Positions 1 through 64,000 of a stretch of 64,000 bases of DNA are shown here, one piece after another. The stretch comes from Gemmatimonadota bacterium (GTDB lineage: Bacteria > Gemmatimonadota > Gemmatimonadetes > Longimicrobiales > Gaopeijiaceae), in NCBI GenBank assembly GCA_030428885.1, contig JAUIEJ010000008.1, forward strand, positions 186,001 to 250,000. The letters run 5' to 3'. Position 1 is the first letter of the stretch, and the number at the start of each line of letters is the position of its first letter. The translations under genes and the position numbers were made by a program. Below the pieces are notes generated by a model. That model was not told the DNA's origin. It did not search any database and worked only from the letters and a program-made list of their open reading frames with translations.

Positions 1-1598
1 TCGGTGCCGACCCAGGGACCCGCGTAACGGTACTGGACGGGCTCCTGGAGCACGACGTCCACGTCCCCGGACCGGAAGGACACCTGGGCGAGGACGGACG
101 CGGGCGTGAAGGGGATCCCCAGGAGGCTTTCGTCGAGGATGTCGAAGCGATCGACGTCGTAGTTCCGCTTCCAGTAGGGCCGGCTGTAGGCCGCACCGGC
201 CGACACCTCGACCTGGAAGCCGCTGGAGAGCCGGTCGCCGGCTCCGATGGTCCCGCTCACGTCTCCAGTGCTGCGGAGCGTCCACCCGGCGGGGGTCACC
301 ACGTCGACGTTGGTGACGGCCAGGGCCTCGGGGCTCTGGTTGGCCACCACGAGGTCGACGTTGAACGTGCTGCCGGGCACCACCTCGCCGGCGTCGGCCC
401 GGGACTCCACGGCGATGCCGTGGGCCAGGGCGAGGGCGTGGGCGAACTGCTCCTCCTTGAGGGAAAGGCGGTGTTCGAGGTCGTACTTGGCGTCGTCGGA
501 CAGGGCGCTGGCCGCCACGTCCGCTCGAAGGGTCCGTACCGTGGACAGGCCGGCCCGGAGCGCGGGGAGCGTCGCCCACGGGGCGAGGGCGTCGTAGGCC
601 TCCTCGGCCTCGGCCACGTGCCCCTTCAACGTCTCGAGTCCCGCCAGGAAGGTGGCCGCCTGCGCTTCCTGGCCCTGGACGAAGGCCCGGTACCGATCGA
701 GGCCCATGTCGATGCCGTCGAAGAGATCGTTCTCCCGCTCTTCGGTCTCGATGGACGCGTTCTCCAGGAACCAGCGCGACACCGCCTCACCGGGCATTCC
801 CCGGAGCTGGGACATGGACTGGCAGCGGTGCATGGTCCGCGCCTCCGTGCCCATCTGGGCATAGGTGCGGCCCAGGACGGGATCGTAGACGCCGGTGTTC
901 ATCCGGACGACGCCGGCCGGGAGACCATCGTTCGAGGCTCCGAACCCCATGCCCATCCCGCCGAATCGCTCGTACATCTTGACGACCTGCCAGGGGCGTA
1001 GGCCGTCCCGGAGCTGTTCGGGAAACCGGTCGGGGTCCGCGGCGGCTTCGAACGCCTCGCGGGTGAGGCGTCCGGAGGTCTGGTGGTGCTGGCCGCCGCC
1101 CTCGCCGGTGGTGGGCAGATGGGTCACCACGTCGGGCCGCACGGTCCGGATGATCCGGACGACGTCGGCCAGGATCTCTTCCTTGCCCCACTTCTCCAGG
1201 GTCTCTTCGACGCTGAAGGAGTACCCGAATTCGTACGCGCGGGTGAAGTACTGCTCCGCGCCGTCGATGCGGTGCATCGCCATGAGTTCGGCGCTGCGCA
1301 GGATGCCCAGGGCCTCGAGGATCTCGGGCCCGATCTCGTTCTGTCCGCCGTCGCCCCGGGTGACCGTCAGGAGCGACGTCCGGAGGCCTCGCCCCCGGTT
1401 GAGCATGACGAGCAGGCCGTTGTTTTCGTCGTCGGGGTGGGCCGTGACCTCCATGTAGCTCGCGCCGGCTCCGAGCTGACGGATGGCCAGGGCCAGTCCG
1501 GTGGCGCCTTTGTCCAGTGGAATGGGTTCGAGCTGCGCATGCGCCGCCACGGGCGCCAGCAGAACCGCGAGGAATAGAGTCGAGATGAGACGCTTCAC
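1..1598 (-). CDS. PIG-L family deacetylase, secreted (C-terminus beyond window edge)
   Basis: The visible 532 codons begin with a GTG at 1598, preceded by GGAGG at good spacing, and run off the left edge. Residues 1-21 form a signal peptide ending in AAHAQ. The PIG-L/LmbE zinc-binding signature AHPDDEN lies near residue 52, and a second conserved HxxH-type region (THLPTTGEGGGQHHQ) near residue 140. The family uses zinc to remove N-acyl groups from sugars or related substrates. The long C-terminal part looks beta-rich, as in the long PIG-L proteins that carry an Ig-like NEW3 domain, but the substrate cannot be told. The signal peptide places it outside the cytoplasm. It is transcribed in the same direction as the upstream ADOP gene with a 132-bp gap, so an operon is possible but not shown. 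Confidence 0.85.
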   Translation of the reverse strand, partial: MKRLISTLFLAVLLAPVAAHAQLEPIPLDKGATGLALAIRQLGAGASYMEVTAHPDDENNGLLVMLNRGRGLRTSLLTVTRGDGGQNEIGPEILEALGILRSAELMAMHRIDGAEQYFTRAYEFGYSFSVEETLEKWGKEEILADVVRIIRTVRPDVVTHLPTTGEGGGQHHQTSGRLTREAFEAAADPDRFPEQLRDGLRPWQVVKMYERFGGMGMGFGASNDGLPAGVVRMNTGVYDPVLGRTYAQMGTEARTMHRCQSMSQLRGMPGEAVSRWFLENASIETEERENDLFDGIDMGLDRYRAFVQGQEAQAATFLAGLETLKGHVAEAEEAYDALAPWATLPALRAGLSTVRTLRADVAASALSDDAKYDLEHRLSLKEEQFAHALALAHGIAVESRADAGEVVPGSTFNVDLVVANQSPEALAVTNVDVVTPAGWTLRSTGDVSGTIGAGDRLSSGFQVEVSAGAAYSRPYWKRNYDVDRFDILDESLLGIPFTPASVLAQVSFRSGDVDVVLQEPVQYRYAGPWVGT

Positions 1599-1730
1599 GA
1601 CGCGACCTCCATATGATGTATACGATTTGCTGCAGTATGCTTCTCCCGCATCCCGCCAGCAAGTACAGGGAACGAGCCCCGGCGTCCCGGTCGAGGCGGG
1701 TTCTGGAGGGGAGGAGATCGGCCGTCGGGA

Positions 1731-4412
1731 TCACTCGGCCCGCAGGGCCTCCCGGGGGTCGGTCCGCACCGCCCGACGGGTGGGGAGCCAGGCGGCCAGC
1801 AGTCCCACGGAGCCCAGGATCAGCGTCGTGACGAGGAGTGTGGCCGGGTCCCACGGTCGGACGCCGAAGAGGAGCCCCGCCAGGGTGCGGCCCGCCAGGA
1901 GCGCGGCCCCCACGCCCGTCACCAACCCCAGGGCGAGGAGGCGGGCCGTGTGGCCGACCACCATGCCGGTCAGGTCGCGGCCCGAGGCTCCCAGTGCGGC
2001 TCGGATGCCGATCTCCCGCACCCGGGAGTGGACGGCGTAGCTCAACACGCCGTAGATGCCGGCGGCCGCCACCACCAGCGCCAGAAGGGCGAACACCGCT
2101 CCGATGAGGGAGGCGGCCCGGGGTCGCGCCACCGTCTCGGCCATGAGGGCGTCGAGGGACCGGAGGTCGGCCACCGGAACGTCCCGGTCCAGGGCCGACA
2201 CCGCGGCCCGCACCCCTGCGGCGACGGTGGCCGGATCCCCCACGGTCCGGATCACCACGGACATGCGTCGCTGGGGGAGGGCACCCCACGGCACGTAGAA
2301 GAGGGGCTCGGTGGGTGCGTGGTAGCCGTCGTCGCGGACGTCGCCCACCACGGCCGTCACCACCAGGGACAGCGGTTCGCTCCAGTCGAGACGGAAGGTG
2401 GCGCCGAGGGGATCGGCGTCGGGCCAGGTGCGGGCGGCGAAGGCGTCGTTGACCACCACCGGCACGGGCCGGTCCACCTCCCACGCCGAGGGCGGCATCG
2501 TTCCCGATCGGTGCGGGATGCCCATCACCTGGAAGTAGTCCGGCGTCACGATGCGGTACTCGGAGCGGGGAGGCGCCGTGGGATCCACCTCCCGGTCGTC
2601 GAACCCGAGTCCGGTCCACCGGTTCTCGGTGGTGAAGGGAAGGTCCGAGACCAGGGCCACGGCCTCCACCCCGGGCACGGCGGCGACGGTCGCGCGGAGT
2701 TCCCGGAACCACGCCCCCAGCGCCTCCGCTCCCCGGCGGTCCGGGGGCGCCGACACCGTGAACGCCACCCGGTCCCGGACGTCGAAGCCCGGCGGGACCG
2801 ACACCAGTTCGGTGAAGGACCGGGTGAGGAGTCCCCCGATCACCAGGAGCGCCGTGGCCAATCCCACCTGGCCCACGACCAGGAGGTCGCGCAGCCGGGA
2901 AGAACGTCGGCCTCTCCCCCCGCGCACCCCCCCGTGCACCAGGGCCTCCCGGAGATCGGCCCGGGCCGCCGAACGGGCCATGGGCAGGCCGAAGAGGAGT
3001 CCCCCGGCCACCCCCACGAGGAGCGTGAACGCCACCACGGCACCATCGACCTCCACGTCGACCAGCCCGGAGAAGTACCGGCTCTGCACGGCCTGGAGCG
3101 CGCCGGACCCCGCCTGGACCAGGAGCATGCCCAGCGCGCCACCGGCCAACGCCAGCACCACTCCCTCCACGAGAAGCTGGCGCACCAGCCGGCCCCGACC
3201 CGATCCCAGGGCCGCCCGCACCGCGAACTCCCGGCGACGTTCCTCACCCCGGGCCAGGGTGAGATTGGCCACGTTGGCGCACACGATGGCGAACACGGCG
3301 GCGCCGGCGGCGAGGAGCAGCCACAGGGTGGGGCGGACGTCGCTCATGAGGTACTCGTCGAGGGTCCGCACCAGGATCGAACGTCCGCCGTTGTCCTCGG
3401 GGTGGGCGGCCGTGAGACGGGCGCCCAGGGCGTCCATCTCGGCCCGGGCCTGGGCCACGTCCACGCCGGGCGCCAGCCGGGCCACGGTGCGGAGGTACCG
3501 GGAATCGAAATCGTCGCGAGAGGCCTCGAGGCGCTGGGGGCGCCACAGTTCGGTGGCTTGCCAGGTGAGGGTGCGTTCGGGTTGGCGGAAGGAGGGCGGG
3601 AGCACCCCCGTCACCGTGTGGGGCGTGCCGTCGACCCGGATGCTCCGGCCCACCACGCCGGGATCGGCCCCGTAGCGGCGGGTCCACAGTCCGTGGCTCA
3701 ACACGACCAGGCGTCCGTCGGCCGCTTCGGTGGAGGCCTCGTCGAAGAGGGTGCCCAGGGCGGCCCCCACGCCCAGCACTTCGAAGAAGTGGGGGGCCAC
3801 GACGCTTCCGTTGACTCGTTCCGCCGGTCCCTCGTCTCCCGAGAGGGTGGCGAAGTCCACGTTGAAGGCGGCCACATCGGCGAACGACGCGGCCTGCTCC
3901 CGCCAGGCGAAGTAGTTGCCGGGAGCCACCGTGGTCACGTCCATGCTGTTCCGGTCGGTCTCCCAGATCAGGACGATCCCGTCGGGGTCGTCGTAGGGCA
4001 GCGGTGTGAGAAAGTGGGCGTCCAGGAGGGTGAACACGGCCGAGTTGGCCCCGATGCCCAGCGCCAGCGTTCCCACGGCCACCGTGGTGAACGCCGGGCG
4101 TCGCCCGAGCTGCCGGAGGGCGTGTCGTACGTCGCGGAGTCCGTCGTCCAGCAGTCCCATGGTCCCCTCCTCCCAGGTTCGTGTGGTGGGCCACCGTGGC
4201 GCGCGGAGCGCCCAGCCCCATGCCTGCCGCCGGTACCACCATCGGGCGGCCGATTCGCCCCGCTCCCCGCGCCGTCGACGGAATCCCTCCCCGAGTTCGC
4301 CGAGAATCACGAGGGCCTCATCGCGGCCCATGCGGAATGTCAGCGCCCGAGCCAGGATCCAGCGCGCGAGCGTCGGAGGGCGGGGGCCTCCGGAGGCCGG
4401 CCCGTCGGTCAC
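1731..4412 (-). CDS. ADOP-type ABC transporter permease (FtsX/MacB family)
   Basis: 893 aa. The N-terminal 80 residues resemble the permease prefix domain of acidobacterial duplicated orphan permeases. It is followed by two MacB_PCD-FtsX repeats, with the first TM near residue 105 (motif LALGIGANSAVFTLLD), an FtsX bundle around residues 365-500 and a second FtsX bundle in the last 130 residues (GIYGVLSYAVHSRVREIGIR, then TDPREALRAE). Such proteins lack a dedicated ATPase gene beside them; their role is uncertain, with macrolide or lipoprotein-like export often proposed. Translation starts at a GTG that overlaps the PadR stop codon as GTGA (4409-4412), so the two genes are translationally coupled. 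That pairing is the usual ADOP arrangement and suggests PadR control. Confidence 0.9.
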   Translation of the reverse strand: MTDGPASGGPRPPTLARWILARALTFRMGRDEALVILGELGEGFRRRRGERGESAARWWYRRQAWGWALRAPRWPTTRTWEEGTMGLLDDGLRDVRHALRQLGRRPAFTTVAVGTLALGIGANSAVFTLLDAHFLTPLPYDDPDGIVLIWETDRNSMDVTTVAPGNYFAWREQAASFADVAAFNVDFATLSGDEGPAERVNGSVVAPHFFEVLGVGAALGTLFDEASTEAADGRLVVLSHGLWTRRYGADPGVVGRSIRVDGTPHTVTGVLPPSFRQPERTLTWQATELWRPQRLEASRDDFDSRYLRTVARLAPGVDVAQARAEMDALGARLTAAHPEDNGGRSILVRTLDEYLMSDVRPTLWLLLAAGAAVFAIVCANVANLTLARGEERRREFAVRAALGSGRGRLVRQLLVEGVVLALAGGALGMLLVQAGSGALQAVQSRYFSGLVDVEVDGAVVAFTLLVGVAGGLLFGLPMARSAARADLREALVHGGVRGGRGRRSSRLRDLLVVGQVGLATALLVIGGLLTRSFTELVSVPPGFDVRDRVAFTVSAPPDRRGAEALGAWFRELRATVAAVPGVEAVALVSDLPFTTENRWTGLGFDDREVDPTAPPRSEYRIVTPDYFQVMGIPHRSGTMPPSAWEVDRPVPVVVNDAFAARTWPDADPLGATFRLDWSEPLSLVVTAVVGDVRDDGYHAPTEPLFYVPWGALPQRRMSVVIRTVGDPATVAAGVRAAVSALDRDVPVADLRSLDALMAETVARPRAASLIGAVFALLALVVAAAGIYGVLSYAVHSRVREIGIRAALGASGRDLTGMVVGHTARLLALGLVTGVGAALLAGRTLAGLLFGVRPWDPATLLVTTLILGSVGLLAAWLPTRRAVRTDPREALRAE

Positions 4413-4741
4413 GGGCCCTCGTCCAGGACCGGCTCCAGCCCCTCCCAGAGGGCCAGGTAGCTTCGGCGGGCCGCCTTCAGCGGATCCAGGGCGGCTTCGG
4501 TGAGGGCAAACCAGCGGCGCGGATACGGCTCGCCGCTCTGGTCGGGGGTCTCGAGCCGGGAGCGGAGCATCCCCTTCGATTCGAGGCGCCGGAGGGCGAT
4601 GTAGACCGCGGACGTCGCCACCTCCCGGCCGGTGCGCGCCTCGAGCTCGGCCACCACTGGAACCGAATACGACTCCCGCCCCTGGCGCAGGATCACCAGA
4701 AGCACCTGGTGTTCGAATTCTCCAAGACCGGTCCGGCCCAT
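4409..4741 (-). CDS. PadR family transcriptional regulator
   Basis: 110 aa winged-helix regulator. The open frame extends upstream to 4828, but the ATG at 4741 is preferred: AAGGAG lies seven bases upstream and the protein then begins with MGRTGLGEFEHQVLLVIL, the normal start of ADOP-linked PadR proteins. Helix-turn-helix and wing occupy residues 8-85 (TSAVYIALRRLESKGML is the recognition region), and the short C-terminal helix fits the small PadR subfamily. It overlaps the permease start by four bases. It probably represses its own operon from the palindromes just upstream at 4786-4811. Confidence 0.9.
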   Translation of the reverse strand: MGRTGLGEFEHQVLLVILRQGRESYSVPVVAELEARTGREVATSAVYIALRRLESKGMLRSRLETPDQSGEPYPRRWFALTEAALDPLKAARRSYLALWEGLEPVLDEGP

Positions 4742-4785
4742 GGGCGTCTCCTTCGCGGCGGTCCCCGCGTTTCGTAGACTCACAG

Positions 4786-4811
4786 CGCTATAGTATAGCG
4801 TTGTAATACTA
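4786..4811. promoter_or_regulatory. Overlapping palindromes between padR and the AraC-type gene, probable PadR operator
   Basis: Two AT-rich inverted repeats stand out in the GC-rich divergent intergenic region. The first is CGCTATA-g-TATAGCG at 4786-4800, a perfect dyad of seven-base arms around one base. The second is TAGTAT (4791-4796) with ATACTA (4806-4811), separated by nine bases and sharing sequence with the first. The site lies 45-70 bases upstream of the padR start and 35-60 bases upstream of the AraC-type gene, so one protein bound here could affect both promoters. PadR proteins bind dyads of this type; assignment to this PadR is an inference. Confidence 0.6.
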
Positions 4812-4845
4812 GCAGACGGCCCGAGCACGCCAGAGGTTGGAATCC

Positions 4846-5760
4846 ATGGAGGAACGCCGCCGGGACGCCTACGCCCTTCGCTTCGCCGCCGTGCTGGACC
4901 ACGTGCGTACCCATCCCGACGGCGATCTGCGCCTCGAGTCCCTGGCCCGCCTCGCCCACTTCTCGCCGTACCATTTCCATCGGGTGTTCACCGCCGTGGT
5001 GGGCGAAACGGTGGCGGTCTTCGTGCGTCGGGCTCGCCTGGAGCGGGCGGTGCAACTGATGCGGGCCGCCCCCGGTCGAGCCCTGGGCTCCATCGCCCTC
5101 GACGCCGGCTTCTCGTCGGCGTCGGATTTCGGGCGTGCGTTCCGGCGCCACTACGGGCGGGCCCCGAGCCGATGGAATCGACGGGATCCCCTGGTGTTCC
5201 GGGCCGGGGACGACGAGCCCGACGTCGATCACGGTCCCCATCGCGACCTCATCGCCCGGGACGCCGGCGATGCGCCCCACGTGGACCTCGTCGACCTCGA
5301 GGCGCGGCGGCTGGCCTTCGTCCGCGTGCGTCGCCCGTTCGAGCCCGGGGCGCTGCAGAACGGCTACGCACGCCTGCGCCAGTGGCTGGCCCGGCGGGAA
5401 GTCGGCGAAGCGCCGGGCCGACTCTGGGGCATGAGCTGGGACGACGTGGACGTCACTCCCCCCGATCGGATCCGGTACGACCTGGCCTGCCCCGTGCCCG
5501 ACGACGTCGAGGCCGCGGAGGGGGTGGGGGTACGGGAGAGCCCGGCGCTGCGCGTCGCCGCGGCTCCGGCTCGGGGCGATCTGGCCCGGGTGGCCCGGGT
5601 GTGGCATCACCTCTACCACCGCTGGCTTCCCACGTCGCGGTACGAACCGGCCCACCATCCGGCCTTCGAGCGCTACCACGCCTGGCCCGACACCATGGAC
5701 GCCGAACGGTGGGATCTGGAGTGCTGCGTTCCCGTGGTGTCCCTTCGGCGGGGCGTGTAG
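4846..5760 (+). CDS. AraC family regulator with GyrI-like effector-binding domain
   Basis: 304 aa. Residues 10-115 are a double helix-turn-helix of the AraC type (LARLAHFSPYHFHRVFTAVV and the second helix DAGFSSASDFGRAFRRHYG). Residues 145-300 match the GyrI-like/SoxS-Rob effector domain, which binds small amphipathic molecules, so this is probably a drug- or stress-sensing activator. The ATG at 4846 follows AGAGG at nine bases; a TTG at 4837 is a possible alternative start. The gene diverges from padR over the palindromic region. Its target is unknown; the neighbouring ADOP permease is a candidate. Confidence 0.88.
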   Translation: MEERRRDAYALRFAAVLDHVRTHPDGDLRLESLARLAHFSPYHFHRVFTAVVGETVAVFVRRARLERAVQLMRAAPGRALGSIALDAGFSSASDFGRAFRRHYGRAPSRWNRRDPLVFRAGDDEPDVDHGPHRDLIARDAGDAPHVDLVDLEARRLAFVRVRRPFEPGALQNGYARLRQWLARREVGEAPGRLWGMSWDDVDVTPPDRIRYDLACPVPDDVEAAEGVGVRESPALRVAAAPARGDLARVARVWHHLYHRWLPTSRYEPAHHPAFERYHAWPDTMDAERWDLECCVPVVSLRRGV

Positions 5761-5839
5761 ATCCGCAAGAATCGTCGAACGCCTGCGGCGGAGGAGCGCT
5801 ACCTTCGTGGGCCGCCCCCACCCCGACAGGAGTCCCACG

Positions 5840-6298
5840 ATGTCCGAACGCCGCCCCGATTCCCCCTCCGTGCTCGCTCGAGGCGTCGGGCGTTGGGAGG
5901 GCACCGAGCGCCTCGCGCCGGCTCCGTGGGCCCCCGATGGTCTCGACGCCGTGGGCACCACCCACGGCTACCCCATCCTGGGGGGGCAGGGCCTGGCGTC
6001 GGACTACGTTCAGACGGTGAACGGAGAGGTGACCCTCACCGCCCACACCGTGATCCGAACCGATGGTGACGGGGGACTCCGCATGTACTTCCACAGCGAG
6101 CCGGGCGGAGCACCGACGGAGATGGTGGGCCGGGTGGAGGGAGACGCCCTGATGTTCGAGGGACCGGGGCCCGGAGGCCGGATGCGGCAGACCATGCGCT
6201 ACGGCGAGGACTGGATGGAGGTCGTCTCGGAGTCCCGGAGCGAGTCCGACCACACCTGGCAGCCCGTGTTCGAGGGGCGGTACGAACGGGTGGAGTGA
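5840..6298 (+). CDS. DUF1579-like protein
   Basis: 152 aa, with ATG at 5840 behind AGGAG at eight bases. The GRWEGTERL segment near residue 17 and the run of short beta strands, ending with FEGRYERVE, resemble the DUF1579 beta-barrel-like family, whose biochemical function is unknown. There is no signal peptide or membrane segment, so it is probably cytoplasmic. It follows the AraC-type gene by 80 bases on the same strand and could be co-transcribed or be its target. Confidence 0.7.
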   Translation: MSERRPDSPSVLARGVGRWEGTERLAPAPWAPDGLDAVGTTHGYPILGGQGLASDYVQTVNGEVTLTAHTVIRTDGDGGLRMYFHSEPGGAPTEMVGRVEGDALMFEGPGPGGRMRQTMRYGEDWMEVVSESRSESDHTWQPVFEGRYERVE

Positions 6299-6457
6299 GA
6301 ACGAGGCTTGACGCTGGTGTGTAGGCACTTCCTGGCCGCGGGAACGGTGGCTCGTCCGCGGACCTCGCCGGCGATGCGGAGGTACGAAGAGAAGCGTCAC
6401 TCAGGAGGTCAGCCCCGGTCGCCGACCTTCCCGCTCACGCCCATCGGGAGATTGACC

Positions 6458-6973
6458 TTGTGCGCCGTCTCGCGAGCCACGACCCTCGCTGCGTTGATCT
6501 TCTCCCTGGTCACGTTGGGCTGTTCCGAGCCGGCGCGACCCACGGACGGGACCGATCCTGAATCCGAGTCCGACCCATCTGGTCTCCCCTCGCACGTCGT
6601 CGTAGACATCGGGGTGGCACTGGGCATGTTGGACGGGTTCGGTTCGTTCACTCTCCCGCTGGTGTACCCCGATGGCGACTATCTGGGCGACCTGCGGTCG
6701 GCCGCCCTTCAGGCCGTGTATGGTGATGTGGGGCTGAACCTGGGGCTGCTCTCTCACGGCGTTACGGAGACCCCCGCCGATGCCATCGATCCTTGGACGG
6801 CACGGCGCAACGACAATGCGGACCCAGAGGTCATGAATCCCGCAGGGTTCAACGGGTCGTCGATCGAGACGATGCGGCGAGCGGTGTTGGCTCCCGCGAC
6901 GACACTCAACCCCCGCGCAACGGTCGTCCCCACGCCGAAAGCCCAGAACGAGAGGGCCTGGGCGGCCTGGTAG
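6458..6973 (+). pseudogene. 5' fragment of a GH30-like secreted glycoside hydrolase
   Basis: The frame starts best at TTG 6458, with GGGAG seven bases upstream, and encodes a lipoprotein-type signal (FSLVTLGCS). This is followed by a segment typical of the GH30 catalytic domain N-terminus: MLDGFGSF, then YGDVGLNLGLLSHGVTETPA and RRNDNADPEVMNPAGFN. At about 6880 (after SSIETMRR) the similarity to that fold stops and the frame runs 31 more codons of unrelated sequence to a TAG. A complete GH30 enzyme is several hundred residues longer, so this is a 3'-truncated remnant. The GH30 assignment is from motif memory and needs a search. The unrelated tail is the antisense of the fragment that follows. 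Confidence 0.6.
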
Positions 6974-7264
6974 ACGGGTGCCAGCAGCAGGTGGGTCTTG
7001 GAAACACCGCTGCTCGGGTCGACCGTCGAAAAGAGGACCCACTGTCGGCTGATCTCGGTCCATCGACCTTCGTCCGCGATCCAGCTCGAGTAGCTGGGGT
7101 CCGCTCCCAGAAAAGCGACCCGGAGGACGACGCCCAACTCCACCGACGCGATTGCGAAGAACCACCACCGACCCGGGTGCCGCGGGCGGGCGAGGGCGCC
7201 GTGAGAGGGAGGGAAGGGCAGCGTGGCCAGTGTGAGACGACGATGCAGATGTCGGCGCGACGCT
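6881..7264 (-). pseudogene. Fragment of an ArnT-like (GT39-type) membrane glycosyltransferase
   Basis: Read on the minus strand, the frame opens after a TGA at about 7265. It gives a hydrophobic first segment (RWWFFAIASVELGVVLRVA), a conserved acidic loop (SWIADEGRWTEISRQW) and another TM-like stretch (YQAAQALSFWAFGVGTTVA), the order seen at the N-terminus of polyisoprenyl-phosphate-dependent glycosyltransferases. Only GTG 7143 offers a canonical start and it has no ribosome binding site. After about residue NTARR (near 6880) the frame becomes the antisense of the GH30-like fragment. It is therefore truncated at both ends and almost certainly not functional. Confidence 0.55.
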
Positions 7265-7335
7265 CACGGGCTCACCCGGGGTCGCATGAGTCGCGGGATG
7301 GTTCGGGAAGATCGGTCAAGTCAAGAGGCGGAGCC

Positions 7336-7905
7336 CTACTCCGGGGTGCCGGGGAACTCGGGAACCGCCCGTCGCTCCGCCTCTTCAGGCGTGCGGGCGA
7401 CGCCGTTCTCCCGGATGTCCGCGATCAACCACTCCATCTCCTTGATCTCCCGCCGCTGGGCCTCGATGATCGCGTGGGCGAGTTCGCGCACACGCGGGTC
7501 CTCGATGCGCGCCCGCTCGCTGGTGAGAATCGCGATGGAGTGGTGGGGAATCATGCCCTCCATGTAGTCCACGCCCGACACCGTGACCTGGGAACGCACG
7601 AGTCCGACGCCTCCACCGAGGAGAAGAAGCGCCAGCGCCACGAGTCCCATGTTCCACCGGGAGTCCCGATACATGTGCAGCATGAACCCCAGCATGACGA
7701 GGATCATGCCGCCGCCCATGATCAGCGCCATGAAGAGCCGGGTTTCGCTGAACCACGCGTGGTCGATGAGCTGGTGGGAATGCAGGTACATCAGGAAGAA
7801 CATGACCACCATGGAGGTGGCGATCATGGCCAGGAAGCGAAGGTACTTCGACCCGTCGGTGGTCTCGCCACCGGACGAGGACGCTGCGGTTTGGTCGGTC
7901 TGCAT
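7336..7905 (-). CDS. Membrane protein with C-terminal DUF305 domain
   Basis: 189 aa, ATG 7905 behind GGGAG at eight bases. Three TM segments lie in residues 18-105 (FLAMIATSMVVMFFLMYL first). They are followed by a DUF305 domain with the hallmark DYMEGMIPHHSIAILTS and a helical ALAxxI...EIxEMEWLI tail. DUF305 proteins are ferritin-like helical bundles, often found beside copper and silver resistance genes and thought to bind metal outside the cytoplasm. The gene diverges from the Spy-like gene at 8082. A close relative, fused to an NTF2-like domain, lies at 44681-45637. Confidence 0.85.
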   Translation of the reverse strand: MQTDQTAASSSGGETTDGSKYLRFLAMIATSMVVMFFLMYLHSHQLIDHAWFSETRLFMALIMGGGMILVMLGFMLHMYRDSRWNMGLVALALLLLGGGVGLVRSQVTVSGVDYMEGMIPHHSIAILTSERARIEDPRVRELAHAIIEAQRREIKEMEWLIADIRENGVARTPEEAERRAVPEFPGTPE

Positions 7906-8081
7906 CGATCGAACTCCCCAAATGAAGCGAAGAAGGCCGTTTCCCACGAACCGAGGCGCAACACTCGTGCCATAGCCGACCGGATGAAGGGGCCGTAATC
8001 CGGATTTCACCGGGGATTCATCCCCTGCACGATACGATGGTGGCGCAAGACGACTGACGCATCTGAAACGAGGGACTCCAA

Positions 8082-8609
8082 GTGATAAAGACACACAGCA
8101 TCTGGGCGGCGGCGACCGTGGCGCTGCTCGCCACTGGTTCGGTGCAGGCGCAGCAACACGACCACTCCGGAAACGCCGGCGCGCCTGCTTCTTCGATGCA
8201 CCCCGGAGAGGGCATGATCTGCATGGGCATGGTGCCTCTTCCGTCGATGCTCGTCTGCGCCCGGGATGCGCTCGGCCTGACCGACGAGCAGGCGACGGCC
8301 CTTGCGGAGTTGGCGTCGGAGTTCGACGTGGAGCACGGCGACCACATGGTGAAACACATGCAGGAACGACGCGCCGCGCAGGATGCCCTCGCCGGCGGCG
8401 ATCTCGAGGTCTACGAACGCCACCTGCGGGCCGTGGCGGACCACATGGTGCAGGCCCACCTCGCGATGACGGAGGTTTCGCAGCGGGCCAGGGCCCTTCT
8501 CACGGCGGACCAGATCGACCAACTGGAGCGCTCGATGGCCATGATGGGCCATATGAGAGGAGGGATGTCGGGAATGATGCGAGGGCATCAGCCCGGTTCC
8601 GGCCACTGA
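8082..8609 (+). CDS. Spy/CpxP-like periplasmic protein, Met- and His-rich
   Basis: 175 aa from GTG 8082 (GAGGG eight bases upstream). Residues 1-23 are a signal peptide ending in VQAQ. The mature part has HDH and MICMGM near its start, a long helical middle with LTDEQATALAELASEF (the LTxxQ theme of the Spy/CpxP fold) and a tail rich in Met and His (MAMMGHMRGGMSGMMRGH). The family contains periplasmic chaperones or metal-sensing adaptors. The Met/His-rich ends and the copper context suggest copper or silver binding in the periplasm. Upstream, TTCA at 8006 and 8017 are an incomplete version of the copper-module operator described elsewhere. Confidence 0.75.
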   Translation: MIKTHSIWAAATVALLATGSVQAQQHDHSGNAGAPASSMHPGEGMICMGMVPLPSMLVCARDALGLTDEQATALAELASEFDVEHGDHMVKHMQERRAAQDALAGGDLEVYERHLRAVADHMVQAHLAMTEVSQRARALLTADQIDQLERSMAMMGHMRGGMSGMMRGHQPGSGH

Positions 8610-8631
8610 TTCCCCGGGCGACTTTCAGCTC

Positions 8632-8669
8632 GAAGCGCCCTGCTCCTCGCGATGGGAGCAGGGCGCTTC
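8632..8669. terminator. Perfect 15-bp hairpin between convergent genes
   Basis: Arms 8632-8646 and 8655-8669 pair perfectly over fifteen bases (beginning GAAGCGCCC) around an eight-base loop. The plus strand continues into a short T-rich TTCT stretch. The hairpin lies between the ends of the convergent Spy-like gene (8609) and the TlpA-like gene (8693), so it probably terminates transcription in both directions. Confidence 0.85.
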
Positions 8670-8692
8670 TTCTATGTCTGGTCCGTAGGTGC

Positions 8693-9283
8693 TCAGTCCG
8701 AGCCCGATCCCGGGCCGGGTGGCCGCTCCTGGGCGAGGAGACGTTCGAAGAGGGCGATGTATGCGGGATCATCCCACTCCGTGGGGCCCGGTATGCGTCG
8801 CAGAATGCGGCCGTCGCGGTCGATGATGAACGACTCCGGCACGCCCGTCGTTCGATATGCACGCTGGATCCGGCCGGACGGATCGAGCCAGACGTCAAAG
8901 GTGAGACCATACTCTTCGACGAAGTCGGCGACATCGCCGCCCGGGCGCCCCCCGGCGTCGACCGAACCCTCTTCCGCGTCGATGCTCACGGCGACGATCC
9001 GGAGCCCTGCGGGCCCGAGAGCCTCGTAAAGGCGTTGCATGGAGGGCATCTCCTCTCGGCACGGCGGGCACCAGGTCGCCCAGATGTTGAGGAGAATCAC
9101 CTCGCCGAACAGGTTCGAGAGCGCGACGGAGTCCCCACCCAGGTCGGTCGCCCGGTAGTCCGGCGCCGGCGATCCGGGCCCGGTCGGTGCCGAGCCGCCG
9201 CCGGCCAACCCATGGATTGCGATCACGATCGCCAGAGCCCCCGAGGCGACGACGTAGGGTCGAACCCGTCTGAATGTCTTCAT
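8693..9283 (-). CDS. TlpA-like thioredoxin-fold disulfide reductase
   Basis: 196 aa. The ATG at 9283 overlaps the stop of the ion-channel gene as ATGA. An N-terminal signal anchor (residues 9-27, VVASGALAIVIAIHGLAGG) exports a thioredoxin fold whose active site is NIWATWCPPCREEM near residue 68. It is followed by the cis-Pro-type GVPESFIIDRDG region. The protein is probably membrane-tethered on the outer side of the cytoplasmic membrane, where such proteins reduce disulfides of apocytochromes or copper sites. It is last in the operon 10985-8693. Confidence 0.9.
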   Translation of the reverse strand: MKTFRRVRPYVVASGALAIVIAIHGLAGGGSAPTGPGSPAPDYRATDLGGDSVALSNLFGEVILLNIWATWCPPCREEMPSMQRLYEALGPAGLRIVAVSIDAEEGSVDAGGRPGGDVADFVEEYGLTFDVWLDPSGRIQRAYRTTGVPESFIIDRDGRILRRIPGPTEWDDPAYIALFERLLAQERPPGPGSGSD

Positions 9284-10191
9284 GGGTTTCCGTGTTGCGG
9301 GATCGGTCGGCCCGGTCGGCCCAGATAATGGTTCAGGCGCGACAAGAGGACTGTACGGGCCACGTCGTCGGCCGAGGCGTCGAGTGGTCTGAACGACCGG
9401 GGCACGCACGCCTGATTCACCTGGGCGAGATAATAGCGGAGGGACTGCGCCAAGCTCGCCATGCGGCGATCGGTCGATCCCCCGACGATCGACGGGTCGT
9501 CGCGGACGAGGCCGTCGAGTTGGGCAACGAGGTCGCGCCGTAGGTCGCCCGGACGTAAGAACTGAACCAGCGGACAATGGCGGTGATCCAGGGTGACACG
9601 GAAAAGAACCCGACTCCAACGGTCGGCGTCGCCCCGAGCCACCTCGTTGCTCCGGTCGGCTTGGAGCTCGCCACGGGCGAGACTGATCTCGAGCGCCAGT
9701 CTCTGCCCTCGATCAACGGCCTGAGCCACGCCCAGAACATACGTCGTCGTCATTGCGAACAGCCCGAACCCGGCCAGACCCTCCGCAACGGTGAGCAGGC
9801 GCCCCATCGGTTGCGAAGGAACGACGTCGCCGAGGCCCACCGTGCTGGCGACACACCCGCTGAAGTAGAGTCGTGTGAGCCACCCCTGGCTGGCCGCCGT
9901 CGTTGCTCCGCCGTCGAGGCGCGTGGAGGCGAACATCAGCGCGAACCCCGCGACGAGCCAGAGGAGCCACAACGCCGCCGAACCTGTGGCGATCGATGGA
10001 CCGGCCCACGCCACCAACGGGGAGCTCGGCCATCGTCGGGCGACGGCCCGGAACGGGACCCAGAAGAGCCGGACTACATGCCGGTGGACCGGGCCCCCGT
10101 GTGCCAGTGGTGGGAAGACGGTGAGCATCACATCCAGGGCCAGGATCCCGATCGAGAAGAGGCCGAGTACGAACGTGGCCCGGGCGTTCAC
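9280..10191 (-). CDS. Two-TM potassium-channel-like (Ion_trans_2) protein
   Basis: 303 aa. The start is GTG 10191, chosen because it overlaps the upstream stop as GTGA; the open frame itself extends far upstream. Four hydrophobic stretches lie in the first 165 residues. A pore loop between two of them carries the selectivity-filter-like motif STVGLGDVVP at about residues 116-125 (canonical potassium filters read TVGYGD). The cytoplasmic C-terminal 140 residues are helical, without an RCK signature I can recognise. Its presence in an operon with a TlpA-like protein and a metal-binding-like lipoprotein, behind the TTCA-type operator, suggests a membrane-potential or cation response to metal stress; this is an inference. 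Confidence 0.8.
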   Translation of the reverse strand: MNARATFVLGLFSIGILALDVMLTVFPPLAHGGPVHRHVVRLFWVPFRAVARRWPSSPLVAWAGPSIATGSAALWLLWLVAGFALMFASTRLDGGATTAASQGWLTRLYFSGCVASTVGLGDVVPSQPMGRLLTVAEGLAGFGLFAMTTTYVLGVAQAVDRGQRLALEISLARGELQADRSNEVARGDADRWSRVLFRVTLDHRHCPLVQFLRPGDLRRDLVAQLDGLVRDDPSIVGGSTDRRMASLAQSLRYYLAQVNQACVPRSFRPLDASADDVARTVLLSRLNHYLGRPGRPIPQHGNP

Positions 10192-10388
10192 CGCGGGCGG
10201 ATCCCGGCCCAATGCGTCTTCGTCGGAGCACCCCCTCGGAGGTCGGGCCCGCTCGAGCTGCATGTGCCACAACACCCACCCTTCTTCGAAGCGCAGCCGC
10301 CGGAGGAGCGCACGTGGTTGGCCACGCCCAACGCCGCGAAGAGGGCGAAGAGCGCGGCCGCGGCAAGGATGGAGAGGATTCCATTCAT
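10188..10388 (-). CDS. Small membrane protein with Cys-rich cytoplasmic or periplasmic tail
   Basis: 66 aa, ATG 10388. One TM helix (residues 3-24, ILSILAAAALFALFAALGVA) is followed by a short tail with CASKKGGCCGTCSSS, four cysteines within nine residues. It ends TGA overlapping the channel GTG start, so the two are coupled. The Cys cluster suggests metal or Fe-S binding, as in the small Cys-rich proteins next to FeoB or cytochrome oxidase, but I do not recognise the family. Confidence 0.7.
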   Translation of the reverse strand: MNGILSILAAAALFALFAALGVANHVRSSGGCASKKGGCCGTCSSSGPDLRGGAPTKTHWAGIRPR

Positions 10389-10418
10389 GGTGCCGACCCC
10401 CGGCTTGTTTCGATGGCT

Positions 10419-10985
10419 TCAGCTGCCCGTCGTGAACGAGAAGACCATGCCGTAGCTCCCATTGGTCGCGTGCTGCCATCCGGAGCCCATATGATCTCCA
10501 CCCATGGCACCTCCCATCATCCCACCTCCGGCCATGGTCCCCCGCATCATCGCGTCGGTGGCCCAGGCCCCGCCCATGTGGTCCCCGTGCTCGTCGAAGT
10601 CCACGGGCTGGCCGTTCATTCCCTCCATGGCTCCACCGAGGTGGATCGTGTAGGTCGCGTCGGGGGAGAAGGGGGCCGACGGAGTGAACCGCAGGGAACG
10701 GCGATCCTGCGACAGCGCCCACACGCCGTCGACTTCCGGCCCGGTCACGCTGCCCTCGTGGAGAAGCGCGAAAGCTTGCATTCCGTCCATGAGTTCATGG
10801 TCGAATTCGATGACGACCGGGGCGAAGCGGTCGACCCCCGTGGCTCCGCCCTGGGGGACCACGGACAGGAATACGGTGGCCTCGATGTTCGGATCGACGG
10901 GGCTCCCGGAATCGGAGCAGGCGCTCGCCACCAGTCCGGGTGCGACGGCCATCAGAAGCACACGCACAGCACGGTGACCAATCAT
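10419..10985 (-). CDS. Lipoprotein with Ig-like (Big_5) domain and Met/His-rich C-terminus
   Basis: 188 aa, ATG 10985 with GGAG seven bases upstream. The lipoprotein signal ends in LVASACSDSG, with Cys near residue 19. Residues 35-130 resemble the Big_5 / SbsA Ig-like fold (VDRFAPVVIEFDHELM, then SLRFTPSAPFSPDATYTIHL). The following 45 residues are unusually rich in Met, His and Gly (DEHGDHMGGAW, MAGGGMMGGAMGGDHMG), typical of copper-binding periplasmic segments. First gene of the operon 10985-8693, with operator A about 70 bases upstream. Confidence 0.75.
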   Translation of the reverse strand: MIGHRAVRVLLMAVAPGLVASACSDSGSPVDPNIEATVFLSVVPQGGATGVDRFAPVVIEFDHELMDGMQAFALLHEGSVTGPEVDGVWALSQDRRSLRFTPSAPFSPDATYTIHLGGAMEGMNGQPVDFDEHGDHMGGAWATDAMMRGTMAGGGMMGGAMGGDHMGSGWQHATNGSYGMVFSFTTGS

Positions 10986-11050
10986 CGGGGTTCTCCATTG
11001 AAGACGGATCCTGGGCGAGGCCCGAGTCGTGAGTCCCGCCAGACACCGGT

Positions 11051-11104
11051 AGAATGGCGCTCGATGAGTGAAGCCGTGGTGAACCCGGAATGAAGGTCCG
11101 TTTA
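11051..11104 (-). promoter_or_regulatory. Copper-module operator/promoter A (TGAA + 3x TTCA, 11-bp period)
   Basis: On the plus strand TGAA occurs at 11069, 11080 and 11091, exactly 11 bp apart. TTTA at 11101, ten bases on, replaces the opposite half-site. Read on the minus strand (the direction of the lipoprotein operon) this is TTCA three times. The -10-like CATTCT at 11056-11051 begins 16 bases after the first base of the last TTCA. The start codon at 10985 lies about 65 bases further on. Tandem 11-bp half-sites next to the -35 region are typical of OmpR-family response regulators. Confidence 0.75.
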
Positions 11105-11158
11105 CCGCATGGAGGGAGTTTCCCCACGGGCGTGGAGTCGCATCCCGACACCGACGGT

Positions 11159-13279
11159 TCAGCCTCCGTCGAGGCGCGTTCGGCGCAGGAGCTGTGCGTT
11201 GAGAGCCACGATCACCGTGCTCAACGACATCAGCACCGCTCCGATAGCGGGGTGCAGGAGAATCCCGATCGGGGCCAGCACGCCGGCAGCCAACGGGATC
11301 GCGACCACGTTGTAGCCCGCCGCCCACCACAAATTCTGGATCATCTTGCGGTAGCTCGCCCGGCTCAGGGTCACGATCCGTGGGACGTCTCGCGGATCAC
11401 TGCGCACCAGCACGATGTCGCCCGCCTCGACGGCCACGTCGGTGCCCGCGCCGATGGCCACACCGACGTCGGCGGTGACGAGGGCGGGAGCGTCGTTCAC
11501 TCCGTCTCCGATCATGGCCACCTGCTTTCCCTCGGCCTGGAGGGACCGGATCTTCTCGGCCTTCTGCTCGGGGAGGACTTCGGCGAAGACCGTATCGATG
11601 CCGAGGTCCTCGGCGACCGCACGGGCGACGGGTTCGGCGTCGCCGGTGAGCATGACGACTTCGATGCCGAGTTCGTGGAGCCGATCCACGGCTTCGCGGG
11701 ACTCTTCGCGCACACGATCGGCGAGCCCGAAGACCGCCCGCACGTCGCCGTCTTCGAGCAGGTAGACGGTGGTCTGCCCCCGGCCTTCGCTTTCCCGGGC
11801 TGCGCTGTCGAGGCCCGTCGGGAGCGTGAGGTCGAGTTTCCGGAGCAGCGCGGGGCCCCCCATTCGGAACTTGCGCCCCTCCACCGTGGCGACCACACCA
11901 TGGCCCGGAATCGCCTCGAACGACTCCGCGGGGCGGACCTCGATTCCGCGCTCCCGCGCGGCCTGGACGATGCCCTGGGCGATGGTGTGCTCCGAGTCGG
12001 CCTCCACGGATGCGGCGATTCGCAGAGCCTCGTCGTCGGAGAGGTCGTCGGCCGTCACGAGCGTCACCACCCCGAATTCGCCGAGGGTGAGCGTACCCGT
12101 CTTGTCGAAGACGACGGCGTCGAGATTGCGGGCCTCCTCGAGCCCGCGCCGGTCTCGCACGAGGAGGCCGTTGCGGGCACCGAGGGTGGTGGAGATGGCA
12201 ATGACCAGCGGGATTGCGAGGCCGAGGGCGTGGGGGCACGCGATCACCAGCACGGTCACGAGCCGTTCGACGGCGAACGCCTCGCTGTCGCCCAGGAGAA
12301 GCCAGGCGACGAGGGTCACGGCGCCCGCGCCAATGGCCACCCACGTGAGCCAGAACGCCGCTCGGTCGGCCAGGGCCTGGGCCCGGGACCGCGACGTCTG
12401 GGCCTCCTCGACGAGACGCATGATGCCGGCGAGGGCCGTGTCGTCGCCCGTGCCGGTGACCTCGACTCGAAGGGAGCCGGAACCGTTCACCGTTCCGGCC
12501 ACCACGTCGTCGCCGGGCCTCTTGTCGACGGGCTTCGATTCGCCGGTGATCATGGACTCGTTCACGGCGCTCTTGCCGTCTCTCACCACCCCGTCGGCCG
12601 GGATCCCGGCGCCCGGCCGGACCAGAACGAGATCACCGGCCCGCAGCTCCGATACACGCACCTCTTCCGTCTCGCCGTCGGTGATACGGACCGCGGTGTC
12701 CGGAAGGAGCTTCGCGAGCTCCTTCAGCGCTCCCTGGGCCTGGGAGATCGATCGCATCTCGATCCAGTGCCCCAGGAGCATGATGGTGACCAAGGTGGCG
12801 AGTTCCCACCACAGCGGCATGCCCCGCCAGCCGAGGGACACCGCCGCGCTGTATACGAAGGCAACGGAGATCGCCAGCGAGATGAGGGTCATCATACCGG
12901 GCAGCCGGTCCCGGATCTCCCGGATCGCTCCCTGGAGGAACACCCATCCGCCATACAGGAAGACGAGCGTCCCGAACACCGCCGAGACGTAGTCGGAGCC
13001 CGGGAAGACCGGCGCTGTGTATCCGATCCACTGCTGGAGCAGTTCGCCCCAGATCAGGGTTGGAACGGTGAAGACCAGGCTCCACCAGAACTTGTCTCGA
13101 AACATCGCCACGCTGTGACCGGCGTGCTTGTCGTGGCCGTTCCCGCCTCCGTGGCCTTCGTGCGCGGCGGGTCCGTGGTCGTGGTGGCCCTCGTGTGGAT
13201 CGGGTTCCCCCACGGCGTCGCGACGGGCATCGTTCCCTTCGTGGCCGGAATGGTCGTGACCGTCGTGGGAGTGTTGCAT
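11159..13279 (-). CDS. copB: Copper-exporting P1B ATPase, CopB type (CPH)
   Basis: 706 aa. The ATG at 13279 is preferred over that at 13285 because GGAAGGG then sits at normal spacing. An N-terminal His-rich tail ([13 protein letters not shown] and more His to residue 55) replaces an HMA domain. The metal-binding TM carries CPH ([13 protein letters not shown], near residue 348), the CopB/P1B-3 signature. VFDKTGTLT holds the phosphorylated Asp near residue 393, with TGES and GDGVNDAP also present. The family exports copper or silver from the cytoplasm. It is transcribed away from the patatin gene. I see no TTCA-type operator in its own orientation, so its control is unclear. Confidence 0.93.
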
Positions 13280-13306
13280 CGTCATCCCTTCCGTTCAAAG
13301 AGGAAG

Positions 13307-13359
13307 TGAGGGCTTCTTCATCTCGGTTTCACGCGAGTTCATTCGAACGGGTTCATCGT
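13307..13359 (+). promoter_or_regulatory. Copper-module operator/promoter D
   Basis: TGAG at 13307 (degenerate inverted half-site) is followed ten bases later by TTCA at 13317, then TTCA at 13328 and at 13338; the last interval is 10 rather than 11. CATCGT at 13354-13359 begins 16 bases after the third TTCA, in the -10 position. A further TTCA at 13352 overlaps the -10. The site faces the patatin gene, whose ATG is at 13382. Confidence 0.55.
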
Positions 13360-13381
13360 ATCACGTCCCCTGCCTCGGAGC

Positions 13382-14308
13382 ATGGATGACCCCATCGCCG
13401 CACGGCCCGCGCCACCTCGGCCTCACCCGGCATTCGCCCTCGTGCTCGCCGGAGGTGGAGCGAGAGGGTATGCCCACGCCGGGGTCCTGAAGGCACTGGA
13501 ACACTACGGATATCGCCCGTCGGCGTTGGTGGGCGTCTCCATGGGCGCAGTCGTGGCCACCGCGTGGGCGGCGAGGGGCGACTGGTACGAGACCCTTCTC
13601 GCTCTGGACACGCAGGTGTTCCGGGGCCCGATGAGCGATCGGACGAAGCCGGGGTCGTTCGTCGAGCGATTGCGGAGAACGTGGTCGTGGGCGCGAACGG
13701 CGGAGGATCTTCTCTTCTCGTGGGGGCCTGGTTCCCGCGCCGTCGACGCGGGGCGCACCTTCCTCGAGACCCTGATCGGGCCCGTAGGGCTCGAAGATCT
13801 CGCGGTGCCTGTCGCGGTGTGCGCGACCGACCTTCGATCCACCGAGCGGGTGGTGTTCCGGACCGGCCCCGCGACGACGGCGGTGTATGCGAGCGCGGCA
13901 CTGGCCGGCGTGCTGCCACCGCTCCCCCACGAGCGTGGACTCCTGGCCGACGGCGCCTACGCCGACGTGGCTCCCATCGATGTGGCCCGGGGCATGGGTG
14001 TGGACCACGTCATCGCGGTCGACCCGGGGCAACTCATGCCCACCCCTCAGGTGGGCAACGGCTTGCAGGCGGTGCTCCGTGCGACGGAGATCTGCCACCG
14101 CCGGCACGCGGACCTGCGATTCAACCAGGCCGATCTCGTGCTTCGTCCCCGCTTCCGACGACCCATCGACACCCTCGAGTTCGAGGCGAGCCGGGAGTGC
14201 GTGGCCGCCGGCGCGCGGGAGGTCCGTGCGGTCCGAAGCCGGTTGAAGGCGCTGCTTCGGGATGAGAGAAGAAGGCCCGACGCCCCACCCGGCCACGACC
14301 ATCGGTGA
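13382..14308 (+). CDS. Patatin-like phospholipase
   Basis: 308 aa, ATG 13382 with CGGAG close upstream. The patatin fold is shown by the oxyanion loop GGGARGYAHAGVLKAL near residue 23, the nucleophile elbow GVSMG near residue 46 and the catalytic Asp in ADGAYADVAP near residue 187. There is no signal peptide, so it is a cytoplasmic or membrane-associated serine lipase/acyl hydrolase related to bacterial RssA-type proteins. It lies behind operator D. A copper-linked role in lipid turnover or repair is an inference from that position only. Confidence 0.88.
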   Translation: MDDPIAARPAPPRPHPAFALVLAGGGARGYAHAGVLKALEHYGYRPSALVGVSMGAVVATAWAARGDWYETLLALDTQVFRGPMSDRTKPGSFVERLRRTWSWARTAEDLLFSWGPGSRAVDAGRTFLETLIGPVGLEDLAVPVAVCATDLRSTERVVFRTGPATTAVYASAALAGVLPPLPHERGLLADGAYADVAPIDVARGMGVDHVIAVDPGQLMPTPQVGNGLQAVLRATEICHRRHADLRFNQADLVLRPRFRRPIDTLEFEASRECVAAGAREVRAVRSRLKALLRDERRRPDAPPGHDHR

Positions 14309-14334
14309 CCAGGAATCGGCACCGCGGCTCAATC

Positions 14335-14484
14335 TCAATGGCAACCCCCGGTGCGGTGGGCCGACCCCCCATGGTCTGTCCCGCAGTGAGGTCGCGCCGT
14401 ACCGGCGGGTCCGGCGGCGCGGATGATCAAACCGACGACGGCGAGGGCGATCAGGAGCGCCCCCCATCCGAGCAGGATCTCCAT
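14335..14484 (-). CDS. Small single-TM protein with Cys/His tail
   Basis: 49 aa. ATG 14484 lies behind GGAAGGAG, which overlaps the end of the HMA gene, and the stop at 14335-14337 abuts the convergent patatin gene. One TM helix (residues 3-22, ILLGWGALLIALAVVGLIIR) is followed by a tail with HCGTDHGG and ends in GGCH. The tight coupling to an HMA metal-binding protein and the Cys/His-rich tail suggest a membrane-anchored metal-binding peptide. I know no named family for it. Confidence 0.65.
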   Translation of the reverse strand: MEILLGWGALLIALAVVGLIIRAAGPAGTARPHCGTDHGGSAHRTGGCH

Positions 14485-14490
14485 TCGGAC

Positions 14491-14853
14491 TCACTCCTTC
14501 CCGTTGGCCGCATGGGCCGTGTCGACGACTCGGCGACCGGCGAAACGGCGACGTAGCGGCACCGCGAGATATCGATGATGTGTGCCGTGGCTCGCCCGGG
14601 CGACGGCGTCCAGGAGTTCGGCTTGTGCCGGCGCAGGATCCATGCGGCACCAGACGCGCCCGACGGCTGCCGCCAGATCGATCTCGACCCGGACGACGCC
14701 GGGCACCCGAAGGAGCGCGTTGCGCACCCGGTTCAGACAGCCCATACACCCCAGGCCGGCGAAGGCGAGAACGTGCTCCGAGGTCTTCTCGGGGCTACTA
14801 GAGGTCGGGGCCTCGTCGATCGGCGCCACGGTGCATTCGGATACGTGTTGCAT
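14491..14853 (-). CDS. HMA-domain (heavy-metal-associated) protein
   Basis: 120 aa, ATG 14853 preceded by GGAGG. Residues 28-95 form an HMA ferredoxin-like fold with the metal site GLGCMGCLNRVRNAL (CxxC), then VPGVVRVEIDLAAAVGRVW. The C-terminal 30 residues are basic (LRRRFAGRRV). No signal peptide is evident, so it is a cytoplasmic copper chaperone or sensor-like protein. It is the first gene of a two-gene operon with the small TM protein at 14335, behind operators B and C. Confidence 0.85.
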   Translation of the reverse strand: MQHVSECTVAPIDEAPTSSSPEKTSEHVLAFAGLGCMGCLNRVRNALLRVPGVVRVEIDLAAAVGRVWCRMDPAPAQAELLDAVARASHGTHHRYLAVPLRRRFAGRRVVDTAHAANGKE

Positions 14854-14899
14854 GGATCCCTCCTCCCCTCGAGCGAACACCTCGTGCCTCTTGCCTGGG

Positions 14900-14953
14900 A
14901 GTATCGCGGGGGGGCCATGAAGCCGAAGTGAACCCCCGATGAAGGTGGGTTCA
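14900..14953 (-). promoter_or_regulatory. Copper-module operator/promoter B
   Basis: Plus-strand TGAA at 14918, 14929 and 14940 (11-bp period) and TTCA at 14950, ten bases beyond, form a complete element reading toward the HMA gene on the minus strand. GATACT at 14905-14900 begins 16 bases after the last minus-strand TTCA and serves as a -10 box. The gene start is at 14853. Confidence 0.8.
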
Positions 14954-15029
14954 CCTCGCCGACGGGGAGTCGGCGGTGAGGTCGGCTGGAGACGAGAGGC
15001 GCGGGATGAACCGCGGCACTCGCTGGGGA

Positions 15030-15065
15030 TGAAGGCCATGTGAACCGGGAGTGAAGGTGGGTTCA
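15030..15065 (-). promoter_or_regulatory. Copper-module operator C (second copy upstream of the HMA gene)
   Basis: TGAA occurs at 15030, 15041 and 15052, with TTCA at 15062, the same spacing as in the other copies. No CATnCT-like -10 lies at the usual distance (the hexamer there is GCCGCG), so this copy may be an auxiliary binding site for promoter B, 100 bp away, or for the divergent promoter at 15110-15163. Confidence 0.65.
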
Positions 15066-15109
15066 TGAGACGCCACACTTCCCTTCTCTGCAGCACGTCT
15101 CCGCTACGC

Positions 15110-15163
15110 TGAACGAAGGTTCATCGCCGGTTCACCGCCCGTTCATGGTTCGCCGCCTATCCT
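15110..15163 (+). promoter_or_regulatory. Copper-module operator/promoter K
   Basis: TGAA at 15110, then TTCA at 15120, 15131 and 15142, is a complete element on the plus strand. TATCCT at 15158-15163 begins 16 bases after the last TTCA. Predicted transcription start is about 15170, some 40 bases before the DUF2933-like gene at 15211. Confidence 0.8.
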
Positions 15164-15210
15164 CTGCGTGCGTGGAGTCCCACCGGATCCTCTCGAACGA
15201 GGTCGTCGAC

Positions 15211-15381
15211 ATGACTGACACCATCACCCTCATCGTGATTCTGGGTATCTGTTTCGCGCTTCACTTCTTCATGCACCGCGGCCACGGTCACTCTCCCGGA
15301 CACGGAGCGTCGCCGCAGCCGGGGGATCCCGGGGCTCGGGACTCGAAGGAGGGCCGACGCGGGCCCGGGCACCATCACTGA
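15211..15381 (+). CDS. DUF2933-like small His-rich membrane protein
   Basis: 56 aa, ATG 15211 with GAGG eight bases upstream. One TM helix (residues 3-20, TITLIVILGICFALHFFM) is followed directly by HRGHGHSPGHG and a tail ending GPGHHH. A single TM followed by MHRGHGH is characteristic of the DUF2933 family, found in copper and silver resistance clusters, with unknown molecular role; metal binding by the His tail is likely. Confidence 0.75.
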   Translation: MTDTITLIVILGICFALHFFMHRGHGHSPGHGASPQPGDPGARDSKEGRRGPGHHH

Positions 15382-15388
15382 CCGGGTC

Positions 15389-16711
15389 TCAAAGCCAGGG
15401 GGCCGCGACGCCGGCGAGCCGTCCCGCGAAACCCCTCAGACGGCCGCGGCTACGCCAGTCAGCCGCGGTGTAGGGCGAACTGCTTTCGATGTCCCGCTCG
15501 AACAGCGTCGCCATCGCCGTCCCCAACGCGGTGCCGTGGACCTCCACGTTGAGTTCGGCGTTCCGATAGAGGCTGAGCGGGTCGAGATTGCTCGAGCCGA
15601 CGAGGGTCCACCGCTGATCGACGACGACGGATTTCGCGTGGATCATCGGCCCCCTCCAGCGAGACATCTCCACCCCGGCGTCGAGGAGTCGCCCCAGTCG
15701 CGGCTCCCCCGCCAGTGCGGCGGTGGGGTGGTTGTTTCTTCGCGGCACGAGGATCGAGACGGCCACGCCCCTCGCACGGGCGTTGACCAGACTCGTCACG
15801 AGCGGTGCCGGCGGAATGAAGTACGGATTGGTGATTCGAATCTCGTCCTGCGCCGCGTCGATGGCGAGCTGGAGCACGCGGAGCGTGGTTCGATGGGCTC
15901 CGAGATCGGTCACGAGGCGCACGGGAATCGATCCGACCGCCCGCCCGCCATCCGGAGTCCGGGGCGCCGTCGTACGGGACCGGGATCGACGTCTACCGAG
16001 TCGCCAGGCGTCGTCGAACCTGGCCGCTGCGGCGGTGGCGGCGGGGCCGTCCACCCGTAAGGCGGAATCCCGCCAGGTGCAGTGGCGCACGCAATTCCCC
16101 GCCCATGGGTCGGCAAGACAGATCCCGCCGACCACCATCGAGGCTTCGTCGGCAACGACCAGCTTGCGATGGTCCCTGCCGAGGTGTCTCGAGTAGCGAG
16201 ACGGGAGGGGAGGGTTGAACAGGCGCGCCGCGACCGCGGAGCCACGGAACAGGAAGATGGCCGGCCGCCGGCGGGTCATGAGGGATCCGACGGGGTCGTG
16301 AAGGACACGCACCCGAACGCCCTCGTCAGCTCTGCGGCGCAACTCCCGGGCGAAGGCGCTGCCCACGTGATCGGCCCGAAAGATGAAATTCTCCAACCGG
16401 ATGTCCGCTTCCGCGCCTCGGACGAGATCCAGCATGGCTCCGAAACTGTCGCGACCGTCCCGGAGCAGTCGGACCGTGTTGCCGAGCAGGAGGGGCGCCC
16501 GCGACACGGCCCCCATGGCGTGTTGGACCTCCGGCGACAGGGGACCCGTGCCCGTGAGGTCACCGGGCTCGCGAAAGGGCTCCGTCGCCAGATCGGCGGG
16601 GTGGGGCTCTCGAATGCGCCCCTTCCCGCACGCCTCACATCCCACGCAACATCGGGCCAGCAGTCGGCCCACTTCGTCCCGGTCTTCGGCTTCGACCCGG
16701 TGCTCCCCCAC
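15389..16711 (-). CDS. Phospholipase D / cardiolipin-synthase-like protein with Cys-rich N-terminus
   Basis: 440 aa from GTG 16711, one base after the YHS stop codon; the open frame extends further upstream but overlaps that gene. Two HKD phosphodiesterase motifs are seen, HLGRDHRKLVVADEASMVVGG near residue 165 and MIHAKSVVVDQRWTLVGSSN near residue 355, the arrangement of the PLD superfamily including cardiolipin synthases. There are no N-terminal TM helices. Instead the N-terminus has CCVGCEACGKG at about residues 21-31, four cysteines that could bind a metal, which is unusual for the family. It forms an operon with the YHS gene. Confidence 0.82.
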   Translation of the reverse strand: MGEHRVEAEDRDEVGRLLARCCVGCEACGKGRIREPHPADLATEPFREPGDLTGTGPLSPEVQHAMGAVSRAPLLLGNTVRLLRDGRDSFGAMLDLVRGAEADIRLENFIFRADHVGSAFARELRRRADEGVRVRVLHDPVGSLMTRRRPAIFLFRGSAVAARLFNPPLPSRYSRHLGRDHRKLVVADEASMVVGGICLADPWAGNCVRHCTWRDSALRVDGPAATAAAARFDDAWRLGRRRSRSRTTAPRTPDGGRAVGSIPVRLVTDLGAHRTTLRVLQLAIDAAQDEIRITNPYFIPPAPLVTSLVNARARGVAVSILVPRRNNHPTAALAGEPRLGRLLDAGVEMSRWRGPMIHAKSVVVDQRWTLVGSSNLDPLSLYRNAELNVEVHGTALGTAMATLFERDIESSSPYTAADWRSRGRLRGFAGRLAGVAAPWL

Positions 16712-16712
16712 G

Positions 16713-16877
16713 TCAGCTCGCCGGTGGTCTCGGCGGTACGTAGCTGTCGGGACGTTCACGGAACGAGCGAGCGCAACCCTCCGAACAGAAGTAGTAGGTC
16801 TTTCCCGCGTACTCGACCGTTGCGGCAGCCGAGTGTGCGTCGATCTCCATGCCGCAGACCTCGTCACGGACCTTCAT
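16713..16877 (-). CDS. YHS-domain metal-binding protein
   Basis: 54 aa, ATG 16877 with GGAG seven bases upstream. The whole protein is a YHS domain: VCGMEID at the start, then YAGKTYYFCSEGCARSFRE. This domain coordinates metals through its Cys residues and is common in copper P-type ATPases and in stand-alone proteins of copper clusters. Cytoplasmic, since no signal is present. It is the first gene of the operon with the PLD-like gene, behind operator E. Confidence 0.88.
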   Translation of the reverse strand: MKVRDEVCGMEIDAHSAAATVEYAGKTYYFCSEGCARSFRERPDSYVPPRPPAS

Positions 16878-16921
16878 GGTGGAACTCCTCCAGGGTAGAG
16901 GACTCTTGCATTCGTGTATGG

Positions 16922-16975
16922 GAATCTCGCGACGTGAAATGAAGGCGGCGTGAACATGCGATGAAGAATGGCTCA
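16922..16975 (-). promoter_or_regulatory. Copper-module operator/promoter E
   Basis: Plus-strand TGAA at 16940, 16951 and 16962 (11-bp period), then CTCA at 16972 as the opposite half-site, reads toward the YHS gene on the minus strand. An extra TGAA lies at 16935. The -10 is weaker: GATTCC at 16926-16921 is offset by one base from the position used in the best copies. Confidence 0.65.
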
Positions 16976-16977
16976 CC

Positions 16978-17886
16978 TCACGGAGCGTCTCCTGAGCGGG
17001 CAGCCGGCTCGGGTCCGGCGTCGCCCGGATCCTCCGACGTCGTGGCCAGGAGGATTCCGGCCAGAGCCGTCACGAGGCCGGCGGCCTGCCGACCCGAAAT
17101 GGTCTCGCCCAGGATCAGCCAGGCGAGCAGGAGTCCCGCCACGGGGACCAGGAACATGATGGCGGCGAGACGGGATACCGGCTCCCTCTGGACCAGCCAG
17201 TACCAGAGGGTCAGACCCATCGCGGTACCGGGAAGGGCCACGAAGCCGAGCGCTCCGATGAACGACGGGGTCCAGTCGATCGGCGCCTCGCCGACGACCG
17301 CCGACAGGAGGAGCAGAGGCGCCGAGGCGAGAAGGAGCTGCCAGCCGGCCAGGGCGAGGAGGTGCCGCCCGGGTGACGCCCTCTTGAGCAGGATCGTCTC
17401 CAGGGCGGCGGCCATGGCCACCACGAGAGGGAGGACGAGGCCCCAGGCACCGAACTCGCCCGCTTCCCCGCCGCGCCAGGCGATGAGCCCGACGCCGGTG
17501 GCCCCCATGGCGATGGCGGCCAGACCGAGACGGTGAAACGTCTCCCCGAGAGCCGGAACCGCCAGCACCACCAGAAAGATGGGCCCCGTGTTGGCGAGCA
17601 CCGCGCTGAGGCCGGCACCCGCGAGCCCGGGGCTCAGGAACATCGCGACGTACTGAGCCGTCAGGACCGCCGCGAGAGCCGGGAGCCAGGGGCGCAGTCG
17701 AGGCGGCGGAACCCGTTCCCGACCCACGGCCCCCGCCACGAAGAGAAGTGCGCCGCCCGCCAGAGCGGCGCGCAGACCGGCGAAACGGAGCGGGGGAGCA
17801 TCGCCGAGGCCGAGCTCGATGGCGACGAAACAGCCCGAATAGGCGAGCGCTACCCCACCGGCGACGGTGGCGTGCACGGGGCGCAC
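16978..17886 (-). CDS. EamA/DMT family transporter
   Basis: 302 aa from GTG 17886 (GAGG seven bases upstream). Ten TM segments in two EamA repeats: the first contains YSGCFVAIELGLGDAPPLRF and ALANTGPIFLVVLAVPALGE, the second GWQLLLASAPLLLLS and MFLVPVAGLLLAWLILGE. The paired LGE motifs after the fourth and ninth helices are typical of drug/metabolite exporters. The substrate is unknown. It lies downstream of the LOG gene with a 120-bp gap and may belong to that long operon. Confidence 0.88.
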   Translation of the reverse strand: MRPVHATVAGGVALAYSGCFVAIELGLGDAPPLRFAGLRAALAGGALLFVAGAVGRERVPPPRLRPWLPALAAVLTAQYVAMFLSPGLAGAGLSAVLANTGPIFLVVLAVPALGETFHRLGLAAIAMGATGVGLIAWRGGEAGEFGAWGLVLPLVVAMAAALETILLKRASPGRHLLALAGWQLLLASAPLLLLSAVVGEAPIDWTPSFIGALGFVALPGTAMGLTLWYWLVQREPVSRLAAIMFLVPVAGLLLAWLILGETISGRQAAGLVTALAGILLATTSEDPGDAGPEPAARSGDAP

Positions 17887-18007
17887 GGCTACGCCTCTCG
17901 AGGGGGCGTAGCCGAGGGGGTCCCGCGCCGCGACCGTCGGGCCTGGGCGCCCCCGTCAGATGGCACGAACGAACGCGGGTTGGAGAGTCCCCCGCCGCGC
18001 CCTCGCG

Positions 18008-18742
18008 TCACGCATCGATCCCCAGGGCTCGGCAGAGCGTCTCGTGACAGGTCTGGACCCTCGCGACCACGACCTCGGGATCGTCGGTGATCTCGATCGC
18101 GTGCAGGTCCGCCTCCGCGAGTGCACCTTCGGCAACGCAGACGTCCTGGAGCCAGTGGCGGAGTCCCGTCCAGTAGGTGCTGCCCATGAGGAGAACCGGA
18201 AACGGGTGCATCCGATGGGTGCGCTTCAGGTTCAGGGCCTCGAACAGCTCGTCCAAGGTGCCGAATCCGCCCGGCATGCAGACGAACGCGCAGGCGTACT
18301 TCACGAACGCGAGCTTACGAAGAAAGAAGTAGTGGAAGGGCACGTGCACCGTGAGGTGTGGGTTGGCCCGCTCCTGGGCCATCGCCGGCAGGTGGATGGT
18401 CAGCCCGATCGACTCCCCGCCCCCTGTCCTCGCACCCCGGTTCGCGGCTTCCATCAGACCGGGGCCGCCTCCGGTGATGACGGCGAAGCCGGCGCGGACC
18501 AGCGCCGCGCTCGTGCGCTCCGCGAGCTCGCCCCATCGGTCGGCCGGACCGGATCGGGCGGAGCCGAAGATGGACACCGCCTTTCCCACGCCGGCGAGGG
18601 CCTCGAAGGCGGCGGCGGCTTCGTCGGCGATGCGGTGGACCCGTGCCGCGTCGGATTCCCGGTCGGGTGCCACGAGGTGCCCCCGCAGCGGATCGTCCCA
18701 TCCGGGTGTCGACGGCATCGGCGAGGCACCGGTTGACGTCAT
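18008..18742 (-). CDS. LOG family protein (TIGR00730-like Rossmann fold)
   Basis: 244 aa, ATG 18742 overlapping the GAPDH stop as ATGA. The LOG/lysine-decarboxylase-like fold is shown by SIFGSARSG near residue 57, GGGPGLMEAANRGA near 90 and the catalytic PGGFGTLDELFEAL near 157. Characterised members are cytokinin-activating nucleoside-monophosphate phosphoribohydrolases or nucleotide pyrophosphorylases such as PpnN. The role in this operon is unknown; breakdown of damaged nucleotides is possible. Confidence 0.88.
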   Translation of the reverse strand: MTSTGASPMPSTPGWDDPLRGHLVAPDRESDAARVHRIADEAAAAFEALAGVGKAVSIFGSARSGPADRWGELAERTSAALVRAGFAVITGGGPGLMEAANRGARTGGGESIGLTIHLPAMAQERANPHLTVHVPFHYFFLRKLAFVKYACAFVCMPGGFGTLDELFEALNLKRTHRMHPFPVLLMGSTYWTGLRHWLQDVCVAEGALAEADLHAIEITDDPEVVVARVQTCHETLCRALGIDA

Positions 18743-19827
18743 GGGTCGATCGGCCCCGTCCCGATCTCCCCGGTCGCCCCGTCCGAAGGCCGTTCGGGAA
18801 AGGCGGTCCGGATGCCCAGCGCCGTGTTCGTCGCGGCAATGGACGCGGCCGCGGCCGGTGCGGTGCCGGCCAGGGCACGGATCGCGTCGATGGTCTCCGG
18901 GATCACGATGGCCTGATTGTCCACCATGTAGGCGTAGAACGCTTCGTCGCCCTCGACGGTGAGCATGTCGGCCCACAGCGCCACCTCGTAGAGGTCGCCG
19001 TGAGGCCGACCGATGTCCAACATCAGTTCCTTGACCGTATTGATGGCGCCCAGCCCGTCGGCACCCCGGATCGAGGCGATACGCGAGGACGACCGGAACG
19101 CGTCGAGCACCTCCTCCCGGCTCGCCGCCCGGGTCAGTCGGACCGACCAGTAGTGCATGTGCCCGAGGGTCTGGGGCACCTTGACCGCCATGGTAATCAC
19201 GTCCAGGTCCGGATCCACGGTGCGGGCATCGGGACCCTGGTGGCTGGGGATCGAGGGCTCGGGAACCAGGGTGTTCATGATGCCCCCCAGGTGGCTCTCC
19301 CAGGGATCCGTGGCGCGGCGCAGGAGGGTCCCCCGAGCCTGGCCGAGCAAACCGGCGCGCTTGAGCGCCGAGAGGGTCCGCACCACCGAGGTGGTATTGC
19401 AGGACACCACCCGGGTGGCGTCGCGGCCCACCGCCGACGCGTAGTTGCTCTCGGCGCTGAAGGAGTGGCCCGCGACGGAGTGCTTCTCTCCTCCCTGGAC
19501 GATAAAGGGCACGCCGAGCCGTCGATACCGCTCGGCGTTCGATGCCCCCACGCCCTTGGGCGTACAGTCGACGACGACGTCGCAAACACCGACCAGATCG
19601 TCGACGACGCCCGCCGGAGCCAGGCCATTCCGTGCCATCCGTTCGGTGGCATCCGGCGTTGCCCCGAAGAGGGCGTACCCCTTTTGCCGGGCGATGGCCA
19701 CCCGCCAATCGCCGGCCACGTCGGCGACGCCCAGCAGCTCCATGTCACTCTGCGCTGCGACGGCGTCGGCGACGCGCTTCCCGATCACGCCGTATCCGTT
19801 CACCGCGACCCGAACCGCGTTTCCCAT
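18739..19827 (-). CDS. Type II (archaeal-type) glyceraldehyde-3-phosphate dehydrogenase
   Basis: 362 aa, ATG 19827 behind GAAGGAG. VAVNGYGVIGKRVADAV at residue 6 is the nucleotide-binding start of type II GAPDH. The catalytic cysteine lies in VVSCNTTSVVRT near residue 143, followed by RRATDPWE and GPDARTVDPDLDVITMAVKVP. This form is typical of archaea and rare in bacteria, where the ordinary type I enzyme does glycolysis. Type I GAPDH is a known cytoplasmic target of copper and silver, so a second, divergent enzyme in a copper operon could be a metal-tolerant replacement; that is an inference. Confidence 0.85.
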   Translation of the reverse strand: MGNAVRVAVNGYGVIGKRVADAVAAQSDMELLGVADVAGDWRVAIARQKGYALFGATPDATERMARNGLAPAGVVDDLVGVCDVVVDCTPKGVGASNAERYRRLGVPFIVQGGEKHSVAGHSFSAESNYASAVGRDATRVVSCNTTSVVRTLSALKRAGLLGQARGTLLRRATDPWESHLGGIMNTLVPEPSIPSHQGPDARTVDPDLDVITMAVKVPQTLGHMHYWSVRLTRAASREEVLDAFRSSSRIASIRGADGLGAINTVKELMLDIGRPHGDLYEVALWADMLTVEGDEAFYAYMVDNQAIVIPETIDAIRALAGTAPAAAASIAATNTALGIRTAFPERPSDGATGEIGTGPIDP

Positions 19828-19844
19828 TCCGATCTCCTTCGTGG

Positions 19845-20570
19845 TCAATGCACGTGTCCGGCCGGTTCGGCCGGCGTTCTGGTGGCCCGCCCCCAGGACA
19901 GGTGTTCGTAGACCCCGGCCCAGTACCCGCCGAAGCCGAGGGCGAAGAGGAGTTCCTCGATCGGCATGAAGCCCAACCGGATCCCGGACAGGGCTTCGAG
20001 ATTCCACACCCGCTCGATGTAGCCGGCGGCCGTCACCTCCAGACCCAGCAGGAACACGGCGTAGTAGGCCACGAACACGGCGCCCCCCATCCAGATCGCT
20101 CGGGTGAGATCGGGCCTGCACCACATCGTGAGAGCGGCGCCGACGAGCATGGCGGCGATACCCGGGTAGATGGCGTTCCAGGGCAGCGGCAACAAGGCGA
20201 TGAAGACCCCGAACGGCGACACCACGACCCAGCGATGGAAGCGGTGCCGACGGTGGCGACGCTCCGCGACGGGCAGGGGCTCCACGACCCGCCTCGTGAG
20301 AACGTTCACGAGCACGGCTCCGACACCGCCGATCCCGAAGCAGAAGATGAGGCTCTCGACGTCGAAGCCGGTACGCTGCGCAAGATCGAAGAGGCTCGGC
20401 GGGTTCCAGTACTCGGGCACGAAGAGCGGTTCGGTCAGGCCGAAGGGCATGGTCAGGAGGCTGGCCAGAAGCATCGCACGTCGGTGGCGCGGGAAGGCCA
20501 TGTAGAGTCCCAACCACGGCACCAGAAAGGCCGACGACCAGACGAGCCATACGCGGGAATCGGGAATCAT
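19845..20570 (-). CDS. Lycopene-cyclase-domain-like membrane protein
   Basis: 241 aa, ATG 20570 with AGGA upstream, overlapping the previous stop. Six to seven TM helices. The conserved acidic motif MPIEELLFALGFGG near residue 210 (PxEE) and the FGLTEPLFVPEYWNPPSLFD loop near residue 45 are those of the heterodimeric CrtYc/CrtYd-type lycopene cyclase domain and its uncharacterised relatives. True cyclases contain two such repeats; here I see one long domain of the uncharacterised type. Its place between a nuclease-like gene and GAPDH in the copper operon is unexplained. Confidence 0.65.
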   Translation of the reverse strand: MIPDSRVWLVWSSAFLVPWLGLYMAFPRHRRAMLLASLLTMPFGLTEPLFVPEYWNPPSLFDLAQRTGFDVESLIFCFGIGGVGAVLVNVLTRRVVEPLPVAERRHRRHRFHRWVVVSPFGVFIALLPLPWNAIYPGIAAMLVGAALTMWCRPDLTRAIWMGGAVFVAYYAVFLLGLEVTAAGYIERVWNLEALSGIRLGFMPIEELLFALGFGGYWAGVYEHLSWGRATRTPAEPAGHVH

Positions 20571-21187
20571 CGATCGGCGTCCTCGAGACCGACCCTCGCC
20601 TTCTTCAGGGTCGCCAGAAAGGAGAGCACGGGATCTTTGAGTTGGGTGTGACGGAGCACCGCCCAGTGCTCGTCCATCCAGGACTCGACGTATCGCAGAG
20701 CGTGGCCGAGGGAGATCCGCCGATACGGGGCGTCGGGTGACGGATCGGCGGCGGAGCCGAATGCGACGAGACGTACCGAGTGGCCGAGGCTCGTCGAGGT
20801 GGTGCCCGAACGGAGCAACTCCTGCGAAACGGAGTCTGCCTCGTCGGGAGGGGTGCATCCGAAGCGAGCGAGTGCCGCGCCGATCACCTCGGCTCGCCTG
20901 CCGCCCCGGTTGAACTTCGCTTCACCTTCCTTCACCTCGCCGATCAGCATGTCGGCGCTGTCGACCGGCACGTCCAGGACAGGATCCACCCGGAAGGGTG
21001 GGTGCCGCCTCCGATGGCCGGCTTCCCCGGGGATCAGCCGCCGGGACCCCGGAAAGCGGAACGCGAGCACGTCGAGGTCGGTGGCCGCACGAAACTCCCC
21101 TCGCAGCTCGACGACCGGATACTCGACCACGGTGAAGTAGCCGTTCAGTCGAAGGTAGGTCTGCACGAGCGTTACGGCGCTGTCCAT
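20567..21187 (-). CDS. Uncharacterised protein with PD-(D/E)XK nuclease-like pattern
   Basis: 206 aa, ATG 21187 behind GGGGA. An N-terminal helix (VQTYLRLNGYFTVVEYPVV) leads to ATDLDVLAFRFPG near residue 38 and LIGEVKEGEAKFN near residue 81. The order Asp, then Glu-x-Lys on a second strand, is the core pattern of PD-(D/E)XK restriction-endonuclease-like folds. No homologue is known to me by name. The stop overlaps the lycopene-cyclase-like start. Treat the nuclease idea as a fold-level guess. Confidence 0.55.
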   Translation of the reverse strand: MDSAVTLVQTYLRLNGYFTVVEYPVVELRGEFRAATDLDVLAFRFPGSRRLIPGEAGHRRRHPPFRVDPVLDVPVDSADMLIGEVKEGEAKFNRGGRRAEVIGAALARFGCTPPDEADSVSQELLRSGTTSTSLGHSVRLVAFGSAADPSPDAPYRRISLGHALRYVESWMDEHWAVLRHTQLKDPVLSFLATLKKARVGLEDADR

Positions 21188-21242
21188 GGAGTTCCCCGAT
21201 TCGCTGGTGGTGGCGCGTCGAAGGCCCGGACGACCACGGAGT

Positions 21243-21620
21243 TCAAGTGGTCACCACGATCTTCCCGCGGAGCATGCCCATCTGACACTGGAAGGGGATC
21301 TCACCCGGCGCATCGGGCGTGAATTCGACGGGCACCGTGTGTCCCTCCGGGAGCGTTGCCGATCGATCGAGGCCGTCGAACGAGACCACTTCACTGCACA
21401 TGGAGGACTCCATGCGGGTGAAGTTGAGCCGAACCGGTACTCCGGCCTTGACCACGATGACGTCGGGTTCGTAGCCGCCCTTCACGGTGATGTCGATCTC
21501 CTGCACGTCGCCCATGAGGGAGGCAGCGACGCCCGCCTTCGTCTGGAGCCAGAAGTACCAGACGATCCAGCCCACGGCCGTGAGGCCGAGGAGGTTGACG
21601 ATCCACTGAGTGGTGGTCAT
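21243..21620 (-). CDS. Membrane-anchored cupredoxin
   Basis: 125 aa, ATG 21620 overlapping the ATPase stop as ATGA. One N-terminal TM helix (residues 5-24) anchors a cupredoxin domain in residues 40-125 that begins [19 protein letters not shown]. Candidate type 1 copper ligands are in MCSEVV near residue 70 and FQCQMGM near residue 113; the usual CxxxxH loop is replaced by CxMxM, as in several cupredoxin_1-domain proteins that follow CopA ATPases. It probably accepts copper delivered by the ATPase on the outer membrane face. Confidence 0.85.
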
Positions 21621-24037
21621 GCGGCGACCTCCGGAATGGCGTTGCGGGGGGCGGAGACAGAGCTCTCGAAGCTCCGCGCGCGGAAGAAGCGCAGCCGGTT
21701 GGCGTTCATGACCACCGTCACACTGGAGGCGGCCATGGCGGCACCGGCGATCAGCGGTGACAGGAGCACTCCGAAGGCCGGGTAGAGCACACCGGCGGCG
21801 ATGGGAATCCCCAACGTGTTGTAGACGAACGCCCCGAACAGGCTCTGCTTGGCGTTCCGCATCGTGGCCCTCGACACCTCGATGGCGTACGCCACGCCCT
21901 TGAGGCTGCCGCTCATGAGCGTGACGTCGGCGGCCTCGATGGCTACGTCCGTACCGGTGCCGATGGCGAACCCCACGTCGGCCTCGACGAGGGCGGGAGC
22001 GTCGTTGATCCCGTCTCCCACCATTCCCACCCTGCGGCCGTCGGCCCGGAGCTGGTGCACCTCCACCGCCTTGGCCTCGGGCACCACCTCGGCCAGGACC
22101 TGGTCGATGCCCACCTGTCGAGCGATGGCCTGGGCCGTCCGCTCGTTGTCTCCGGTGAGCATGACGACCTCGAGCCCCAGGTCGCGCATCACCCGGATGG
22201 CGTCGAGGGAGTCCTCCTTCAGCGTGTCGGCCACGGCGACGACTCCGGCGATCCGACCGTCGACGGCCACGTACATGGCGGTCCTTCCCTCCTCCTGGAG
22301 AGCGAGGACGTCGGCCTCGACCGCCTCCGTGGCGATTGATGCGCGACGCATCAGTCGGACGTTGCCGATGAGGACGGCTCGCCCCTCCACGGTCGCCTCG
22401 ACGCCATGGCCGGGCACGGCGTCGAACTCCTCGGGCTCCGGCGGGGTGAGCCCGCGGTCGCGCGCGCCGTCGACGATGGCCCGGGCGAGGGGGTGCTCAC
22501 TGGGACGATCGGCCGCGGCCGCGAGCCGCAATAGGTCATCCTGCCTGAACCCGGGAGCCGGGCGCACGTCGGTGAGTTCCGGCGCGCCGCGCGTGATGGT
22601 CCCGGTCTTGTCGAGGACCACGACGTCGAGCTTCGACGCGAGTTGGAGCGCCCCGCCGTTCCGGATCAGGACGCCGTGCTCCGCACCTTTGCCGACACCG
22701 CCCACCATGCTCATGGGGACCGCCATCCCCACGGCGCAGGGGCATGCGATGATGAGCACGGTGACGGCCGTGACGACCGCGAAGGCGATGGCCGGAGTCG
22801 GCCCGAAGTTGAACCACGCCAGGAAGGTCAGGATCGCGATGATCATGACCGCCGGCACGAAGTACCCCGACACGACGTCGACCAGACGCGCGATGGGTGC
22901 CTTGGAGCCCATGGCGTCCTGGACCATGCGCACGATCTGGGCGAGGGCGGTGTCCTTCCCGACACGCGTGACCTCGAACTTGAAGCTCCCGGTCGTGTTC
23001 ATGGTAGCGCCCACGACCTCGTCTCCGGCGGCCTTGTCCACGGGGAGGGATTCGCCGGTGATCATGGACTCGTCGAGGGCGCTGCGGCCTTCGACGATGA
23101 CTCCGTCGACCGGAACCTTCTCGCCAGGCCGCACGACGACGACGTCGCCTTCCTGAACCTCCTCGACGGGGATCTCCACCTCCTCACCGTCGCGGACCAC
23201 GCGCGCCGTCCGCGCCTGGAGTCCGATCAGCTTTCGGATCGCCTGACTCGTCTGGCCCTTGGCCCGCACCTCGAGGGCCTGGCCGAGAACCACGAGCGCC
23301 GTGACCACGGTCGCCACGTCGTAGAAGGGCACGGCCGTTCCCTCGGGAAAGAGCCTCGGGACGAGGAGTGCAGCCGTCGAGTACAACCACGCCGCCGACG
23401 TCCCGAGGGCGATGAGGGTGTTCATGTCGGCGGACTGGTGCCGGAAGGCGGACCAGGCGCCGGCGAAAAACTGGCGGCCCGAATACGCGAGCACCGGGAG
23501 CGCGGCGAGTCCCGAGAGGGCGAACAACCCCCACACCAGCCCTTCGGAGGGAGACACGACGAACAGATTGGGTAGATAGAGCCAGCCGATCTCGGGGTAC
23601 GCCACGAGAAGGACGGGAACGGAGACCGTGGCGGCGAACCAGAATTTCCGCATGAGCCGCCGGTATTCCCGGCGGTGGGCTTCGACATCGGAATCGGCCT
23701 CCGGGTCGGGGGTCTCCGCATGCTCGGACTCGTCGGGATCCCGGGCCTCGTCGGTGCGCGGCACTCCGTCAACCGAGGCCACGCCGTATCCGGCGGCTTC
23801 GACCGTGGCACACAGTTCGCCCACGCCGACCGTTCCGGGGTCGTGGGCGATCCGCGCTTCGTTGGTGCCCACGCTCACGGCCACCGTGCGGACCCCGGGC
23901 ACTCCACGCAGGACCCGCTCCACGGTGGGGGCGCAGGAGGAGCAGTGCAGGCCTTCGAGATCCAGGCGGGTGTATTGAACTTCACCCGACATGGTCCCGC
24001 TCGGCCGCCCCTGTTCGCCCTTGCTGAGGTCGGTCAC
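21617..24037 (-). CDS. copA: Copper-exporting P1B-1 ATPase, CopA type (CPC)
   Basis: 806 aa. GTG 24037 is chosen because GGGAGG lies seven bases upstream; the ATG at 23992 has no such site. One N-terminal HMA domain with [13 protein letters not shown] (Cys 32 and 35), an acidic linker, and the Cu(I)-transport core: [17 protein letters not shown] in the sixth [18 protein letters not shown] and GDGINDAP. The enzyme exports Cu(I) from the cytoplasm. It heads a long operon (cupredoxin, nuclease-like, lycopene-cyclase-like, GAPDH II, LOG, possibly EamA) with four-base overlaps at several junctions, transcribed from operator F. Confidence 0.94.
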
Positions 24038-24211
24038 GGGTTGCCTCCCGTCCGGGGGGTTGGGCCTGGGCCTGCCGGGTGCCTCTCGAGCGGTGACCGC
24101 TCCAGGCACCGAGACCAGAGCCGAGTCAAGAGATGGTGAGGGCGCGACACGGGCACCTCCCTGCAGTTGGGCGGGGAATGGACCGACGACAGCGGCGGGT
24201 CCTGTGAACGA

Positions 24212-24265
24212 AGAATGCGGAGGCGGCCATGAAGCAGCGGTGAACTACCGATGAAGCGAACTTCA
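24212..24265 (-). promoter_or_regulatory. Copper-module operator/promoter F
   Basis: Plus-strand TGAA at 24230, 24241 and 24252, then TTCA at 24262, reads on the minus strand as TGAA plus three TTCA at 11-bp period. CATTCT at 24217-24212 begins 16 bases after the last TTCA. The ATPase GTG lies about 175 bases downstream. The -10 hexamer is identical to that of operator A. Confidence 0.8.
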
Positions 24266-24296
24266 CGACCTGTGTAGCAGCACCTCGCGACGGGAC

Positions 24297-24563
24297 CTAT
24301 TCACGGGTCCCGTCCCAGCGCTTCGAGAGGCGGTTGTAGATCGGCGTGAACACCAGCCCCGCATAGGCCCCGTACAGGAAGGACTCGGCCAGGCCCACCA
24401 CGAAGCCCACCGGAGTCAGCCAGATGAAGCCGGGAAGCATCTGCTCGAGGAACGCGGTCATGTGCAGGGTCTCGGGCACGATGAGCCCGTAGACGACACA
24501 GACCACGAAGGTCACGACGCTGAAGAGAGCGAGTGACCACGTGACCGCCCTAGTGTTGAGCAT
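24297..24563 (-). CDS. DUF5676-like membrane protein
   Basis: 88 aa, ATG 24563 behind GGGAGG. Two TM helices (residues 8-27 and 45-70) with the conserved elements MLNTRAVTWSLALFSVVTF, LIVPETLHM, LPGFIWLTP and LYGAYAGLVFTPIYN. This pattern is that of DUF5676, small proteins seen next to copper ATPases in many aquatic bacteria, of unknown function. Transcribed toward the ATPase gene, with operator F between them. Confidence 0.8.
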   Translation of the reverse strand: MLNTRAVTWSLALFSVVTFVVCVVYGLIVPETLHMTAFLEQMLPGFIWLTPVGFVVGLAESFLYGAYAGLVFTPIYNRLSKRWDGTRE

Positions 24564-24917
24564 TCGAGCCTCCCTGATCGCGGGGATGAGGAGGCAAGCC
24601 GTCCATGTGAGCCTCGATTCGTTCTCGCCGGCACCCGTCCTGCCCGGGCGGGCCCGGACGGTGGGTGGGTCCGATACCCGTCGTTACGCACCACGCTCGC
24701 TCCAGAGCGGTGAAATGAAGGTGAACGACGCATGAAGAACGGTTCACGCGGGGACCAACCGAGGGTGGCCGAGGGCGGGAGCACCTCGATTCTCCAGGTC
24801 GGATGGTCCCAACGACGACGGGGCGTTCGCCTCCCGGGCAAGAGGCTCGTATGATCCACCGGCCCTTGAGCCGCCTCGGCTTCCGGGGCCCCGCACCGCC
24901 AACTCGAGGCTTCAAAC
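24564..24917 (-). promoter_or_regulatory. Gene-free stretch holding copper-module operator G
   Basis: This stretch holds no gene I can support. At 24711, 24722 and 24733 TGAA repeats with 11-bp period, and TTCA follows at 24743, so the element reads toward the DUF5676 gene on the minus strand, about 150 bases upstream of its start. An additional TGAA lies at 24716. No CATnCT-like hexamer is found 16 bases beyond the last half-site (GAGCGT there), so the promoter position is uncertain. The right-hand 170 bases show nothing recognisable. Confidence 0.6.
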
Positions 24918-25739
24918 GTGAAGATGCGTACGGCACCGCTGGTCTTGATGGCCACCGGACTCCTGGCGACCCCTCTGGCCTCACACGACTTCTGGCTGAT
25001 CCCGAACGCCTTTCGGCTCGGAGCCGGCACGGAGTTGGTCGTCCTCGGCCGCACCAGCAGCGACTTTCCGACCAGCCTGAGTGCGGTCACGCCCGACCGA
25101 ATCGCGAGTGCGAGGCTGGTCCAGGCACACGGCGAACGCATGATCGAAGCGCTCGCCGTCGCCGGCAACTCGCTCAGGCTCGCGATCCGACCGGAAGAGG
25201 CGGGGCAGGCGATCGTGACCGCAACCATCCACCCCCGGTTGGTTTCGGAGTCCGCGGAGAGCTTCCGTCGTTACCTGACGCTCGAGGGCGCGCCCGAAGC
25301 GCTGGAGCGCTACGAACGCCAGGGCATCCTGCCCACCGACAGCGTCACGCGGAGCTACGCCAAGTACGCGAAGACGCTCGTGCAGGTGGGGCAGCACGGT
25401 GAGCGCGTGTTCGATCGTGTGATGGGCCACCCGCTCGAGTTCGTACCTCTCTCCGACCCAGAGAACGCCCCGGTCGGGGATGTGCTACGGTTCCGAATGC
25501 TCTTCCGAGGCCACCCGCTGGCGCATGCACGCGGACACGCCAGCGCGGCGACCTCGATCGAGGCCACCACGGCACGCCACTCCGTCGAGGTCGAGACCGA
25601 CGAGGGCGGCGAATTCGCGTTGCCTCTTCTCGCCTCCGGCATCTGGAACGTCCGCGCGCTACACATCGTTCCGGCTCCCGAAGGTGCCGATTCCAACTGG
25701 GACGTGCACTGGGCGACCTTCGTGTGGGAAGTGCGATAG
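24918..25739 (+). CDS. DUF4198-family secreted protein
   Basis: 273 aa from GTG 24918 (a second start, ATG, at 24924). The signal peptide ends LASHDFWL, so the mature protein starts with the HDFW motif that marks DUF4198 / nickel-cobalt transporter-associated periplasmic proteins. The rest is two beta-rich domains; the C-terminal part (EVETDEGGEFALPLLASGIW, then DVHWATFVW) matches the same family. Predicted to bind a transition metal at its N-terminal His in the periplasm. It is transcribed alone and opposite to its neighbours. Confidence 0.8.
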   Translation: MKMRTAPLVLMATGLLATPLASHDFWLIPNAFRLGAGTELVVLGRTSSDFPTSLSAVTPDRIASARLVQAHGERMIEALAVAGNSLRLAIRPEEAGQAIVTATIHPRLVSESAESFRRYLTLEGAPEALERYERQGILPTDSVTRSYAKYAKTLVQVGQHGERVFDRVMGHPLEFVPLSDPENAPVGDVLRFRMLFRGHPLAHARGHASAATSIEATTARHSVEVETDEGGEFALPLLASGIWNVRALHIVPAPEGADSNWDVHWATFVWEVR

Positions 25740-25758
25740 GCCTGGACGCATGAATGAC

Positions 25759-25786
25759 CCCGCCGCCGCCCGCCGACGGCGGCGGG
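25759..25786. terminator. GC-rich hairpin between convergent genes
   Basis: CCCGCCGCC at 25759-25767 pairs perfectly with GGCGGCGGG at 25778-25786 around a ten-base loop. It lies 20 bases after the DUF4198 stop and before the end of the convergent flavoprotein gene. There is no T run, so termination is likely but not certain. Confidence 0.55.
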
Positions 25787-25859
25787 ATCCGCGACCGCGC
25801 CGCTTCCTCGAAGTCCGACCTGACCCTGAACGTTGGCCCCACTCGGCGTACGCCCGCTT

Positions 25860-27119
25860 TCAACCCCAGCTCGCCGCAAGGGCGGCTGCCCGACAACCAC
25901 GGGTGTCCGGCACCGCGCGTGCGTCCTTGCACCCGCAACGGGTGCGGCGTTGGTCGTCTTGCGAGGCAGCGGGCGCCGTGGAGGCCCAACGGCGCACGCT
26001 CATCCACCGCCTGGCGAGCCACGGCAGCGTCCATTCCTGCTCGTTCGCGGCGTTGATCATGGTGGCGACTGCGGCGAGCGTGACGGGGGAGGTCGAGGCC
26101 CGCGTGACCATCAGCGAACCGGTGTCGCCTTCGAAGAGCAGTCGCCGGACGATGCGGCTCACCTGGAATTCCCGATGGAACGCCTGTCGGGCCATGGTGG
26201 GATAGGCTGCGAACGAGCCGTCCATCGCCCACGCCGTGGCGGCGAGTTCCGCTGACCGCAGGGCGTTTCGGATCCCCTCCCCGGTGGTGGGGTCGGCCAG
26301 ACCTCCCGCGTCGCCGAGGAGGGCGAAGGTATCACCGCCGAGGCTGGAGTAGTCTCCGTGGCCCACCTGCGCCGTTCCGATCACGGCTCCCGCCCGCAAC
26401 GGGTCGTCGTCGCCGCAGATACAGTCCGTCCCTTCGCGACGGTAGCCGTCGATGGCGGCGTCCATTCGGCGGCCTTTCCAGCGCCCATCCTGGATCCCCA
26501 CGCCGACCGAGCGATGTCCCGGACGGGGAAAGTCCCACAGGTAGCCGGCGACTCCTGGAAAGAAGCGGAGCCGGATCGTCTTCGGCGCCTCGCCTCCGCC
26601 TGGCACGAAGGCCACCCGGGTCGGCGCCATCTCGATCTCGAATTTCGGTTTCACGGTCCGTCGCACGCGGCTCGAGGCGCCGTCGGCACCCACCAGGAAC
26701 GCCGCATCGATGCGCCCACCATCGGTGGTCAGCGACCAGGAGCGTCGCGCTCGACGGATCGAACGAACCCGCTCGCCCCGATGAACGACACCGGCCGCCA
26801 GGGCACGATCCAGTTGCCAGCGCCCGAGATCCAGTCTCGAGACGACCCGGATCGGTCGCGAGAGGGGTACTTTGAATCCCCGGCCATCGTCGGTCTCCAC
26901 CCGTACCGTCTCGATTCGCCGGGTCCTCGACTCGATCTCTCGGAGTTCGGGAACATCGGCGAAGGCGGCGTGGGTGAGCCCCCCGCCGCAGGGCTTCTCC
27001 CACGGCGCCTTCGGGTCCAGCAACGTCACGTCGGCTCCATGGGCGGCCAGGAGTTCGGCTGCCCGGGCTCCGGCCGGGCCGGCACCGACGATGGCGATGT
27101 CGGTCGTTTGCGTCGTCAT
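25860..27119 (-). CDS. Geranylgeranyl-reductase-family FAD-dependent oxidoreductase
   Basis: 419 aa, ATG 27119 behind GGAGG. The N-terminal Rossmann motif DIAIVGAGPAGARAAELLA binds FAD. The family features PWEKPCGGGLTH near residue 40, VGADGASSRVRRT near 145 and the second FAD motif LLGDAGGLADPTTGEGIRNA near 285 are those of geranylgeranyl reductase-like enzymes, which saturate isoprenoid chains. The last 40 residues (after SVRRWASTA) look unlike the family and include CGCKD and another Cys; a late frameshift or a lineage-specific tail are both possible. Its transcription from operator H places it with the copper genes. Confidence 0.82.
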   Translation of the reverse strand: MTTQTTDIAIVGAGPAGARAAELLAAHGADVTLLDPKAPWEKPCGGGLTHAAFADVPELREIESRTRRIETVRVETDDGRGFKVPLSRPIRVVSRLDLGRWQLDRALAAGVVHRGERVRSIRRARRSWSLTTDGGRIDAAFLVGADGASSRVRRTVKPKFEIEMAPTRVAFVPGGGEAPKTIRLRFFPGVAGYLWDFPRPGHRSVGVGIQDGRWKGRRMDAAIDGYRREGTDCICGDDDPLRAGAVIGTAQVGHGDYSSLGGDTFALLGDAGGLADPTTGEGIRNALRSAELAATAWAMDGSFAAYPTMARQAFHREFQVSRIVRRLLFEGDTGSLMVTRASTSPVTLAAVATMINAANEQEWTLPWLARRWMSVRRWASTAPAASQDDQRRTRCGCKDARAVPDTRGCRAAALAASWG

Positions 27120-27159
27120 GTGGTCCTCCGGTCCGGGAGTCGCGTGGCTTCTGGACCGA

Positions 27160-27213
27160 AGGATGAGCCGAGACGTGTGAAGGCGCCGTGAACCCCCGGT
27201 GAACGATCCTTCA
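27160..27213 (-). promoter_or_regulatory. Copper-module operator/promoter H
   Basis: Plus-strand TGAA at 27178, 27189 and 27200 and TTCA at 27210 make a complete element facing the flavoprotein gene. CATCCT at 27165-27160 lies 16 bases after the last minus-strand TTCA, and the start codon (27119) about 40 bases further. Confidence 0.8.
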
Positions 27214-27245
27214 GGAGCCTCCTGCCGCCAGTCGCCGGCCCTGGT

Positions 27246-27707
27246 TCAACGCCCGGAAGGGCGGTCCGCGGATTCCGTGCGGGCCCGCCGGCGGAGAAAC
27301 GCCAGGATGGTGTCGGCCTCGACGTCGGTCATGGGGATCACACCGGCCCGCCGGGTCTTGTCCTGCATGCGACCGATGAGGAAGGACCAGTGCTCGCCGG
27401 TCTTCCCGGCCGGGTCGGGGGCGGCGTGGCAGGACCCGCACCGCATGGCGAAGAGGTGGTAGGCACGTGAGGTCGAGTCGCTGCCCAGACTCGAGGGATC
27501 GAGCGGCTCGATGTCGGGTTTGAAGCGGACGCTGACGCCGGCGTCGGCGTAGGTGCCGGTCGAGTCGAAGTAAGCTCGGCCCATCGCGTTCCGCTGCCAC
27601 GCCGGACGGAAATCGCAGCCGCTCATGACCACGACGGCCAGAACAGCGATGATGGGTCCGAACCAACGTCGCGGTCTTCCCGTCGCAGGGGCTCGGCGAC
27701 CGGTCAA
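27246..27707 (-). CDS. Monoheme c-type cytochrome lipoprotein
   Basis: 153 aa. TTG 27707 is chosen because it overlaps the upstream stop as TTGA; no better start exists downstream. The signal region GPIIAVLAVVVMSGC ends in a lipobox Cys. A single heme-binding site FAMRCGSCHAAPDP lies near residue 88, and a Met-rich helix (IGRMQDKTRR, then VIPMTDVEADTILAFL) follows, giving the likely axial Met. Probably an electron carrier outside the cytoplasmic membrane, co-expressed with the PCYCGC-motif protein. Confidence 0.82.
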   Translation of the reverse strand: MTGRRAPATGRPRRWFGPIIAVLAVVVMSGCDFRPAWQRNAMGRAYFDSTGTYADAGVSVRFKPDIEPLDPSSLGSDSTSRAYHLFAMRCGSCHAAPDPAGKTGEHWSFLIGRMQDKTRRAGVIPMTDVEADTILAFLRRRARTESADRPSGR

Positions 27708-28141
27708 CTCTCGAACCGTTGGTCGATCTCCTTCCGAACGGCCGCCAGGTCCTTCCCGTCGAGGGTCATCTGGTAGGCGATGGTCGCTTCGGAGAGGCAG
27801 ATGTCGCATCGGGCCCCGTGATCGCTGGCGAAGCAGTCCAGCAGCGAGTAGTGGCCCGAGTGTTCGGCGCAATCGCAATGGCAGTAGAGGCCGTCGATGA
27901 CTCGGGGGATCGCCGCCACCATCGCGTAGGTCCGCTCAACCCGGGGGTAGGCTTCGTACCGTGCGGCGGGCACGACGTGATCGGCATGGTCGATGTCCGT
28001 TCGCGGCGCGGGGTGGTCGGAGGCCCCACCACTCTCGGAGGCGGCGAACCACAAGACGAGGACGAGGGTGGCGAGGCCTCCCGTGATCCCGAGGGTTCGC
28101 ATCGAGTCACGTGAGCGGCGACTTGCGGAATGGCGGGACAT
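27704..28141 (-). CDS. PCYCGC-motif-like Cys-rich secreted protein
   Basis: 145 aa, ATG 28141 with AAGGAG. A TM or signal segment (residues 17-34) is followed by a domain rich in Cys and His: YAMVAAIPRVIDGLYCHCDC near residue 72, then AEHSGHYSLLDCF and DHGARCDICLSEA. This matches the PCYCGC family of predicted metal-binding lipoproteins (here the core reads LYCHCDC). The function is unknown. It is coupled by a TTGA overlap to the cytochrome c gene, behind operator I. Confidence 0.78.
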   Translation of the reverse strand: MSRHSASRRSRDSMRTLGITGGLATLVLVLWFAASESGGASDHPAPRTDIDHADHVVPAARYEAYPRVERTYAMVAAIPRVIDGLYCHCDCAEHSGHYSLLDCFASDHGARCDICLSEATIAYQMTLDGKDLAAVRKEIDQRFES

Positions 28142-28200
28142 GAGCGGGCTCCTTCGACTGGACGGTTGCTTGGGACACCCTTGGGGGCCCACACCGCTTG

Positions 28201-28254
28201 AAGTTCGGTGCCCGAGGGTGAAGCCACGGTGAAGCACCCGTGAAGGGCGCTTCA
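28201..28254 (-). promoter_or_regulatory. Copper-module operator/promoter I
   Basis: Plus-strand TGAA at 28219, 28230 and 28241, then TTCA at 28251, is a complete element reading toward the PCYCGC gene. The hexamer at the -10 position is GAACTT (28206-28201), a weaker match than in copies A, B, F and H. Confidence 0.68.
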
Positions 28255-28302
28255 CCGCGTGTGGGGGGTGTCCTGACGAGATCGGGGACGATGCCCCACA
28301 CC

Positions 28303-28373
28303 TTAAGGCGCCTTAACGGAGGCTTCACACCGAGTTCATGCGACACGGGCGTTCATTTCTGTCCGAACATCCC
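28303..28373 (+). promoter_or_regulatory. Copper-module operator/promoter M (variant spacing) before the multicopper oxidase
   Basis: TTAA at 28303 and 28313 and TTCA at 28324 and 28335 follow one another at 10-11 bp. The final TTCA is at 28352, 17 rather than 11 bases on. CATCCC at 28368-28373 begins 16 bases after that last TTCA, as in the regular copies. The coding start is 28391, so the leader would be very short. The region diverges from operator I. Confidence 0.55.
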
Positions 28374-28390
28374 CCCCACACGGCTCATCG

Positions 28391-30274
28391 ATGAACGATA
28401 ACGAATCCGAACGTGGTCTCACGCGCCGTCGCTTCCTTCAGGTCGGAGGGGCGGCGAGCGCGGCCGCAGGTTTCCAGAGCCTTGTCCCTCGTTCTCTGTC
28501 GGGCCTGGGTGTCGGGCTCGGAACAGCCCCCACGGTACTCGACGGCCGGAATGCAGAGGTGGAGATCGCCATTCGGGAGGTCCGGTGGACCGTCGACGGG
28601 CGGGAGCGGAAGGCCGTCACCATGAACGGGTCCGTTCCCGGCCCGCTCCTGCGGCTCCGTGAGGGGGGAGAGGCCGTCATCCACGTGCGCAACGAGCTCG
28701 AGGAGTCGACGTCGATCCACTGGCACGGGCTGATCCTGCCCAACGAGATGGACGGGGTGCCCGGGCTCAACTTTCCCGGCATCGCACCGGGGGAGACCTT
28801 CACCTACCGGTTCCCCGTCGTTCAGGCGGGCACCTACTGGTACCACAGCCATTCGGGCTTCCAGGAGCAGCTCGGCCATTTCGGGGCCATGATCATCGAT
28901 CCCGCCGACGAGGAGCCCGATCCGGTCGATCGGGAACACGTGGTGATCCTCTCGGACTGGACGTTCGAGAACCCCCATCGGATCATGGCCCGCCTCAAGA
29001 AGCATCCCGACTACTACAACAACCAACGTCGTACGCTGGGCGACTTCTTCTCGGATGTGTCCGAACAGGGTCTCGGGGCCACGCTTTCCGACCGGCTCGA
29101 CTGGGGCCGGATGCGGATGATGGCGTCGGACGTCTCCGACATCACCGGGGCCACGTACACCTACCTGGTGAACGGGCGGGGCCCCGAGGACAACTGGACC
29201 GGCCTCTTCACCCCGGGGGAGCGGGTGAAGCTCCGGATCGTGAACGCTGCGGCGGCATCGTTCTTCGACGTGCGGATCCCCGGCCTTCCCCTCACGATCG
29301 TGCAGGCCGACGGCCAGCCGGTGAAGCCGGTCGAGGTCGACGAGTTCCGGATCGCCATCGCCGAGACCTACGACGTGATCGTGGAGCCCCGGGAGAACCG
29401 GGCCTACACGCTCTTCGCCGAGGCCATGGATCGCAGCGGCTTCGCCCGGGGCACGCTGGCGCCGACCGAGGGGATGGATGGGGGAATCCCCCCGAGGCGT
29501 GAACGCGCCCTGCTGACCATGGCCGACATGGGGCATGGCGGGCACGCCGGTCACGACATGGGGCAGATGGAGGAGGCCGGCGCGATGGATCACGAAGGCC
29601 ACGAGATGCCGGCGTCGGAGCCCATGGATCACTCGGGTCACGACATGGGCGCGATGGCGGAGATGGACCACGGACCGGCGCTACGGGCACCGGGCACGCT
29701 GCCGGAAGACCAGATGCACGGGCCCGACGAGCACGGAGCTGGGAACGCCGGTGTCGCGATGACGGCGACGTCGCGTCTTCACGAGGCCGGAATCGGCCTG
29801 GGCGGCGACGGTTGGCGCGTGCTGCGCTACTCCGACCTCGAGGCCCGGGACGTCCGGCCGAACTTCCGCGCCCCGGACCGGGAGATCGAACTGCACCTGA
29901 CGGGCAACATGGAGCGCTACATGTGGTCCATCGACGGCGTGCACTTCCGGGACGCCGACCCCATCGAGGTGCGGTACGGCGAGCGCATCCGGCTCACGAT
30001 GATCAACGACACGATGATGAACCACCCCATGCACCTGCACGGCATGTGGATGGAACTCGAGAACGGCCGCGGGGACCGGATCCCCAGGGCCCACACCATC
30101 AACGTGAAGCCCGCCGAGAAGATCTCGCTCCTGTTCGATGCCGACGCCCTGGGGCCCTGGGCCTTCCACTGCCACGTGCTGTATCACATGGACGCCGGGA
30201 TGTTCAGGATCGTGAACGTCGTGGGAGACGCCGTCGCGGACGATCACGACGCGCACGACGGCGAGGACGCATGA
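28391..30274 (+). CDS. copA: Multicopper oxidase, CopA/PcoA family
   Basis: 627 aa. A twin-arginine signal (TRRRFLQVGG at residue 11) precedes three cupredoxin domains. Copper ligands are visible in SIHWHG near residue 110, YWYHSHSG near 150, HPMHLHGM near 540 and HCHVLYHMDAGM near 600, the trinuclear and type 1 sites. Between domains 2 and 3 (about residues 380-440) lies a Met/His-rich insert with repeats such as HAGHDMGQM and DHSGHDMGAM, typical of PcoA/CopA proteins that bind extra copper. It oxidises Cu(I) in the periplasm. The stop overlaps the CopB start. Confidence 0.95.
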   Translation: MNDNESERGLTRRRFLQVGGAASAAAGFQSLVPRSLSGLGVGLGTAPTVLDGRNAEVEIAIREVRWTVDGRERKAVTMNGSVPGPLLRLREGGEAVIHVRNELEESTSIHWHGLILPNEMDGVPGLNFPGIAPGETFTYRFPVVQAGTYWYHSHSGFQEQLGHFGAMIIDPADEEPDPVDREHVVILSDWTFENPHRIMARLKKHPDYYNNQRRTLGDFFSDVSEQGLGATLSDRLDWGRMRMMASDVSDITGATYTYLVNGRGPEDNWTGLFTPGERVKLRIVNAAAASFFDVRIPGLPLTIVQADGQPVKPVEVDEFRIAIAETYDVIVEPRENRAYTLFAEAMDRSGFARGTLAPTEGMDGGIPPRRERALLTMADMGHGGHAGHDMGQMEEAGAMDHEGHEMPASEPMDHSGHDMGAMAEMDHGPALRAPGTLPEDQMHGPDEHGAGNAGVAMTATSRLHEAGIGLGGDGWRVLRYSDLEARDVRPNFRAPDREIELHLTGNMERYMWSIDGVHFRDADPIEVRYGERIRLTMINDTMMNHPMHLHGMWMELENGRGDRIPRAHTINVKPAEKISLLFDADALGPWAFHCHVLYHMDAGMFRIVNVVGDAVADDHDAHDGEDA

Positions 30275-31020
30275 CGAGGGGGGTTGGGAGTCTGGGGCTG
30301 GCGCTCCTCCTGGCGGTGGGTGTCCCCGTGGCCGGCTCGGCTCAGCGCCCGGGCGCCGACATGGCCATGATGGACCCTCCGATCTACACGTACGTGGCCT
30401 TCGACGAACTCGAGTGGTTGGCCTCGGGAGACGAGAGCGCCGTGGAGTACGACGGAGAAGCGTGGATCGGGGGCGACTTCAATCGTTTCTGGTTCAAGGC
30501 GGCGGGAGAGCAGTCCACGTCGGAGTCGGAGGGCCACGTCGAACTCCAGGGCCTCTACAGCCGCACGATTTCGTCGTTCTGGAACCTCCAGGCCGGGCTC
30601 CGCTTCGATCACCGCTACCGGGACGGACCCGACGCCTCCCGGGCCCACGCCGTTCTGGGTTTCGAAGGTCTGGCGCCCTACTGGTTCGAGGTCGAGGCGT
30701 TCGTGTTTCTTAGCGACGACGCCGATGCGTCGGCCCGCCTCGAGGCGAGCTACGAGACCCTCCTGACCCAGCGTCTCATCGTGGAGTCGGAGGTCGAGAC
30801 GAATGTGGCGTTTCAGGGCGTGCCCGAGTTCGGTCTGGGATCGGGCTTCACCGATGTCGAACTCGGCGCCCGCATGCGCTACGAGTTCGTCCGGGAGTTC
30901 GCGCCCTACATCGGCTACTCCTGGTCGCGGAAGTTGGGCGAGACCGCCGATCTGATCCGGGCTGTCGACGGAGAGGTCGGGGGCGGGGCCCTCGTGGTCG
31001 GCCTGCACGTCTGGTACTGA
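30271..31020 (+). CDS. copB: Copper resistance protein B (outer-membrane CopB/PcoB)
   Basis: 249 aa, ATG 30271 overlapping the oxidase stop. A signal peptide ends at GSAQRPG. The rest is predicted beta-barrel, with family motifs IYTYVAFDELEW near residue 35, YDGEAWIGGDFNRFWFK near 62 and REFAPYIGYSWSRKLGETADL near 210. CopB proteins are outer-membrane partners of CopA. A decayed second copy lies at 34700-34999. Confidence 0.93.
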   Translation: MTRGVGSLGLALLLAVGVPVAGSAQRPGADMAMMDPPIYTYVAFDELEWLASGDESAVEYDGEAWIGGDFNRFWFKAAGEQSTSESEGHVELQGLYSRTISSFWNLQAGLRFDHRYRDGPDASRAHAVLGFEGLAPYWFEVEAFVFLSDDADASARLEASYETLLTQRLIVESEVETNVAFQGVPEFGLGSGFTDVELGARMRYEFVREFAPYIGYSWSRKLGETADLIRAVDGEVGGGALVVGLHVWY

Positions 31021-31050
31021 GATCCCTTCCATCCTCTCGAGGAGCTGGTC

Positions 31051-31557
31051 ATGAACGTGTTCCGCCGCAGGTATCCGAGACGAGTCCGCATTCTTCCCCG
31101 GGCTGCGATCACGGCGATGGCCCTGGCGGTCCTTCCGGTCATCGGAGCCGCCCAGGAGCATTCGCCTGAGGAGCACGAGATCGTGGTGCTGCTCGAGCGG
31201 GTCGCGACGCTGATGGAAGCGGGTGATCTCGCCCCGCTCGACGAGATCTACGCGCCGGGTCGGGGCGTGCACATCATCGAGGGGGCCGGGGTGAACCACG
31301 GGTGGGAGGACTACCGGGACCATCACCTGGCGCCGGAGCTCGACGCCTTCGAGGACTTCAGCTACCGCTGGCACTCCATCGAGCCCCGTGTCGTGGGCGA
31401 TCTGGCCTATGCGGCGTTCCAGTACGAGCTCGATGCTCGCACCGAACGGGGCGCGGTGGCCATCGACGGGCGGGGGACGGCCGTTCTCGAGCGCATCGAC
31501 GGTGCCTGGCGGATCGTTCATACGCATACGTCGGGTCGCCCCCGCCAGGGGGGGTGA
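31051..31557 (+). CDS. Secreted NTF2-like (SnoaL/DUF4440-type) protein
   Basis: 168 aa with a signal peptide ending near residue 35 (VIGAAQE). The fold is a small alpha+beta cone: LLERVATLMEAGDLAPLDEI, then HIIEGAGVNHGWEDYRDHHL near residue 77, ending GRGTAVLERIDGAWRIVHTH. The motif EGAGVNHGW..YRDxHL is shared with three other proteins in this window. Members lack a known enzymatic role; the His-rich motif at the cone mouth suggests metal or small-ligand binding. It follows copB by 30 bases and is probably co-transcribed. Confidence 0.78.
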   Translation: MNVFRRRYPRRVRILPRAAITAMALAVLPVIGAAQEHSPEEHEIVVLLERVATLMEAGDLAPLDEIYAPGRGVHIIEGAGVNHGWEDYRDHHLAPELDAFEDFSYRWHSIEPRVVGDLAYAAFQYELDARTERGAVAIDGRGTAVLERIDGAWRIVHTHTSGRPRQGG

Positions 31558-31608
31558 ACGCATCTTCACGCCGGCTTCACCGAGCGTTCACCGTTCCACC
31601 GGTATCCT
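31555..31608 (+). promoter_or_regulatory. Copper-module operator/promoter J
   Basis: TGAA at 31555, TTCA at 31565, 31576 and 31587 and the -10 box TATCCT at 31603-31608 form the textbook copy of the element, with every interval as in copy K. It overlaps the stop codon of the NTF2-like gene and faces copC, whose start is at 31649. Confidence 0.85.
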
Positions 31609-31648
31609 CGTTCATTCGAGTGCGTTCGACTTTCATCGGAGATCTCAC

Positions 31649-32032
31649 ATGATTCGCGTTTCAATGCGTCCGGCATTCGTGGTCCTGGCGGCCGTCCTCA
31701 CGATGGGTACCCTCGGGGCCGTCACACCTCCGCACTTCGATCTCGAGAAGTCCTCGCCCGAGGCGGACGCCATGGTCCACGAGATCGAGGCGGTCACACT
31801 TTGGTTCACCGAGGAGCCCGCGGAGGAGTCGGTGTCGGTCCGCCTGATCGACGCATCCGGCGAACCCGTGGAGGGGCTGTCGGCCTCGGTTCATGAGGAC
31901 GACGCGACGATGTACGTGATGCCCACCCCCGAGGGGCTGGCTCCGGGCAAGTACACGGTCTCCTGGCGCGGAATGGGAGCCGACGGCCACGTAGTGCGAG
32001 GCGACTTCGCGTTCACCGTCATGCAGCACTGA
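31649..32032 (+). CDS. copC: Copper resistance protein CopC
   Basis: 127 aa, ATG 31649 behind GGAG. After the signal peptide the CopC beta-barrel begins PPHFDLEKSSPEADA and ends SWRGMGADGHVVRGDFAFTV. The first mature His (usually HA at the cleavage site) and the DGH motif are the Cu(II) ligands in the family. There is no Met-rich Cu(I) site, so it is probably of the Cu(II)-only type. It is followed by copD 12 bases later, the standard pair for periplasmic copper handling. Confidence 0.9.
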   Translation: MIRVSMRPAFVVLAAVLTMGTLGAVTPPHFDLEKSSPEADAMVHEIEAVTLWFTEEPAEESVSVRLIDASGEPVEGLSASVHEDDATMYVMPTPEGLAPGKYTVSWRGMGADGHVVRGDFAFTVMQH

Positions 32033-32044
32033 TCGAGGCACGTC

Positions 32045-32914
32045 GTGACGGTCTTCAGCCTCGTCACGAACGTCCTGCTCTTCACGAGCCTCGCCCTCGT
32101 CATCGGGGTGGTTGCCGCTCGTTGGTGGGTCATCCCACCCGGTCGGCCGGATCTGAGGCCCGGGGCGGCCCGGATCGGGTCGGCCGGTGCCGGCGTTCTG
32201 TTGCTCGCCCTCGCCATGGTGCTCACGCGGCAGATGCTCGAGTTCCGGGACCCCTTCGTACCGTGGAGCGACGATCTGTCTCTGCTCCTGGGCACCTCCT
32301 GGGGGACGACGTGGCAATGGGCCGTCGGGGTCGGCGCGGTGCTCTTCGGCGCCTTCATCCGAGCGAGAGGCGGTAGCCCCATCGCCTGGATCGTGGCGTC
32401 GGCGGCAGCTCTCGTGCTGTCGGCGTTCCCGGCGCTGACGGGGCACGCCAGCGGTGGTGACCTGTCCGGCCTCACCGTTCCCGCCGACGTCGCACACGTG
32501 CTGGCCATGGGAAGCTGGGTGGGCACCCTCGCGGTCGTGCTGCTTCTCGAACGGGGTCGACGCCGGTCGGGCACGAGCGCTGCGGGCGTTCTGGCGGAGC
32601 TGATCCCCCGCTTCTCACCGCTCGCCATGGCCAGCGTGGCCGTGCTCGTGCTGTCGGGCACGGTGGGCATGTGGGCGCACCTCGACGGGCCCTCCGCGTT
32701 GATCGAGACGTCCTACGGGCGGTGGCTCCTGCTGAAGCTCACCCTCGTCGCCGGTGTACTGGTTCTGGGCGCCATCAACTTCCGGCGCCTGCTCCCTCGG
32801 CTGGGGGAGGAGGCCGGTGCGGACGCCACGCGGCGCTCCGCCACCCGGGAAGTAGCGCTGGCTTTCGTCGTTCTCGCCGTCACCGCAATCCTGGTGCGGA
32901 CGCCGCCGGGGTAG
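32045..32914 (+). CDS. copD: Copper resistance protein CopD
   Basis: 289 aa from GTG 32045, twelve bases after copC. Eight TM helices of the CopD fold are predicted. Conserved residues include HASGGDLSGLTVPADVAHVLAMGSWVG near the middle (two membrane His) and a final GRWLLLKLTLVAGVLVLGAINFRRLLPRL, typical of CopD. It is thought to move copper across the cytoplasmic membrane together with CopC. Confidence 0.9.
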   Translation: MTVFSLVTNVLLFTSLALVIGVVAARWWVIPPGRPDLRPGAARIGSAGAGVLLLALAMVLTRQMLEFRDPFVPWSDDLSLLLGTSWGTTWQWAVGVGAVLFGAFIRARGGSPIAWIVASAAALVLSAFPALTGHASGGDLSGLTVPADVAHVLAMGSWVGTLAVVLLLERGRRRSGTSAAGVLAELIPRFSPLAMASVAVLVLSGTVGMWAHLDGPSALIETSYGRWLLLKLTLVAGVLVLGAINFRRLLPRLGEEAGADATRRSATREVALAFVVLAVTAILVRTPPG

Positions 32915-32932
32915 GACGCCTGGGTGCGTGGA

Positions 32933-32953
32933 TGCGAAGGGCCTGCCTTCGCA
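32933..32953. terminator. Hairpin between convergent copD and the broken permease gene
   Basis: TGCGAAGG at 32933-32940 pairs with CCTTCGCA at 32946-32953 across a five-base loop. It sits between the converging 3' ends (32914 plus, 33029 minus). There is no T run, so its role as terminator is probable only from position. Confidence 0.5.
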
Positions 32954-33028
32954 CGGGCTGGTCGAGGCGAACGAGGAAGCCACGCTGCTCGAACTGCCGC
33001 TCCGAGACCGGAGCACGCGATCCCGGCT

Positions 33029-34222
33029 TTACCCGAGCCACGCCACCACTCCGCCCAACGCCACCGCGCCGACGCAGGTGAGCGCGACGATTCCCTTCGG
33101 ACTCACGCCTCCTCCGCGCTCCATCTCAGAGGCGTCCCGATGCGCCACGTGCTTGCGATGCAGGACGACGAACGTCGCGGCGACCCCCGCCATCCCGAGG
33201 TTGAGCCAGAACGTGTAGTCGATCTCGAAGCGGACGACGTCTTCGACGGTCCGGGAGGACTCGGGCGTCAATCCGACGACGCCGACGAGGCCGGCCAGCG
33301 TCAACGCGGTCACTACGATGCTCACGAACATCACCCCGGCGATGTACAGCGCCACGCGCCACCCGTAATACCTGGCGTTGACCGCCACGAGGGGGGGGAC
33401 CATGAGATCCGAATAGATGAAGCCCATGATCCCCGCGAAGAGCACGCCGTTGGAGGCCAGCACGGTGGCGAGGGGGATGTTGCCCATGCTTCCGATGAAC
33501 GTCAGAGCCGCCACGAAGGGCGCGACCACGGCGTTCTCAAGGGCGATCAGCCAGCCGGGAATCTGCCCTTGGAGATCCATGAGGAAGATCGCCTCCCAGA
33601 ATTCCGGAGGCACGAGTACCGCCACGAGCCCCGCCACCGTGAATCCGATCGTGATCTCCTCCCAGACCATGGACCACTCGCCGACGAATCGGTGCCCGAC
33701 CAGCCACCAACCCTCCTTCGTGCGGACCCTCTCCTTCCAGTCGAACGACTCCGACTCGACGGGCGCCTCCTCCTCGAGGGTCTCGCGGGCTTCCTCCAAC
33801 CATTGACGGGGGTACGTCGCGCGGATGATAAGCGTGGTCAGCGCGATCAGAAGGATACCGCCCACGATCTCTGCCACGACGTACTGCCAGCCGAGAAAGA
33901 GGAAGATGAGGATGCCGAGTTCCACGACAAGATTAGTGGAGGCGAACATGAAGGCCACCGCGGCGACGAAGTGCGCACCTTTCGTCACCAGGGCGCGCGC
34001 GGCGGACAGTGCGGCGAAGGAGCAGGACGAGGAGGCGGCCCCGAATACCGTGGCCAGCCCCACGCTCCGCGGGGACGCGTCTCCCATGTACGCGGCCAGG
34101 CGGGCCCTCGGTACGAAGGCCTGGATCATGCCGCTGATCGCCTACCCGAAGACGAACGCCCACCCCGACTTCCAGAAGAAGCCCAGGCTGGTCGTGGCGG
34201 CAGCCGCCAGGGTGTCGAGCAC
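33029..34222 (-). pseudogene. ArsP-like permease (UPF0718/DUF318 family) with internal amber codon
   Basis: From GTG 34222, three bases after the upstream stop, the frame reads VLDTLAAAATTSLGFFWKSG and WAFVFG, then TAG at 34144-34142, then AISGMIQAFVPRARLAAYMG and on to 33029 without another lesion (398 codons in all). The part before the stop and the part after fit one family: permeases with about ten TM helices, a large loop and the motif GAASSSCSFAALSAARAL. Family members have an ordinary residue, usually Tyr, at the stop. The downstream ATG 34129 could give a shortened protein lacking the first helix. The family includes ArsP, which exports organoarsenicals. Confidence 0.75.
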
Positions 34223-34225
34223 CGC

Positions 34226-34699
34226 CTATCCAGGACGTCCGGATGTGCGTAGGTGGACGATCTGCCATTGTCCGTCCAGACGCTCGATCACCGCCGTTCC
34301 CCTTCCCTCGATGTCGATCGGCCCGTCCGGGGCGCCCGCCCGGAGCTCGTACCGGAACGCGGAGTATGCGACGTTTCCGCGCACCCTCGGTCCAATGGCG
34401 AAATTCCGGTACCTCAGGTCCTTGAAATGCTCACCCCCGGACGCGAGATGCTCGTCGCGGTACTGGGCCCAGCCATGATTGACACCCGCTCCCTCGATGA
34501 AATGGACGCCACCGCTTTCAGCCACCAGGGCGCCCATGTCTTCCAGGTCACCGGCCTGTGCGCGTTCGGCGTAGAACTCCAGCACTCGGCGCACCTCCCC
34601 CTCGGCTTCTTTCGGCGCCCGGGAGGCCGCAGGCGTACCCATGGCTGAGAGGGACATCGACAACCCGACGGCGAGCACCAACGGAATCACACGACTCAT
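34226..34699 (-). CDS. Secreted NTF2-like protein, second copy
   Basis: 157 aa. ATG 34699 is favoured over the in-frame ATG 34705 because AAGG then has correct spacing. The signal peptide ends near residue 22. Clear paralogue of 31051-31557, with FIEGAGVNHGWAQYRDEHL, NVAYSAFRYELRAG and GRGTAVIERLDGQWQIVHL. It follows a copB remnant on the same strand, the same order as the intact copB-NTF2 pair at 30.3-31.6 kb. It probably heads an operon with the broken permease. Confidence 0.78.
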   Translation of the reverse strand: MSRVIPLVLAVGLSMSLSAMGTPAASRAPKEAEGEVRRVLEFYAERAQAGDLEDMGALVAESGGVHFIEGAGVNHGWAQYRDEHLASGGEHFKDLRYRNFAIGPRVRGNVAYSAFRYELRAGAPDGPIDIEGRGTAVIERLDGQWQIVHLRTSGRPG

Positions 34700-34999
34700 G
34701 GTCATCCTTCATCTCGAGGAATCCGAATTGGTGCCAGGCGCGAATGCCGAACACCAAGCTCCCATCCCGGTAGCGCGCGCCCGCCGCCCTGAGGAGGGCA
34801 GCGGTGTCGCCGAGAGAGCGCTGCCACACGGACCCGACGCAAGGCGCGAATTCGCGGACGATCTCATACCGGAGGCGCGCCCCGACCTCCAGGTCGTGCA
34901 CCCCGGCCGCGATGCCCACTCGGACCCGTCCTGGAACCCGACTCCAACCTCGAGTTCGGGCTCGAGGATGAGGCTCTGGAACAGGAGCATATCATAGCC
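34700..34999 (-). pseudogene. Decayed copB (3' part only, frameshifted)
   Basis: On the minus strand GYDMLLFQSLILEPELEVGV reads in one frame (from 34999). VHDLEVGARLRYEIVREFAP and CVGSVWQRSLGDTAALLRA follow in another, so at least one indel lies near 34920. Both parts match the C-terminal third of CopB at 30271-31020 (ELGARMRYEFVREFAP; SWSRKLGETADL). The 5' two thirds are missing and the stop codon appears to be lost, since the frame runs on into the NTF2-like gene. Confidence 0.72.
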
Positions 35000-35138
35000 G
35001 GCGCAGGAGGGGCCACCCACGCGGACTGTACTCCAGCGCGTGGGAGAAGACTGGAGGATCAAGGCGATCCACTGGTCGTCGAGGGCGCGGCGGTAGCACG
35101 CGGGAACCGTTTCGGAGGTCCGAGGTATACACCCGTCC

Positions 35139-35528
35139 ATGAATCGACGAATCCGCCCAGTAGCGGGATTGCTGGCCCTGCTCGCCTTTACCTTCTCGTT
35201 TTCCGAGGCGGTGTGGGCATCGACGTGTCTTCCGGGCATGCGCATGGCCGAGGTCGTGGTGATGTCCGAGGGCGCCGCTTCCGAGTCGATCGAAAGCACT
35301 CCGATTTCAACGCACGACGAGCGTGATTCTCGCGGCGGGGACAACCCCCGCCCGTGTCCGTTCAACTCTCCACTCGCGGCGCAGGCGTGCGCGGGCATCG
35401 CCTCGATGCCGGCCCCGTCGACGGAGCCGTCGACTCCGGCCGCCGAGATGAGCTCTGCAGGATTCACGGTCGCAGCGCCCCACGAACTCCTCCTGGAGAT
35501 CGCGCTGTTCCGCCCGCCCCGGGCGTAG
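35139..35528 (+). CDS. Small secreted protein preceding the CusCBA operon
   Basis: 129 aa with a signal peptide (GLLALLAFTFSFSEAVWA). The mature part is low-complexity, with Ser/Pro/Ala-rich stretches, a PCPF motif near residue 75 and a conserved end ALFRPPRA. A second protein of the same plan (Cys-Pro-Cys in the middle, end LFRPPRSA) sits before the other RND operon at 54371. I do not recognise a named family. The shared position and C-terminus suggest an accessory role for metal RND pumps. Confidence 0.6.
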   Translation: MNRRIRPVAGLLALLAFTFSFSEAVWASTCLPGMRMAEVVVMSEGAASESIESTPISTHDERDSRGGDNPRPCPFNSPLAAQACAGIASMPAPSTEPSTPAAEMSSAGFTVAAPHELLLEIALFRPPRA

Positions 35529-35708
35529 TCCGTCTCGCGGAGTCGCCTTCGACTCCGCCTCCCAGAAACAACGAGACAATCTGATCGCCCCGCGGCGAGC
35601 GGCCTCTTCCGCCGTCGCTGGCGATGCGACCCGAATGATCGGTGCCGGCGAAGCCGTGCTCCGTCGTCCCGGGTCGTAGAGACACGGACTACGACAGAGG
35701 GATTCACC

Positions 35709-35954
35709 ATGATTCGCGATCGCACACTCACGCTGGTGCTTGCCGCCGCGTGGATGTTTGGCGGGACGGGCGTCGTCCAAGCCCAGGAGCCAAGCACGGG
35801 CATGATGAAACACATGGGCAGCATGTCCCGGGGCGCGGGGGCCGTGCTCGAACACGCCGACGCCCTCGCGTTGACCCTGGACCAGGTCGCGCGACTCCGG
35901 ACGCTGCGGGACTCCGGCGCCGCCGGCTCGCCGTCGGGCGCGAGGGAAGCGTGA
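35709..35954 (+). CDS. Small periplasmic protein with Spy-like LTxxQ segment
   Basis: 81 aa. The signal peptide ends at VVQAQE. The short mature part begins STGMMKHMGSM (Met/His-rich) and contains VLEHADALALTLDQVARL, the first LTxxQ helix of Spy/CpxP-like proteins, then stops. It is either a natural mini-protein or a shortened Spy relative. Its stop overlaps the TolC-like GTG start as GTGA, so it is part of the CusCBA operon. Confidence 0.6.
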   Translation: MIRDRTLTLVLAAAWMFGGTGVVQAQEPSTGMMKHMGSMSRGAGAVLEHADALALTLDQVARLRTLRDSGAAGSPSGAREA

Positions 35955-37297
35955 CCATGAGTACGAAGCGTTGCTCGAGCCTCCTCGCCCTCCTCGCGGC
36001 GACGATGCCGGTCGTGCTCTCCGCGCAGGAGGCGGCGCTTCCGGCGCTCTTGGCGGAGGCAGACACGGCCAATCCCGAGATCCTTGCCGCGAAGAGGGCA
36101 GCCGAAGCAGCGACCGCGAGGGTGCCGCAGGCGGGGGCCCTGCCCGACCCCATGCTCGGCATCGGCTTCATGAACGTGCCGGTGACGAGCCCCGGTCTGG
36201 GCTCCGACATGATGACGATGACGAAGGTGCAGGTCGGCGCTCAGCTTCCCTGGCCGGGAAAGCTCTCTCTGCGGGAGGATGTCGCCCGTTTTGGGGCGGA
36301 GGCCGCCGGGTGGGAGCTTGAGCGTGCCCGCGACCGGATCCGTACGGAGGTGAAGGCCACGTACTACCAGGCCTACTTCGTGGACCGGGCGCTCGAGGTG
36401 ACCGCGCGCAACGAGACGCTCGTGAGCGACTTCGCCCTGCTCACGTCCTCGAAGTACGCCGTGGGCACGGGCGCGCAGCCTGATGTGCTGAAGGCCCAGG
36501 TGGAGCGTTCGCGGCTCGCCGATCAGCTCATCGCCCTCCGCGAGGAGCGGACGGGTCTCGTGGCGCGCCTGAACGCGCTGTTGGGTCGTCCCACCGACAC
36601 GCCGCTCCTGTCCACCGAGCTACCCGAGGAAGTGCGTGCGGTCGCACTGCTGAGCTCCACTGACGAGCTGAGCTTCGCTTCCGCCACGCTGTCGGGTGTT
36701 CTTCCAGGCTCTTCCGATCCCAGCGGTCCGCTCCAGTCCGTCGCCGACCTCGAGCGCCAGGCGCTCGAGCACAACCCCACGATCCAGGCGCACGTGCGGC
36801 GGGTGGCCGCTCAGGAGCGCGCGGTAGCGCTGGCGGAGACGGCGAAGCTTCCTGACCTGAGCCTTACGGCGGCTTACAGCTATCGCTTGGGGCTTGGTGA
36901 TTTCTTCGAGTTCATGGTCTCCGCCCCGCTACCGATCTTTGCGGGCCGCAAGCAGGACCAGGCCGCGTTGGAGCAGGCCGCTACGCTGGCCGAGCAACAG
37001 GCCCGCTATCACGCCATGGTCAACGACGTGAACGCCGACATCGCATCGCTCTGGGCGGATCTCCAGCGGGCGCGCGACCAGATCGTCCTGCTGAACGAGG
37101 GCATTCTGCCGCAGGCGCGCACCTCGCTCTCCTCGGCGACCGCGTCGTACCAGGTCGGAGCGGTCGACTTTCTGACCCTGCTCGACTCCCAGGTGACGCT
37201 CTACCGGCACGAGCTCGACTACCATCGGCTGCTGGCCGATTTCGCAAATAATCTGGCGGCGCTCGAGCGCGCTGTGGGCACGGAGGTGCTTCGATGA
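35951..37297 (+). CDS. cusC: Outer-membrane efflux protein (TolC/CusC family)
   Basis: 448 aa from GTG 35951, coupled by GTGA to the preceding gene and with GAGGGA five bases upstream (ATG 35957 is the alternative). The signal peptide ends VVLSAQE. Two outer-membrane-efflux repeats of long helices are visible; typical pieces are GALPDPMLGIGFMNVP, AQLPWPGKLSLREDVARFG and YQVGAVDFLTLLDSQVTLYR. It forms the outer-membrane channel of the tripartite metal pump with the next two genes. Confidence 0.9.
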   Translation: MTMSTKRCSSLLALLAATMPVVLSAQEAALPALLAEADTANPEILAAKRAAEAATARVPQAGALPDPMLGIGFMNVPVTSPGLGSDMMTMTKVQVGAQLPWPGKLSLREDVARFGAEAAGWELERARDRIRTEVKATYYQAYFVDRALEVTARNETLVSDFALLTSSKYAVGTGAQPDVLKAQVERSRLADQLIALREERTGLVARLNALLGRPTDTPLLSTELPEEVRAVALLSSTDELSFASATLSGVLPGSSDPSGPLQSVADLERQALEHNPTIQAHVRRVAAQERAVALAETAKLPDLSLTAAYSYRLGLGDFFEFMVSAPLPIFAGRKQDQAALEQAATLAEQQARYHAMVNDVNADIASLWADLQRARDQIVLLNEGILPQARTSLSSATASYQVGAVDFLTLLDSQVTLYRHELDYHRLLADFANNLAALERAVGTEVLR

Positions 37298-38616
37298 TCC
37301 GTAACGAGAAGAAGCCACGGTATTTGATTGCGGGTCGTGGGCTGTTCGCCCTGCCACTGGCCGCCCTGGCGGCGTGCTCGCCGGGCGACGGCGGGAATCC
37401 ACAGGCCGGGAGCGAAGGCGGCACGGAGGGGATGGAGGGCATGCAGATGGAACGGCAGGCGCAGGAGATGGAGGGCATGGACATGGGCGACATGGCCATG
37501 GACGGCTCCGTCCGTCTGACCCCTGCCCAGGCGTCCACCTTCGGGATCACGTTCGGCATGGCGGAAGTCCGGCCGCTCGTCCGGACGATCCGCGCGGTCG
37601 GCGTGGTCGAGTTCGACGAGACCCGCATGGCGTACGTGGCGCCGAAGTTCGGTGGCTGGGCCGAGCGACTCTACGTGGACTTCACCGGTCGAATCGTCCG
37701 TGCGGGCCAACCACTCCTGGACGTTTACTCCCCCGAGCTCGTGACGGCGCAGGAGGAGCTCCTGCTCGCCGCCCGGATGGCCGAGTCGGCCGGAACGAGC
37801 CGATTCGCGGAGGTGGCCGAAGGGGCGCGTGATCTCCTCGAATCCGCCCGTCGCCGACTCGCCTACTGGGACATCACGGACGAGCAGATCTCGCGACTCC
37901 TCGAAACCGGGGAGGTGAGCCGGACCCTCACCCTGCACGCTCCGGTGTCGGGAGTCGTGATGGAAAAGGACGTCTTCCAGGGCCAGGCGTTCCAGTCCGG
38001 CAGGAACCTCTACATGATCGCCGACCTGTCGGAAGTCTGGGTGAGCGTCGAGATCTTCGAGACCGACGTCCCGCTCGTGCGCGAGGGAATGCCTGCCGAG
38101 ATCTCGGTGGCGTCGCTTCCGGGCGAGACCCTGACCGGCACGATCGAGTACGTCTATCCCACCCTGGAGGATCGGACGCGCTCCATGCGGGCACGGGTGG
38201 CCGTCCCCAACCCGGGGGCGAGGCTCAAACCCGGAATGTACGCGACCGCGGTGCTCCGCGCCGCGCTTGGCGAAACCCTCACCGTACCCAGCTCGGCCGT
38301 GCTCCGCACGGGCGAGCGCGCGGTCGCCTTCGTGGACATGGGCGGCGGTGAGCTCATGCCCCACGAGCTCCGACTCGGTGCACGTGGCGAAGGGTACGTG
38401 CAGGTGCTGGAAGGGCTCGAGCCGGGCCACCGGGTCGTCACGTCCGCGCAGTTCCTCCTGGATTCGGAGTCGAATCTCGCCGAAGTCATGCAAGCCATGA
38501 TGGCGCAGATGGGCATGTCGGACATGGGCGGGATGGACATGGAAGGCATGGATGGGATGGGCGGGATGGACGGCATGGAGATGGCTCCGCGCCCCGACTC
38601 CGCCGGGGGGCGCTGA
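37294..38616 (+). CDS. cusB: RND periplasmic adaptor (CusB-like), Met-rich at both ends
   Basis: 440 aa, ATG 37294 overlapping the cusC stop. Lipoprotein signal LPLAALAACSPG. The N-terminal 60 residues are Met-rich (GMEGMQMERQAQEMEGMDMG), and the last 45 residues again (MQAMMAQMGMSDMGG, MDGMGGMDGMEM). The core has the barrel-sandwich and beta-barrel segments of HlyD/CusB (VAPKFGGWAERLYVDFTGRI; TLHAPVSGVVMEKDVFQGQ). The Met clusters are probable Cu(I)/Ag(I) sites and mark this as a copper/silver pump. Confidence 0.92.
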   Translation: MIRNEKKPRYLIAGRGLFALPLAALAACSPGDGGNPQAGSEGGTEGMEGMQMERQAQEMEGMDMGDMAMDGSVRLTPAQASTFGITFGMAEVRPLVRTIRAVGVVEFDETRMAYVAPKFGGWAERLYVDFTGRIVRAGQPLLDVYSPELVTAQEELLLAARMAESAGTSRFAEVAEGARDLLESARRRLAYWDITDEQISRLLETGEVSRTLTLHAPVSGVVMEKDVFQGQAFQSGRNLYMIADLSEVWVSVEIFETDVPLVREGMPAEISVASLPGETLTGTIEYVYPTLEDRTRSMRARVAVPNPGARLKPGMYATAVLRAALGETLTVPSSAVLRTGERAVAFVDMGGGELMPHELRLGARGEGYVQVLEGLEPGHRVVTSAQFLLDSESNLAEVMQAMMAQMGMSDMGGMDMEGMDGMGGMDGMEMAPRPDSAGGR

Positions 38617-38617
38617 T

Positions 38618-41600
38618 ATGCTCGCGCGCATCATCGAGTGGTCCATCAACAACAAGTTCTTCGTAATTCTCGGCACCATCGCGGTCGTCGGGTTCGGCGG
38701 CTGGGCGATGGTGACGACGCCCGTGGACGCCATCCCCGACCTCTCGGACGTCCAGGTGATCGTCCAGACGGAGTGGCGGGGGCAGGCTCCGCAGGTGATC
38801 GAGGACCAGGTGACGTACCCGCTCTCGACCGAGCTCCTCAAGGTCCCGAACACGAAGTACGTGCGCGGAATCAGCCAGTTCGGGCGATCCTTCGTCTACG
38901 TGGTGTTCGAGGACGACGTGGACATGTACTGGGCACGCTCACGTGTGCTCGAATACCTCAACGGCATCCGCGACCGGATGCCCGAGGCGGTTCAGCCACA
39001 GCTCGGTCCCGATGCCACCGGCGTCGGCTGGGTCATGCAGTACGTGCTCCTCGACCGGAGCGGCAAGCTGAACAACGCCGAGCTAAGGAGCCTGCAGGAC
39101 TGGTACGTCCGCTATCAGCTCACGGCCGTCCCGGGCGTGAGTGAGATCGCCACCCTCGGCGGCTTCGAGAAGCAGTACCAGGTCGTGCTCGAGCCGGAAC
39201 GGTTGCTCGCCTACGACCTCCCGGTTCCGAAGGTCCTGAGCGCGATCCGGGAGTCGAACCTGGACGTCGGCGGGCGGGTCCTCGAGCTCGGCGGCAGCGA
39301 GTACATGGTTCGCGGGCTCGGGTATCTCGGCTCCGTCGAGGACATCGAGAGCGTCGCTGTCGGCGTCGGCGGGGACGGGACCCCGATCACCGTGGGGGAC
39401 GTCGCGCGCGTGCAGATCGGACCGGAGATCCGGCGGGGCATGGCCGACCTCGCATGGCAGGACGACGATGGGCGGATCCGCCAGGGGGAGGTCACGAGCG
39501 GCTTCGTGGTCATGCGCTTCGGCGCGAACCCGCTCGAGGTCATCGAGCGCGTGAAGGAACGGATGAGCGAGATCCAGCGGGCGCTCCCCGAAGGCGTGGA
39601 GATCGTGGTCGGGTATGACCGGAGCGACCTGATTCATCGCGCGATCGAAACGCTTCGCCACAAGCTCATCGAGGAGAGCCTGATCGTCGCCCTCGTGACG
39701 GTCCTGTTCTTGCTCCATGCCCGGAGCGCGTTGGTGGCGATCATCACGCTTCCGGTGGGCGTCCTGATGTCGTTCCTGGTGATGCGGTGGCTGGGCGTGA
39801 ACGCGAACATCATGAGCCTGGGCGGCATCGCGATCGCGCTCGGAGCCATGGTGGACGCGGCCATCGTGATGATCGAGAACATGCACAAGCACATGGAGCG
39901 GAATGAGCATGAAGGTCGGCCGCGCTCCCAGTGGCAGCTCGTGGCGGACGCCTCCAAGGAGGTAGGACCCGCGCTCTTCTTCTCGCTGCTCATCATCACG
40001 CTGAGCTTCGTGCCGATCTTCGCCCTGGGCGCTCAGGAAGGGCGGCTGTTCCGGCCGCTGGCGCTCACGAAGACGCTGGCCATGGCCGCATCGGCGCTGC
40101 TGGCGATCACGCTCGTACCCGTGACCATGGGCGCGTTCATCAGGGGGCAGATCCAGCCGGAGGAGCGCAACCCGATCAATCGCGCGGCGCTGAAGATCTA
40201 CCGTCCGACCATCGGCTTCGTGCTTCGGAATCGCCTCGCCGTGATCGGAGGTGCCGTCGCCGTGTTCCTCGTGACGCTGATCCCGTATGGCCGACTGGGC
40301 AGCGAGTTCATGCCTCCGCTCATCGAGGGTTCTATCATGGACATGCCCTCGGTCTTCCCCGGCGTCGGGACCGGACAGGTGAAGCGGATGCTCGAGCAGC
40401 GGGACCGCGCGATGGCGAGCATCCCGGAAGTGGAGATGGTTCTGGGCAAGGCTGGCCGGGCCGAGACGGCCACCGACGCCGCGCCGCTCTCGATGTTCGA
40501 GTCGGTCGCCATTCTCAAGCCGGAGGAGGAATGGCGAGAGGGGGTCGACTACGACTCGCTCGTGGCGGAGATGGACGCCGTCACCCGCACCCCTGGCGTG
40601 GCCAACATGTGGTCCATGCCCATCAAGAACCGGTTGGACATGCTGGCGACGGGGATCAAGACACCCGTCGGGATCAAGATCTTCGGCCCGGATCTCGCGA
40701 TCCTCGAGGAGATCGGCACGCGGATCGAGGGGCTGCTGCCCATGGTGGAAGGCACCGCCTCGGTGTTCGCCGAGCGGGCGATCGGCGGCCGGTATCTGGA
40801 GGTGGATGTGGACCGGGACGCCGCCGGCCGCTACGGCCTGAGCATGACCGACGTGCAGCACACGATCATGACCGCGGTCGGGGGCATGAACGTGACCAGG
40901 ACCATCGAAGGCAGGGAGCGCTACACCGTGAACGTGCGGTACGCACGGGAGCTCCGCAGCGGTACCGACGCCATCGGCCGCGTCCTCGTGGCCACGCCCA
41001 CGGGTGCGCAGGTCCCGTTGGGGCAGCTCGCTGACATTCGCTTCGCGGGCGGACCGCCCATGATCAAGAGTGAGAACGCGCTGCTGAACAGCCTGGTGTA
41101 CGTCGACGTGCGCGGACGCGACATCGGTGGCTACGTGGAGGAGGCGCGCGAGCTCCTCGAGCGGGAGCTCGATCTCCCCACCGGGTACCGGCTCGAGTGG
41201 TCGGGCCAGTTCGAGGCCATGGAGCGCGCGAACCGGACGTTGCGGATCGTCGTCCCCATCACATTGGCCATCATCTTCCTCCTCCTCTACATCAACTTCC
41301 GCAGCGTGACGGAGAGCCTGATCGTCATGCTCTCCGTGCCGTTCGCCCTGGTGGGCAGCGTCTGGTTGCTCTGGGCCCTGGGCTACGATCTCTCGGTGGC
41401 CGTGTGGGTCGGCCTCATCGCGCTCGCGGGCGTCGCCGCGGAGATCTCGGTCATCCTGCTCGTCTACCTGGACGAAGCCTACCATCGGCATGAACGGGAG
41501 GGGAGGCTGCGCAACAGGGCGGAGCTCATGGAGGCGGTCCGCGAAGGAGCCGGAGAGCGCGTACGGCCGGTCCTGATGACGGCCACCGCCATCACCGCCG

Positions 41601-41839
41601 GCCTCCTGCCCATCCTGTGGGGTGGCGGAACCGGGTCGACGGTTATGAAGCGCATCGCCGCGCCCATGGTGGGCGGGATGGTGTCGGCCACGGTGCTCAC
41701 GCTCGTGGTGGTGCCGGCGCTGTACGCGCTCTGGAGGGAGTGGCAGCTCCGGAGTACGTGGAAGGAGCTGACGCTGGGGGATGGCGAGTCGTCCGAGCCC
41801 GGGGGTCGTGGGACGGCCACCGGGGCAACACCGTCTTGA
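38618..41839 (+). CDS. cusA: Cu(I)/Ag(I) RND efflux pump CusA
   Basis: 1073 aa, ATG 38618 two bases after the cusB stop. The RND architecture is complete: LARIIEWSINNKFFVILGTI at the start, VDAIPDLSDVQVIV, two periplasmic domains and twelve TM helices. The fourth helix carries GGIAIALGAMVDAAIVMIEN, the form with single Asp and Glu found in CusA, unlike the DFG form of CzcA in the second operon. The Met-rich channel (MWSMPIKNRLDMLATGIKTP) is also CusA-like. It takes metal from the periplasm or cytoplasm to CusC. Confidence 0.94.
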   Translation: MLARIIEWSINNKFFVILGTIAVVGFGGWAMVTTPVDAIPDLSDVQVIVQTEWRGQAPQVIEDQVTYPLSTELLKVPNTKYVRGISQFGRSFVYVVFEDDVDMYWARSRVLEYLNGIRDRMPEAVQPQLGPDATGVGWVMQYVLLDRSGKLNNAELRSLQDWYVRYQLTAVPGVSEIATLGGFEKQYQVVLEPERLLAYDLPVPKVLSAIRESNLDVGGRVLELGGSEYMVRGLGYLGSVEDIESVAVGVGGDGTPITVGDVARVQIGPEIRRGMADLAWQDDDGRIRQGEVTSGFVVMRFGANPLEVIERVKERMSEIQRALPEGVEIVVGYDRSDLIHRAIETLRHKLIEESLIVALVTVLFLLHARSALVAIITLPVGVLMSFLVMRWLGVNANIMSLGGIAIALGAMVDAAIVMIENMHKHMERNEHEGRPRSQWQLVADASKEVGPALFFSLLIITLSFVPIFALGAQEGRLFRPLALTKTLAMAASALLAITLVPVTMGAFIRGQIQPEERNPINRAALKIYRPTIGFVLRNRLAVIGGAVAVFLVTLIPYGRLGSEFMPPLIEGSIMDMPSVFPGVGTGQVKRMLEQRDRAMASIPEVEMVLGKAGRAETATDAAPLSMFESVAILKPEEEWREGVDYDSLVAEMDAVTRTPGVANMWSMPIKNRLDMLATGIKTPVGIKIFGPDLAILEEIGTRIEGLLPMVEGTASVFAERAIGGRYLEVDVDRDAAGRYGLSMTDVQHTIMTAVGGMNVTRTIEGRERYTVNVRYARELRSGTDAIGRVLVATPTGAQVPLGQLADIRFAGGPPMIKSENALLNSLVYVDVRGRDIGGYVEEARELLERELDLPTGYRLEWSGQFEAMERANRTLRIVVPITLAIIFLLLYINFRSVTESLIVMLSVPFALVGSVWLLWALGYDLSVAVWVGLIALAGVAAEISVILLVYLDEAYHRHEREGRLRNRAELMEAVREGAGERVRPVLMTATAITAGLLPILWGGGTGSTVMKRIAAPMVGGMVSATVLTLVVVPALYALWREWQLRSTWKELTLGDGESSEPGGRGTATGATPS

Positions 41840-41857
41840 GACAGGAGAAGAAGACCG

Positions 41858-41941
41858 ATGAAGGAGATCAAGGCATACGTCCGGCCAGAGCGCGTGGAGG
41901 CCGTGGTGGCCGCACCCCACTGCGGGGTTGGCACACCTTGA
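41858..41941 (+). pseudogene. N-terminal remnant of a PII-like protein
   Basis: ATG 41858 (GGAG upstream) opens a 27-codon frame, MKEIKAYVRPERVEAVVAAP, which matches the start of PII/GlnB-type proteins (first strand and helix), then ends at TGA 41939. PII-like genes commonly follow cusA/czcA-type genes. The rest of the gene is missing or unrecognisable. Confidence 0.6.
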
Positions 41942-42023
41942 GCATCATCCACGTTCGTTACCCCAAGGGCAACCTTCCAGCGTCGTTCCAGGGTGCCGGC
42001 CTCAGGACGGAGAGCTCTATTCC

Positions 42024-42287
42024 ATGTGGGATTCCAATCTCCGCGCTCAGAGCGGGGCTTGTGGCCTAATCGGCGATAATGGCAGGCCTCGATGCCGTCG
42101 AGGCACAGGTCACCGCACCCGGCCTGACTCTCAACGAGGCTCTCGAGAAGGCCCGTACGACCAATCACCTCCTACGAGCCGCTGAACTCAGAATCGGGGA
42201 GGCGTCGGGGCAGTTGACGCAGGCTGCCGTGTGGCTGATGGACAACCCGGGCCTCTCCGGTTCCGTCGGACGCCGCTCGGCCCGGAC
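42024..42287 (+). pseudogene. 5' fragment of a TolC/CzcC-like gene (decayed paralogue of 54801)
   Basis: From ATG 42024 the DNA resembles the start of the gene at 54801, including about 30 bases upstream of the start. The signal-peptide part is frameshifted. From about 42115 the frame of ORF 42079 gives LTLNEALEKARTTNHLLRAA and ELRIGEASGQLTQAAVWLMD, nearly identical to the 54801 protein (DNHLLRAAELRIGEASGQLT). Similarity ends abruptly near 42287, where a gene on the other strand begins to be recognisable. Confidence 0.75.
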
Positions 42288-42334
42288 GGGCACCCCTCGA
42301 AGTAGACCAGCTCGATCCTGGGTGTGGTGTCCAT
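42285..42334 (-). pseudogene. 5' stub of a thioredoxin-like gene
   Basis: ATG 42334, behind GGGAG and 15 bases after the merP-like stop, encodes MDTTPRIELVYFEGCP. This is the start of the small thioredoxin-fold proteins (xELLYFEGCPN) often found in mer operons. After about 16 codons it runs into the truncated TolC-like fragment of the opposite strand. It is a stub left by a deletion that fused the two loci. Confidence 0.55.
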
Positions 42335-42349
42335 CTCGTCTCTCCCGGC

Positions 42350-42724
42350 TCAGCGGCGTTCCACCGCGGTGTATCCCGTCAGGCGCTCGATCTCACTCGT
42401 GATGATCTGCACGGTCGTTTCGGTCGAGTCGAAGACCACGTGTCCGCGACCCTCCTCGAAGGAGAACTCCGCGTCGGTCACGCCCTCCACCCGCATCACA
42501 GCCAGCCTGGCTGTCTTCGCGCAGCCCGTTCACGTCATTCCGGTGACTTCGAGGTCCACCCGCTTCGTCCCGGGCTCGACGTCGCTCGGGATGTCGCTCC
42601 GGGCGTCGGTCGCGGCATCGGCGTCCGCGTCGTCCGGCATCTCCATGCCGCTGTGCGCCGGGATCTGCAGCACGACGCCCCCGACGATCAGGGTGAGGAT
42701 CAGGGCCCAGGCTCTTCGGCTCAT
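42350..42724 (-). CDS. merP: MerP-like HMA protein with in-frame UGA at the first metal-binding Cys (candidate selenoprotein)
   Basis: Read through one TGA (42532-42530), the frame is 124 residues and intact. It has an N-terminal TM/signal segment (WALILTLIVGGVVLQIPA), an acidic linker and an HMA domain. The metal motif of MerP is GMTCxxC; here it reads GMT-UGA-TGC, followed by AKTARLAVMRVEGVTDAEFS and ERLTGYTAVERR to the stop at 42350. UGA therefore replaces exactly the first ligand Cys. A hairpin follows at the distance expected for a bacterial SECIS element. The alternative is a nonsense mutation of a Cys codon, which is real because neighbouring genes are decaying. Confidence 0.6.
42498..42514 (-). 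other. SECIS-like hairpin downstream of the in-frame UGA
   Basis: On the transcript, ACAGCC and GGCUGU form a six-base stem around the loop AGGCU. The loop begins 22 nucleotides after the UGA and has a G in its first two positions. A further CGC/GCG pairing is possible below an internal loop. This fits the general bacterial SECIS model (loop about 16-37 nt after UGA, G at loop start), though the classical bulged U is not evident. Confidence 0.4.
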
Positions 42725-42736
42725 CGCTCCGGCTCG

Positions 42737-43078
42737 TCAGAGGAGAAGGGTCTGCCAGCGGGGGAAGGTGGAGAGAACGATCACCGCGACGGTCGCGATC
42801 CAGAGGACGATCCGCATGTGCCGCCGAGCGGCGGGGCGCGCGCAGACACTCCCGGGCTCGCAGGCGGCCTTCTCCTCGCGATGCAGCAGGTAGGATCCGT
42901 AAAGGAGGCTCGCCGCCGCCAGGAGGAAGAGGGGTCGAAACGGCTCGAACACCGCGAGCCCCGCTCCGGAGACCCCCAGCGCCACTGCTACGATCGGCCC
43001 GGCACAGCACAGCGCGGACCCCACCGCGGCCGCGACGGCTCCGGCGCTCGCTCCAATGGCCTTCCGGTCCTCCCTCAT
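42737..43078 (-). CDS. merT: Mercuric ion transporter MerT
   Basis: 113 aa, ATG 43078 behind GGAGG. Three TM helices. The first has the paired cysteines GSALCCAGPIVAVALG (Cys 24-25) that take Hg(II) from MerP. A second Cys pair lies in the loop ACEPGSVCARPA near residue 72. It is followed after 12 bases by the MerP-like gene, the usual merT-merP order. It appears intact, but its regulator and the downstream genes are damaged. Confidence 0.85.
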   Translation of the reverse strand: MREDRKAIGASAGAVAAAVGSALCCAGPIVAVALGVSGAGLAVFEPFRPLFLLAAASLLYGSYLLHREEKAACEPGSVCARPAARRHMRIVLWIATVAVIVLSTFPRWQTLLL

Positions 43079-43141
43079 CGCCCCCCTCCCTCGTCGATCG
43101 TATCCTTCATCGAATCCTGAACCCCGCACCGTAGTATCGGG

Positions 43142-43534
43142 TCAAGCATCCCCCTTCAACGCGTCGAGGATGGGACACTCGACCGTGGGCTGGCGGGACT
43201 CGCACTGATCGATCAGCGACCTCAGCGACCCGGCGATCCGCCGCAGGTCGGCGACCTTGGCCTCGACGGAGCGAGCTTCGCGGTGGCGCGTTCCCGCACT
43301 TCGCCACATGCCTCCACATCCTCGACCCGCAGCTCGAGGAGCTCGTCGATCTCCGCGAGCGTGAACCCGAGCTCCTGCGCCCTACTCACGAACTGCAGGG
43401 TTCCGACGGCCTCCCTTGGCTATCGACGGTAGCCGGGGCTCGGGAAGGATGCCGATCCGCTCGTAGTAGCGGAGCGTTTCGCGGCTCACGCCCGCGGCCG
43501 CGGCCAACTCACCGGTCCTGAGCTTCTTCTCCAT
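43142..43534 (-). pseudogene. merR: merR regulator with two frameshifts and a nonsense codon
   Basis: ATG 43534 begins MEKKLRTGELAAAAGVSRETLRYYERIG, a normal MerR DNA-binding start. After ILPEP the reading frame shifts, and the continuing frame (GYRR then a TAG, then PREAVGTLQFVSRAQELGF) contains a stop in place of the usual Tyr. A second shift after ERATAKLA is needed to reach SVEAKVADLRRIAGSLRSL and DQCESRQPTVECPIL. Cys residues at the three Hg(II) ligand positions of MerR are still recognisable (EACGEV, DQCES, VECPIL), so it descends from a mercury sensor. Confidence 0.85.
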
Positions 43535-43540
43535 GAGAAC

Positions 43541-43572
43541 AGAGTACACCCGGTGGTTGGGTACCGGGTCAA
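43541..43572 (-). promoter_or_regulatory. MerR-type promoter of the mer locus
   Basis: On the minus strand TTGACC (43572-43567) and TACTCT (43546-43541) are separated by 20 bases, the overlong spacer that MerR-family activators correct. Within it is the dyad ACCCGGT (43548-43554) N8 ACCGGGT (43563-43569). The site lies just upstream of the merR start and is well preserved although merR is broken. Confidence 0.8.
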
Positions 43573-43720
43573 GGGAGCGTGTCGTTCGAGTCCGACGAGC
43601 GCCGCCCTCCGACGGGGGCCCGCAGAAGCGTGCTCGGCGGCGAGGCTCACCCACTCGGCGTCCGACGAGCAGATTGACCCGTTCAGCCATTCCTTCGCCC
43701 GCATTCACCGAGTCCGCGCC

Positions 43721-44104
43721 ATGACACTCAAGCTCTTTCTGGCCGCCCATCCCTACGCGGACGACGTGCTCGCGCTTCCTGTGGAGGACATCGACCGGGC
43801 GGCGGTGCACTACGGGCCGGCGTTCGCGATGACGGAGGTCGAGCGACGTGAGGACCCGCCCACGGTGATCATGGAGCGCGACGGGGTCCGCATCGGATTC
43901 TCGGAGAATGGCGGGGATCCCGCGCAGGAAGGGGCCGCCATCCTCGTGTCCGATATCGAGCGCGCTCGTGAGGAGCTTCTCTCAGCCGGCGTCGAGGTCG
44001 CGAACTCGCGAGTGGACGAGCGCGACGGGAAGCGGTACCAGGTGTTCTTCGTGATCGCTCCGGACGGGCTCTGCTACTACTTCCATCAGGAGTTGGCGAT
44101 GTAG
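43721..44104 (+). CDS. VOC (glyoxalase/bleomycin-resistance fold) protein
   Basis: 127 aa, ATG 43721. The vicinal-oxygen-chelate fold is shown by a short N-terminal strand (VLALPVEDIDRAAVHYGPAF), VIMERDGVRIGFSENGGDP in the middle and FFVIAPDGLCYYFHQE at the end, the last with the usual C-terminal Glu ligand. Which reaction it performs (isomerase, dioxygenase, resistance protein) cannot be told. It is single and convergent with the next gene. Confidence 0.75.
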   Translation: MTLKLFLAAHPYADDVLALPVEDIDRAAVHYGPAFAMTEVERREDPPTVIMERDGVRIGFSENGGDPAQEGAAILVSDIERAREELLSAGVEVANSRVDERDGKRYQVFFVIAPDGLCYYFHQELAM

Positions 44105-44147
44105 GGCTCAGTTGGGGTCGTGACGCAGGAGGGCATGTGGCAGCCCG

Positions 44148-44615
44148 TCAGCCCACCGGTGAACTCGCGCTCTGCGTGTGTACCACCCTCCATGCGCCGT
44201 CCACCCACTGGAAGAGGTACGTGCCGTGCCCCCGGTTGTGGATCTCGCGGCCGGCCCCGGTCGTGAGTCGGATCTCGGTGTCGACCACCGCCCAGGCGAA
44301 GTCGCCCTCGAAGTGCGTCTGGATGTTCGAGAATTCGAGCTGCAAGCCCAGCTCCGCCTCGGGCTCGACATGGTTCTCGATCAGGTCCGTCAGACCGACG
44401 TTCTGGCCGCCGCCCTCGAAGTAGCGCGCGCCGTCCCAATCGAGGAAGTGCTCACGAAACGGTGCTCCGTCGCCCATTTCCCATCCGACGCGGATGTCCT
44501 CGAGGATGGCCTCGATCGCATCGGGATCGTGGTCGGCCGAGGTTTCCTGCATCGTCTGCGATTCGGGTGCGCATCCGACCGTGAGCAGGACGAGAAGTGT
44601 GGCAAGGGCTCGCAT
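44148..44615 (-). CDS. NTF2-like lipoprotein, third copy
   Basis: 155 aa, ATG 44615 behind GGAGG. The lipoprotein signal LLVLLTVGCAPESQ is followed by a DUF4440-like fold: AILEDIRVGWEMGDGAPFRE, then ARYFEGGGQNVGLTDLIENH and NRGHGTYLFQWVDGAWRVVH. The EGGGQN motif corresponds to EGAGVN of the copies at 31.0 and 34.2 kb. It follows the DUF305-NTF2 fusion gene by 65 bases on the same strand, so the two are probably co-transcribed. Confidence 0.75.
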   Translation of the reverse strand: MRALATLLVLLTVGCAPESQTMQETSADHDPDAIEAILEDIRVGWEMGDGAPFREHFLDWDGARYFEGGGQNVGLTDLIENHVEPEAELGLQLEFSNIQTHFEGDFAWAVVDTEIRLTTGAGREIHNRGHGTYLFQWVDGAWRVVHTQSASSPVG

Positions 44616-44680
44616 GGGTCCTCCGAACTGGAGTGATGGTGGTGTGGACGCAGCGCGGTCGCGCGGAGCAGCGTCGATGA

Positions 44681-45637
44681 TCATGACCAGCTGATCGACC
44701 GGATCCGCCACGCGCCGTCCGGGTCACGCGCGAGAACCATCAGCTCACCTCCGCGCGAGTCGACCTCCCGACCGCGGTACGTCCCGATCGCTCGGCTCGT
44801 GGAGGTCACCCACGCAAGATCTCCCTCGATCCGGACCTCGAGCTCGGACCGCTCGCGCGGAACCGCCTGGGCGAAGGCCATGTCGGCCGGAAGGTGCCCT
44901 CCGGAATACTCCTCGACCGTCTCGATGCCGCCGCCCTCGAGAACGCGCGCGTCGGGCGCGAGGAGTCCCAGAACCGTTGCGGTGTCGCCGCTTGCGAGCG
45001 CCTCGTGAAATCCGTTCACGACCGCCGCGATCTCGCCAGTCGCGGAGTCGTCGGCATCGCCCGAGAAGTCCGGCACGGGCCGCCCTGCCGCGTCATCCGC
45101 CGTGGCCGCGATCCCGTTCGTCCGGATGTCGTCGATGAGCCATTCCATCTCCGCGATCTCGCGGCGCTGCGCGGCGATGATCTCATCGGCGAGTTCCCGC
45201 ACCCGCGCGTCCTCGATCCCGGCGCGTTCGCTCGTCAGGATGGCGATCGAATGGTGCGGGATCATACCCTCCATGTAGTCGACCCCGTCCACCGTCACCT
45301 GACTTCGGACCAGGCCGACACCCGTCGCCAGAAGCACCGCGGCCACCATGAAGGTGAGCGCGTTCGCCCGGGCGTCGGGGTACATCCCGAGCATGAAGAG
45401 CATCATCACGGCCGTCATGGATCCCCCCATGATCAGCGTCATGAAGAAGCGCGTCTCGCTGAACCAGGCGTGCCCGATGATGTCGTACGAGTTCAGGTAC
45501 ATCAGGAAGAACATCGCCACCATCGACGTGGCGATCATCGCGAAGAACCGGAGGTAGCCGGGCCCGCTTGAGCCATGGATGGTGGAGCAGGCGCTCTTTT
45601 CGGATGCGGACGCCGCTTCGGAGTGTTCGTCGGTCAT
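44681..45637 (-). CDS. DUF305 membrane protein fused to an NTF2-like domain
   Basis: 318 aa, ATG 45637. Residues 1-190 match the DUF305 protein at 7336-7905 almost throughout (YLRFFAMIATSMVAMFFLMY; DYMEGMIPHHSIAILTSERA), including the three TM helices. After GRPVPDFSGDAD a second domain of about 115 residues follows: IAAVVNGFHEALASGDTATV, RVLEGGGIETVEEYSGGHLP and ending DGAWRIRSISW, an NTF2-like cone like the neighbouring gene product. The fusion links two families that both recur across this island and suggests that they act together outside the membrane. Confidence 0.85.
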   Translation of the reverse strand: MTDEHSEAASASEKSACSTIHGSSGPGYLRFFAMIATSMVAMFFLMYLNSYDIIGHAWFSETRFFMTLIMGGSMTAVMMLFMLGMYPDARANALTFMVAAVLLATGVGLVRSQVTVDGVDYMEGMIPHHSIAILTSERAGIEDARVRELADEIIAAQRREIAEMEWLIDDIRTNGIAATADDAAGRPVPDFSGDADDSATGEIAAVVNGFHEALASGDTATVLGLLAPDARVLEGGGIETVEEYSGGHLPADMAFAQAVPRERSELEVRIEGDLAWVTSTSRAIGTYRGREVDSRGGELMVLARDPDGAWRIRSISWS

Positions 45638-45730
45638 GGTCTCGCTGCTCGCGGGAAGGGCTCTCGGGATGCGCTTGCTCCGGAGGAGAGCGCACACGCA
45701 TTGGGATGCCCGCGTTCTTCGTACCAGGGT

Positions 45731-46655
45731 CTATGAGAGCGTGAGTAGTGCCTCCCCGACCCCCGGGGAGTCAAGAGCTTCCCCCGCAGCGCGGGGGAGT
45801 ATAGACGTCGACTCGAGGCTGGCCGCGAACTCCGCCGGGGTCCGATAGCCCAGGGACATATGCGGCCGCTCCAGGTTGTACGCCACCCGGTAGTGCTCGG
45901 CCAACACCGCAGCCTCGCGCACGTCCGTGAACGGTTCCCGGTCCAGGAACTCGTCCCGGAGCCGGCTGTTGAACGACTCGACGTAGCCGTTCTCCCACGG
46001 GCTGCCCGGGGCGATGAGCAGCGTCTTGACGCCGGCCGCCTCCAGCCCGTCCCGTACGATCCGAGCGATGAACTCGGGCCCGTTGTCCGAGCGAAGATAC
46101 CTGGGCTCGCCGTGCACCCGGAACAGGTGGAGCAGCACGGCCACCACGTCCTCGCTCGTGAAGCTCCGGCCGACCTCCAGTGCATGAGCTTCTCGGGTGT
46201 ACTCGTCCAAGACCGGCAGGAACTTCAGCATCCCGCCCCGCTCGGTCCGGTCCAGCACGAAATCGTAGCTCCACACATGCCCTCGGTAGTCCGCTCGCCG
46301 CACCGTGCAGCTGTTCTCGCTCGAGCCCCGAGCCCGTCGCTTCCGCCTCCGGGTCCGGATCTGCCACCCCTCGGCCTTCCAGATCCGGTGCACGCGCTTC
46401 CGGTTCACCGACCACCCCGCCCGCCGGAGGCGGATCCAGATCCCTCGATACCCGCTGCGTTTGTGCTTCGTACGCAGGGCGTCCACCGCGCCCACCAGGG
46501 CCCGATCCCCCTCCGCCTTCCGGCTCTGGTAGCTGCTGCGTCGAGCGTGCCTGGCCCAGGACCTGGCATGCCCGGCGTTCGGAGACTCCCACAACGTGCT
46601 GCACGTGCTTCACCGCACGCCGCCTCCGAGCCGGGCTCAGAAGTTTCCCTCGGCC
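45731..46655 (-). pseudogene. IS3-family OrfB transposase with internal frameshift
   Basis: The DDE catalytic residues are all visible: Asp in VWSYDFVLDRTERGG, Asp in LRSDNGPEFIARIV and Glu in GSPWENGYVESFNSRLRDEF. The N-terminal part, KLLSPARRRRAVKHVQHVVG and RRACQVLGQARSTQQ, is in one frame. The rest, from YQSRKAEGDRALVGAV, is in another; one extra base near 46535 separates them. Both frames are otherwise open, so the damage is recent or a sequencing error. Confidence 0.75.
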
Positions 46656-46979
46656 GCTTCCTTCAGGATGCTCATGTCCACGGCCTGATCCGCCACGATC
46701 TTCTTCAGCCGCGCGTTCTCCTTCTCCAGCGCCTTCAGACGCTTCAGCTGATCCTCGTTCATCGCCCCGTACCGACGCTTCCACCGATGGTACGTCGCCT
46801 CACTCACCTCCAGATCCCGGCAGACCTCCGACACCGTCGCTCCCTCCGCCAGACGGGTCTCCGCACGACGCGGCTTCCCGATGATCTGCCCCGGCTTGTG
46901 CTTCTTCCCCTTCATTCGAATCCTCCGACCCAAAGGTCCGTTGGACTCTCATTCTACCTGGTCCCAATTCCGGGGGGCA
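45749..46979 (-). mobile_element. IS3-family insertion sequence (IS407-like)
   Basis: About 1.2 kb with overlapping orfA and orfB on the minus strand. Probable inverted ends are TGCCTCCCCG at 45749 and its partner TGCCCCCCGG read inward from 46979. I cannot find a clear target duplication, and the left boundary could differ by a few tens of bases because the orfB frame reads past it. It lies between the DUF305-NTF2 gene and the YPC-type ATPase. An indel in orfB suggests the copy is inactive. Confidence 0.75.
46637..46915 (-). CDS. IS3-family OrfA (HTH protein)
   Basis: 92 aa, ATG 46915 with GGAGG upstream. KPGQIIGKPRRAETRLAEG begins a Tnp_1-type helix-turn-helix (VSEVCRDLEVSEATYHRWKR), followed by a leucine-zipper-like helix ending LKKIVADQAVDMSILKEAA. 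It ends in TGA within a GGGAAAC stretch where the orfB frame overlaps, as expected for programmed -1 frameshifting in this family. Confidence 0.88.
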   Translation of the reverse strand: MKGKKHKPGQIIGKPRRAETRLAEGATVSEVCRDLEVSEATYHRWKRRYGAMNEDQLKRLKALEKENARLKKIVADQAVDMSILKEAAEGNF

Positions 46980-47024
46980 GACCAGCACCCCCGAGCCCGG
47001 GGCGACGTGGTGGTGTGCGCTCGA

Positions 47025-49592
47025 TCACCCCTCTTCCACGGAAGCACGCTCGACCCTGAAGCCACTCGATTCCACCACCTCTTGGATCTCCGGCGCGCCG
47101 ATGGCGGCCGGCCGGAAATCCACCCTGACTCGCTTCCGGGTCGCGTCGGCTTCCACCTCGGTCACGCCGTCGCGAGCGGCCAGCACCATGCGGATGGTGT
47201 TCTCGCATCCGGCGCAATGCATGTCGGGCACGTCGAGGTAGAGCCGCGTCCCGTTGCCGTGCGATGCCCTCGCTGTATCCCCGACCTCGCCCGACTCTGC
47301 ATCGGGTTCCGCCGTCCAGTCCTTCGCCCCCACCTCGGCGGCCGGCTCGGGCACGTCCCGTCCTGCCCCGAGAAGTCGCCCGCCGAAGCTGTTCAGGAGA
47401 ACCGCCGTGACGCTCGCAGCCATCGCGATCATCGCCCAGACGGGGTGAACTAGCCCGGTCGTCGCGAGGGGCACGCCGACTCCGTTGAAGAAGAACGCGA
47501 GCCAGAGGTTCTGCACCGTCTTCCGGTAGCTGCGGCCCCCGATCTCGTACGCGTCCAGAACGGCCGAGAGTCGCTCCCCGATCAGGATGACATCGCTCGA
47601 CTCGATCGCGATGTCCGTCCCCGCCCCGATGGCGATGCCGACATCGGCCTGCATGAGCGCCGGCGCATCGTTGATGCCGTCGCCCACGAACGCGACCCGT
47701 CGTCCCTCCGCCTGGATCTCGCGGACCCGCGCGGCCTTCTCGTCGGGCAGGACCCGAGCCCCCACCTCGTCGATCCCGACCTGGCGTGCCACGGCCTGCG
47801 CGGTCCGCTCTGCGTCACCGGTGAGCATCAGGGGGGAGAGCCCGAGAGCGCGCATCCGCTCCACCGCCTCTCGGGCATCGGGCTTGGGCGCGTCGGCGAT
47901 GGCGATGAGCCCGGCGAGCTCGCCATCCACGGCCACCAGCACCGCGGTCCGCCCTTCCGACTCCTCCCGCTCCAGGGTGTCTCGCGCCCCCTCCACCGCC
48001 ACCCCCTGCTCGTCGAGGAACGACGGCTGCCCCACGAGGACCGGGCGACCCCCGACCGAGGCGGCCACACCACCTCCGACGATCGCCTCGAAGTCGGTGA
48101 CGTCGGGCACCGCCAACCCGTCGGTTTCCGCCGCCTCGGCGATCGCTCGTCCCAGTGGATGCTCCGACCGCGACTCGGCGCCGGCCGCATGGCGGTGGAC
48201 GTCGCTCCGGCTCCACGCTCCGAAGGGAGTCACCTCGACCACGCGTGGTCGCCCCTCGGTGATCGTCCCGGTCTTGTCCAGCACGACCGTGTCGACATCC
48301 TTCAGGATCTGGAACGCCTCCCCGCTCCGGATCAGGATCCCCCGCTCGGCGGCCATGCCTCCGCCGCGGATGAGCGCGAGCGGCGTCGCCATCCCGAGGG
48401 CGCACGGGTAGCCCATGACGAGCACCGAGAGCGCCGCGTACATCGCACGGACCCAGAGCGACTCACCGGCCAGCAGGCCCCAGCCCACGCTCCAGAACAG
48501 GAGCGCGCCCAGCGCGATCAGAAGCACCGCAGGTACGTAGTGCTTCAGGACCCGGTCCACGAGAACGATGATCCCGGGCTTCATCGCCTTCGCTTCTTCG
48601 ACGTGCCGGGCCACCTGGAAGAGGAAGCTCTCCTCGCCGGTGCGAGTCACCCGGACCAGCAGCGTCCCGGTCTGGTTCAGACTCCCGCCGATCACCTCGT
48701 CGCCTCCGCGCTTCTCCTCGGGGATGGGCTCTCCCGTGACCAACGCCTCGTCCACGGCGCTCCGTCCCTCCGTCACCGTCCCGTCCACCGGGACGCGCTC
48801 GCCGGGGCGGACCCGCACCAGGTCGCCGCTGCGAACCTGCTCGACGGGGACCTCCTCCTCGACACCTTCGCGGACAACACGTGCGGTGTTCGGCCGCAAC
48901 TCGAGTAGCTTGCGCACCGACTGCGAGGCGTGCGCACGGACGGAGAGGGCGACGTAACCGGACAGCAGATGGTAGGTCGTGAGGAAGATCACGACCCCGA
49001 AGAAGTCGAACGCGGGGAAGCCCCCGAGGCCCCACCAGCCGGCCACGGGCCAGGGCGTCCCGAGCAGCCCCCCCGCATAGCCGCTGAAGGCCCCCGCCGT
49101 CAGCAGGACGTGCTGGTTCGCTATGCCGCGCCGGGCCGCACCCCAGGCCATGCGGATGATGTGGCGGCCCAGTCCGAGGAACACGAAGCTCGCCGCCGCC
49201 CACGCGGCCCATACGTGCCAGACGCGCATCGTCCACGCGCCGAACCACATGAGGACCATCACCGACAGGACCGCGACGGCGAACACGGCCGCCCCGTAGA
49301 GCCGCCGTTTCTCGGTCCGGAGCGCTGCCTGCTGCTCCTCGAACGCCTGCACCTTCCGCGGGTCCCGGATGGTGTAGCCCAGCGCGCGGAGCGTGTCCTG
49401 GATGTCGCTCTCGCTGGTCTCGTCCGGGCGGAACCGGACCAGCGCCTCCTCGTGGGCGAGGGAGACGTGCACCTCGTCCACCCCCTTCTGGCGCGAGACC
49501 GCCTTCCGGATCGACTCGCTGCAGAACGAGCAACTCATCCCTCCGACCTTGAGCTGGACGGTCTCGACGGGCCGAGAGGTCGTGTGCGGCAC
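47025..49592 (-). CDS. P1B ATPase with YPC motif and HMA domains at both ends
   Basis: 855 aa from GTG 49592 behind GGGAGG. The N-terminal HMA has [17 protein letters not shown] (Cys 21 and 24). The ATPase core follows with [20 protein letters not shown] in the metal-binding [18 protein letters not shown] and GDGINDAP. A second HMA forms the last 70 residues ([19 protein letters not shown]). YPC replaces CPC, and a C-terminal HMA is uncommon. TGEP for TGES in the actuator loop is also unusual. The metal is not certain: a soft cation (copper, or mercury given the mer-like context) is likely. It is distal in the operon that starts with merR at 51666. Confidence 0.88.
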
Positions 49593-49595
49593 GGG

Positions 49596-50150
49596 CTACC
49601 GCCTCCCGCCGGGCCAGGTGAGCAGCGGCATGTTCACCACCACACCCGGGCGTTCCTCCGTCAGTTCGCCTCGCTGCAGCGCGGCGCGCACCGCCTCGGC
49701 CGACCGAAGTTGCACAGCCGTGTCGGGATCGGACCAGCGCACGAGATGGACCCGCCGGAGGGGCCGATAGCAGGCGTCGGACACAGGGCAGTCGAACACG
49801 TCGGGCTGGTACTCGAGCGGGCCCCGCGCTCCGTCCGGCCGCACGCCGTTGGCGAAGACGTAGACGGTCGCGGTGGCGCGCTCCGGCACCTCCGCGAGCG
49901 ACGGCACGACGGGCACCGGCGAGCCCATCATCTCGGTGAGGGTCCGGGCGATCGTCGAGTCGCTCGCTTCCGTATGGATGAAGAGGACCTCCTCACCCCC
50001 GGCGTAGCCGCTCACCGGGGGCACCACGGGCGCGCGTCCGGACACGCCACCCATGAACCCCGCGTTTGCGCCCTCGCAGCCGGTCAGGACGGCGGACGTG
50101 CACGCAAGCACGATCAGCGCACGAGGTCGTACGCAGCGAACTGCACTCAT
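49596..50150 (-). CDS. Uncharacterised lipoprotein
   Basis: 184 aa, ATG 50150, sharing one base with the preceding stop (TGATG). Lipoprotein signal VLACTSAVLTGCEG. The mature part has GGEEVLFIHTEASDSTIART, PVVPSLAEVPERATATVYVF, QPDVFDCPVSDACYRPLR and an end ERPGVVVNMPLLTWPGG. The pattern resembles an uncharacterised family I associate with haloarchaea and copper clusters (DUF7482-like), but I am not sure. Two Cys and several His and Met could bind metal in the periplasm. Four bases separate it from the ATPase start. Confidence 0.65.
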   Translation of the reverse strand: MSAVRCVRPRALIVLACTSAVLTGCEGANAGFMGGVSGRAPVVPPVSGYAGGEEVLFIHTEASDSTIARTLTEMMGSPVPVVPSLAEVPERATATVYVFANGVRPDGARGPLEYQPDVFDCPVSDACYRPLRRVHLVRWSDPDTAVQLRSAEAVRAALQRGELTEERPGVVVNMPLLTWPGGRR

Positions 50151-50524
50151 CACCGTCCTCCTTCGTGCTCGTCCTCGGCCGCGATCGTGCGGCGTTCCTC
50201 TACCGGAAACCCCTGCCCCTCCACCAACGCCTCCACCTCGACCGCCGTGATCCGAGCCGGGTCGAACCGCGCCCGCACGAGCTTCGTGTCGAGGTCGATC
50301 TGGATGTCGCGGAGCCCCGCCTTCCGGAGTCGCACCCGGATCGAACGGACGCAGATCGGACAGGCCATGGTGGGCACGGTCATCGCGATCGTCCGCAGGT
50401 CCGCGTCGGAGGTTGCCGCGGCAGCCTCCCCTGCGCCGGCGGCGCGGGCGGAAGCGTCCGCCTCGCCACCTCCGCACCCGGCAAGCAACGCTATCGAGAG
50501 CAGGAACGTCGAGAGAATCTTCAT
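50150..50524 (-). CDS. HMA-domain lipoprotein (MerP-like)
   Basis: 124 aa. ATG 50524 is chosen so that AGGAGG has proper spacing (GTG 50527 also possible). The lipoprotein signal LLSIALLAGCGGG is followed by an Ala-rich linker and an HMA domain with VPTMACPICVRSIRVRLRKA (CxxC near residue 57), then DIQIDLDTKLVRARFDPARI. As an exported HMA protein it resembles MerP and could hand metal to the ATPase or the CcdA-like protein in the same operon. Confidence 0.85.
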   Translation of the reverse strand: MKILSTFLLSIALLAGCGGGEADASARAAGAGEAAAATSDADLRTIAMTVPTMACPICVRSIRVRLRKAGLRDIQIDLDTKLVRARFDPARITAVEVEALVEGQGFPVEERRTIAAEDEHEGGR

Positions 50525-50533
50525 CACGCCTCC

Positions 50534-51253
50534 TCAGCCCAGGCTGACCCAGGCCGTCCAGAGTCCGGTTCCGAGGAAGTACAGGGCCGCGAGCAGCAGA
50601 AGTGCGCCCGCCGCGCGTTCGAGGGTGCTGATCCAGCGGCCCCCGCCCCGCACGCGATCGATCAGCCCGGTGCCGGTTCCCAGCAACAGGAGCGGAACGC
50701 CCCGGGCGAGGCCGAAGACGAACATCAGTGCCGCCCCGTACCACCACGTGCCCGTCGCTGCCGCGGCACCCAGCATCGGCAGGACCATGGGCGTGCACGC
50801 CGGACACGCAGTGAGGCCGAACGGGATCCCGAGCGCGTACGCCCCCGGGATCGAGTGCGCCTTGCGCCAGGTCATTCGCACCACGGGCCAGCGCACCCGC
50901 ACCACCCGGTGCAACGCCAGGCCGAACAGGGCGAGGACCGCCGCCGCCAGGAGGTTCCAGAGCACGAGGTGCCGAGCCACCGTCTCGATGACCACGCCCC
51001 CGAGCCACCCGAACAGGGCGCCCAGGGCCGCGTCCACGGTGGCGGTGCCGAGCACGAACGCCGACGAGAGGACGAGGGCCCGGGAACCGGACCGCTCCTC
51101 ATCGCCCGCGACGAAGCCCGCGATCACGGCGTAGAGCGCGTACGAGGACGGCGCCAGACCCATCGCGAATCCGGCGGCGAACACGACTGCGAACGCGCCC
51201 AGCGAGATACTGCCGAGTGCCTCCAGGCCGCCGGGTCCCCACAGGTGCTCCAT
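50534..51253 (-). CDS. CcdA/DsbD-like membrane protein
   Basis: 239 aa, ATG 51253. Six TM helices of the DsbD/CcdA type are predicted. The conserved cysteine pair lies in GLTACPACTPMVLPMLGAA near residue 143 (CPAC); the first-helix cysteine normally present (near GFAMGLAPSSYALYA) is replaced by Ala-Pro. Such proteins carry electrons across the membrane, here possibly to reduce the CxxC of the exported HMA protein. The loss of the first Cys suggests a relative devoted to metal transport (mer-type CcdA-like proteins). Confidence 0.78.
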   Translation of the reverse strand: MEHLWGPGGLEALGSISLGAFAVVFAAGFAMGLAPSSYALYAVIAGFVAGDEERSGSRALVLSSAFVLGTATVDAALGALFGWLGGVVIETVARHLVLWNLLAAAVLALFGLALHRVVRVRWPVVRMTWRKAHSIPGAYALGIPFGLTACPACTPMVLPMLGAAAATGTWWYGAALMFVFGLARGVPLLLLGTGTGLIDRVRGGGRWISTLERAAGALLLLAALYFLGTGLWTAWVSLG

Positions 51254-51255
51254 CG

Positions 51256-51666
51256 CTACGCCGTCCCGCTCTCGATGATGCGGCACCGGCAGCTCGAATC
51301 CGCGTCGGCCGTGGCCGGCTGCGACAGCGTGGCCTCGAGTCGTCGCTCTAGATTCCGCAGGTCGCGGATGCGGCGGCGGGTCTCGGCCAGGCGCATCTCC
51401 AGTCGCTCGCGCACGTGGACGCACGGCTCCCTCCCGTCGTCCACCATCTCGAGGATCTCCCGGATCTCGTCCAGCGTGAGCCCCAGCGTCTGGGCCAGCC
51501 CGACGAACGCGAGGTGCTCCACCTGCTCGGGGCCGTAGAGGCGGTATCCTCCGTCGCTCCTCGGCGCCTCCGGAAGCACACCCAGCGACTCGTAGTACCG
51601 GATCGTGTCGCGGCCGAGGCCGCTCCGTCGGGCCAGCTCGCCGATGAAGAAACGATCGTTGCTCAT
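51256..51666 (-). CDS. MerR family heavy-metal-responsive regulator
   Basis: 136 aa, ATG 51666. The winged helix is standard: FFIGELARRSGLGRDTIRYY and GGYRLYGPEQVEHLAFVGLA, then the dimer helix. Possible metal ligands are Cys in DGREPCVHVRERL near residue 83 and the C-terminal SSCRCRII. This is the Cys pattern of mercury, lead or zinc/cadmium sensors rather than CueR, although the exact metal is open. It heads the operon of CcdA-like, HMA, lipoprotein and ATPase genes and probably also controls the copper-storage gene at 51789. Confidence 0.9.
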   Translation of the reverse strand: MSNDRFFIGELARRSGLGRDTIRYYESLGVLPEAPRSDGGYRLYGPEQVEHLAFVGLAQTLGLTLDEIREILEMVDDGREPCVHVRERLEMRLAETRRRIRDLRNLERRLEATLSQPATADADSSCRCRIIESGTA

Positions 51667-51672
51667 GAGCCG

Positions 51673-51704
51673 AACATAGACCCTGGAGCTTACACCAGGG
51701 TCAA
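51673..51704 (-). promoter_or_regulatory. MerR-type promoter of the YPC-ATPase operon
   Basis: Minus-strand TTGACC (51704-51699) and TATGTT (51678-51673) are 20 bases apart. The spacer holds ACCCTGG (51680-51686) N8 CCAGGGT (51695-51701). It lies directly upstream of the merR start at 51666, so the transcript leader is only a few bases. The spacing and dyad are those of MerR-family autoregulated promoters. Confidence 0.85.
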
Positions 51705-51788
51705 GGGATGCTCACCTTCGACCGGTCACGTGTCCTCCCGACGACCTCCGACGACCTCCTGAGAACGGCGTCGATCCGGAGCTCCGCG

Positions 51789-52115
51789 TCACTCCGCCAG
51801 CTCGCGGCAGCGATCGGCGCAGCGACGGCATGCCTCAGCGCACGCGCGGCACGCGTCGGAGTTGAACTTCTCGCATTCGTCCGCACAGGCACTGCAGAGA
51901 TCCGCGAGGATGCCACAGACCCTGCCGTGATACGTCGACGTCCTGGCCATCATGGAAACGCAGGCGGTGCAGAGGTCGGCGCAATCCAGGCAGAGCTCGT
52001 GACATCTCCGCATCTCCTTCTCGCCCAGATGCTCGGCGAGACAGACCTGTACCGCGGTGAGGCAGGCGTTGCAGGCATCGATGCAAGCTCGTGTCGATTC
52101 CGAGAGGTTCGTCAT
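51789..52115 (-). CDS. Four-helix-bundle Cys-rich copper-storage-like protein (Csp/DUF326)
   Basis: 108 aa, ATG 52115 behind GGAG. Eighteen cysteines are spaced along amphipathic helices in CxxC or CxxxC steps (ACIDACNACLTAVQVC; CHELCLDCADLCTAC; ACRACAEACRRCADRC). This is the arrangement of Csp proteins, which bind many Cu(I) ions inside a four-helix bundle. No export signal is seen, so it would store copper in the cytoplasm, like Csp3. It has its own MerR-type promoter at 52156-52187. Confidence 0.92.
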   Translation of the reverse strand: MTNLSESTRACIDACNACLTAVQVCLAEHLGEKEMRRCHELCLDCADLCTACVSMMARTSTYHGRVCGILADLCSACADECEKFNSDACRACAEACRRCADRCRELAE

Positions 52116-52155
52116 GGGATTCTCCGGATGGTGCAAGAGAGAGAGCTCGTGACGG

Positions 52156-52187
52156 AACCTAAGCCCTGGAGGTGCCTCCAGGGTCAA
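52156..52187 (-). promoter_or_regulatory. MerR-type promoter of the copper-storage gene
   Basis: Minus-strand TTGACC (52187-52182) and TAGGTT (52161-52156) are 20 bases apart. The spacer contains CCCTGGAGG (52164-52172) and CCTCCAGGG (52175-52183), a perfect nine-base dyad. The outer half-sites ACCCTGG/CCAGGG are the same as in the promoter at 51673-51704, so one MerR protein probably controls both. Confidence 0.85.
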
Positions 52188-52308
52188 GCCGTCGGCCGGC
52201 CCACGACCTGAGCCGGCCGAGCCTCAGCAGAGGAGCCCGGCCCTTACGCGGTCGACCGACCGTGCTCTCCTTCCCCGTGCCGACCCGGGCTCCGATGTGG
52301 GGAGCGCG

Positions 52309-52605
52309 CTACGACCGCGCGGATTCGCTCACGGACGCCTTCACCGCCTCGTAGCTCCGATCGAGGTCGCCCGACATGAGGAGGATCGAGGCGATCCGTC
52401 TCGCGACCTCGGTCACGTGGCGCGCCTCGTCTGGTGAGAGCGATCGGCCGAGCAGGTCGACCTCCCTGTAGCTGAGCCACTTCTTGATGGCCTGGCACCC
52501 TCCGAGCGTGTACTCCCAGACCTTCACGGGGATGCAGGACCAGTAGGCCCGGTCGTTCAGGTAGACGTCCACGCACCGTGGTCCGAGTAGCGCGAGCGGG
52601 CTGTC
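52309..52605 (-). pseudogene. C-terminal remnant of a type ISP restriction-modification enzyme
   Basis: The minus-strand frame from about 52605 reads ALLGPRCVDVYLNDRAYWSC, then KVWEYTLGGCQAIKKWLSYR and LGRSLSPDEARHVTEVARRI, ending near 52309. That is the characteristic C-terminus of very large type ISP (single-chain helicase-nuclease-methylase) enzymes. The other thousand or more residues are absent and the frame upstream is unrelated, so this is a leftover of a deleted defence gene. Confidence 0.72.
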
Positions 52606-52756
52606 GATCCCGCCGAAGGAGTCCAACGAGGGCCAGACGCCGTCCCGCCGACAAGGGATCGAGGGTGGCGGCCGGGCGATCCGGCTTGACGTGGCCCTGG
52701 CCCGGGAACAGCGTGAGCCGGGGGCAGAATCCAGGTCCGACGGAGGCAGATCGCAC

Positions 52757-53367
52757 ATGCGGATGGTCCACGGAGTAACGATTACGACTCTGCTCCTCCT
52801 GGGCCTCGGCGGGCCCGCCGCCGGCCAGGAGATGGGTCCCGAGTGCTGGGTGCGGGGGGACCGGGCCGATCTGGAGTTCCGCGCCAGCCCCTACGATTCG
52901 GCGAGCGTCTCCCTCGACGCCGGAACGGTCAAGGTGTGCTACAGCCGGCCCCGGAAGCTCGGACGCCCGATCATGGGCGGCTGGTACCGTTCGGTGCAGC
53001 CTGGCGGTTCGGCGCCAACGAAGCGACCGCCATTCATGTGCCGAGCCGCGCCACCATCGCCGGTGTCGGCGTCGGACCGGGATGGTACTCCCTGATCGCC
53101 GTGCCGGGTGAAGAGACGTGGCAGATCGTCGTCAACGGTGACGTCCAGCGCTGGCGCATTCCGATCGACGACGCGGTCCGGGAGTCCGATGCGGGGGTCG
53201 GATCCGTGCCCTCGAGCCGGGCCGTTGGAGCGGTCGAGCTCTTCACGCTCGACTTCGTGCCCACTGGCGATTCGAGCGCCGATCTCGTAATGGCCTGGGA
53301 TCGCACCCGGATCAGGATCCCTGTGGCGCTCCGTCCGTCCGGCGCAGGCGACCCGGAGATTCCCTGA
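52757..53367 (+). pseudogene. DUF2911-family secreted protein with one frameshift
   Basis: ATG 52757 (GGAGG upstream) encodes a signal peptide (TTLLLLGLGGPAAGQEMG) and SVSLDAGTVKVCYSRPRKLG, RPIMGG. Near 52979 the reading must change frame to continue as LVPFGAAWRFGANEATAIHV, GVGPGWYSLIAVPGEETWQI and on to 53367. The two parts together make one complete DUF2911 protein. A single missing or extra base explains it. The family is of unknown function. The 3' end overlaps the convergent FTR1 gene by 56 bases. Confidence 0.78.
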
Positions 53368-54148
53368 CGCCACCCGGAATCGCAGCGGAATCGACCCCGT
53401 CCCCGCTCGTGAATCGGTCGCGAAGGAATCCGGCGAACAGCCACGCCGCCGGTACGCCCACCATGATCCACGTGAACCAGCGCCCGTAGCGTCCGTACGG
53501 CGAGAATGGTTCGGTGGCCATGTGAAACTGGAGGACCGCCTCGCTCCGGAAGATACCGGCCTCGGAGAGCTCGTGGAGCGAGTAGATCGCGATCTGCACG
53601 ACGAAGATCAGCAGGAAGATCCCAGTCACGCGGAAGAATCGCTGGAGGTCGATTCGGTGGCCGTAGCGAGTCCATCCCCATGCCATCCCTCCGGCGGCCG
53701 CGAGCCCCAGGAGGGCCCCCTGCACGGCCTGGGGACTCCCCACCTGGAGGAGCATGAGAGCCGTCTCCATCCCCTCCCGCGTGATCATCACGAGGGTGAA
53801 CACGAACACGCCCGCCACCGCCGCGACTCTGGGCTTTCGGGCCGTCCTCTCGAGATGGTCCTCCATGCGCCCCTTGAGCTCGGGGCCGGCTCGCCACATG
53901 TGGACGACGAGGACGACGACGAAAGGCACCGCGACCAGCCCCATGAGGCCCTCCCACAACGGCGTGTTCGCCCCCTGGTAGAGGAACCACCCGATTACTC
54001 CGCTCGCGGCGATCGCCACGACGATGCCCAGGTACACGGCCGGCACCAGGCGGGTTCTGTCGGACCTCCGGAGGTACGCCAGCACGATCGCGACGATCAG
54101 GAAGGCCTCGAAACCCTCGCGGAGAACGATGATGAAGGAGGATAGCAC
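53312..54148 (-). CDS. FTR1-family iron permease
   Basis: 278 aa from GTG 54148. Seven TM helices are predicted with the two iron-binding REGxE motifs: IIVLREGFEAFLIVAIVLAY in the first and MITREGMETALMLLQVG in the fourth helix. FTR1/EfeU proteins import iron, with a ferroxidase supplied from outside; the multicopper oxidase elsewhere in the island could in principle serve. The promoter lies immediately upstream, with a Fur-like box across its -35 region, so expression should rise under low iron. Confidence 0.9.
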   Translation of the reverse strand: MLSSFIIVLREGFEAFLIVAIVLAYLRRSDRTRLVPAVYLGIVVAIAASGVIGWFLYQGANTPLWEGLMGLVAVPFVVVLVVHMWRAGPELKGRMEDHLERTARKPRVAAVAGVFVFTLVMITREGMETALMLLQVGSPQAVQGALLGLAAAGGMAWGWTRYGHRIDLQRFFRVTGIFLLIFVVQIAIYSLHELSEAGIFRSEAVLQFHMATEPFSPYGRYGRWFTWIMVGVPAAWLFAGFLRDRFTSGDGVDSAAIPGGVRESPGRLRRTDGAPQGS

Positions 54149-54149
54149 G

Positions 54150-54178
54150 GATTATCCCGGAGATGAGAATGGTTCTCA
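54150..54178 (-). promoter_or_regulatory. Fur-like box and promoter of the FTR1 gene
   Basis: TGAGAA (54164-54169) and TTCTCA (54173-54178) form a perfect dyad with a three-base centre. On the minus strand the same DNA holds TTGAGA as -35 and, 17 bases on, GATAAT as -10. The transcription start would fall on or next to the GTG start codon (54148), which lacks a ribosome binding site, so the mRNA may be leaderless. Confidence 0.65.
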
Positions 54179-54262
54179 ACTAAGGGTACAAGACCCCAGC
54201 GACCGCAGCAACCGCGATGGACCGGAGGACGTCACGGGCGCCGTCTCGGGACCGGCGACGCA

Positions 54263-54279
54263 ATGAGAACCGTTCTCAT
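54263..54279 (+). promoter_or_regulatory. Second Fur-like box, before the small secreted gene and RND operon
   Basis: ATGAGAAC-c-GTTCTCAT is a 17-base dyad with eight-base arms; its core TGAGAA/TTCTCA begins at 54264, exactly 100 bases from the core of the first box. It lies about 95 bases upstream of the gene at 54371. The same regulator probably binds both. Confidence 0.62.
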
Positions 54280-54370
54280 CTTCCGCGTCGGGAGATCGTG
54301 TTGTACGTTCCTGCGCAGAGCGTACGACGGCACGTGCGCTCACTCTCGACACCGACCTGGGGAGTGGCCC

Positions 54371-54706
54371 ATGAGGAGGATGACCGCAGCGGCGCTGCTG
54401 GCGGCCGTCCTCGTGTCGTCCCTCCCGTGGGAAGTCGCCGGCCTGTCTCTCGCGCCGGAAACTTCGGTGGCGCTGAAACTCAAGGCTGAACTCCCGACGA
54501 CTCCCGACGCCCCCGAGTCCGCGCCCGCCCCCGACGATTGCCCGTGCCTCTGCGTCGTGGGACCAGTTGCCGCGGTCGAGGGCGTTTCGGCGTATCCCGG
54601 TGTCTCCGTTGTTCTCCATTCCGTGCGCACGCACGCCGTCGGACGTGATCAGACCCACACGTCTGACGTTCTGACAAGGCTCTTCCGTCCTCCACGCTCG
54701 GCCTGA
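54371..54706 (+). CDS. Small secreted protein preceding the CzcCBA operon
   Basis: 111 aa, ATG 54371 with GGGGAG six bases upstream; an upstream ATG at 54263 lies inside the Fur-like box and is rejected. The signal peptide is TAAALLAAVLVSSLPWEVAG. The mature part is Pro/Ala-rich with CPCLC near residue 60 and ends LTRLFRPPRSA. It shares plan and C-terminus with the 35139 protein, which precedes the other RND operon. The CPCLC motif may bind metal. No family name is known to me. Confidence 0.62.
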   Translation: MRRMTAAALLAAVLVSSLPWEVAGLSLAPETSVALKLKAELPTTPDAPESAPAPDDCPCLCVVGPVAAVEGVSAYPGVSVVLHSVRTHAVGRDQTHTSDVLTRLFRPPRSA

Positions 54707-54800
54707 ACCGGCGTAATCGTCCCACGACCCCCGTCGTGGGCAGGGACAACTGTCCGGCGCCGTTTCTGGGTGCCGGCCTCAGGACGGAGAACTCCATTCC

Positions 54801-56087
54801 ATGTGGTCTACGAACAGCCCGCTCAGAGCGGGAATTGCGGCCGTATTCGCGCTGGTGGCGAACATCGACGCAGCCGACGCCCAAGTCTCCTCACCCAGCC
54901 TGACTCTCGGTGATGCCCTGGAGAGGGCCGCCACCGACAACCACCTCCTGCGAGCCGCTGAACTGCGCATCGGAGAGGCGTCGGGACAGCTGACCCAGGC
55001 CGCGGTCTGGCTGGTGGACAACCCCGAGCTCGCCGCGTCCGGTGGGCGCCGCACCGACCCGGACGGCGTGGACGCGTTCGACCGCGAGTACGAGATCGGG
55101 ATCGAACAGCGCTTCGAGATCGGGGGGCAGCGCGGCGGGCGGAAGCGCGTGGCCGAGGCCGGACTCGAGGCCACCCGCGCCCGGGCCTCCGACGTTGGGC
55201 GTGTCGTCGCGCTCGCCACCTCGCTCGCGTTCCACGAGTCGCTCGCCGCGCGCGAGCGGGTTGAGCTGGCCGAGCGGACTGAGGATCTCGCCGGGCAACT
55301 CCACGATCTCGCCCGGCGCAGGCTCGACGTCGGGGAGGGTACGCCGCTGGAGTTGAACGCGGCTGCGGTCCGGCTCGCCGAGGCGCGCCGGCTGCGCCTC
55401 GCGGCCCAGGCACGGCACGACACCCTGCTGCTTCGGCTACGAAGGCTGATCGGCTCGGAGCCCGACGAGCCGGTGACGCTCGTGGGCGCCCTTCCCGACT
55501 CCTCTCCCCCGGTGTTCACCGACGACATCGTCGCGCGAGCCGTGGAGGCGCGCCCCGACCTGCGGGCGGCGGTACACCAGGTGGATGCCGCGGCCGCGGG
55601 CGTCTCCCTCGCGGGAGCCCGCGCGTGGCCGGACGTCACGCTCGGGGCGCTGGTCGCGCGCGAGGAGGGGGACGAGGTGCTGAGAGCCGGAATCCGCGTA
55701 CCCCTCGTGCTGTTCAACCGGAATCAGGGCAACCGTGCCACGGCCGAGGCCGCGCGTGAGCGGGCGGTCGTGGAGCAGGAGGGGCTCGTACTGACGGTCG
55801 TGACGGAGGCCCGCTCCGCGGCGCTCGCCTACGAGCAGGCGCGCGCCGCCCTCGACGTCTACGACGCCGACGTCCTCGTCGCGCTCGAGGAGAGCGCGGC
55901 GCTCGTGCAGCTCGCCGCCGAGGCGGGGGAGCTGAGCATCGCCGACGTACTCGTGGTGCAGCGAGAGCTCATCGACGGCCTGGGTGGCTACGTCGACGCA
56001 CGACTCTCCCTCGCCACCGCGCGGGCGCGCCTGCTCGCGGCCGCTTCGCTGCCTCAAACCACCGACCTCTTCGAGGAAGACCGATGA
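54801..56087 (+). CDS. czcC: Outer-membrane efflux protein (CzcC/TolC family)
   Basis: 428 aa, ATG 54801. A signal peptide precedes LTLGDALERAATDNHLLRAA and a long helical barrel with QRFEIGGQRGGRKRVAEAGL and VPLVLFNRNQGNRATAEAAR, the order seen in CzcC proteins. Forms the outer-membrane duct for the metal pump encoded by the next two genes (overlap ATGA at 56084). A decayed partial copy of this gene, including its upstream DNA, lies at 42024-42287. Confidence 0.9.
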   Translation: MWSTNSPLRAGIAAVFALVANIDAADAQVSSPSLTLGDALERAATDNHLLRAAELRIGEASGQLTQAAVWLVDNPELAASGGRRTDPDGVDAFDREYEIGIEQRFEIGGQRGGRKRVAEAGLEATRARASDVGRVVALATSLAFHESLAARERVELAERTEDLAGQLHDLARRRLDVGEGTPLELNAAAVRLAEARRLRLAAQARHDTLLLRLRRLIGSEPDEPVTLVGALPDSSPPVFTDDIVARAVEARPDLRAAVHQVDAAAAGVSLAGARAWPDVTLGALVAREEGDEVLRAGIRVPLVLFNRNQGNRATAEAARERAVVEQEGLVLTVVTEARSAALAYEQARAALDVYDADVLVALEESAALVQLAAEAGELSIADVLVVQRELIDGLGGYVDARLSLATARARLLAAASLPQTTDLFEEDR

Positions 56088-57268
56088 ATCCCGTGACCCT
56101 TCGCCGGAAGCCGGCCCGCGCACTTCTCGTCGCCATGTCGACCCTTACGCTGAGCTGCCACCCGGCCGAACCAGAATCGACCGGTGACGAGGGCGCGGAG
56201 GCGGACCTCCCGAACCGGGTGGCCCTCACGACCGATGCCCTGGCGTCGCTCGAGCTGACCTATGCGACGGCCGAGGTGATGGAGCTCGGCGCGACGGTGG
56301 ACGTTCCCGCCGAACTCGTTCCCGATCCGGACCGGCATGCCGAGATCGGAGCCCGGGTCACGGGAAGGATCCTGGACGTGTTCGTGAACGACGGGGACCA
56401 CGTCGGCCCGAGCGACCCGCTGCTGGCCATCGAGAGCCCGGAGATGGGGCGAGCGTGGGCCGATCTCGTCGCGGCGCGCGCCGCGGAGCGCGTCGCGCGC
56501 CGGGCTTGTGATCGCCTGGCAGAGCTACTGGAGGACCGCGTGACATCTGTCCGATCCTTCGAGGAGGCCGAAGGCGCGTGGGAGATCGCGAACGCGGACC
56601 TCCGCGCCGCACGGACGCGCCTCGCGGCGCTCGGTGTGACGGACCCCGTCGAGCCGCCGGACAATCCGGCGCGCGTGGTCCTCCGCAGCCCGCTCGCGGG
56701 CACCGTGACCGACCGCATGGCCTCACGCGGGGCGTGGGTGGATCCCGCCGACATCCTGCTCCGGGTCATCGACCTCGCCGAGGTCTGGCTGGAGGCCTCC
56801 GTCTACGAGCAGAAGATGCGCTACGTCGACGTCGGGCAGGACGTTCAGGTCGACGTTCGCGCCTTTCCGGATGAGGTGTTCCTCGGGCGGGTCGAACGGA
56901 TCGACGGGATACTGGACGAAGAGACGCGCTCCATCGGGGTACGCGTCTCGCTGGCCAACGAGGGCGGGCGGCTGCGACCCGGGATGTTCGGCACGGCCCG
57001 CATCCGAGGTAGCTACGCCGGGGAGGCCCGGGCCCTGGTCGTGATTCCGGCGGCGGCGGTGCAGGAGCTCGACGGCGGCCTGGCCGCTTTCCTCCGCGTA
57101 GGTGAGGGCGTCTTCGAGGTGCGGCCCGTTCACACGGGCCGGCGCGACGGCGCACTCGTCGAGGTCGTCGCCGGGCTCGAGGTCGGTGACGAGGTCGTCG
57201 CCGACGGCAGCCTGCTGCTCAAGGGCCAGCTTCTGCGCTCGGAGCTCGCAGAGGAGGACGAAGGCTGA
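56084..57268 (+). CDS. czcB: RND periplasmic adaptor (CzcB-like)
   Basis: 394 aa, ATG 56084 overlapping the czcC stop. Lipoprotein-like signal LTLSCHPAEPES. The adaptor domains are visible in PDRHAEIGARVTGRILDVFV, VLRSPLAGTVTDRMASRGAW and RLRPGMFGTARIRGSY. No Met-rich ends, in contrast to the CusB-like protein, which fits a divalent-cation (zinc, cobalt, cadmium) rather than copper pump. Confidence 0.9.
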   Translation: MNPVTLRRKPARALLVAMSTLTLSCHPAEPESTGDEGAEADLPNRVALTTDALASLELTYATAEVMELGATVDVPAELVPDPDRHAEIGARVTGRILDVFVNDGDHVGPSDPLLAIESPEMGRAWADLVAARAAERVARRACDRLAELLEDRVTSVRSFEEAEGAWEIANADLRAARTRLAALGVTDPVEPPDNPARVVLRSPLAGTVTDRMASRGAWVDPADILLRVIDLAEVWLEASVYEQKMRYVDVGQDVQVDVRAFPDEVFLGRVERIDGILDEETRSIGVRVSLANEGGRLRPGMFGTARIRGSYAGEARALVVIPAAAVQELDGGLAAFLRVGEGVFEVRPVHTGRRDGALVEVVAGLEVGDEVVADGSLLLKGQLLRSELAEEDEG

Positions 57269-60200
57269 TGGCCGCCTGGCTCGTTTCGTGGTCGTTGAAG
57301 AACCGCTTCCTGGTTCTCGCGCTGTCCGTCGTGCTCGTCGTAGCGGGCGTCTCTCACCTGCTTCGCCTTCCCATCGATGCGGTGCCGGACGTTACCAACG
57401 TCCAGGTACAGGTGCTGACCAAGGCCCCAGCCCTTGCCCCACTCGAAGTCGAGCGCCTGATCACCTTCCCGGTGGAAGCCGCGATGTCTGGGCTTCCGAG
57501 GCTGGAATCGGTGCGATCGGTCTCCAAGTTCGGGCTCTCCGCTGTCACGGTGGTGTTCGAGGAGGGCACGGACATCTACCGGGCCCGCCAACTCGTGGGA
57601 GAACGGCTGGGAGAGGCCCGCGAGGCGATCCCCGACGGGTACGGCACGCCCGAGATGGGCCCGATCGCGACCGGTCTCGGTGAGATCTACCAGTTCGAGG
57701 TGCGTGGCGAGCCGGCCTGCGCGACCGAGGATGACACGCCGGAGTGCTACACCCCGATGGAGCTCCGCACGCTCCTGGACTGGTTCGTCGCCTACCAGCT
57801 TCAGAGCGTGCCGGGTGTCGTTGAGGTGAATACGTTCGGAGGGGAACTGAAGACCTATCAGGTCGCGCCGGACCCCAACGCCCTGCGCGCCCACGACCTG
57901 ACGCTCCCCGAGCTCTTCGAATCGCTCGAAGCCAACAACCGCAACGTCGGCGGCGCGTATCTCGAGCGGAATCGCGAGCAGGTGGTCATTCGCGGCGAGG
58001 GGCTCATCACCTCCCTCGAAGACCTGGGGAGCATCGTCGTCGCAACGCACGAGGACGGGGTCCCGCTCCATGTGGACGACGTGGCCCGGGTCTCATTCGC
58101 CCCGATGGTCCGCCAGGGTGTGGTGACGCGCGATGGACGAGGCGAGGCCGTGGTCGGCATCGTGATGATGCTGATGGGCGAGAACTCCCGGGTGGTCGCG
58201 GACGGGGTGAAGGAGAAGGTCGAGGCGATCTCGGGAAGCCTGCCCCCGGGGGTGTCGATCGACGCCTTCTACGACCGCACGGACCTGGTGGCAAGAACCA
58301 TCAAGACCGTCGAGAAGAACCTTTTCGAGGGGGGACTGCTGGTCGTCGCGGTTCTCCTGCTCATGCTCGGAAACCTGCGCGGCGGCTTGATCGTGGCGGC
58401 GGCGATCCCCCTCTCCATGCTGTTCGCGTTCATCGGAATGGTCCGCGCGGGGGTGTCGGGAAACCTGATGAGCCTGGGCGCGATCGACTTCGGGCTGATC
58501 GTCGATGGATCCGTGGTGATGATCGAGAACGTGTTCCGGCTCATGTCCGACAAGCGTTCGGAGGGCAAGCCGTCGATCGAGATCGTCCGGGAAGCGACGA
58601 CGGAGGTGGCGCGGCCCGTCACCTTCGCCGTGGGCATCATCATCATCGTGTTCGTCCCGATCCTCACGCTGACGGGCGTCGAGGGGAAGATGTTCAAGCC
58701 GATGGCGCTCACCCTGATGTTCGCCCTGGCCGGGTCCCTCATCCTGGCCCTCACGCTCATCCCCGTCCTGGCGTCACTCCTGATCCGGAAGCCGCCGAAG
58801 CACCATGAGACGTGGCTGGTGAGACGATGCAAGGCGGTGTACGAGCCGCTGCTCGACCGGGCGCTCGGGAACCGCGTCCGCACCGTCGCACTCGCCGGTG
58901 GGCTGTTCGCCATCGGCGTCCTGGCGGCGAGCACACGGGGCGCCGAGTTCATACCTCGGCTCGACGAAGGAGCGATCGCCCTCCAGATGTGGCGACTTCC
59001 GTCCGTCTCCATCGACGAGGCAGCGCAGCAGGCCGGGCTCGTCGAGGGCCTGCTCCTGCGCGAGTTCCCTGACGAGATCGAGACGGTGATCTCGAAGACC
59101 GGGCGGCCCGAGATCGCGACGGACCCCATGGGCGTGGAGATGAGCGACGTGTTCGTCATGCTCCGCGACCGGAAGGAGTGGAGCTACGCGAACAAGACCG
59201 AGCTGGTCGAAGCCATGGAGGTCGTCCTGAACCGGGACGTGCCCGGAGTTGCGTTCGGATTCTCGCAGCCGATCGAACTGCGGGTGAGCGAGCTGATCTC
59301 GGGGGTACGCTCGGACATCGCGATCCAGGTCTACGGCGACGATCTCGACGAGCTCGCGCGGGTCGGCAGCGACATCGCACGCACCGTGTCAGGAGTGGAG
59401 GGCGCCGACGACGTGAAGGTCGAGCAGGTGACGGGTCTGCCGATCCTGACGGCCCGTGTAGATCGCGCGGCGCTGGCCCGCTACGGCGTCGATGCGGACG
59501 ACGTACTGGCCGCCATCGAGTCGCTAGGCGGGCGCGATGTGGGTGTCGTACTGGAGGGCGAGCAGCGGTTCGCGCTTCAGGTTCGCTTCCCCCCCGAGGT
59601 CCGTGACGATCCCGCCGCGATCGAGCGGATTCCCGTGGCGGCCGCGTCGGACCGCGTGCTGCCCCTGGGAGAGCTGGTGTCGATGGAACTGGAGTACGCC
59701 GCGGCGCAGGTGAGCAGGGAGCGCATCCAGCGACGGGTCAGTGTGGAGCTGAACGTGCGGGGGCGGGACATCGCGTCCGTGGTCGAGGACGCGCGCCAGG
59801 CCATCCGGGACGGGGTCGCGATTCCACCGGGCTACACGCTCGAGTGGGGCGGTCAGTTCGAGAATCTCGAGAGCGCGTCCGCGCGCCTGATGATCGTCGT
59901 GCCGGTCGCTCTGCTCCTCATCTTCGTACTTCTCTACGGTACCTTCGACGCCGCCAGGCCGGCGCTCCTCATCTTCCTCAACGTGCCGTTCGCCGCCGTG
60001 GGAGGCGTGCTCGCGCTGACCCTTCGAGGACTCCCCTTCTCGATCTCGGCGGGCATCGGCTTCATTGCGCTCTTCGGCGTGGCGGTTCTGAACGGCGTCG
60101 TGCTGGTGGACTACATTCGCAAGCTCGAACTGACGGAAGGGCTTTCGCCTGCGGAAGCCGCTCGACAGGGCGCGCTCGTCCGCATGCGTCCCGTGCTGAT

Positions 60201-60405
60201 GACGGCGCTCGTGGCCGCCTTCGGATTCGTGCCGATGGCGTTGGCCAGCGGCGCCGGGGCCGAGGTGCAGCGGCCGCTCGCGACCGTCGTGATCGGGGGT
60301 CTCGTCACCGCCACGCTCCTCACCCTCTTCGTGCTGCCGTCCATCTACGCCTGGTTCACCGGCGGTGCATCCGTTCCGGACGCCAACGCGGCGGAGGTCG
60401 CATGA
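57268..60405 (+). CDS. czcA: Divalent-cation RND efflux pump CzcA
   Basis: 1045 aa, ATG 57268 sharing one base with the czcB stop. The fourth TM contains SLGAIDFGLIVDGSVVMIEN, with the Asp-Asp-Glu set of the CzcA group (heavy-metal efflux type 1). Other landmarks are VDAVPDVTNVQVQVLT at the start and RAEFIPRLDEG-type EFIPRLDEGAIALQM in the middle. A small periplasmic insertion near residue 150 has two Cys (EPACATEDDTPECY). Expected to export zinc, cobalt, cadmium or nickel. Confidence 0.93.
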   Translation: MAAWLVSWSLKNRFLVLALSVVLVVAGVSHLLRLPIDAVPDVTNVQVQVLTKAPALAPLEVERLITFPVEAAMSGLPRLESVRSVSKFGLSAVTVVFEEGTDIYRARQLVGERLGEAREAIPDGYGTPEMGPIATGLGEIYQFEVRGEPACATEDDTPECYTPMELRTLLDWFVAYQLQSVPGVVEVNTFGGELKTYQVAPDPNALRAHDLTLPELFESLEANNRNVGGAYLERNREQVVIRGEGLITSLEDLGSIVVATHEDGVPLHVDDVARVSFAPMVRQGVVTRDGRGEAVVGIVMMLMGENSRVVADGVKEKVEAISGSLPPGVSIDAFYDRTDLVARTIKTVEKNLFEGGLLVVAVLLLMLGNLRGGLIVAAAIPLSMLFAFIGMVRAGVSGNLMSLGAIDFGLIVDGSVVMIENVFRLMSDKRSEGKPSIEIVREATTEVARPVTFAVGIIIIVFVPILTLTGVEGKMFKPMALTLMFALAGSLILALTLIPVLASLLIRKPPKHHETWLVRRCKAVYEPLLDRALGNRVRTVALAGGLFAIGVLAASTRGAEFIPRLDEGAIALQMWRLPSVSIDEAAQQAGLVEGLLLREFPDEIETVISKTGRPEIATDPMGVEMSDVFVMLRDRKEWSYANKTELVEAMEVVLNRDVPGVAFGFSQPIELRVSELISGVRSDIAIQVYGDDLDELARVGSDIARTVSGVEGADDVKVEQVTGLPILTARVDRAALARYGVDADDVLAAIESLGGRDVGVVLEGEQRFALQVRFPPEVRDDPAAIERIPVAAASDRVLPLGELVSMELEYAAAQVSRERIQRRVSVELNVRGRDIASVVEDARQAIRDGVAIPPGYTLEWGGQFENLESASARLMIVVPVALLLIFVLLYGTFDAARPALLIFLNVPFAAVGGVLALTLRGLPFSISAGIGFIALFGVAVLNGVVLVDYIRKLELTEGLSPAEAARQGALVRMRPVLMTALVAAFGFVPMALASGAGAEVQRPLATVVIGGLVTATLLTLFVLPSIYAWFTGGASVPDANAAEVA

Positions 60406-60420
60406 CGGCGGCCGGCGCGG

Positions 60421-61245
60421 TCAGCTTCCGGCTTCTTCCAGGTCCGTTTGCGCATCTCGCACGATGGACCATGACGAGTGGAGGAAGAGCCCCGCGATCA
60501 CCACCGCGACCACGAGGTCCGGCCACGGCGTCGATGTCCAGGCCACGAGGCCGGCCGCCACCACCACGGCGACATTCCCGATGGCGTCGTTTCGTGAGAA
60601 GAGCCACACCGCGCGGACATTCGCGTCACCGGTGCGGTGCGGGATCAGGGCCGCCGCCGCCGCGACGTTCACCACGAGGGCCACGAACCCGAGAGCGCCC
60701 ATGAGGCCGGCCTCGGGCTGCTGCTGCGCCAGCACCCGATATCCGGTGTTCACCAGCACCCCGACCCCGAGCACACCCAGGAACACGCCCTGGATCAGCG
60801 CAGCTCGCGCTCGCCAGAGAAGGCTCCACCCGATTGCGAGCAGGCCGAGGAAGGTGATGAGTCCGTCCCCGAGGAAGTCCAGCGCATCGGCCTTGAGTGC
60901 CTGCGACCCGCTCAGGAACCCGCCGATCATCTCGACGATGCCGTAGCCGACGTTGAGGAGGACCACGATCCAGAGCGCGCGGCGATAACCGGGTGCCATG
61001 TGCGCGGGCGCCGGGGCGTCGGTCGCACCCGCACCCTCCAGGGGCTCCAGCCGGTAGCCGAGGGTGCTCACCTCTCGCTCGACCCCGGGCGTCGGATCGT
61101 CCTCGGCGGCGTCTGCGCCCAGCGTGAGGATGTGTGTGGCGGTGGATACCTTCACCGACGCCACTCCCGGCACGCTCCGCACGGCCGCCTCGATCTCGGC
61201 CGCGTCCTTCGCACAGTCCATCCCCACCACACGGTATCGTCGCAT
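60421..61245 (-). CDS. Cation diffusion facilitator with N-terminal HMA-like domain
   Basis: 274 aa, ATG 61245. Residues 1-70 are HMA-like, but the metal site reads GMDCAKDAAEIEAAV, with Asp in place of the second Cys, as in zinc/lead-type variants. Six TM helices follow, with CDF metal-site elements DALDFLGDGLITF in the second and FSRNDAIGNVAVVVAAG in the fifth; both have changes from the usual HD pairs. There is no long cytoplasmic C-terminal domain. It is a proton-driven metal exporter, probably for zinc or cobalt. Confidence 0.85.
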   Translation of the reverse strand: MRRYRVVGMDCAKDAAEIEAAVRSVPGVASVKVSTATHILTLGADAAEDDPTPGVEREVSTLGYRLEPLEGAGATDAPAPAHMAPGYRRALWIVVLLNVGYGIVEMIGGFLSGSQALKADALDFLGDGLITFLGLLAIGWSLLWRARAALIQGVFLGVLGVGVLVNTGYRVLAQQQPEAGLMGALGFVALVVNVAAAAALIPHRTGDANVRAVWLFSRNDAIGNVAVVVAAGLVAWTSTPWPDLVVAVVIAGLFLHSSWSIVRDAQTDLEEAGS

Positions 61246-61255
61246 CGTCTCTCGC

Positions 61256-62260
61256 TCATGTGTTCGGCAGTACCCACAACGTCACCACGGCCACCCAGGT
61301 GCTCAACAGAGCCAGCAGGCCCAGGATCTGTGGGGGACGGAATCCGTGCCTCCCCGCCCCCCAGTGCACGAAGGCTGCGAACGACGCTGCCATGGCCGCG
61401 ACGAACCCGAGGTTCACGGACAGAAGGGGAACGTTCCCGATCGGCAGCCCGACCAGCGCGAGGGGCACGAACGCCACGGTCAGCGTGACCGCATGGTCTC
61501 CGACGACGCTGGTCGTGGCGGATGTCACCTGTCCACTCCGGGCCACGCTCCACGTGGCGAACAGCTCGGGGAGCACGGCCATGGGCGCGGTGATGAACAT
61601 CCCGCCCACGACGCGCCCGATGCCGAACGCCTGCACGAGTTGCTCGGTCGCACGGACGATGAACCACGCTCCCGCTGCCAGCGCACACAGGCCGGCTACG
61701 CCCAGAAGCACCTCGCCGCGACTCCATCTCTCGTCCTCGCCCTCGCCTCGGTCCCGCAGGAGCGCATGGCCGAGGAATACGACGTATGCCGCGCCGAGCA
61801 GGAGCCCGTCGATCACCTGAAGGCCGCGCCAAGCGGCGGGCAGCGTGAGCACCGCGAACAGGACGATGAGCCCGAGGTACGGCAGGGCCTGGACCGTCAC
61901 GCCCCTCCGATCGACCCGGAGCAGCCGCTGCTCGAGGTGCTCGTCGTGCCCGGGATCCTGCTCCGCCTCGTCGACCTGACGGGACGCCACGTACGCCACC
62001 GCCACCACCAGGGGGATCGCGATGACGTTGGCGGCGAGGGCCGCGCCGAGTCCGATGTCGCCCACACCCCGGATCGCGCTGGCGGTGTTGATCCCCACCT
62101 CCGGAGCCGAGGCGGCGAGCCCCACCAGCGCGCCCCCGGCCGCGGCCGAGATCCCCTGGCGACGGCGGAGCAGTTCGAGCGGCCGCGCGAGTCGCTCGGC
62201 GCCCCAGTGGGCGACAAAGACCGCCCCCACGAGAACCCCTCCCCACAGCAGCGGGCTCAC
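61256..62260 (-). CDS. Sodium/calcium exchanger-like membrane protein
   Basis: 334 aa. GTG 62260 is chosen because it overlaps the preceding stop as GTGA; GTG 62278 would overlap by more. About ten TM helices in two repeats, with the alpha-repeat motifs GALVGLAASAPEVGINTASA and GMFITAPMAVLPELFATWSV, each with the acidic residue of the NCX family (here APE and LPE rather than SxPE/TS). The intervening loop is acidic and charged. Substrate unknown; its position among zinc/cobalt-type exporters suggests a heavy-metal or calcium antiporter. Confidence 0.82.
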   Translation of the reverse strand: MSPLLWGGVLVGAVFVAHWGAERLARPLELLRRRQGISAAAGGALVGLAASAPEVGINTASAIRGVGDIGLGAALAANVIAIPLVVAVAYVASRQVDEAEQDPGHDEHLEQRLLRVDRRGVTVQALPYLGLIVLFAVLTLPAAWRGLQVIDGLLLGAAYVVFLGHALLRDRGEGEDERWSRGEVLLGVAGLCALAAGAWFIVRATEQLVQAFGIGRVVGGMFITAPMAVLPELFATWSVARSGQVTSATTSVVGDHAVTLTVAFVPLALVGLPIGNVPLLSVNLGFVAAMAASFAAFVHWGAGRHGFRPPQILGLLALLSTWVAVVTLWVLPNT

Positions 62261-62616
62261 CCCACCAGCCACTCCCACGCCTCGTCCAGCTCACCGGACG
62301 GGAACCACCGGACGGTCGCATGCGCGAACGGCTTCATCGCCTCGGTCGTGAGCCGATCGACGGTGCCGCTGCCGACCATCGCGAGTCGCTCCACCTCCTC
62401 GTTGAGCCGCAGGTCCGCCTTCACGTCCTCCCACAGCGCTCGCCATCCCTCCCACCCGGTCCACTCCTCCGTCACGAAGAGGATGCGGAGTGAGAAACGA
62501 TACTCGAGCAGTGCGGTCAGGTGGGACCGCAGGTCGAGTACATCCTCCTCCGACAGACTCCCGACCAGGCGAATTGCCACGCGGCCTCCATCGGTTCTGG
62601 GCATGATCTCGAACAT
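62257..62616 (-). CDS. SpoIIAA-like (STAS/CRAL-TRIO-type) protein
   Basis: 119 aa, ATG 62616. The fold runs VAIRLVGSLSEEDVLDLRSH, then RILFVTEEWTGWEGWRALWE and VERLAMVGSGTVDRLTTEAM, ending VRWFPSGELDEAWEWL. This is the SpoIIAA-like family of small cytoplasmic proteins of unknown function, often beside membrane transporters. It is coupled by GTGA to the exchanger-like gene and follows the ATPase by 28 bases, so all three form one operon. Confidence 0.82.
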   Translation of the reverse strand: MFEIMPRTDGGRVAIRLVGSLSEEDVLDLRSHLTALLEYRFSLRILFVTEEWTGWEGWRALWEDVKADLRLNEEVERLAMVGSGTVDRLTTEAMKPFAHATVRWFPSGELDEAWEWLVG

Positions 62617-62644
62617 GATTCGGGTCTCCTCGAGAATAGAGGGA

Positions 62645-64000
62645 TCAGGCGGATGAATCGGGGAAGGCTTCCTCGGCCCGGGGCCGGTACCGGAGCAGTC
62701 GAAGCGCGTTGCCGACCACGACGAGCGTGCTGCCCTCGTGCACGACGACCGCGGGGCCGATGCCGAAGATTCCGGTGGTCGTGGCGACGATGAGGAGCGC
62801 GATCACGGAGAGGGAGACGGCCAGGTTCTGACGAATGACCGCTCGCGTGCGGCGGGAGAGGCCCACCGTGAAGGGAATGCCGGCGAGGTCGTCGCCCATG
62901 AGCGCCACATCCGCCGTCTCGAGCGCCGCGGCGGTCCCGGCGCCGCCCATCGCGATGCCCACATCGGCTGTCGCCAGCGCCGGGGCGTCGTTGACGCCGT
63001 CGCCGACCATGGCCACGCCGTCGTGTCGGGCCAGCAGCGCCTTCACCGCCGCCACCTTGTCCTCCGGCAGCAGCTCGGCCATCACCTCGTCGATGCCGAC
63101 CTCCCGGGCGACGGCCTCGGCGACGCCGCGGTTGTCGCCGGTCATCATGACGAGCGTGCCGACGCCCTGCTCACGGATCCGGTCGAGGGTCTCTCTCACC
63201 CCGGGGCGAGGCCGGTCCGCCACCCCGAGGGTGCCGAGCCAGCGCTCGCCGTGCCGGACGGCCATGACGCTCTTCCCGCTCTCCGACAGGCGCTCCACGG
63301 CCGCGCGCACCTCCTCCGGCACCGGCACGCCCGTCTCCTCCCAGAGTCGCAGGTTTCCGATCTCGACCACCCGGCCGTCCAGCGACGACCGCACCCCGCG
63401 CCCGGTCAGGCTCTCCAGATCTCCCGCCTCCGGCAGCGCGACCCCCTCCGCCTCCGCCCTGCGCACCACGGCCTCGCCGAGGGGGTGCTGCGAGGTCTTC
63501 TCGACCGCGCCCGCCACGCGGAGCAGCTCGTCGGGCGAGACCGCGCCGGCCGGCACCACGTCGGTCACATCGGGCCGCCCGACGGTGAGCGTTCCCGTCT
63601 TGTCCATGGCCAGGGCGGCCACGGCCCCGAGCTTCTCGAGATGCACGCCGCCCTTGATGAGCACGCCGTTGCGCGCCGCCTGAGCGATTCCAGCCAGGAC
63701 GGCGGACGGGGTTCCGATTGCGAGTGCGCACGGTGATGCGGCGACCAGGAGTGCCATCGACCGGTAGAAGGAGGTGCTCCAAGTCCACCACCCCATCACC
63801 GCCGGGAGTATCGCCAACGCGAAGGCCGAGAGAAGCACCAGCGGCACGAAGATCCGCTCGAAGCGGTCGGTGAGCCGCTCAGTCGGCGCCTTTCGAGTCT
63901 GGGCCTCTTCGACCAGTTGGATCACCCGGTCCAAAGTGCGGTCGCCCGCCGCTCGGGTCGTCTCGACGTGAAGCGCCCCCTCTCCATTCACGGTTCCAGC
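62645..64000 (-). CDS. P1B-4-type (SPC) metal ATPase, N-terminus beyond window edge
   Basis: The visible 452 codons start beyond the right edge. The metal-binding TM has LVAASPCALAIGTPSAVLAG, the SPC signature of P1B-4 (CoaT/CtpD-like) ATPases. It is followed by LAMDKTGTLTVG, TGDNRGVAEAV and [11 protein letters not shown], and near the C-terminus by VVVHEGSTLVVVGNALRLL with the HEGS motif also typical of that group. The family exports cobalt, iron or zinc. The last residues (FPDSSA) have no HMA domain. Confidence 0.9.
   Translation of the reverse strand, partial: AGTVNGEGALHVETTRAAGDRTLDRVIQLVEEAQTRKAPTERLTDRFERIFVPLVLLSAFALAILPAVMGWWTWSTSFYRSMALLVAASPCALAIGTPSAVLAGIAQAARNGVLIKGGVHLEKLGAVAALAMDKTGTLTVGRPDVTDVVPAGAVSPDELLRVAGAVEKTSQHPLGEAVVRRAEAEGVALPEAGDLESLTGRGVRSSLDGRVVEIGNLRLWEETGVPVPEEVRAAVERLSESGKSVMAVRHGERWLGTLGVADRPRPGVRETLDRIREQGVGTLVMMTGDNRGVAEAVAREVGIDEVMAELLPEDKVAAVKALLARHDGVAMVGDGVNDAPALATADVGIAMGGAGTAAALETADVALMGDDLAGIPFTVGLSRRTRAVIRQNLAVSLSVIALLIVATTTGIFGIGPAVVVHEGSTLVVVGNALRLLRYRPRAEEAFPDSSA

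Follow-up and report, generated by a model that had tools for sequence, protein, structure and literature searches.

A predicted selenoprotein form of MerP with selenocysteine at the metal site in Gemmatimonadota

We analyzed a merP-like gene located on the minus strand (42724..42350) of a 64,000-nt stretch of Gemmatimonadota DNA, hereafter the window. This gene very probably encodes a selenoprotein form of MerP, in which selenocysteine (Sec) would be inserted at an in-frame UGA under the direction of a hairpin. Since both the UGA and the hairpin are shared with relatives, the codon almost certainly stands for Sec and does not mark a broken gene. Judging from these comparisons, the UGA is ancestral and not a lesion, although the operon around merP is partly decayed.

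The merP gene and its operon

As presented in Table 1, merP has a single in-frame stop, the UGA at codon 65, and the second metal-binding Cys is intact. The frame starts at an ATG at 42724 (M1 of the translation), ends with a TGA at 42352-42350, and its translation reads MSRRAWALILTLIVGG...VTGMT-U-TGCAKTARLAVMRVEGVTDAEF...TGYTAVERR-stop. The predicted protein possesses a hydrophobic anchor or signal at its N-terminus and an HMA domain at its C-terminus (residues 59-118), which matched PF00403 with 40.9 bits for a Pfam cut-off of 24.8. With the UGA as only internal stop and this Pfam match, we confirmed the MerP-like frame that a previous sequence-only reading had proposed, with UGA at the first metal-binding Cys. 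The motif given in that reading, GMT-UGA-TGC, was right for the position of the UGA but not for a direct UGA-TGC adjacency, since two codons intervene: the metal site is GMT-UGA-ACG-GGC-TGC, a UxxC site (GMT-U-T-G-C in the protein). No strand had been assigned. The gene lies on the minus strand, and a plus-strand reading of 42350-42724 was rejected as it yields no MerP-like protein. An Rfam search of the 64-kb window returned no match.

Table 1. Features of the window around merP, and the selD gene of the host genome.
Feature	Position	Strand	Remarks
merP-like gene with predicted Sec UGA	42350..42724	-	124 aa, ends TGA
In-frame UGA, codon 65	42530..42532	-	first metal-binding Cys position
SECIS-like hairpin ACAGCC-AGGCU-GGCUGU	42498..42514	-	16-32 nt past the UGA
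merT-like membrane transporter gene	42737..43129	-	PF02411, 82.3 bits; intact
merR remnant	43142..43550	-	frameshift, TAG for Tyr codon, second frameshift
DF-family-like thioredoxin-fold gene start (MDTTPRIELVYFEGCPS)	42280..42334	-	truncated after ~16 codons
CusA/CzcA RND pumps (two)	38552-41839, 57268-60405		metal-resistance island
Copper P-type ATPase	47025-49592		metal-resistance island
CopM-like protein	44681-45697		metal-resistance island
IS3-family transposase	45731-46594		metal-resistance island
selD (L017)	C15:127054-127992		UGA-containing selenoprotein gene

The merT gene lies upstream of merP in the same operon and contains no in-frame UGA. The frames of merT and merP are open while the neighbouring merR is broken. 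The decay previously reported for the upstream merR and for the downstream thioredoxin-like gene was indeed observed: merR carries two frameshifts and a TAG replacing a Tyr codon, and ~16 codons of the thioredoxin-fold gene are left from 42334. This last gene is full length in several relatives, for example in L059. The merP operon of the window is thus partly decayed and the use of this copy is putative; having lost its regulator and the downstream gene, it may be silent or need other promoters.

On the plus strand, a frame at 42079-42280 resembles, as judged by eye, part of a TolC-type outer membrane protein. It adjoins the truncated DF-like gene, which hints at a rearrangement junction close to 42280. 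At a larger scale, positions 35642-51000 and 57268-60405 of the window form a metal-resistance island.

Relatives sharing the UGA and the hairpin

Relatives were drawn from 154 genomes of the order, 395 genomes of the phylum and 84,980 species genomes scanned with a DNA pattern; by design, this pattern scan favours the present clade and so does not gauge the true spread. Two of the 17 pattern-scan matches (L064 and L070) were rejected as chance matches in unrelated frames. The window merP included, 20 distinct genes carry a TGA precisely where the first Cys codon is expected, a recurrence well outside what chance would give; the second metal-site Cys codon is TGC or TGT in all 20, which are all UxxC. 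Both the UGA and the coding sequence beyond it are conserved across species; merT adjoins merP in nearly all relatives, and merA does so in several. A search for homologues with UGA at this position had been suggested, and close homologues do carry UGA rather than Cys at the codon and keep the hairpin.

A second merP of the host genome, 30 kb off and 47% identical, has a TGA at the same codon. It belongs to an intact merT-merP-merA-merR operon (C20, ~257.9-260.5 kb), with a MerA scoring 548.6 bits and a merR ORF of 137 aa. This intact copy is likelier to be the working gene than the window copy. The 20 UGA genes come from Gemmatimonadota, save for one on a chromosome labelled Terriglobia (OX638355.1; L059:2866-3222). 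The Sec-merP operon of this chromosome closely resembles those of Gemmatimonadales, and its presence there would reflect either a horizontal transfer or a mislabelled assembly.

We then considered the hairpin, whose stem ACAGCC/GGCUGU and loop AGGCU were found exactly as described from the sequence alone. The stem begins 16 nt past the UGA, with nucleotides 16-21 paired with 27-32 and an apical loop at 22-26. The published bSECIS limits are a loop of 3-9 nt, a stem of 4-16 bp, G in the first two loop positions, a UGA-loop spacing of 16-37 nt and an MFE <= -7.5 (PMC13188914). The window hairpin fits these limits (6 bp, 5-nt loop AGGCU, spacing of 21 nt), in line with the bacterial SECIS range invoked in the sequence-only reading, and the 19-nt hairpin reaches -10 kcal/mol. 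The 39-nt stretch taken alone is unremarkable (folding z of -0.29), with a rival fold slightly more stable. Since MFE is uninformative for this stretch, we used covariation and contrasts with Cys genes instead.

Two pairs of the hairpin, 18-30 and 21-27, fall both on third-codon (synonymous) positions. Each pair is standard in 20/20 UGA genes, compared to 6/14 (18-30) and 7/14 (21-27) Cys genes (Fisher p = 0.0002 and 0.0006, respectively, uncorrected for relatedness). In each of them a compensatory change has altered both sides once, from G-C to A-U in the window merP and from C-G to U-A in L036. Over the whole helix, 95% of the pair cells are standard versus 28-70% in slid versions, and 2/500 shuffles did equally well. 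The loop opens with G followed by G or U in 20/20 UGA genes, as the G-[G/U] rule demands; the loop Arg codon of UGA genes ends in G or U only, whereas that of Cys genes may also end in A or C. The more distant Cys genes L090, L091 and L093 also satisfy the simple hairpin rule, which by itself is consequently not specific.

Sec machinery, Cys relatives and alternative readings of the UGA

The host genome (5.39 Mb, 95% complete) contains all the Sec machinery whose presence the sequence-only reading had proposed to verify: a tRNA-Sec (74.5 bits, anticodon UCA), selA (519 bits), selB (317 bits) and selD (355 bits). A single in-frame TGA lies in selD, at the position where SelD normally has its Sec (SHGAGUACKLG), so merP is not the only predicted selenoprotein of the genome. 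Among the genomes of the order, tRNA-Sec was present in 13/14 of those with a UGA merP, for an overall rate of 101/154 (hypergeometric p = 0.018, uncorrected for relatedness). It was not found in the UGA genome G059, a MAG that is 81% complete.

The sole close Cys member, L038, has TGT at the codon, and no tRNA-Sec was found in its 99%-complete genome (G064). L038 nests within the UGA clade with a fork support of 98/97, in a tree built on 66 columns only. Given this nesting and a genome where tRNA-Sec was not found, a Sec-to-Cys reversion is the simplest reading, and we regard L038 as a probable case. Its hairpin stem still pairs, but the loop is not preserved (CGAAU). Just outside the UGA clade, the Cys MerP relative L091 (G240) keeps a SECIS-like hairpin with the loop CGGGU, and is possibly another reversion relic.

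Three other readings of the window gene were weighed against a Sec-MerP. A simple nonsense mutation of TGC or TGT in a decaying mer operon, previously held as a serious alternative, would suit a gene whose operon also contains a broken merR and a truncated downstream gene. However, 19 other distinct genes have a TGA at this codon, including the paralogue in its intact operon, the hairpin is kept at synonymous sites and the Sec machinery is present. The shared UGA, the paralogue and the hairpin rule out this mutation as the origin of the UGA, and we give it virtually no credit. A decoding of the UGA as Cys, or as another residue, is scarcely more credible to us. The UGA does occupy a Cys position, and tRNA-Cys with a UCA anticodon are known in some bacteria; against this, the genome has a true tRNA-Sec with selA, selB and selD, SelD is itself encoded by a UGA selenoprotein gene, the SECIS-type hairpin is far less well preserved in Cys genes than in UGA genes, and TGA serves as the normal end of the window merT and merP.

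The last reading accepts an ancestral Sec-MerP and concerns the fate of the window copy, which might no longer be expressed or useful and be turning into a pseudogene along with its operon. We consider this possible, albeit rather unlikely. It would be consistent with the three lesions of merR, the loss of the downstream gene, the intact operon elsewhere in the host genome and the fairly long branch of the window MerP (0.61). In contrast, the merT and merP frames are intact, the stem change of merP relative to its relatives keeps the pair, and the loop AGGCU fits the SECIS rule.

Known metal-site selenoproteins and a proposed mechanism

MerP (TIGR02052), whose HMA fold has already been solved (PDB 1afi, 1osd), shares with the window protein this fold, the GMTxxxC site and the linkage to merT, with merA/merR in some relatives. 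Plasmid MerP are 40-50% identical to the window protein over the domain. The window protein differs by its Sec codon at the first Cys and its N-terminal anchor plus linker, and scored 48.7 bits with TIGR02052, under the cut-off of 92.55. Adjacent merT in the window, together with the merA and merR of the paralogue's operon, corresponds to the linkage expected of MerP. By homology, the window MerP may bind Hg(II) in the periplasm, and a specificity of Sec-MerP for Hg is predicted from operon context and homology.

The top-scoring family for the window protein was NF041115, a UxxU metal-binding (seleno)protein that likewise carries Sec in the metal site of an HMA domain, and that was matched by 15/15 members scanned. 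This family appears in a 2026 catalogue as UxxU with 2 Sec (PMC13188914), whereas the UGA members found here are all UxxC and never UxxU; the window protein scored 65.8 bits, under the cut-off of 95. NF045683, a MerT/CopZ fusion-like heavy metal transport selenoprotein, also combines Sec use with MerT and HMA parts, but MerT and MerP are separate genes in the window, and the score was 23.8 bits versus a cut-off of 375. The window protein falls short of the curated cut-off of each NCBIfam model that it matches. The Global Ocean Sampling survey lists by name a 'Mercuric transport protein MerP' with Sec, from 2 sequences of one sample (PMC2398784). Sec at HMA/MerP-type metal sites is thus already catalogued, but the UxxC clade, with its own gene next to merT, sometimes merA, in Gemmatimonadota, is not captured by these precedents as they are listed (PMC2398784, PMC13188914). 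No paper describing a UxxC Sec-MerP clade was found among the open-access papers searched, and the deep-Sep paper makes no mention of MerP or Gemmatimonadota.

In the mechanism that we propose, Sec-tRNA(UCA) would be made by SelA using selenophosphate from SelD, and brought by SelB to the merP UGA, guided by the hairpin 16-32 nt downstream. If Sec is inserted in vivo, as we infer from the sequence, ribosomes would go on past the UGA, translate the HMA domain and stop at the 42350 TGA. MerP would be tethered to the membrane, on the periplasmic side, via its N-terminal hydrophobic segment, and Sec65-x-x-Cys68 would bind Hg(II) as selenolate plus thiolate. The selenolate of Sec should hold Hg(II) tighter than a thiolate. 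The metal would then go to MerT, the product of the adjacent upstream gene, which would take it up with its Cys pair for import and for reduction by MerA.

It is, in our view, somewhat more likely than not that Gemmatimonadota run a complete merT-merP-merA-merR operon with Sec metal capture, that is a dedicated selenolate mercury trap which would go back to Cys when a lineage loses its Sec machinery. The very high affinity of selenium for mercury is usually framed as a poisoning mechanism; if our reading is true, Sec at the capture site of a mer operon turns this chemistry into a defence. MerP is small enough for a direct comparison of Sec and Cys, and the clade amounts to a clean natural experiment on Sec versus Cys, in which the probable reversion has left a relic hairpin. 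Standard annotation would probably truncate such genes or call them pseudogenes, because the window protein scores under all curated selenoprotein cut-offs.

Beside the Sec-merP of L039 (G088), at ~1.5 kb on the minus strand, we observed another HMA frame whose metal site carries an in-frame TGA (IYGMD-U-SVCAHAVRVAVEKLDGV); it may represent a second HMA selenoprotein family.
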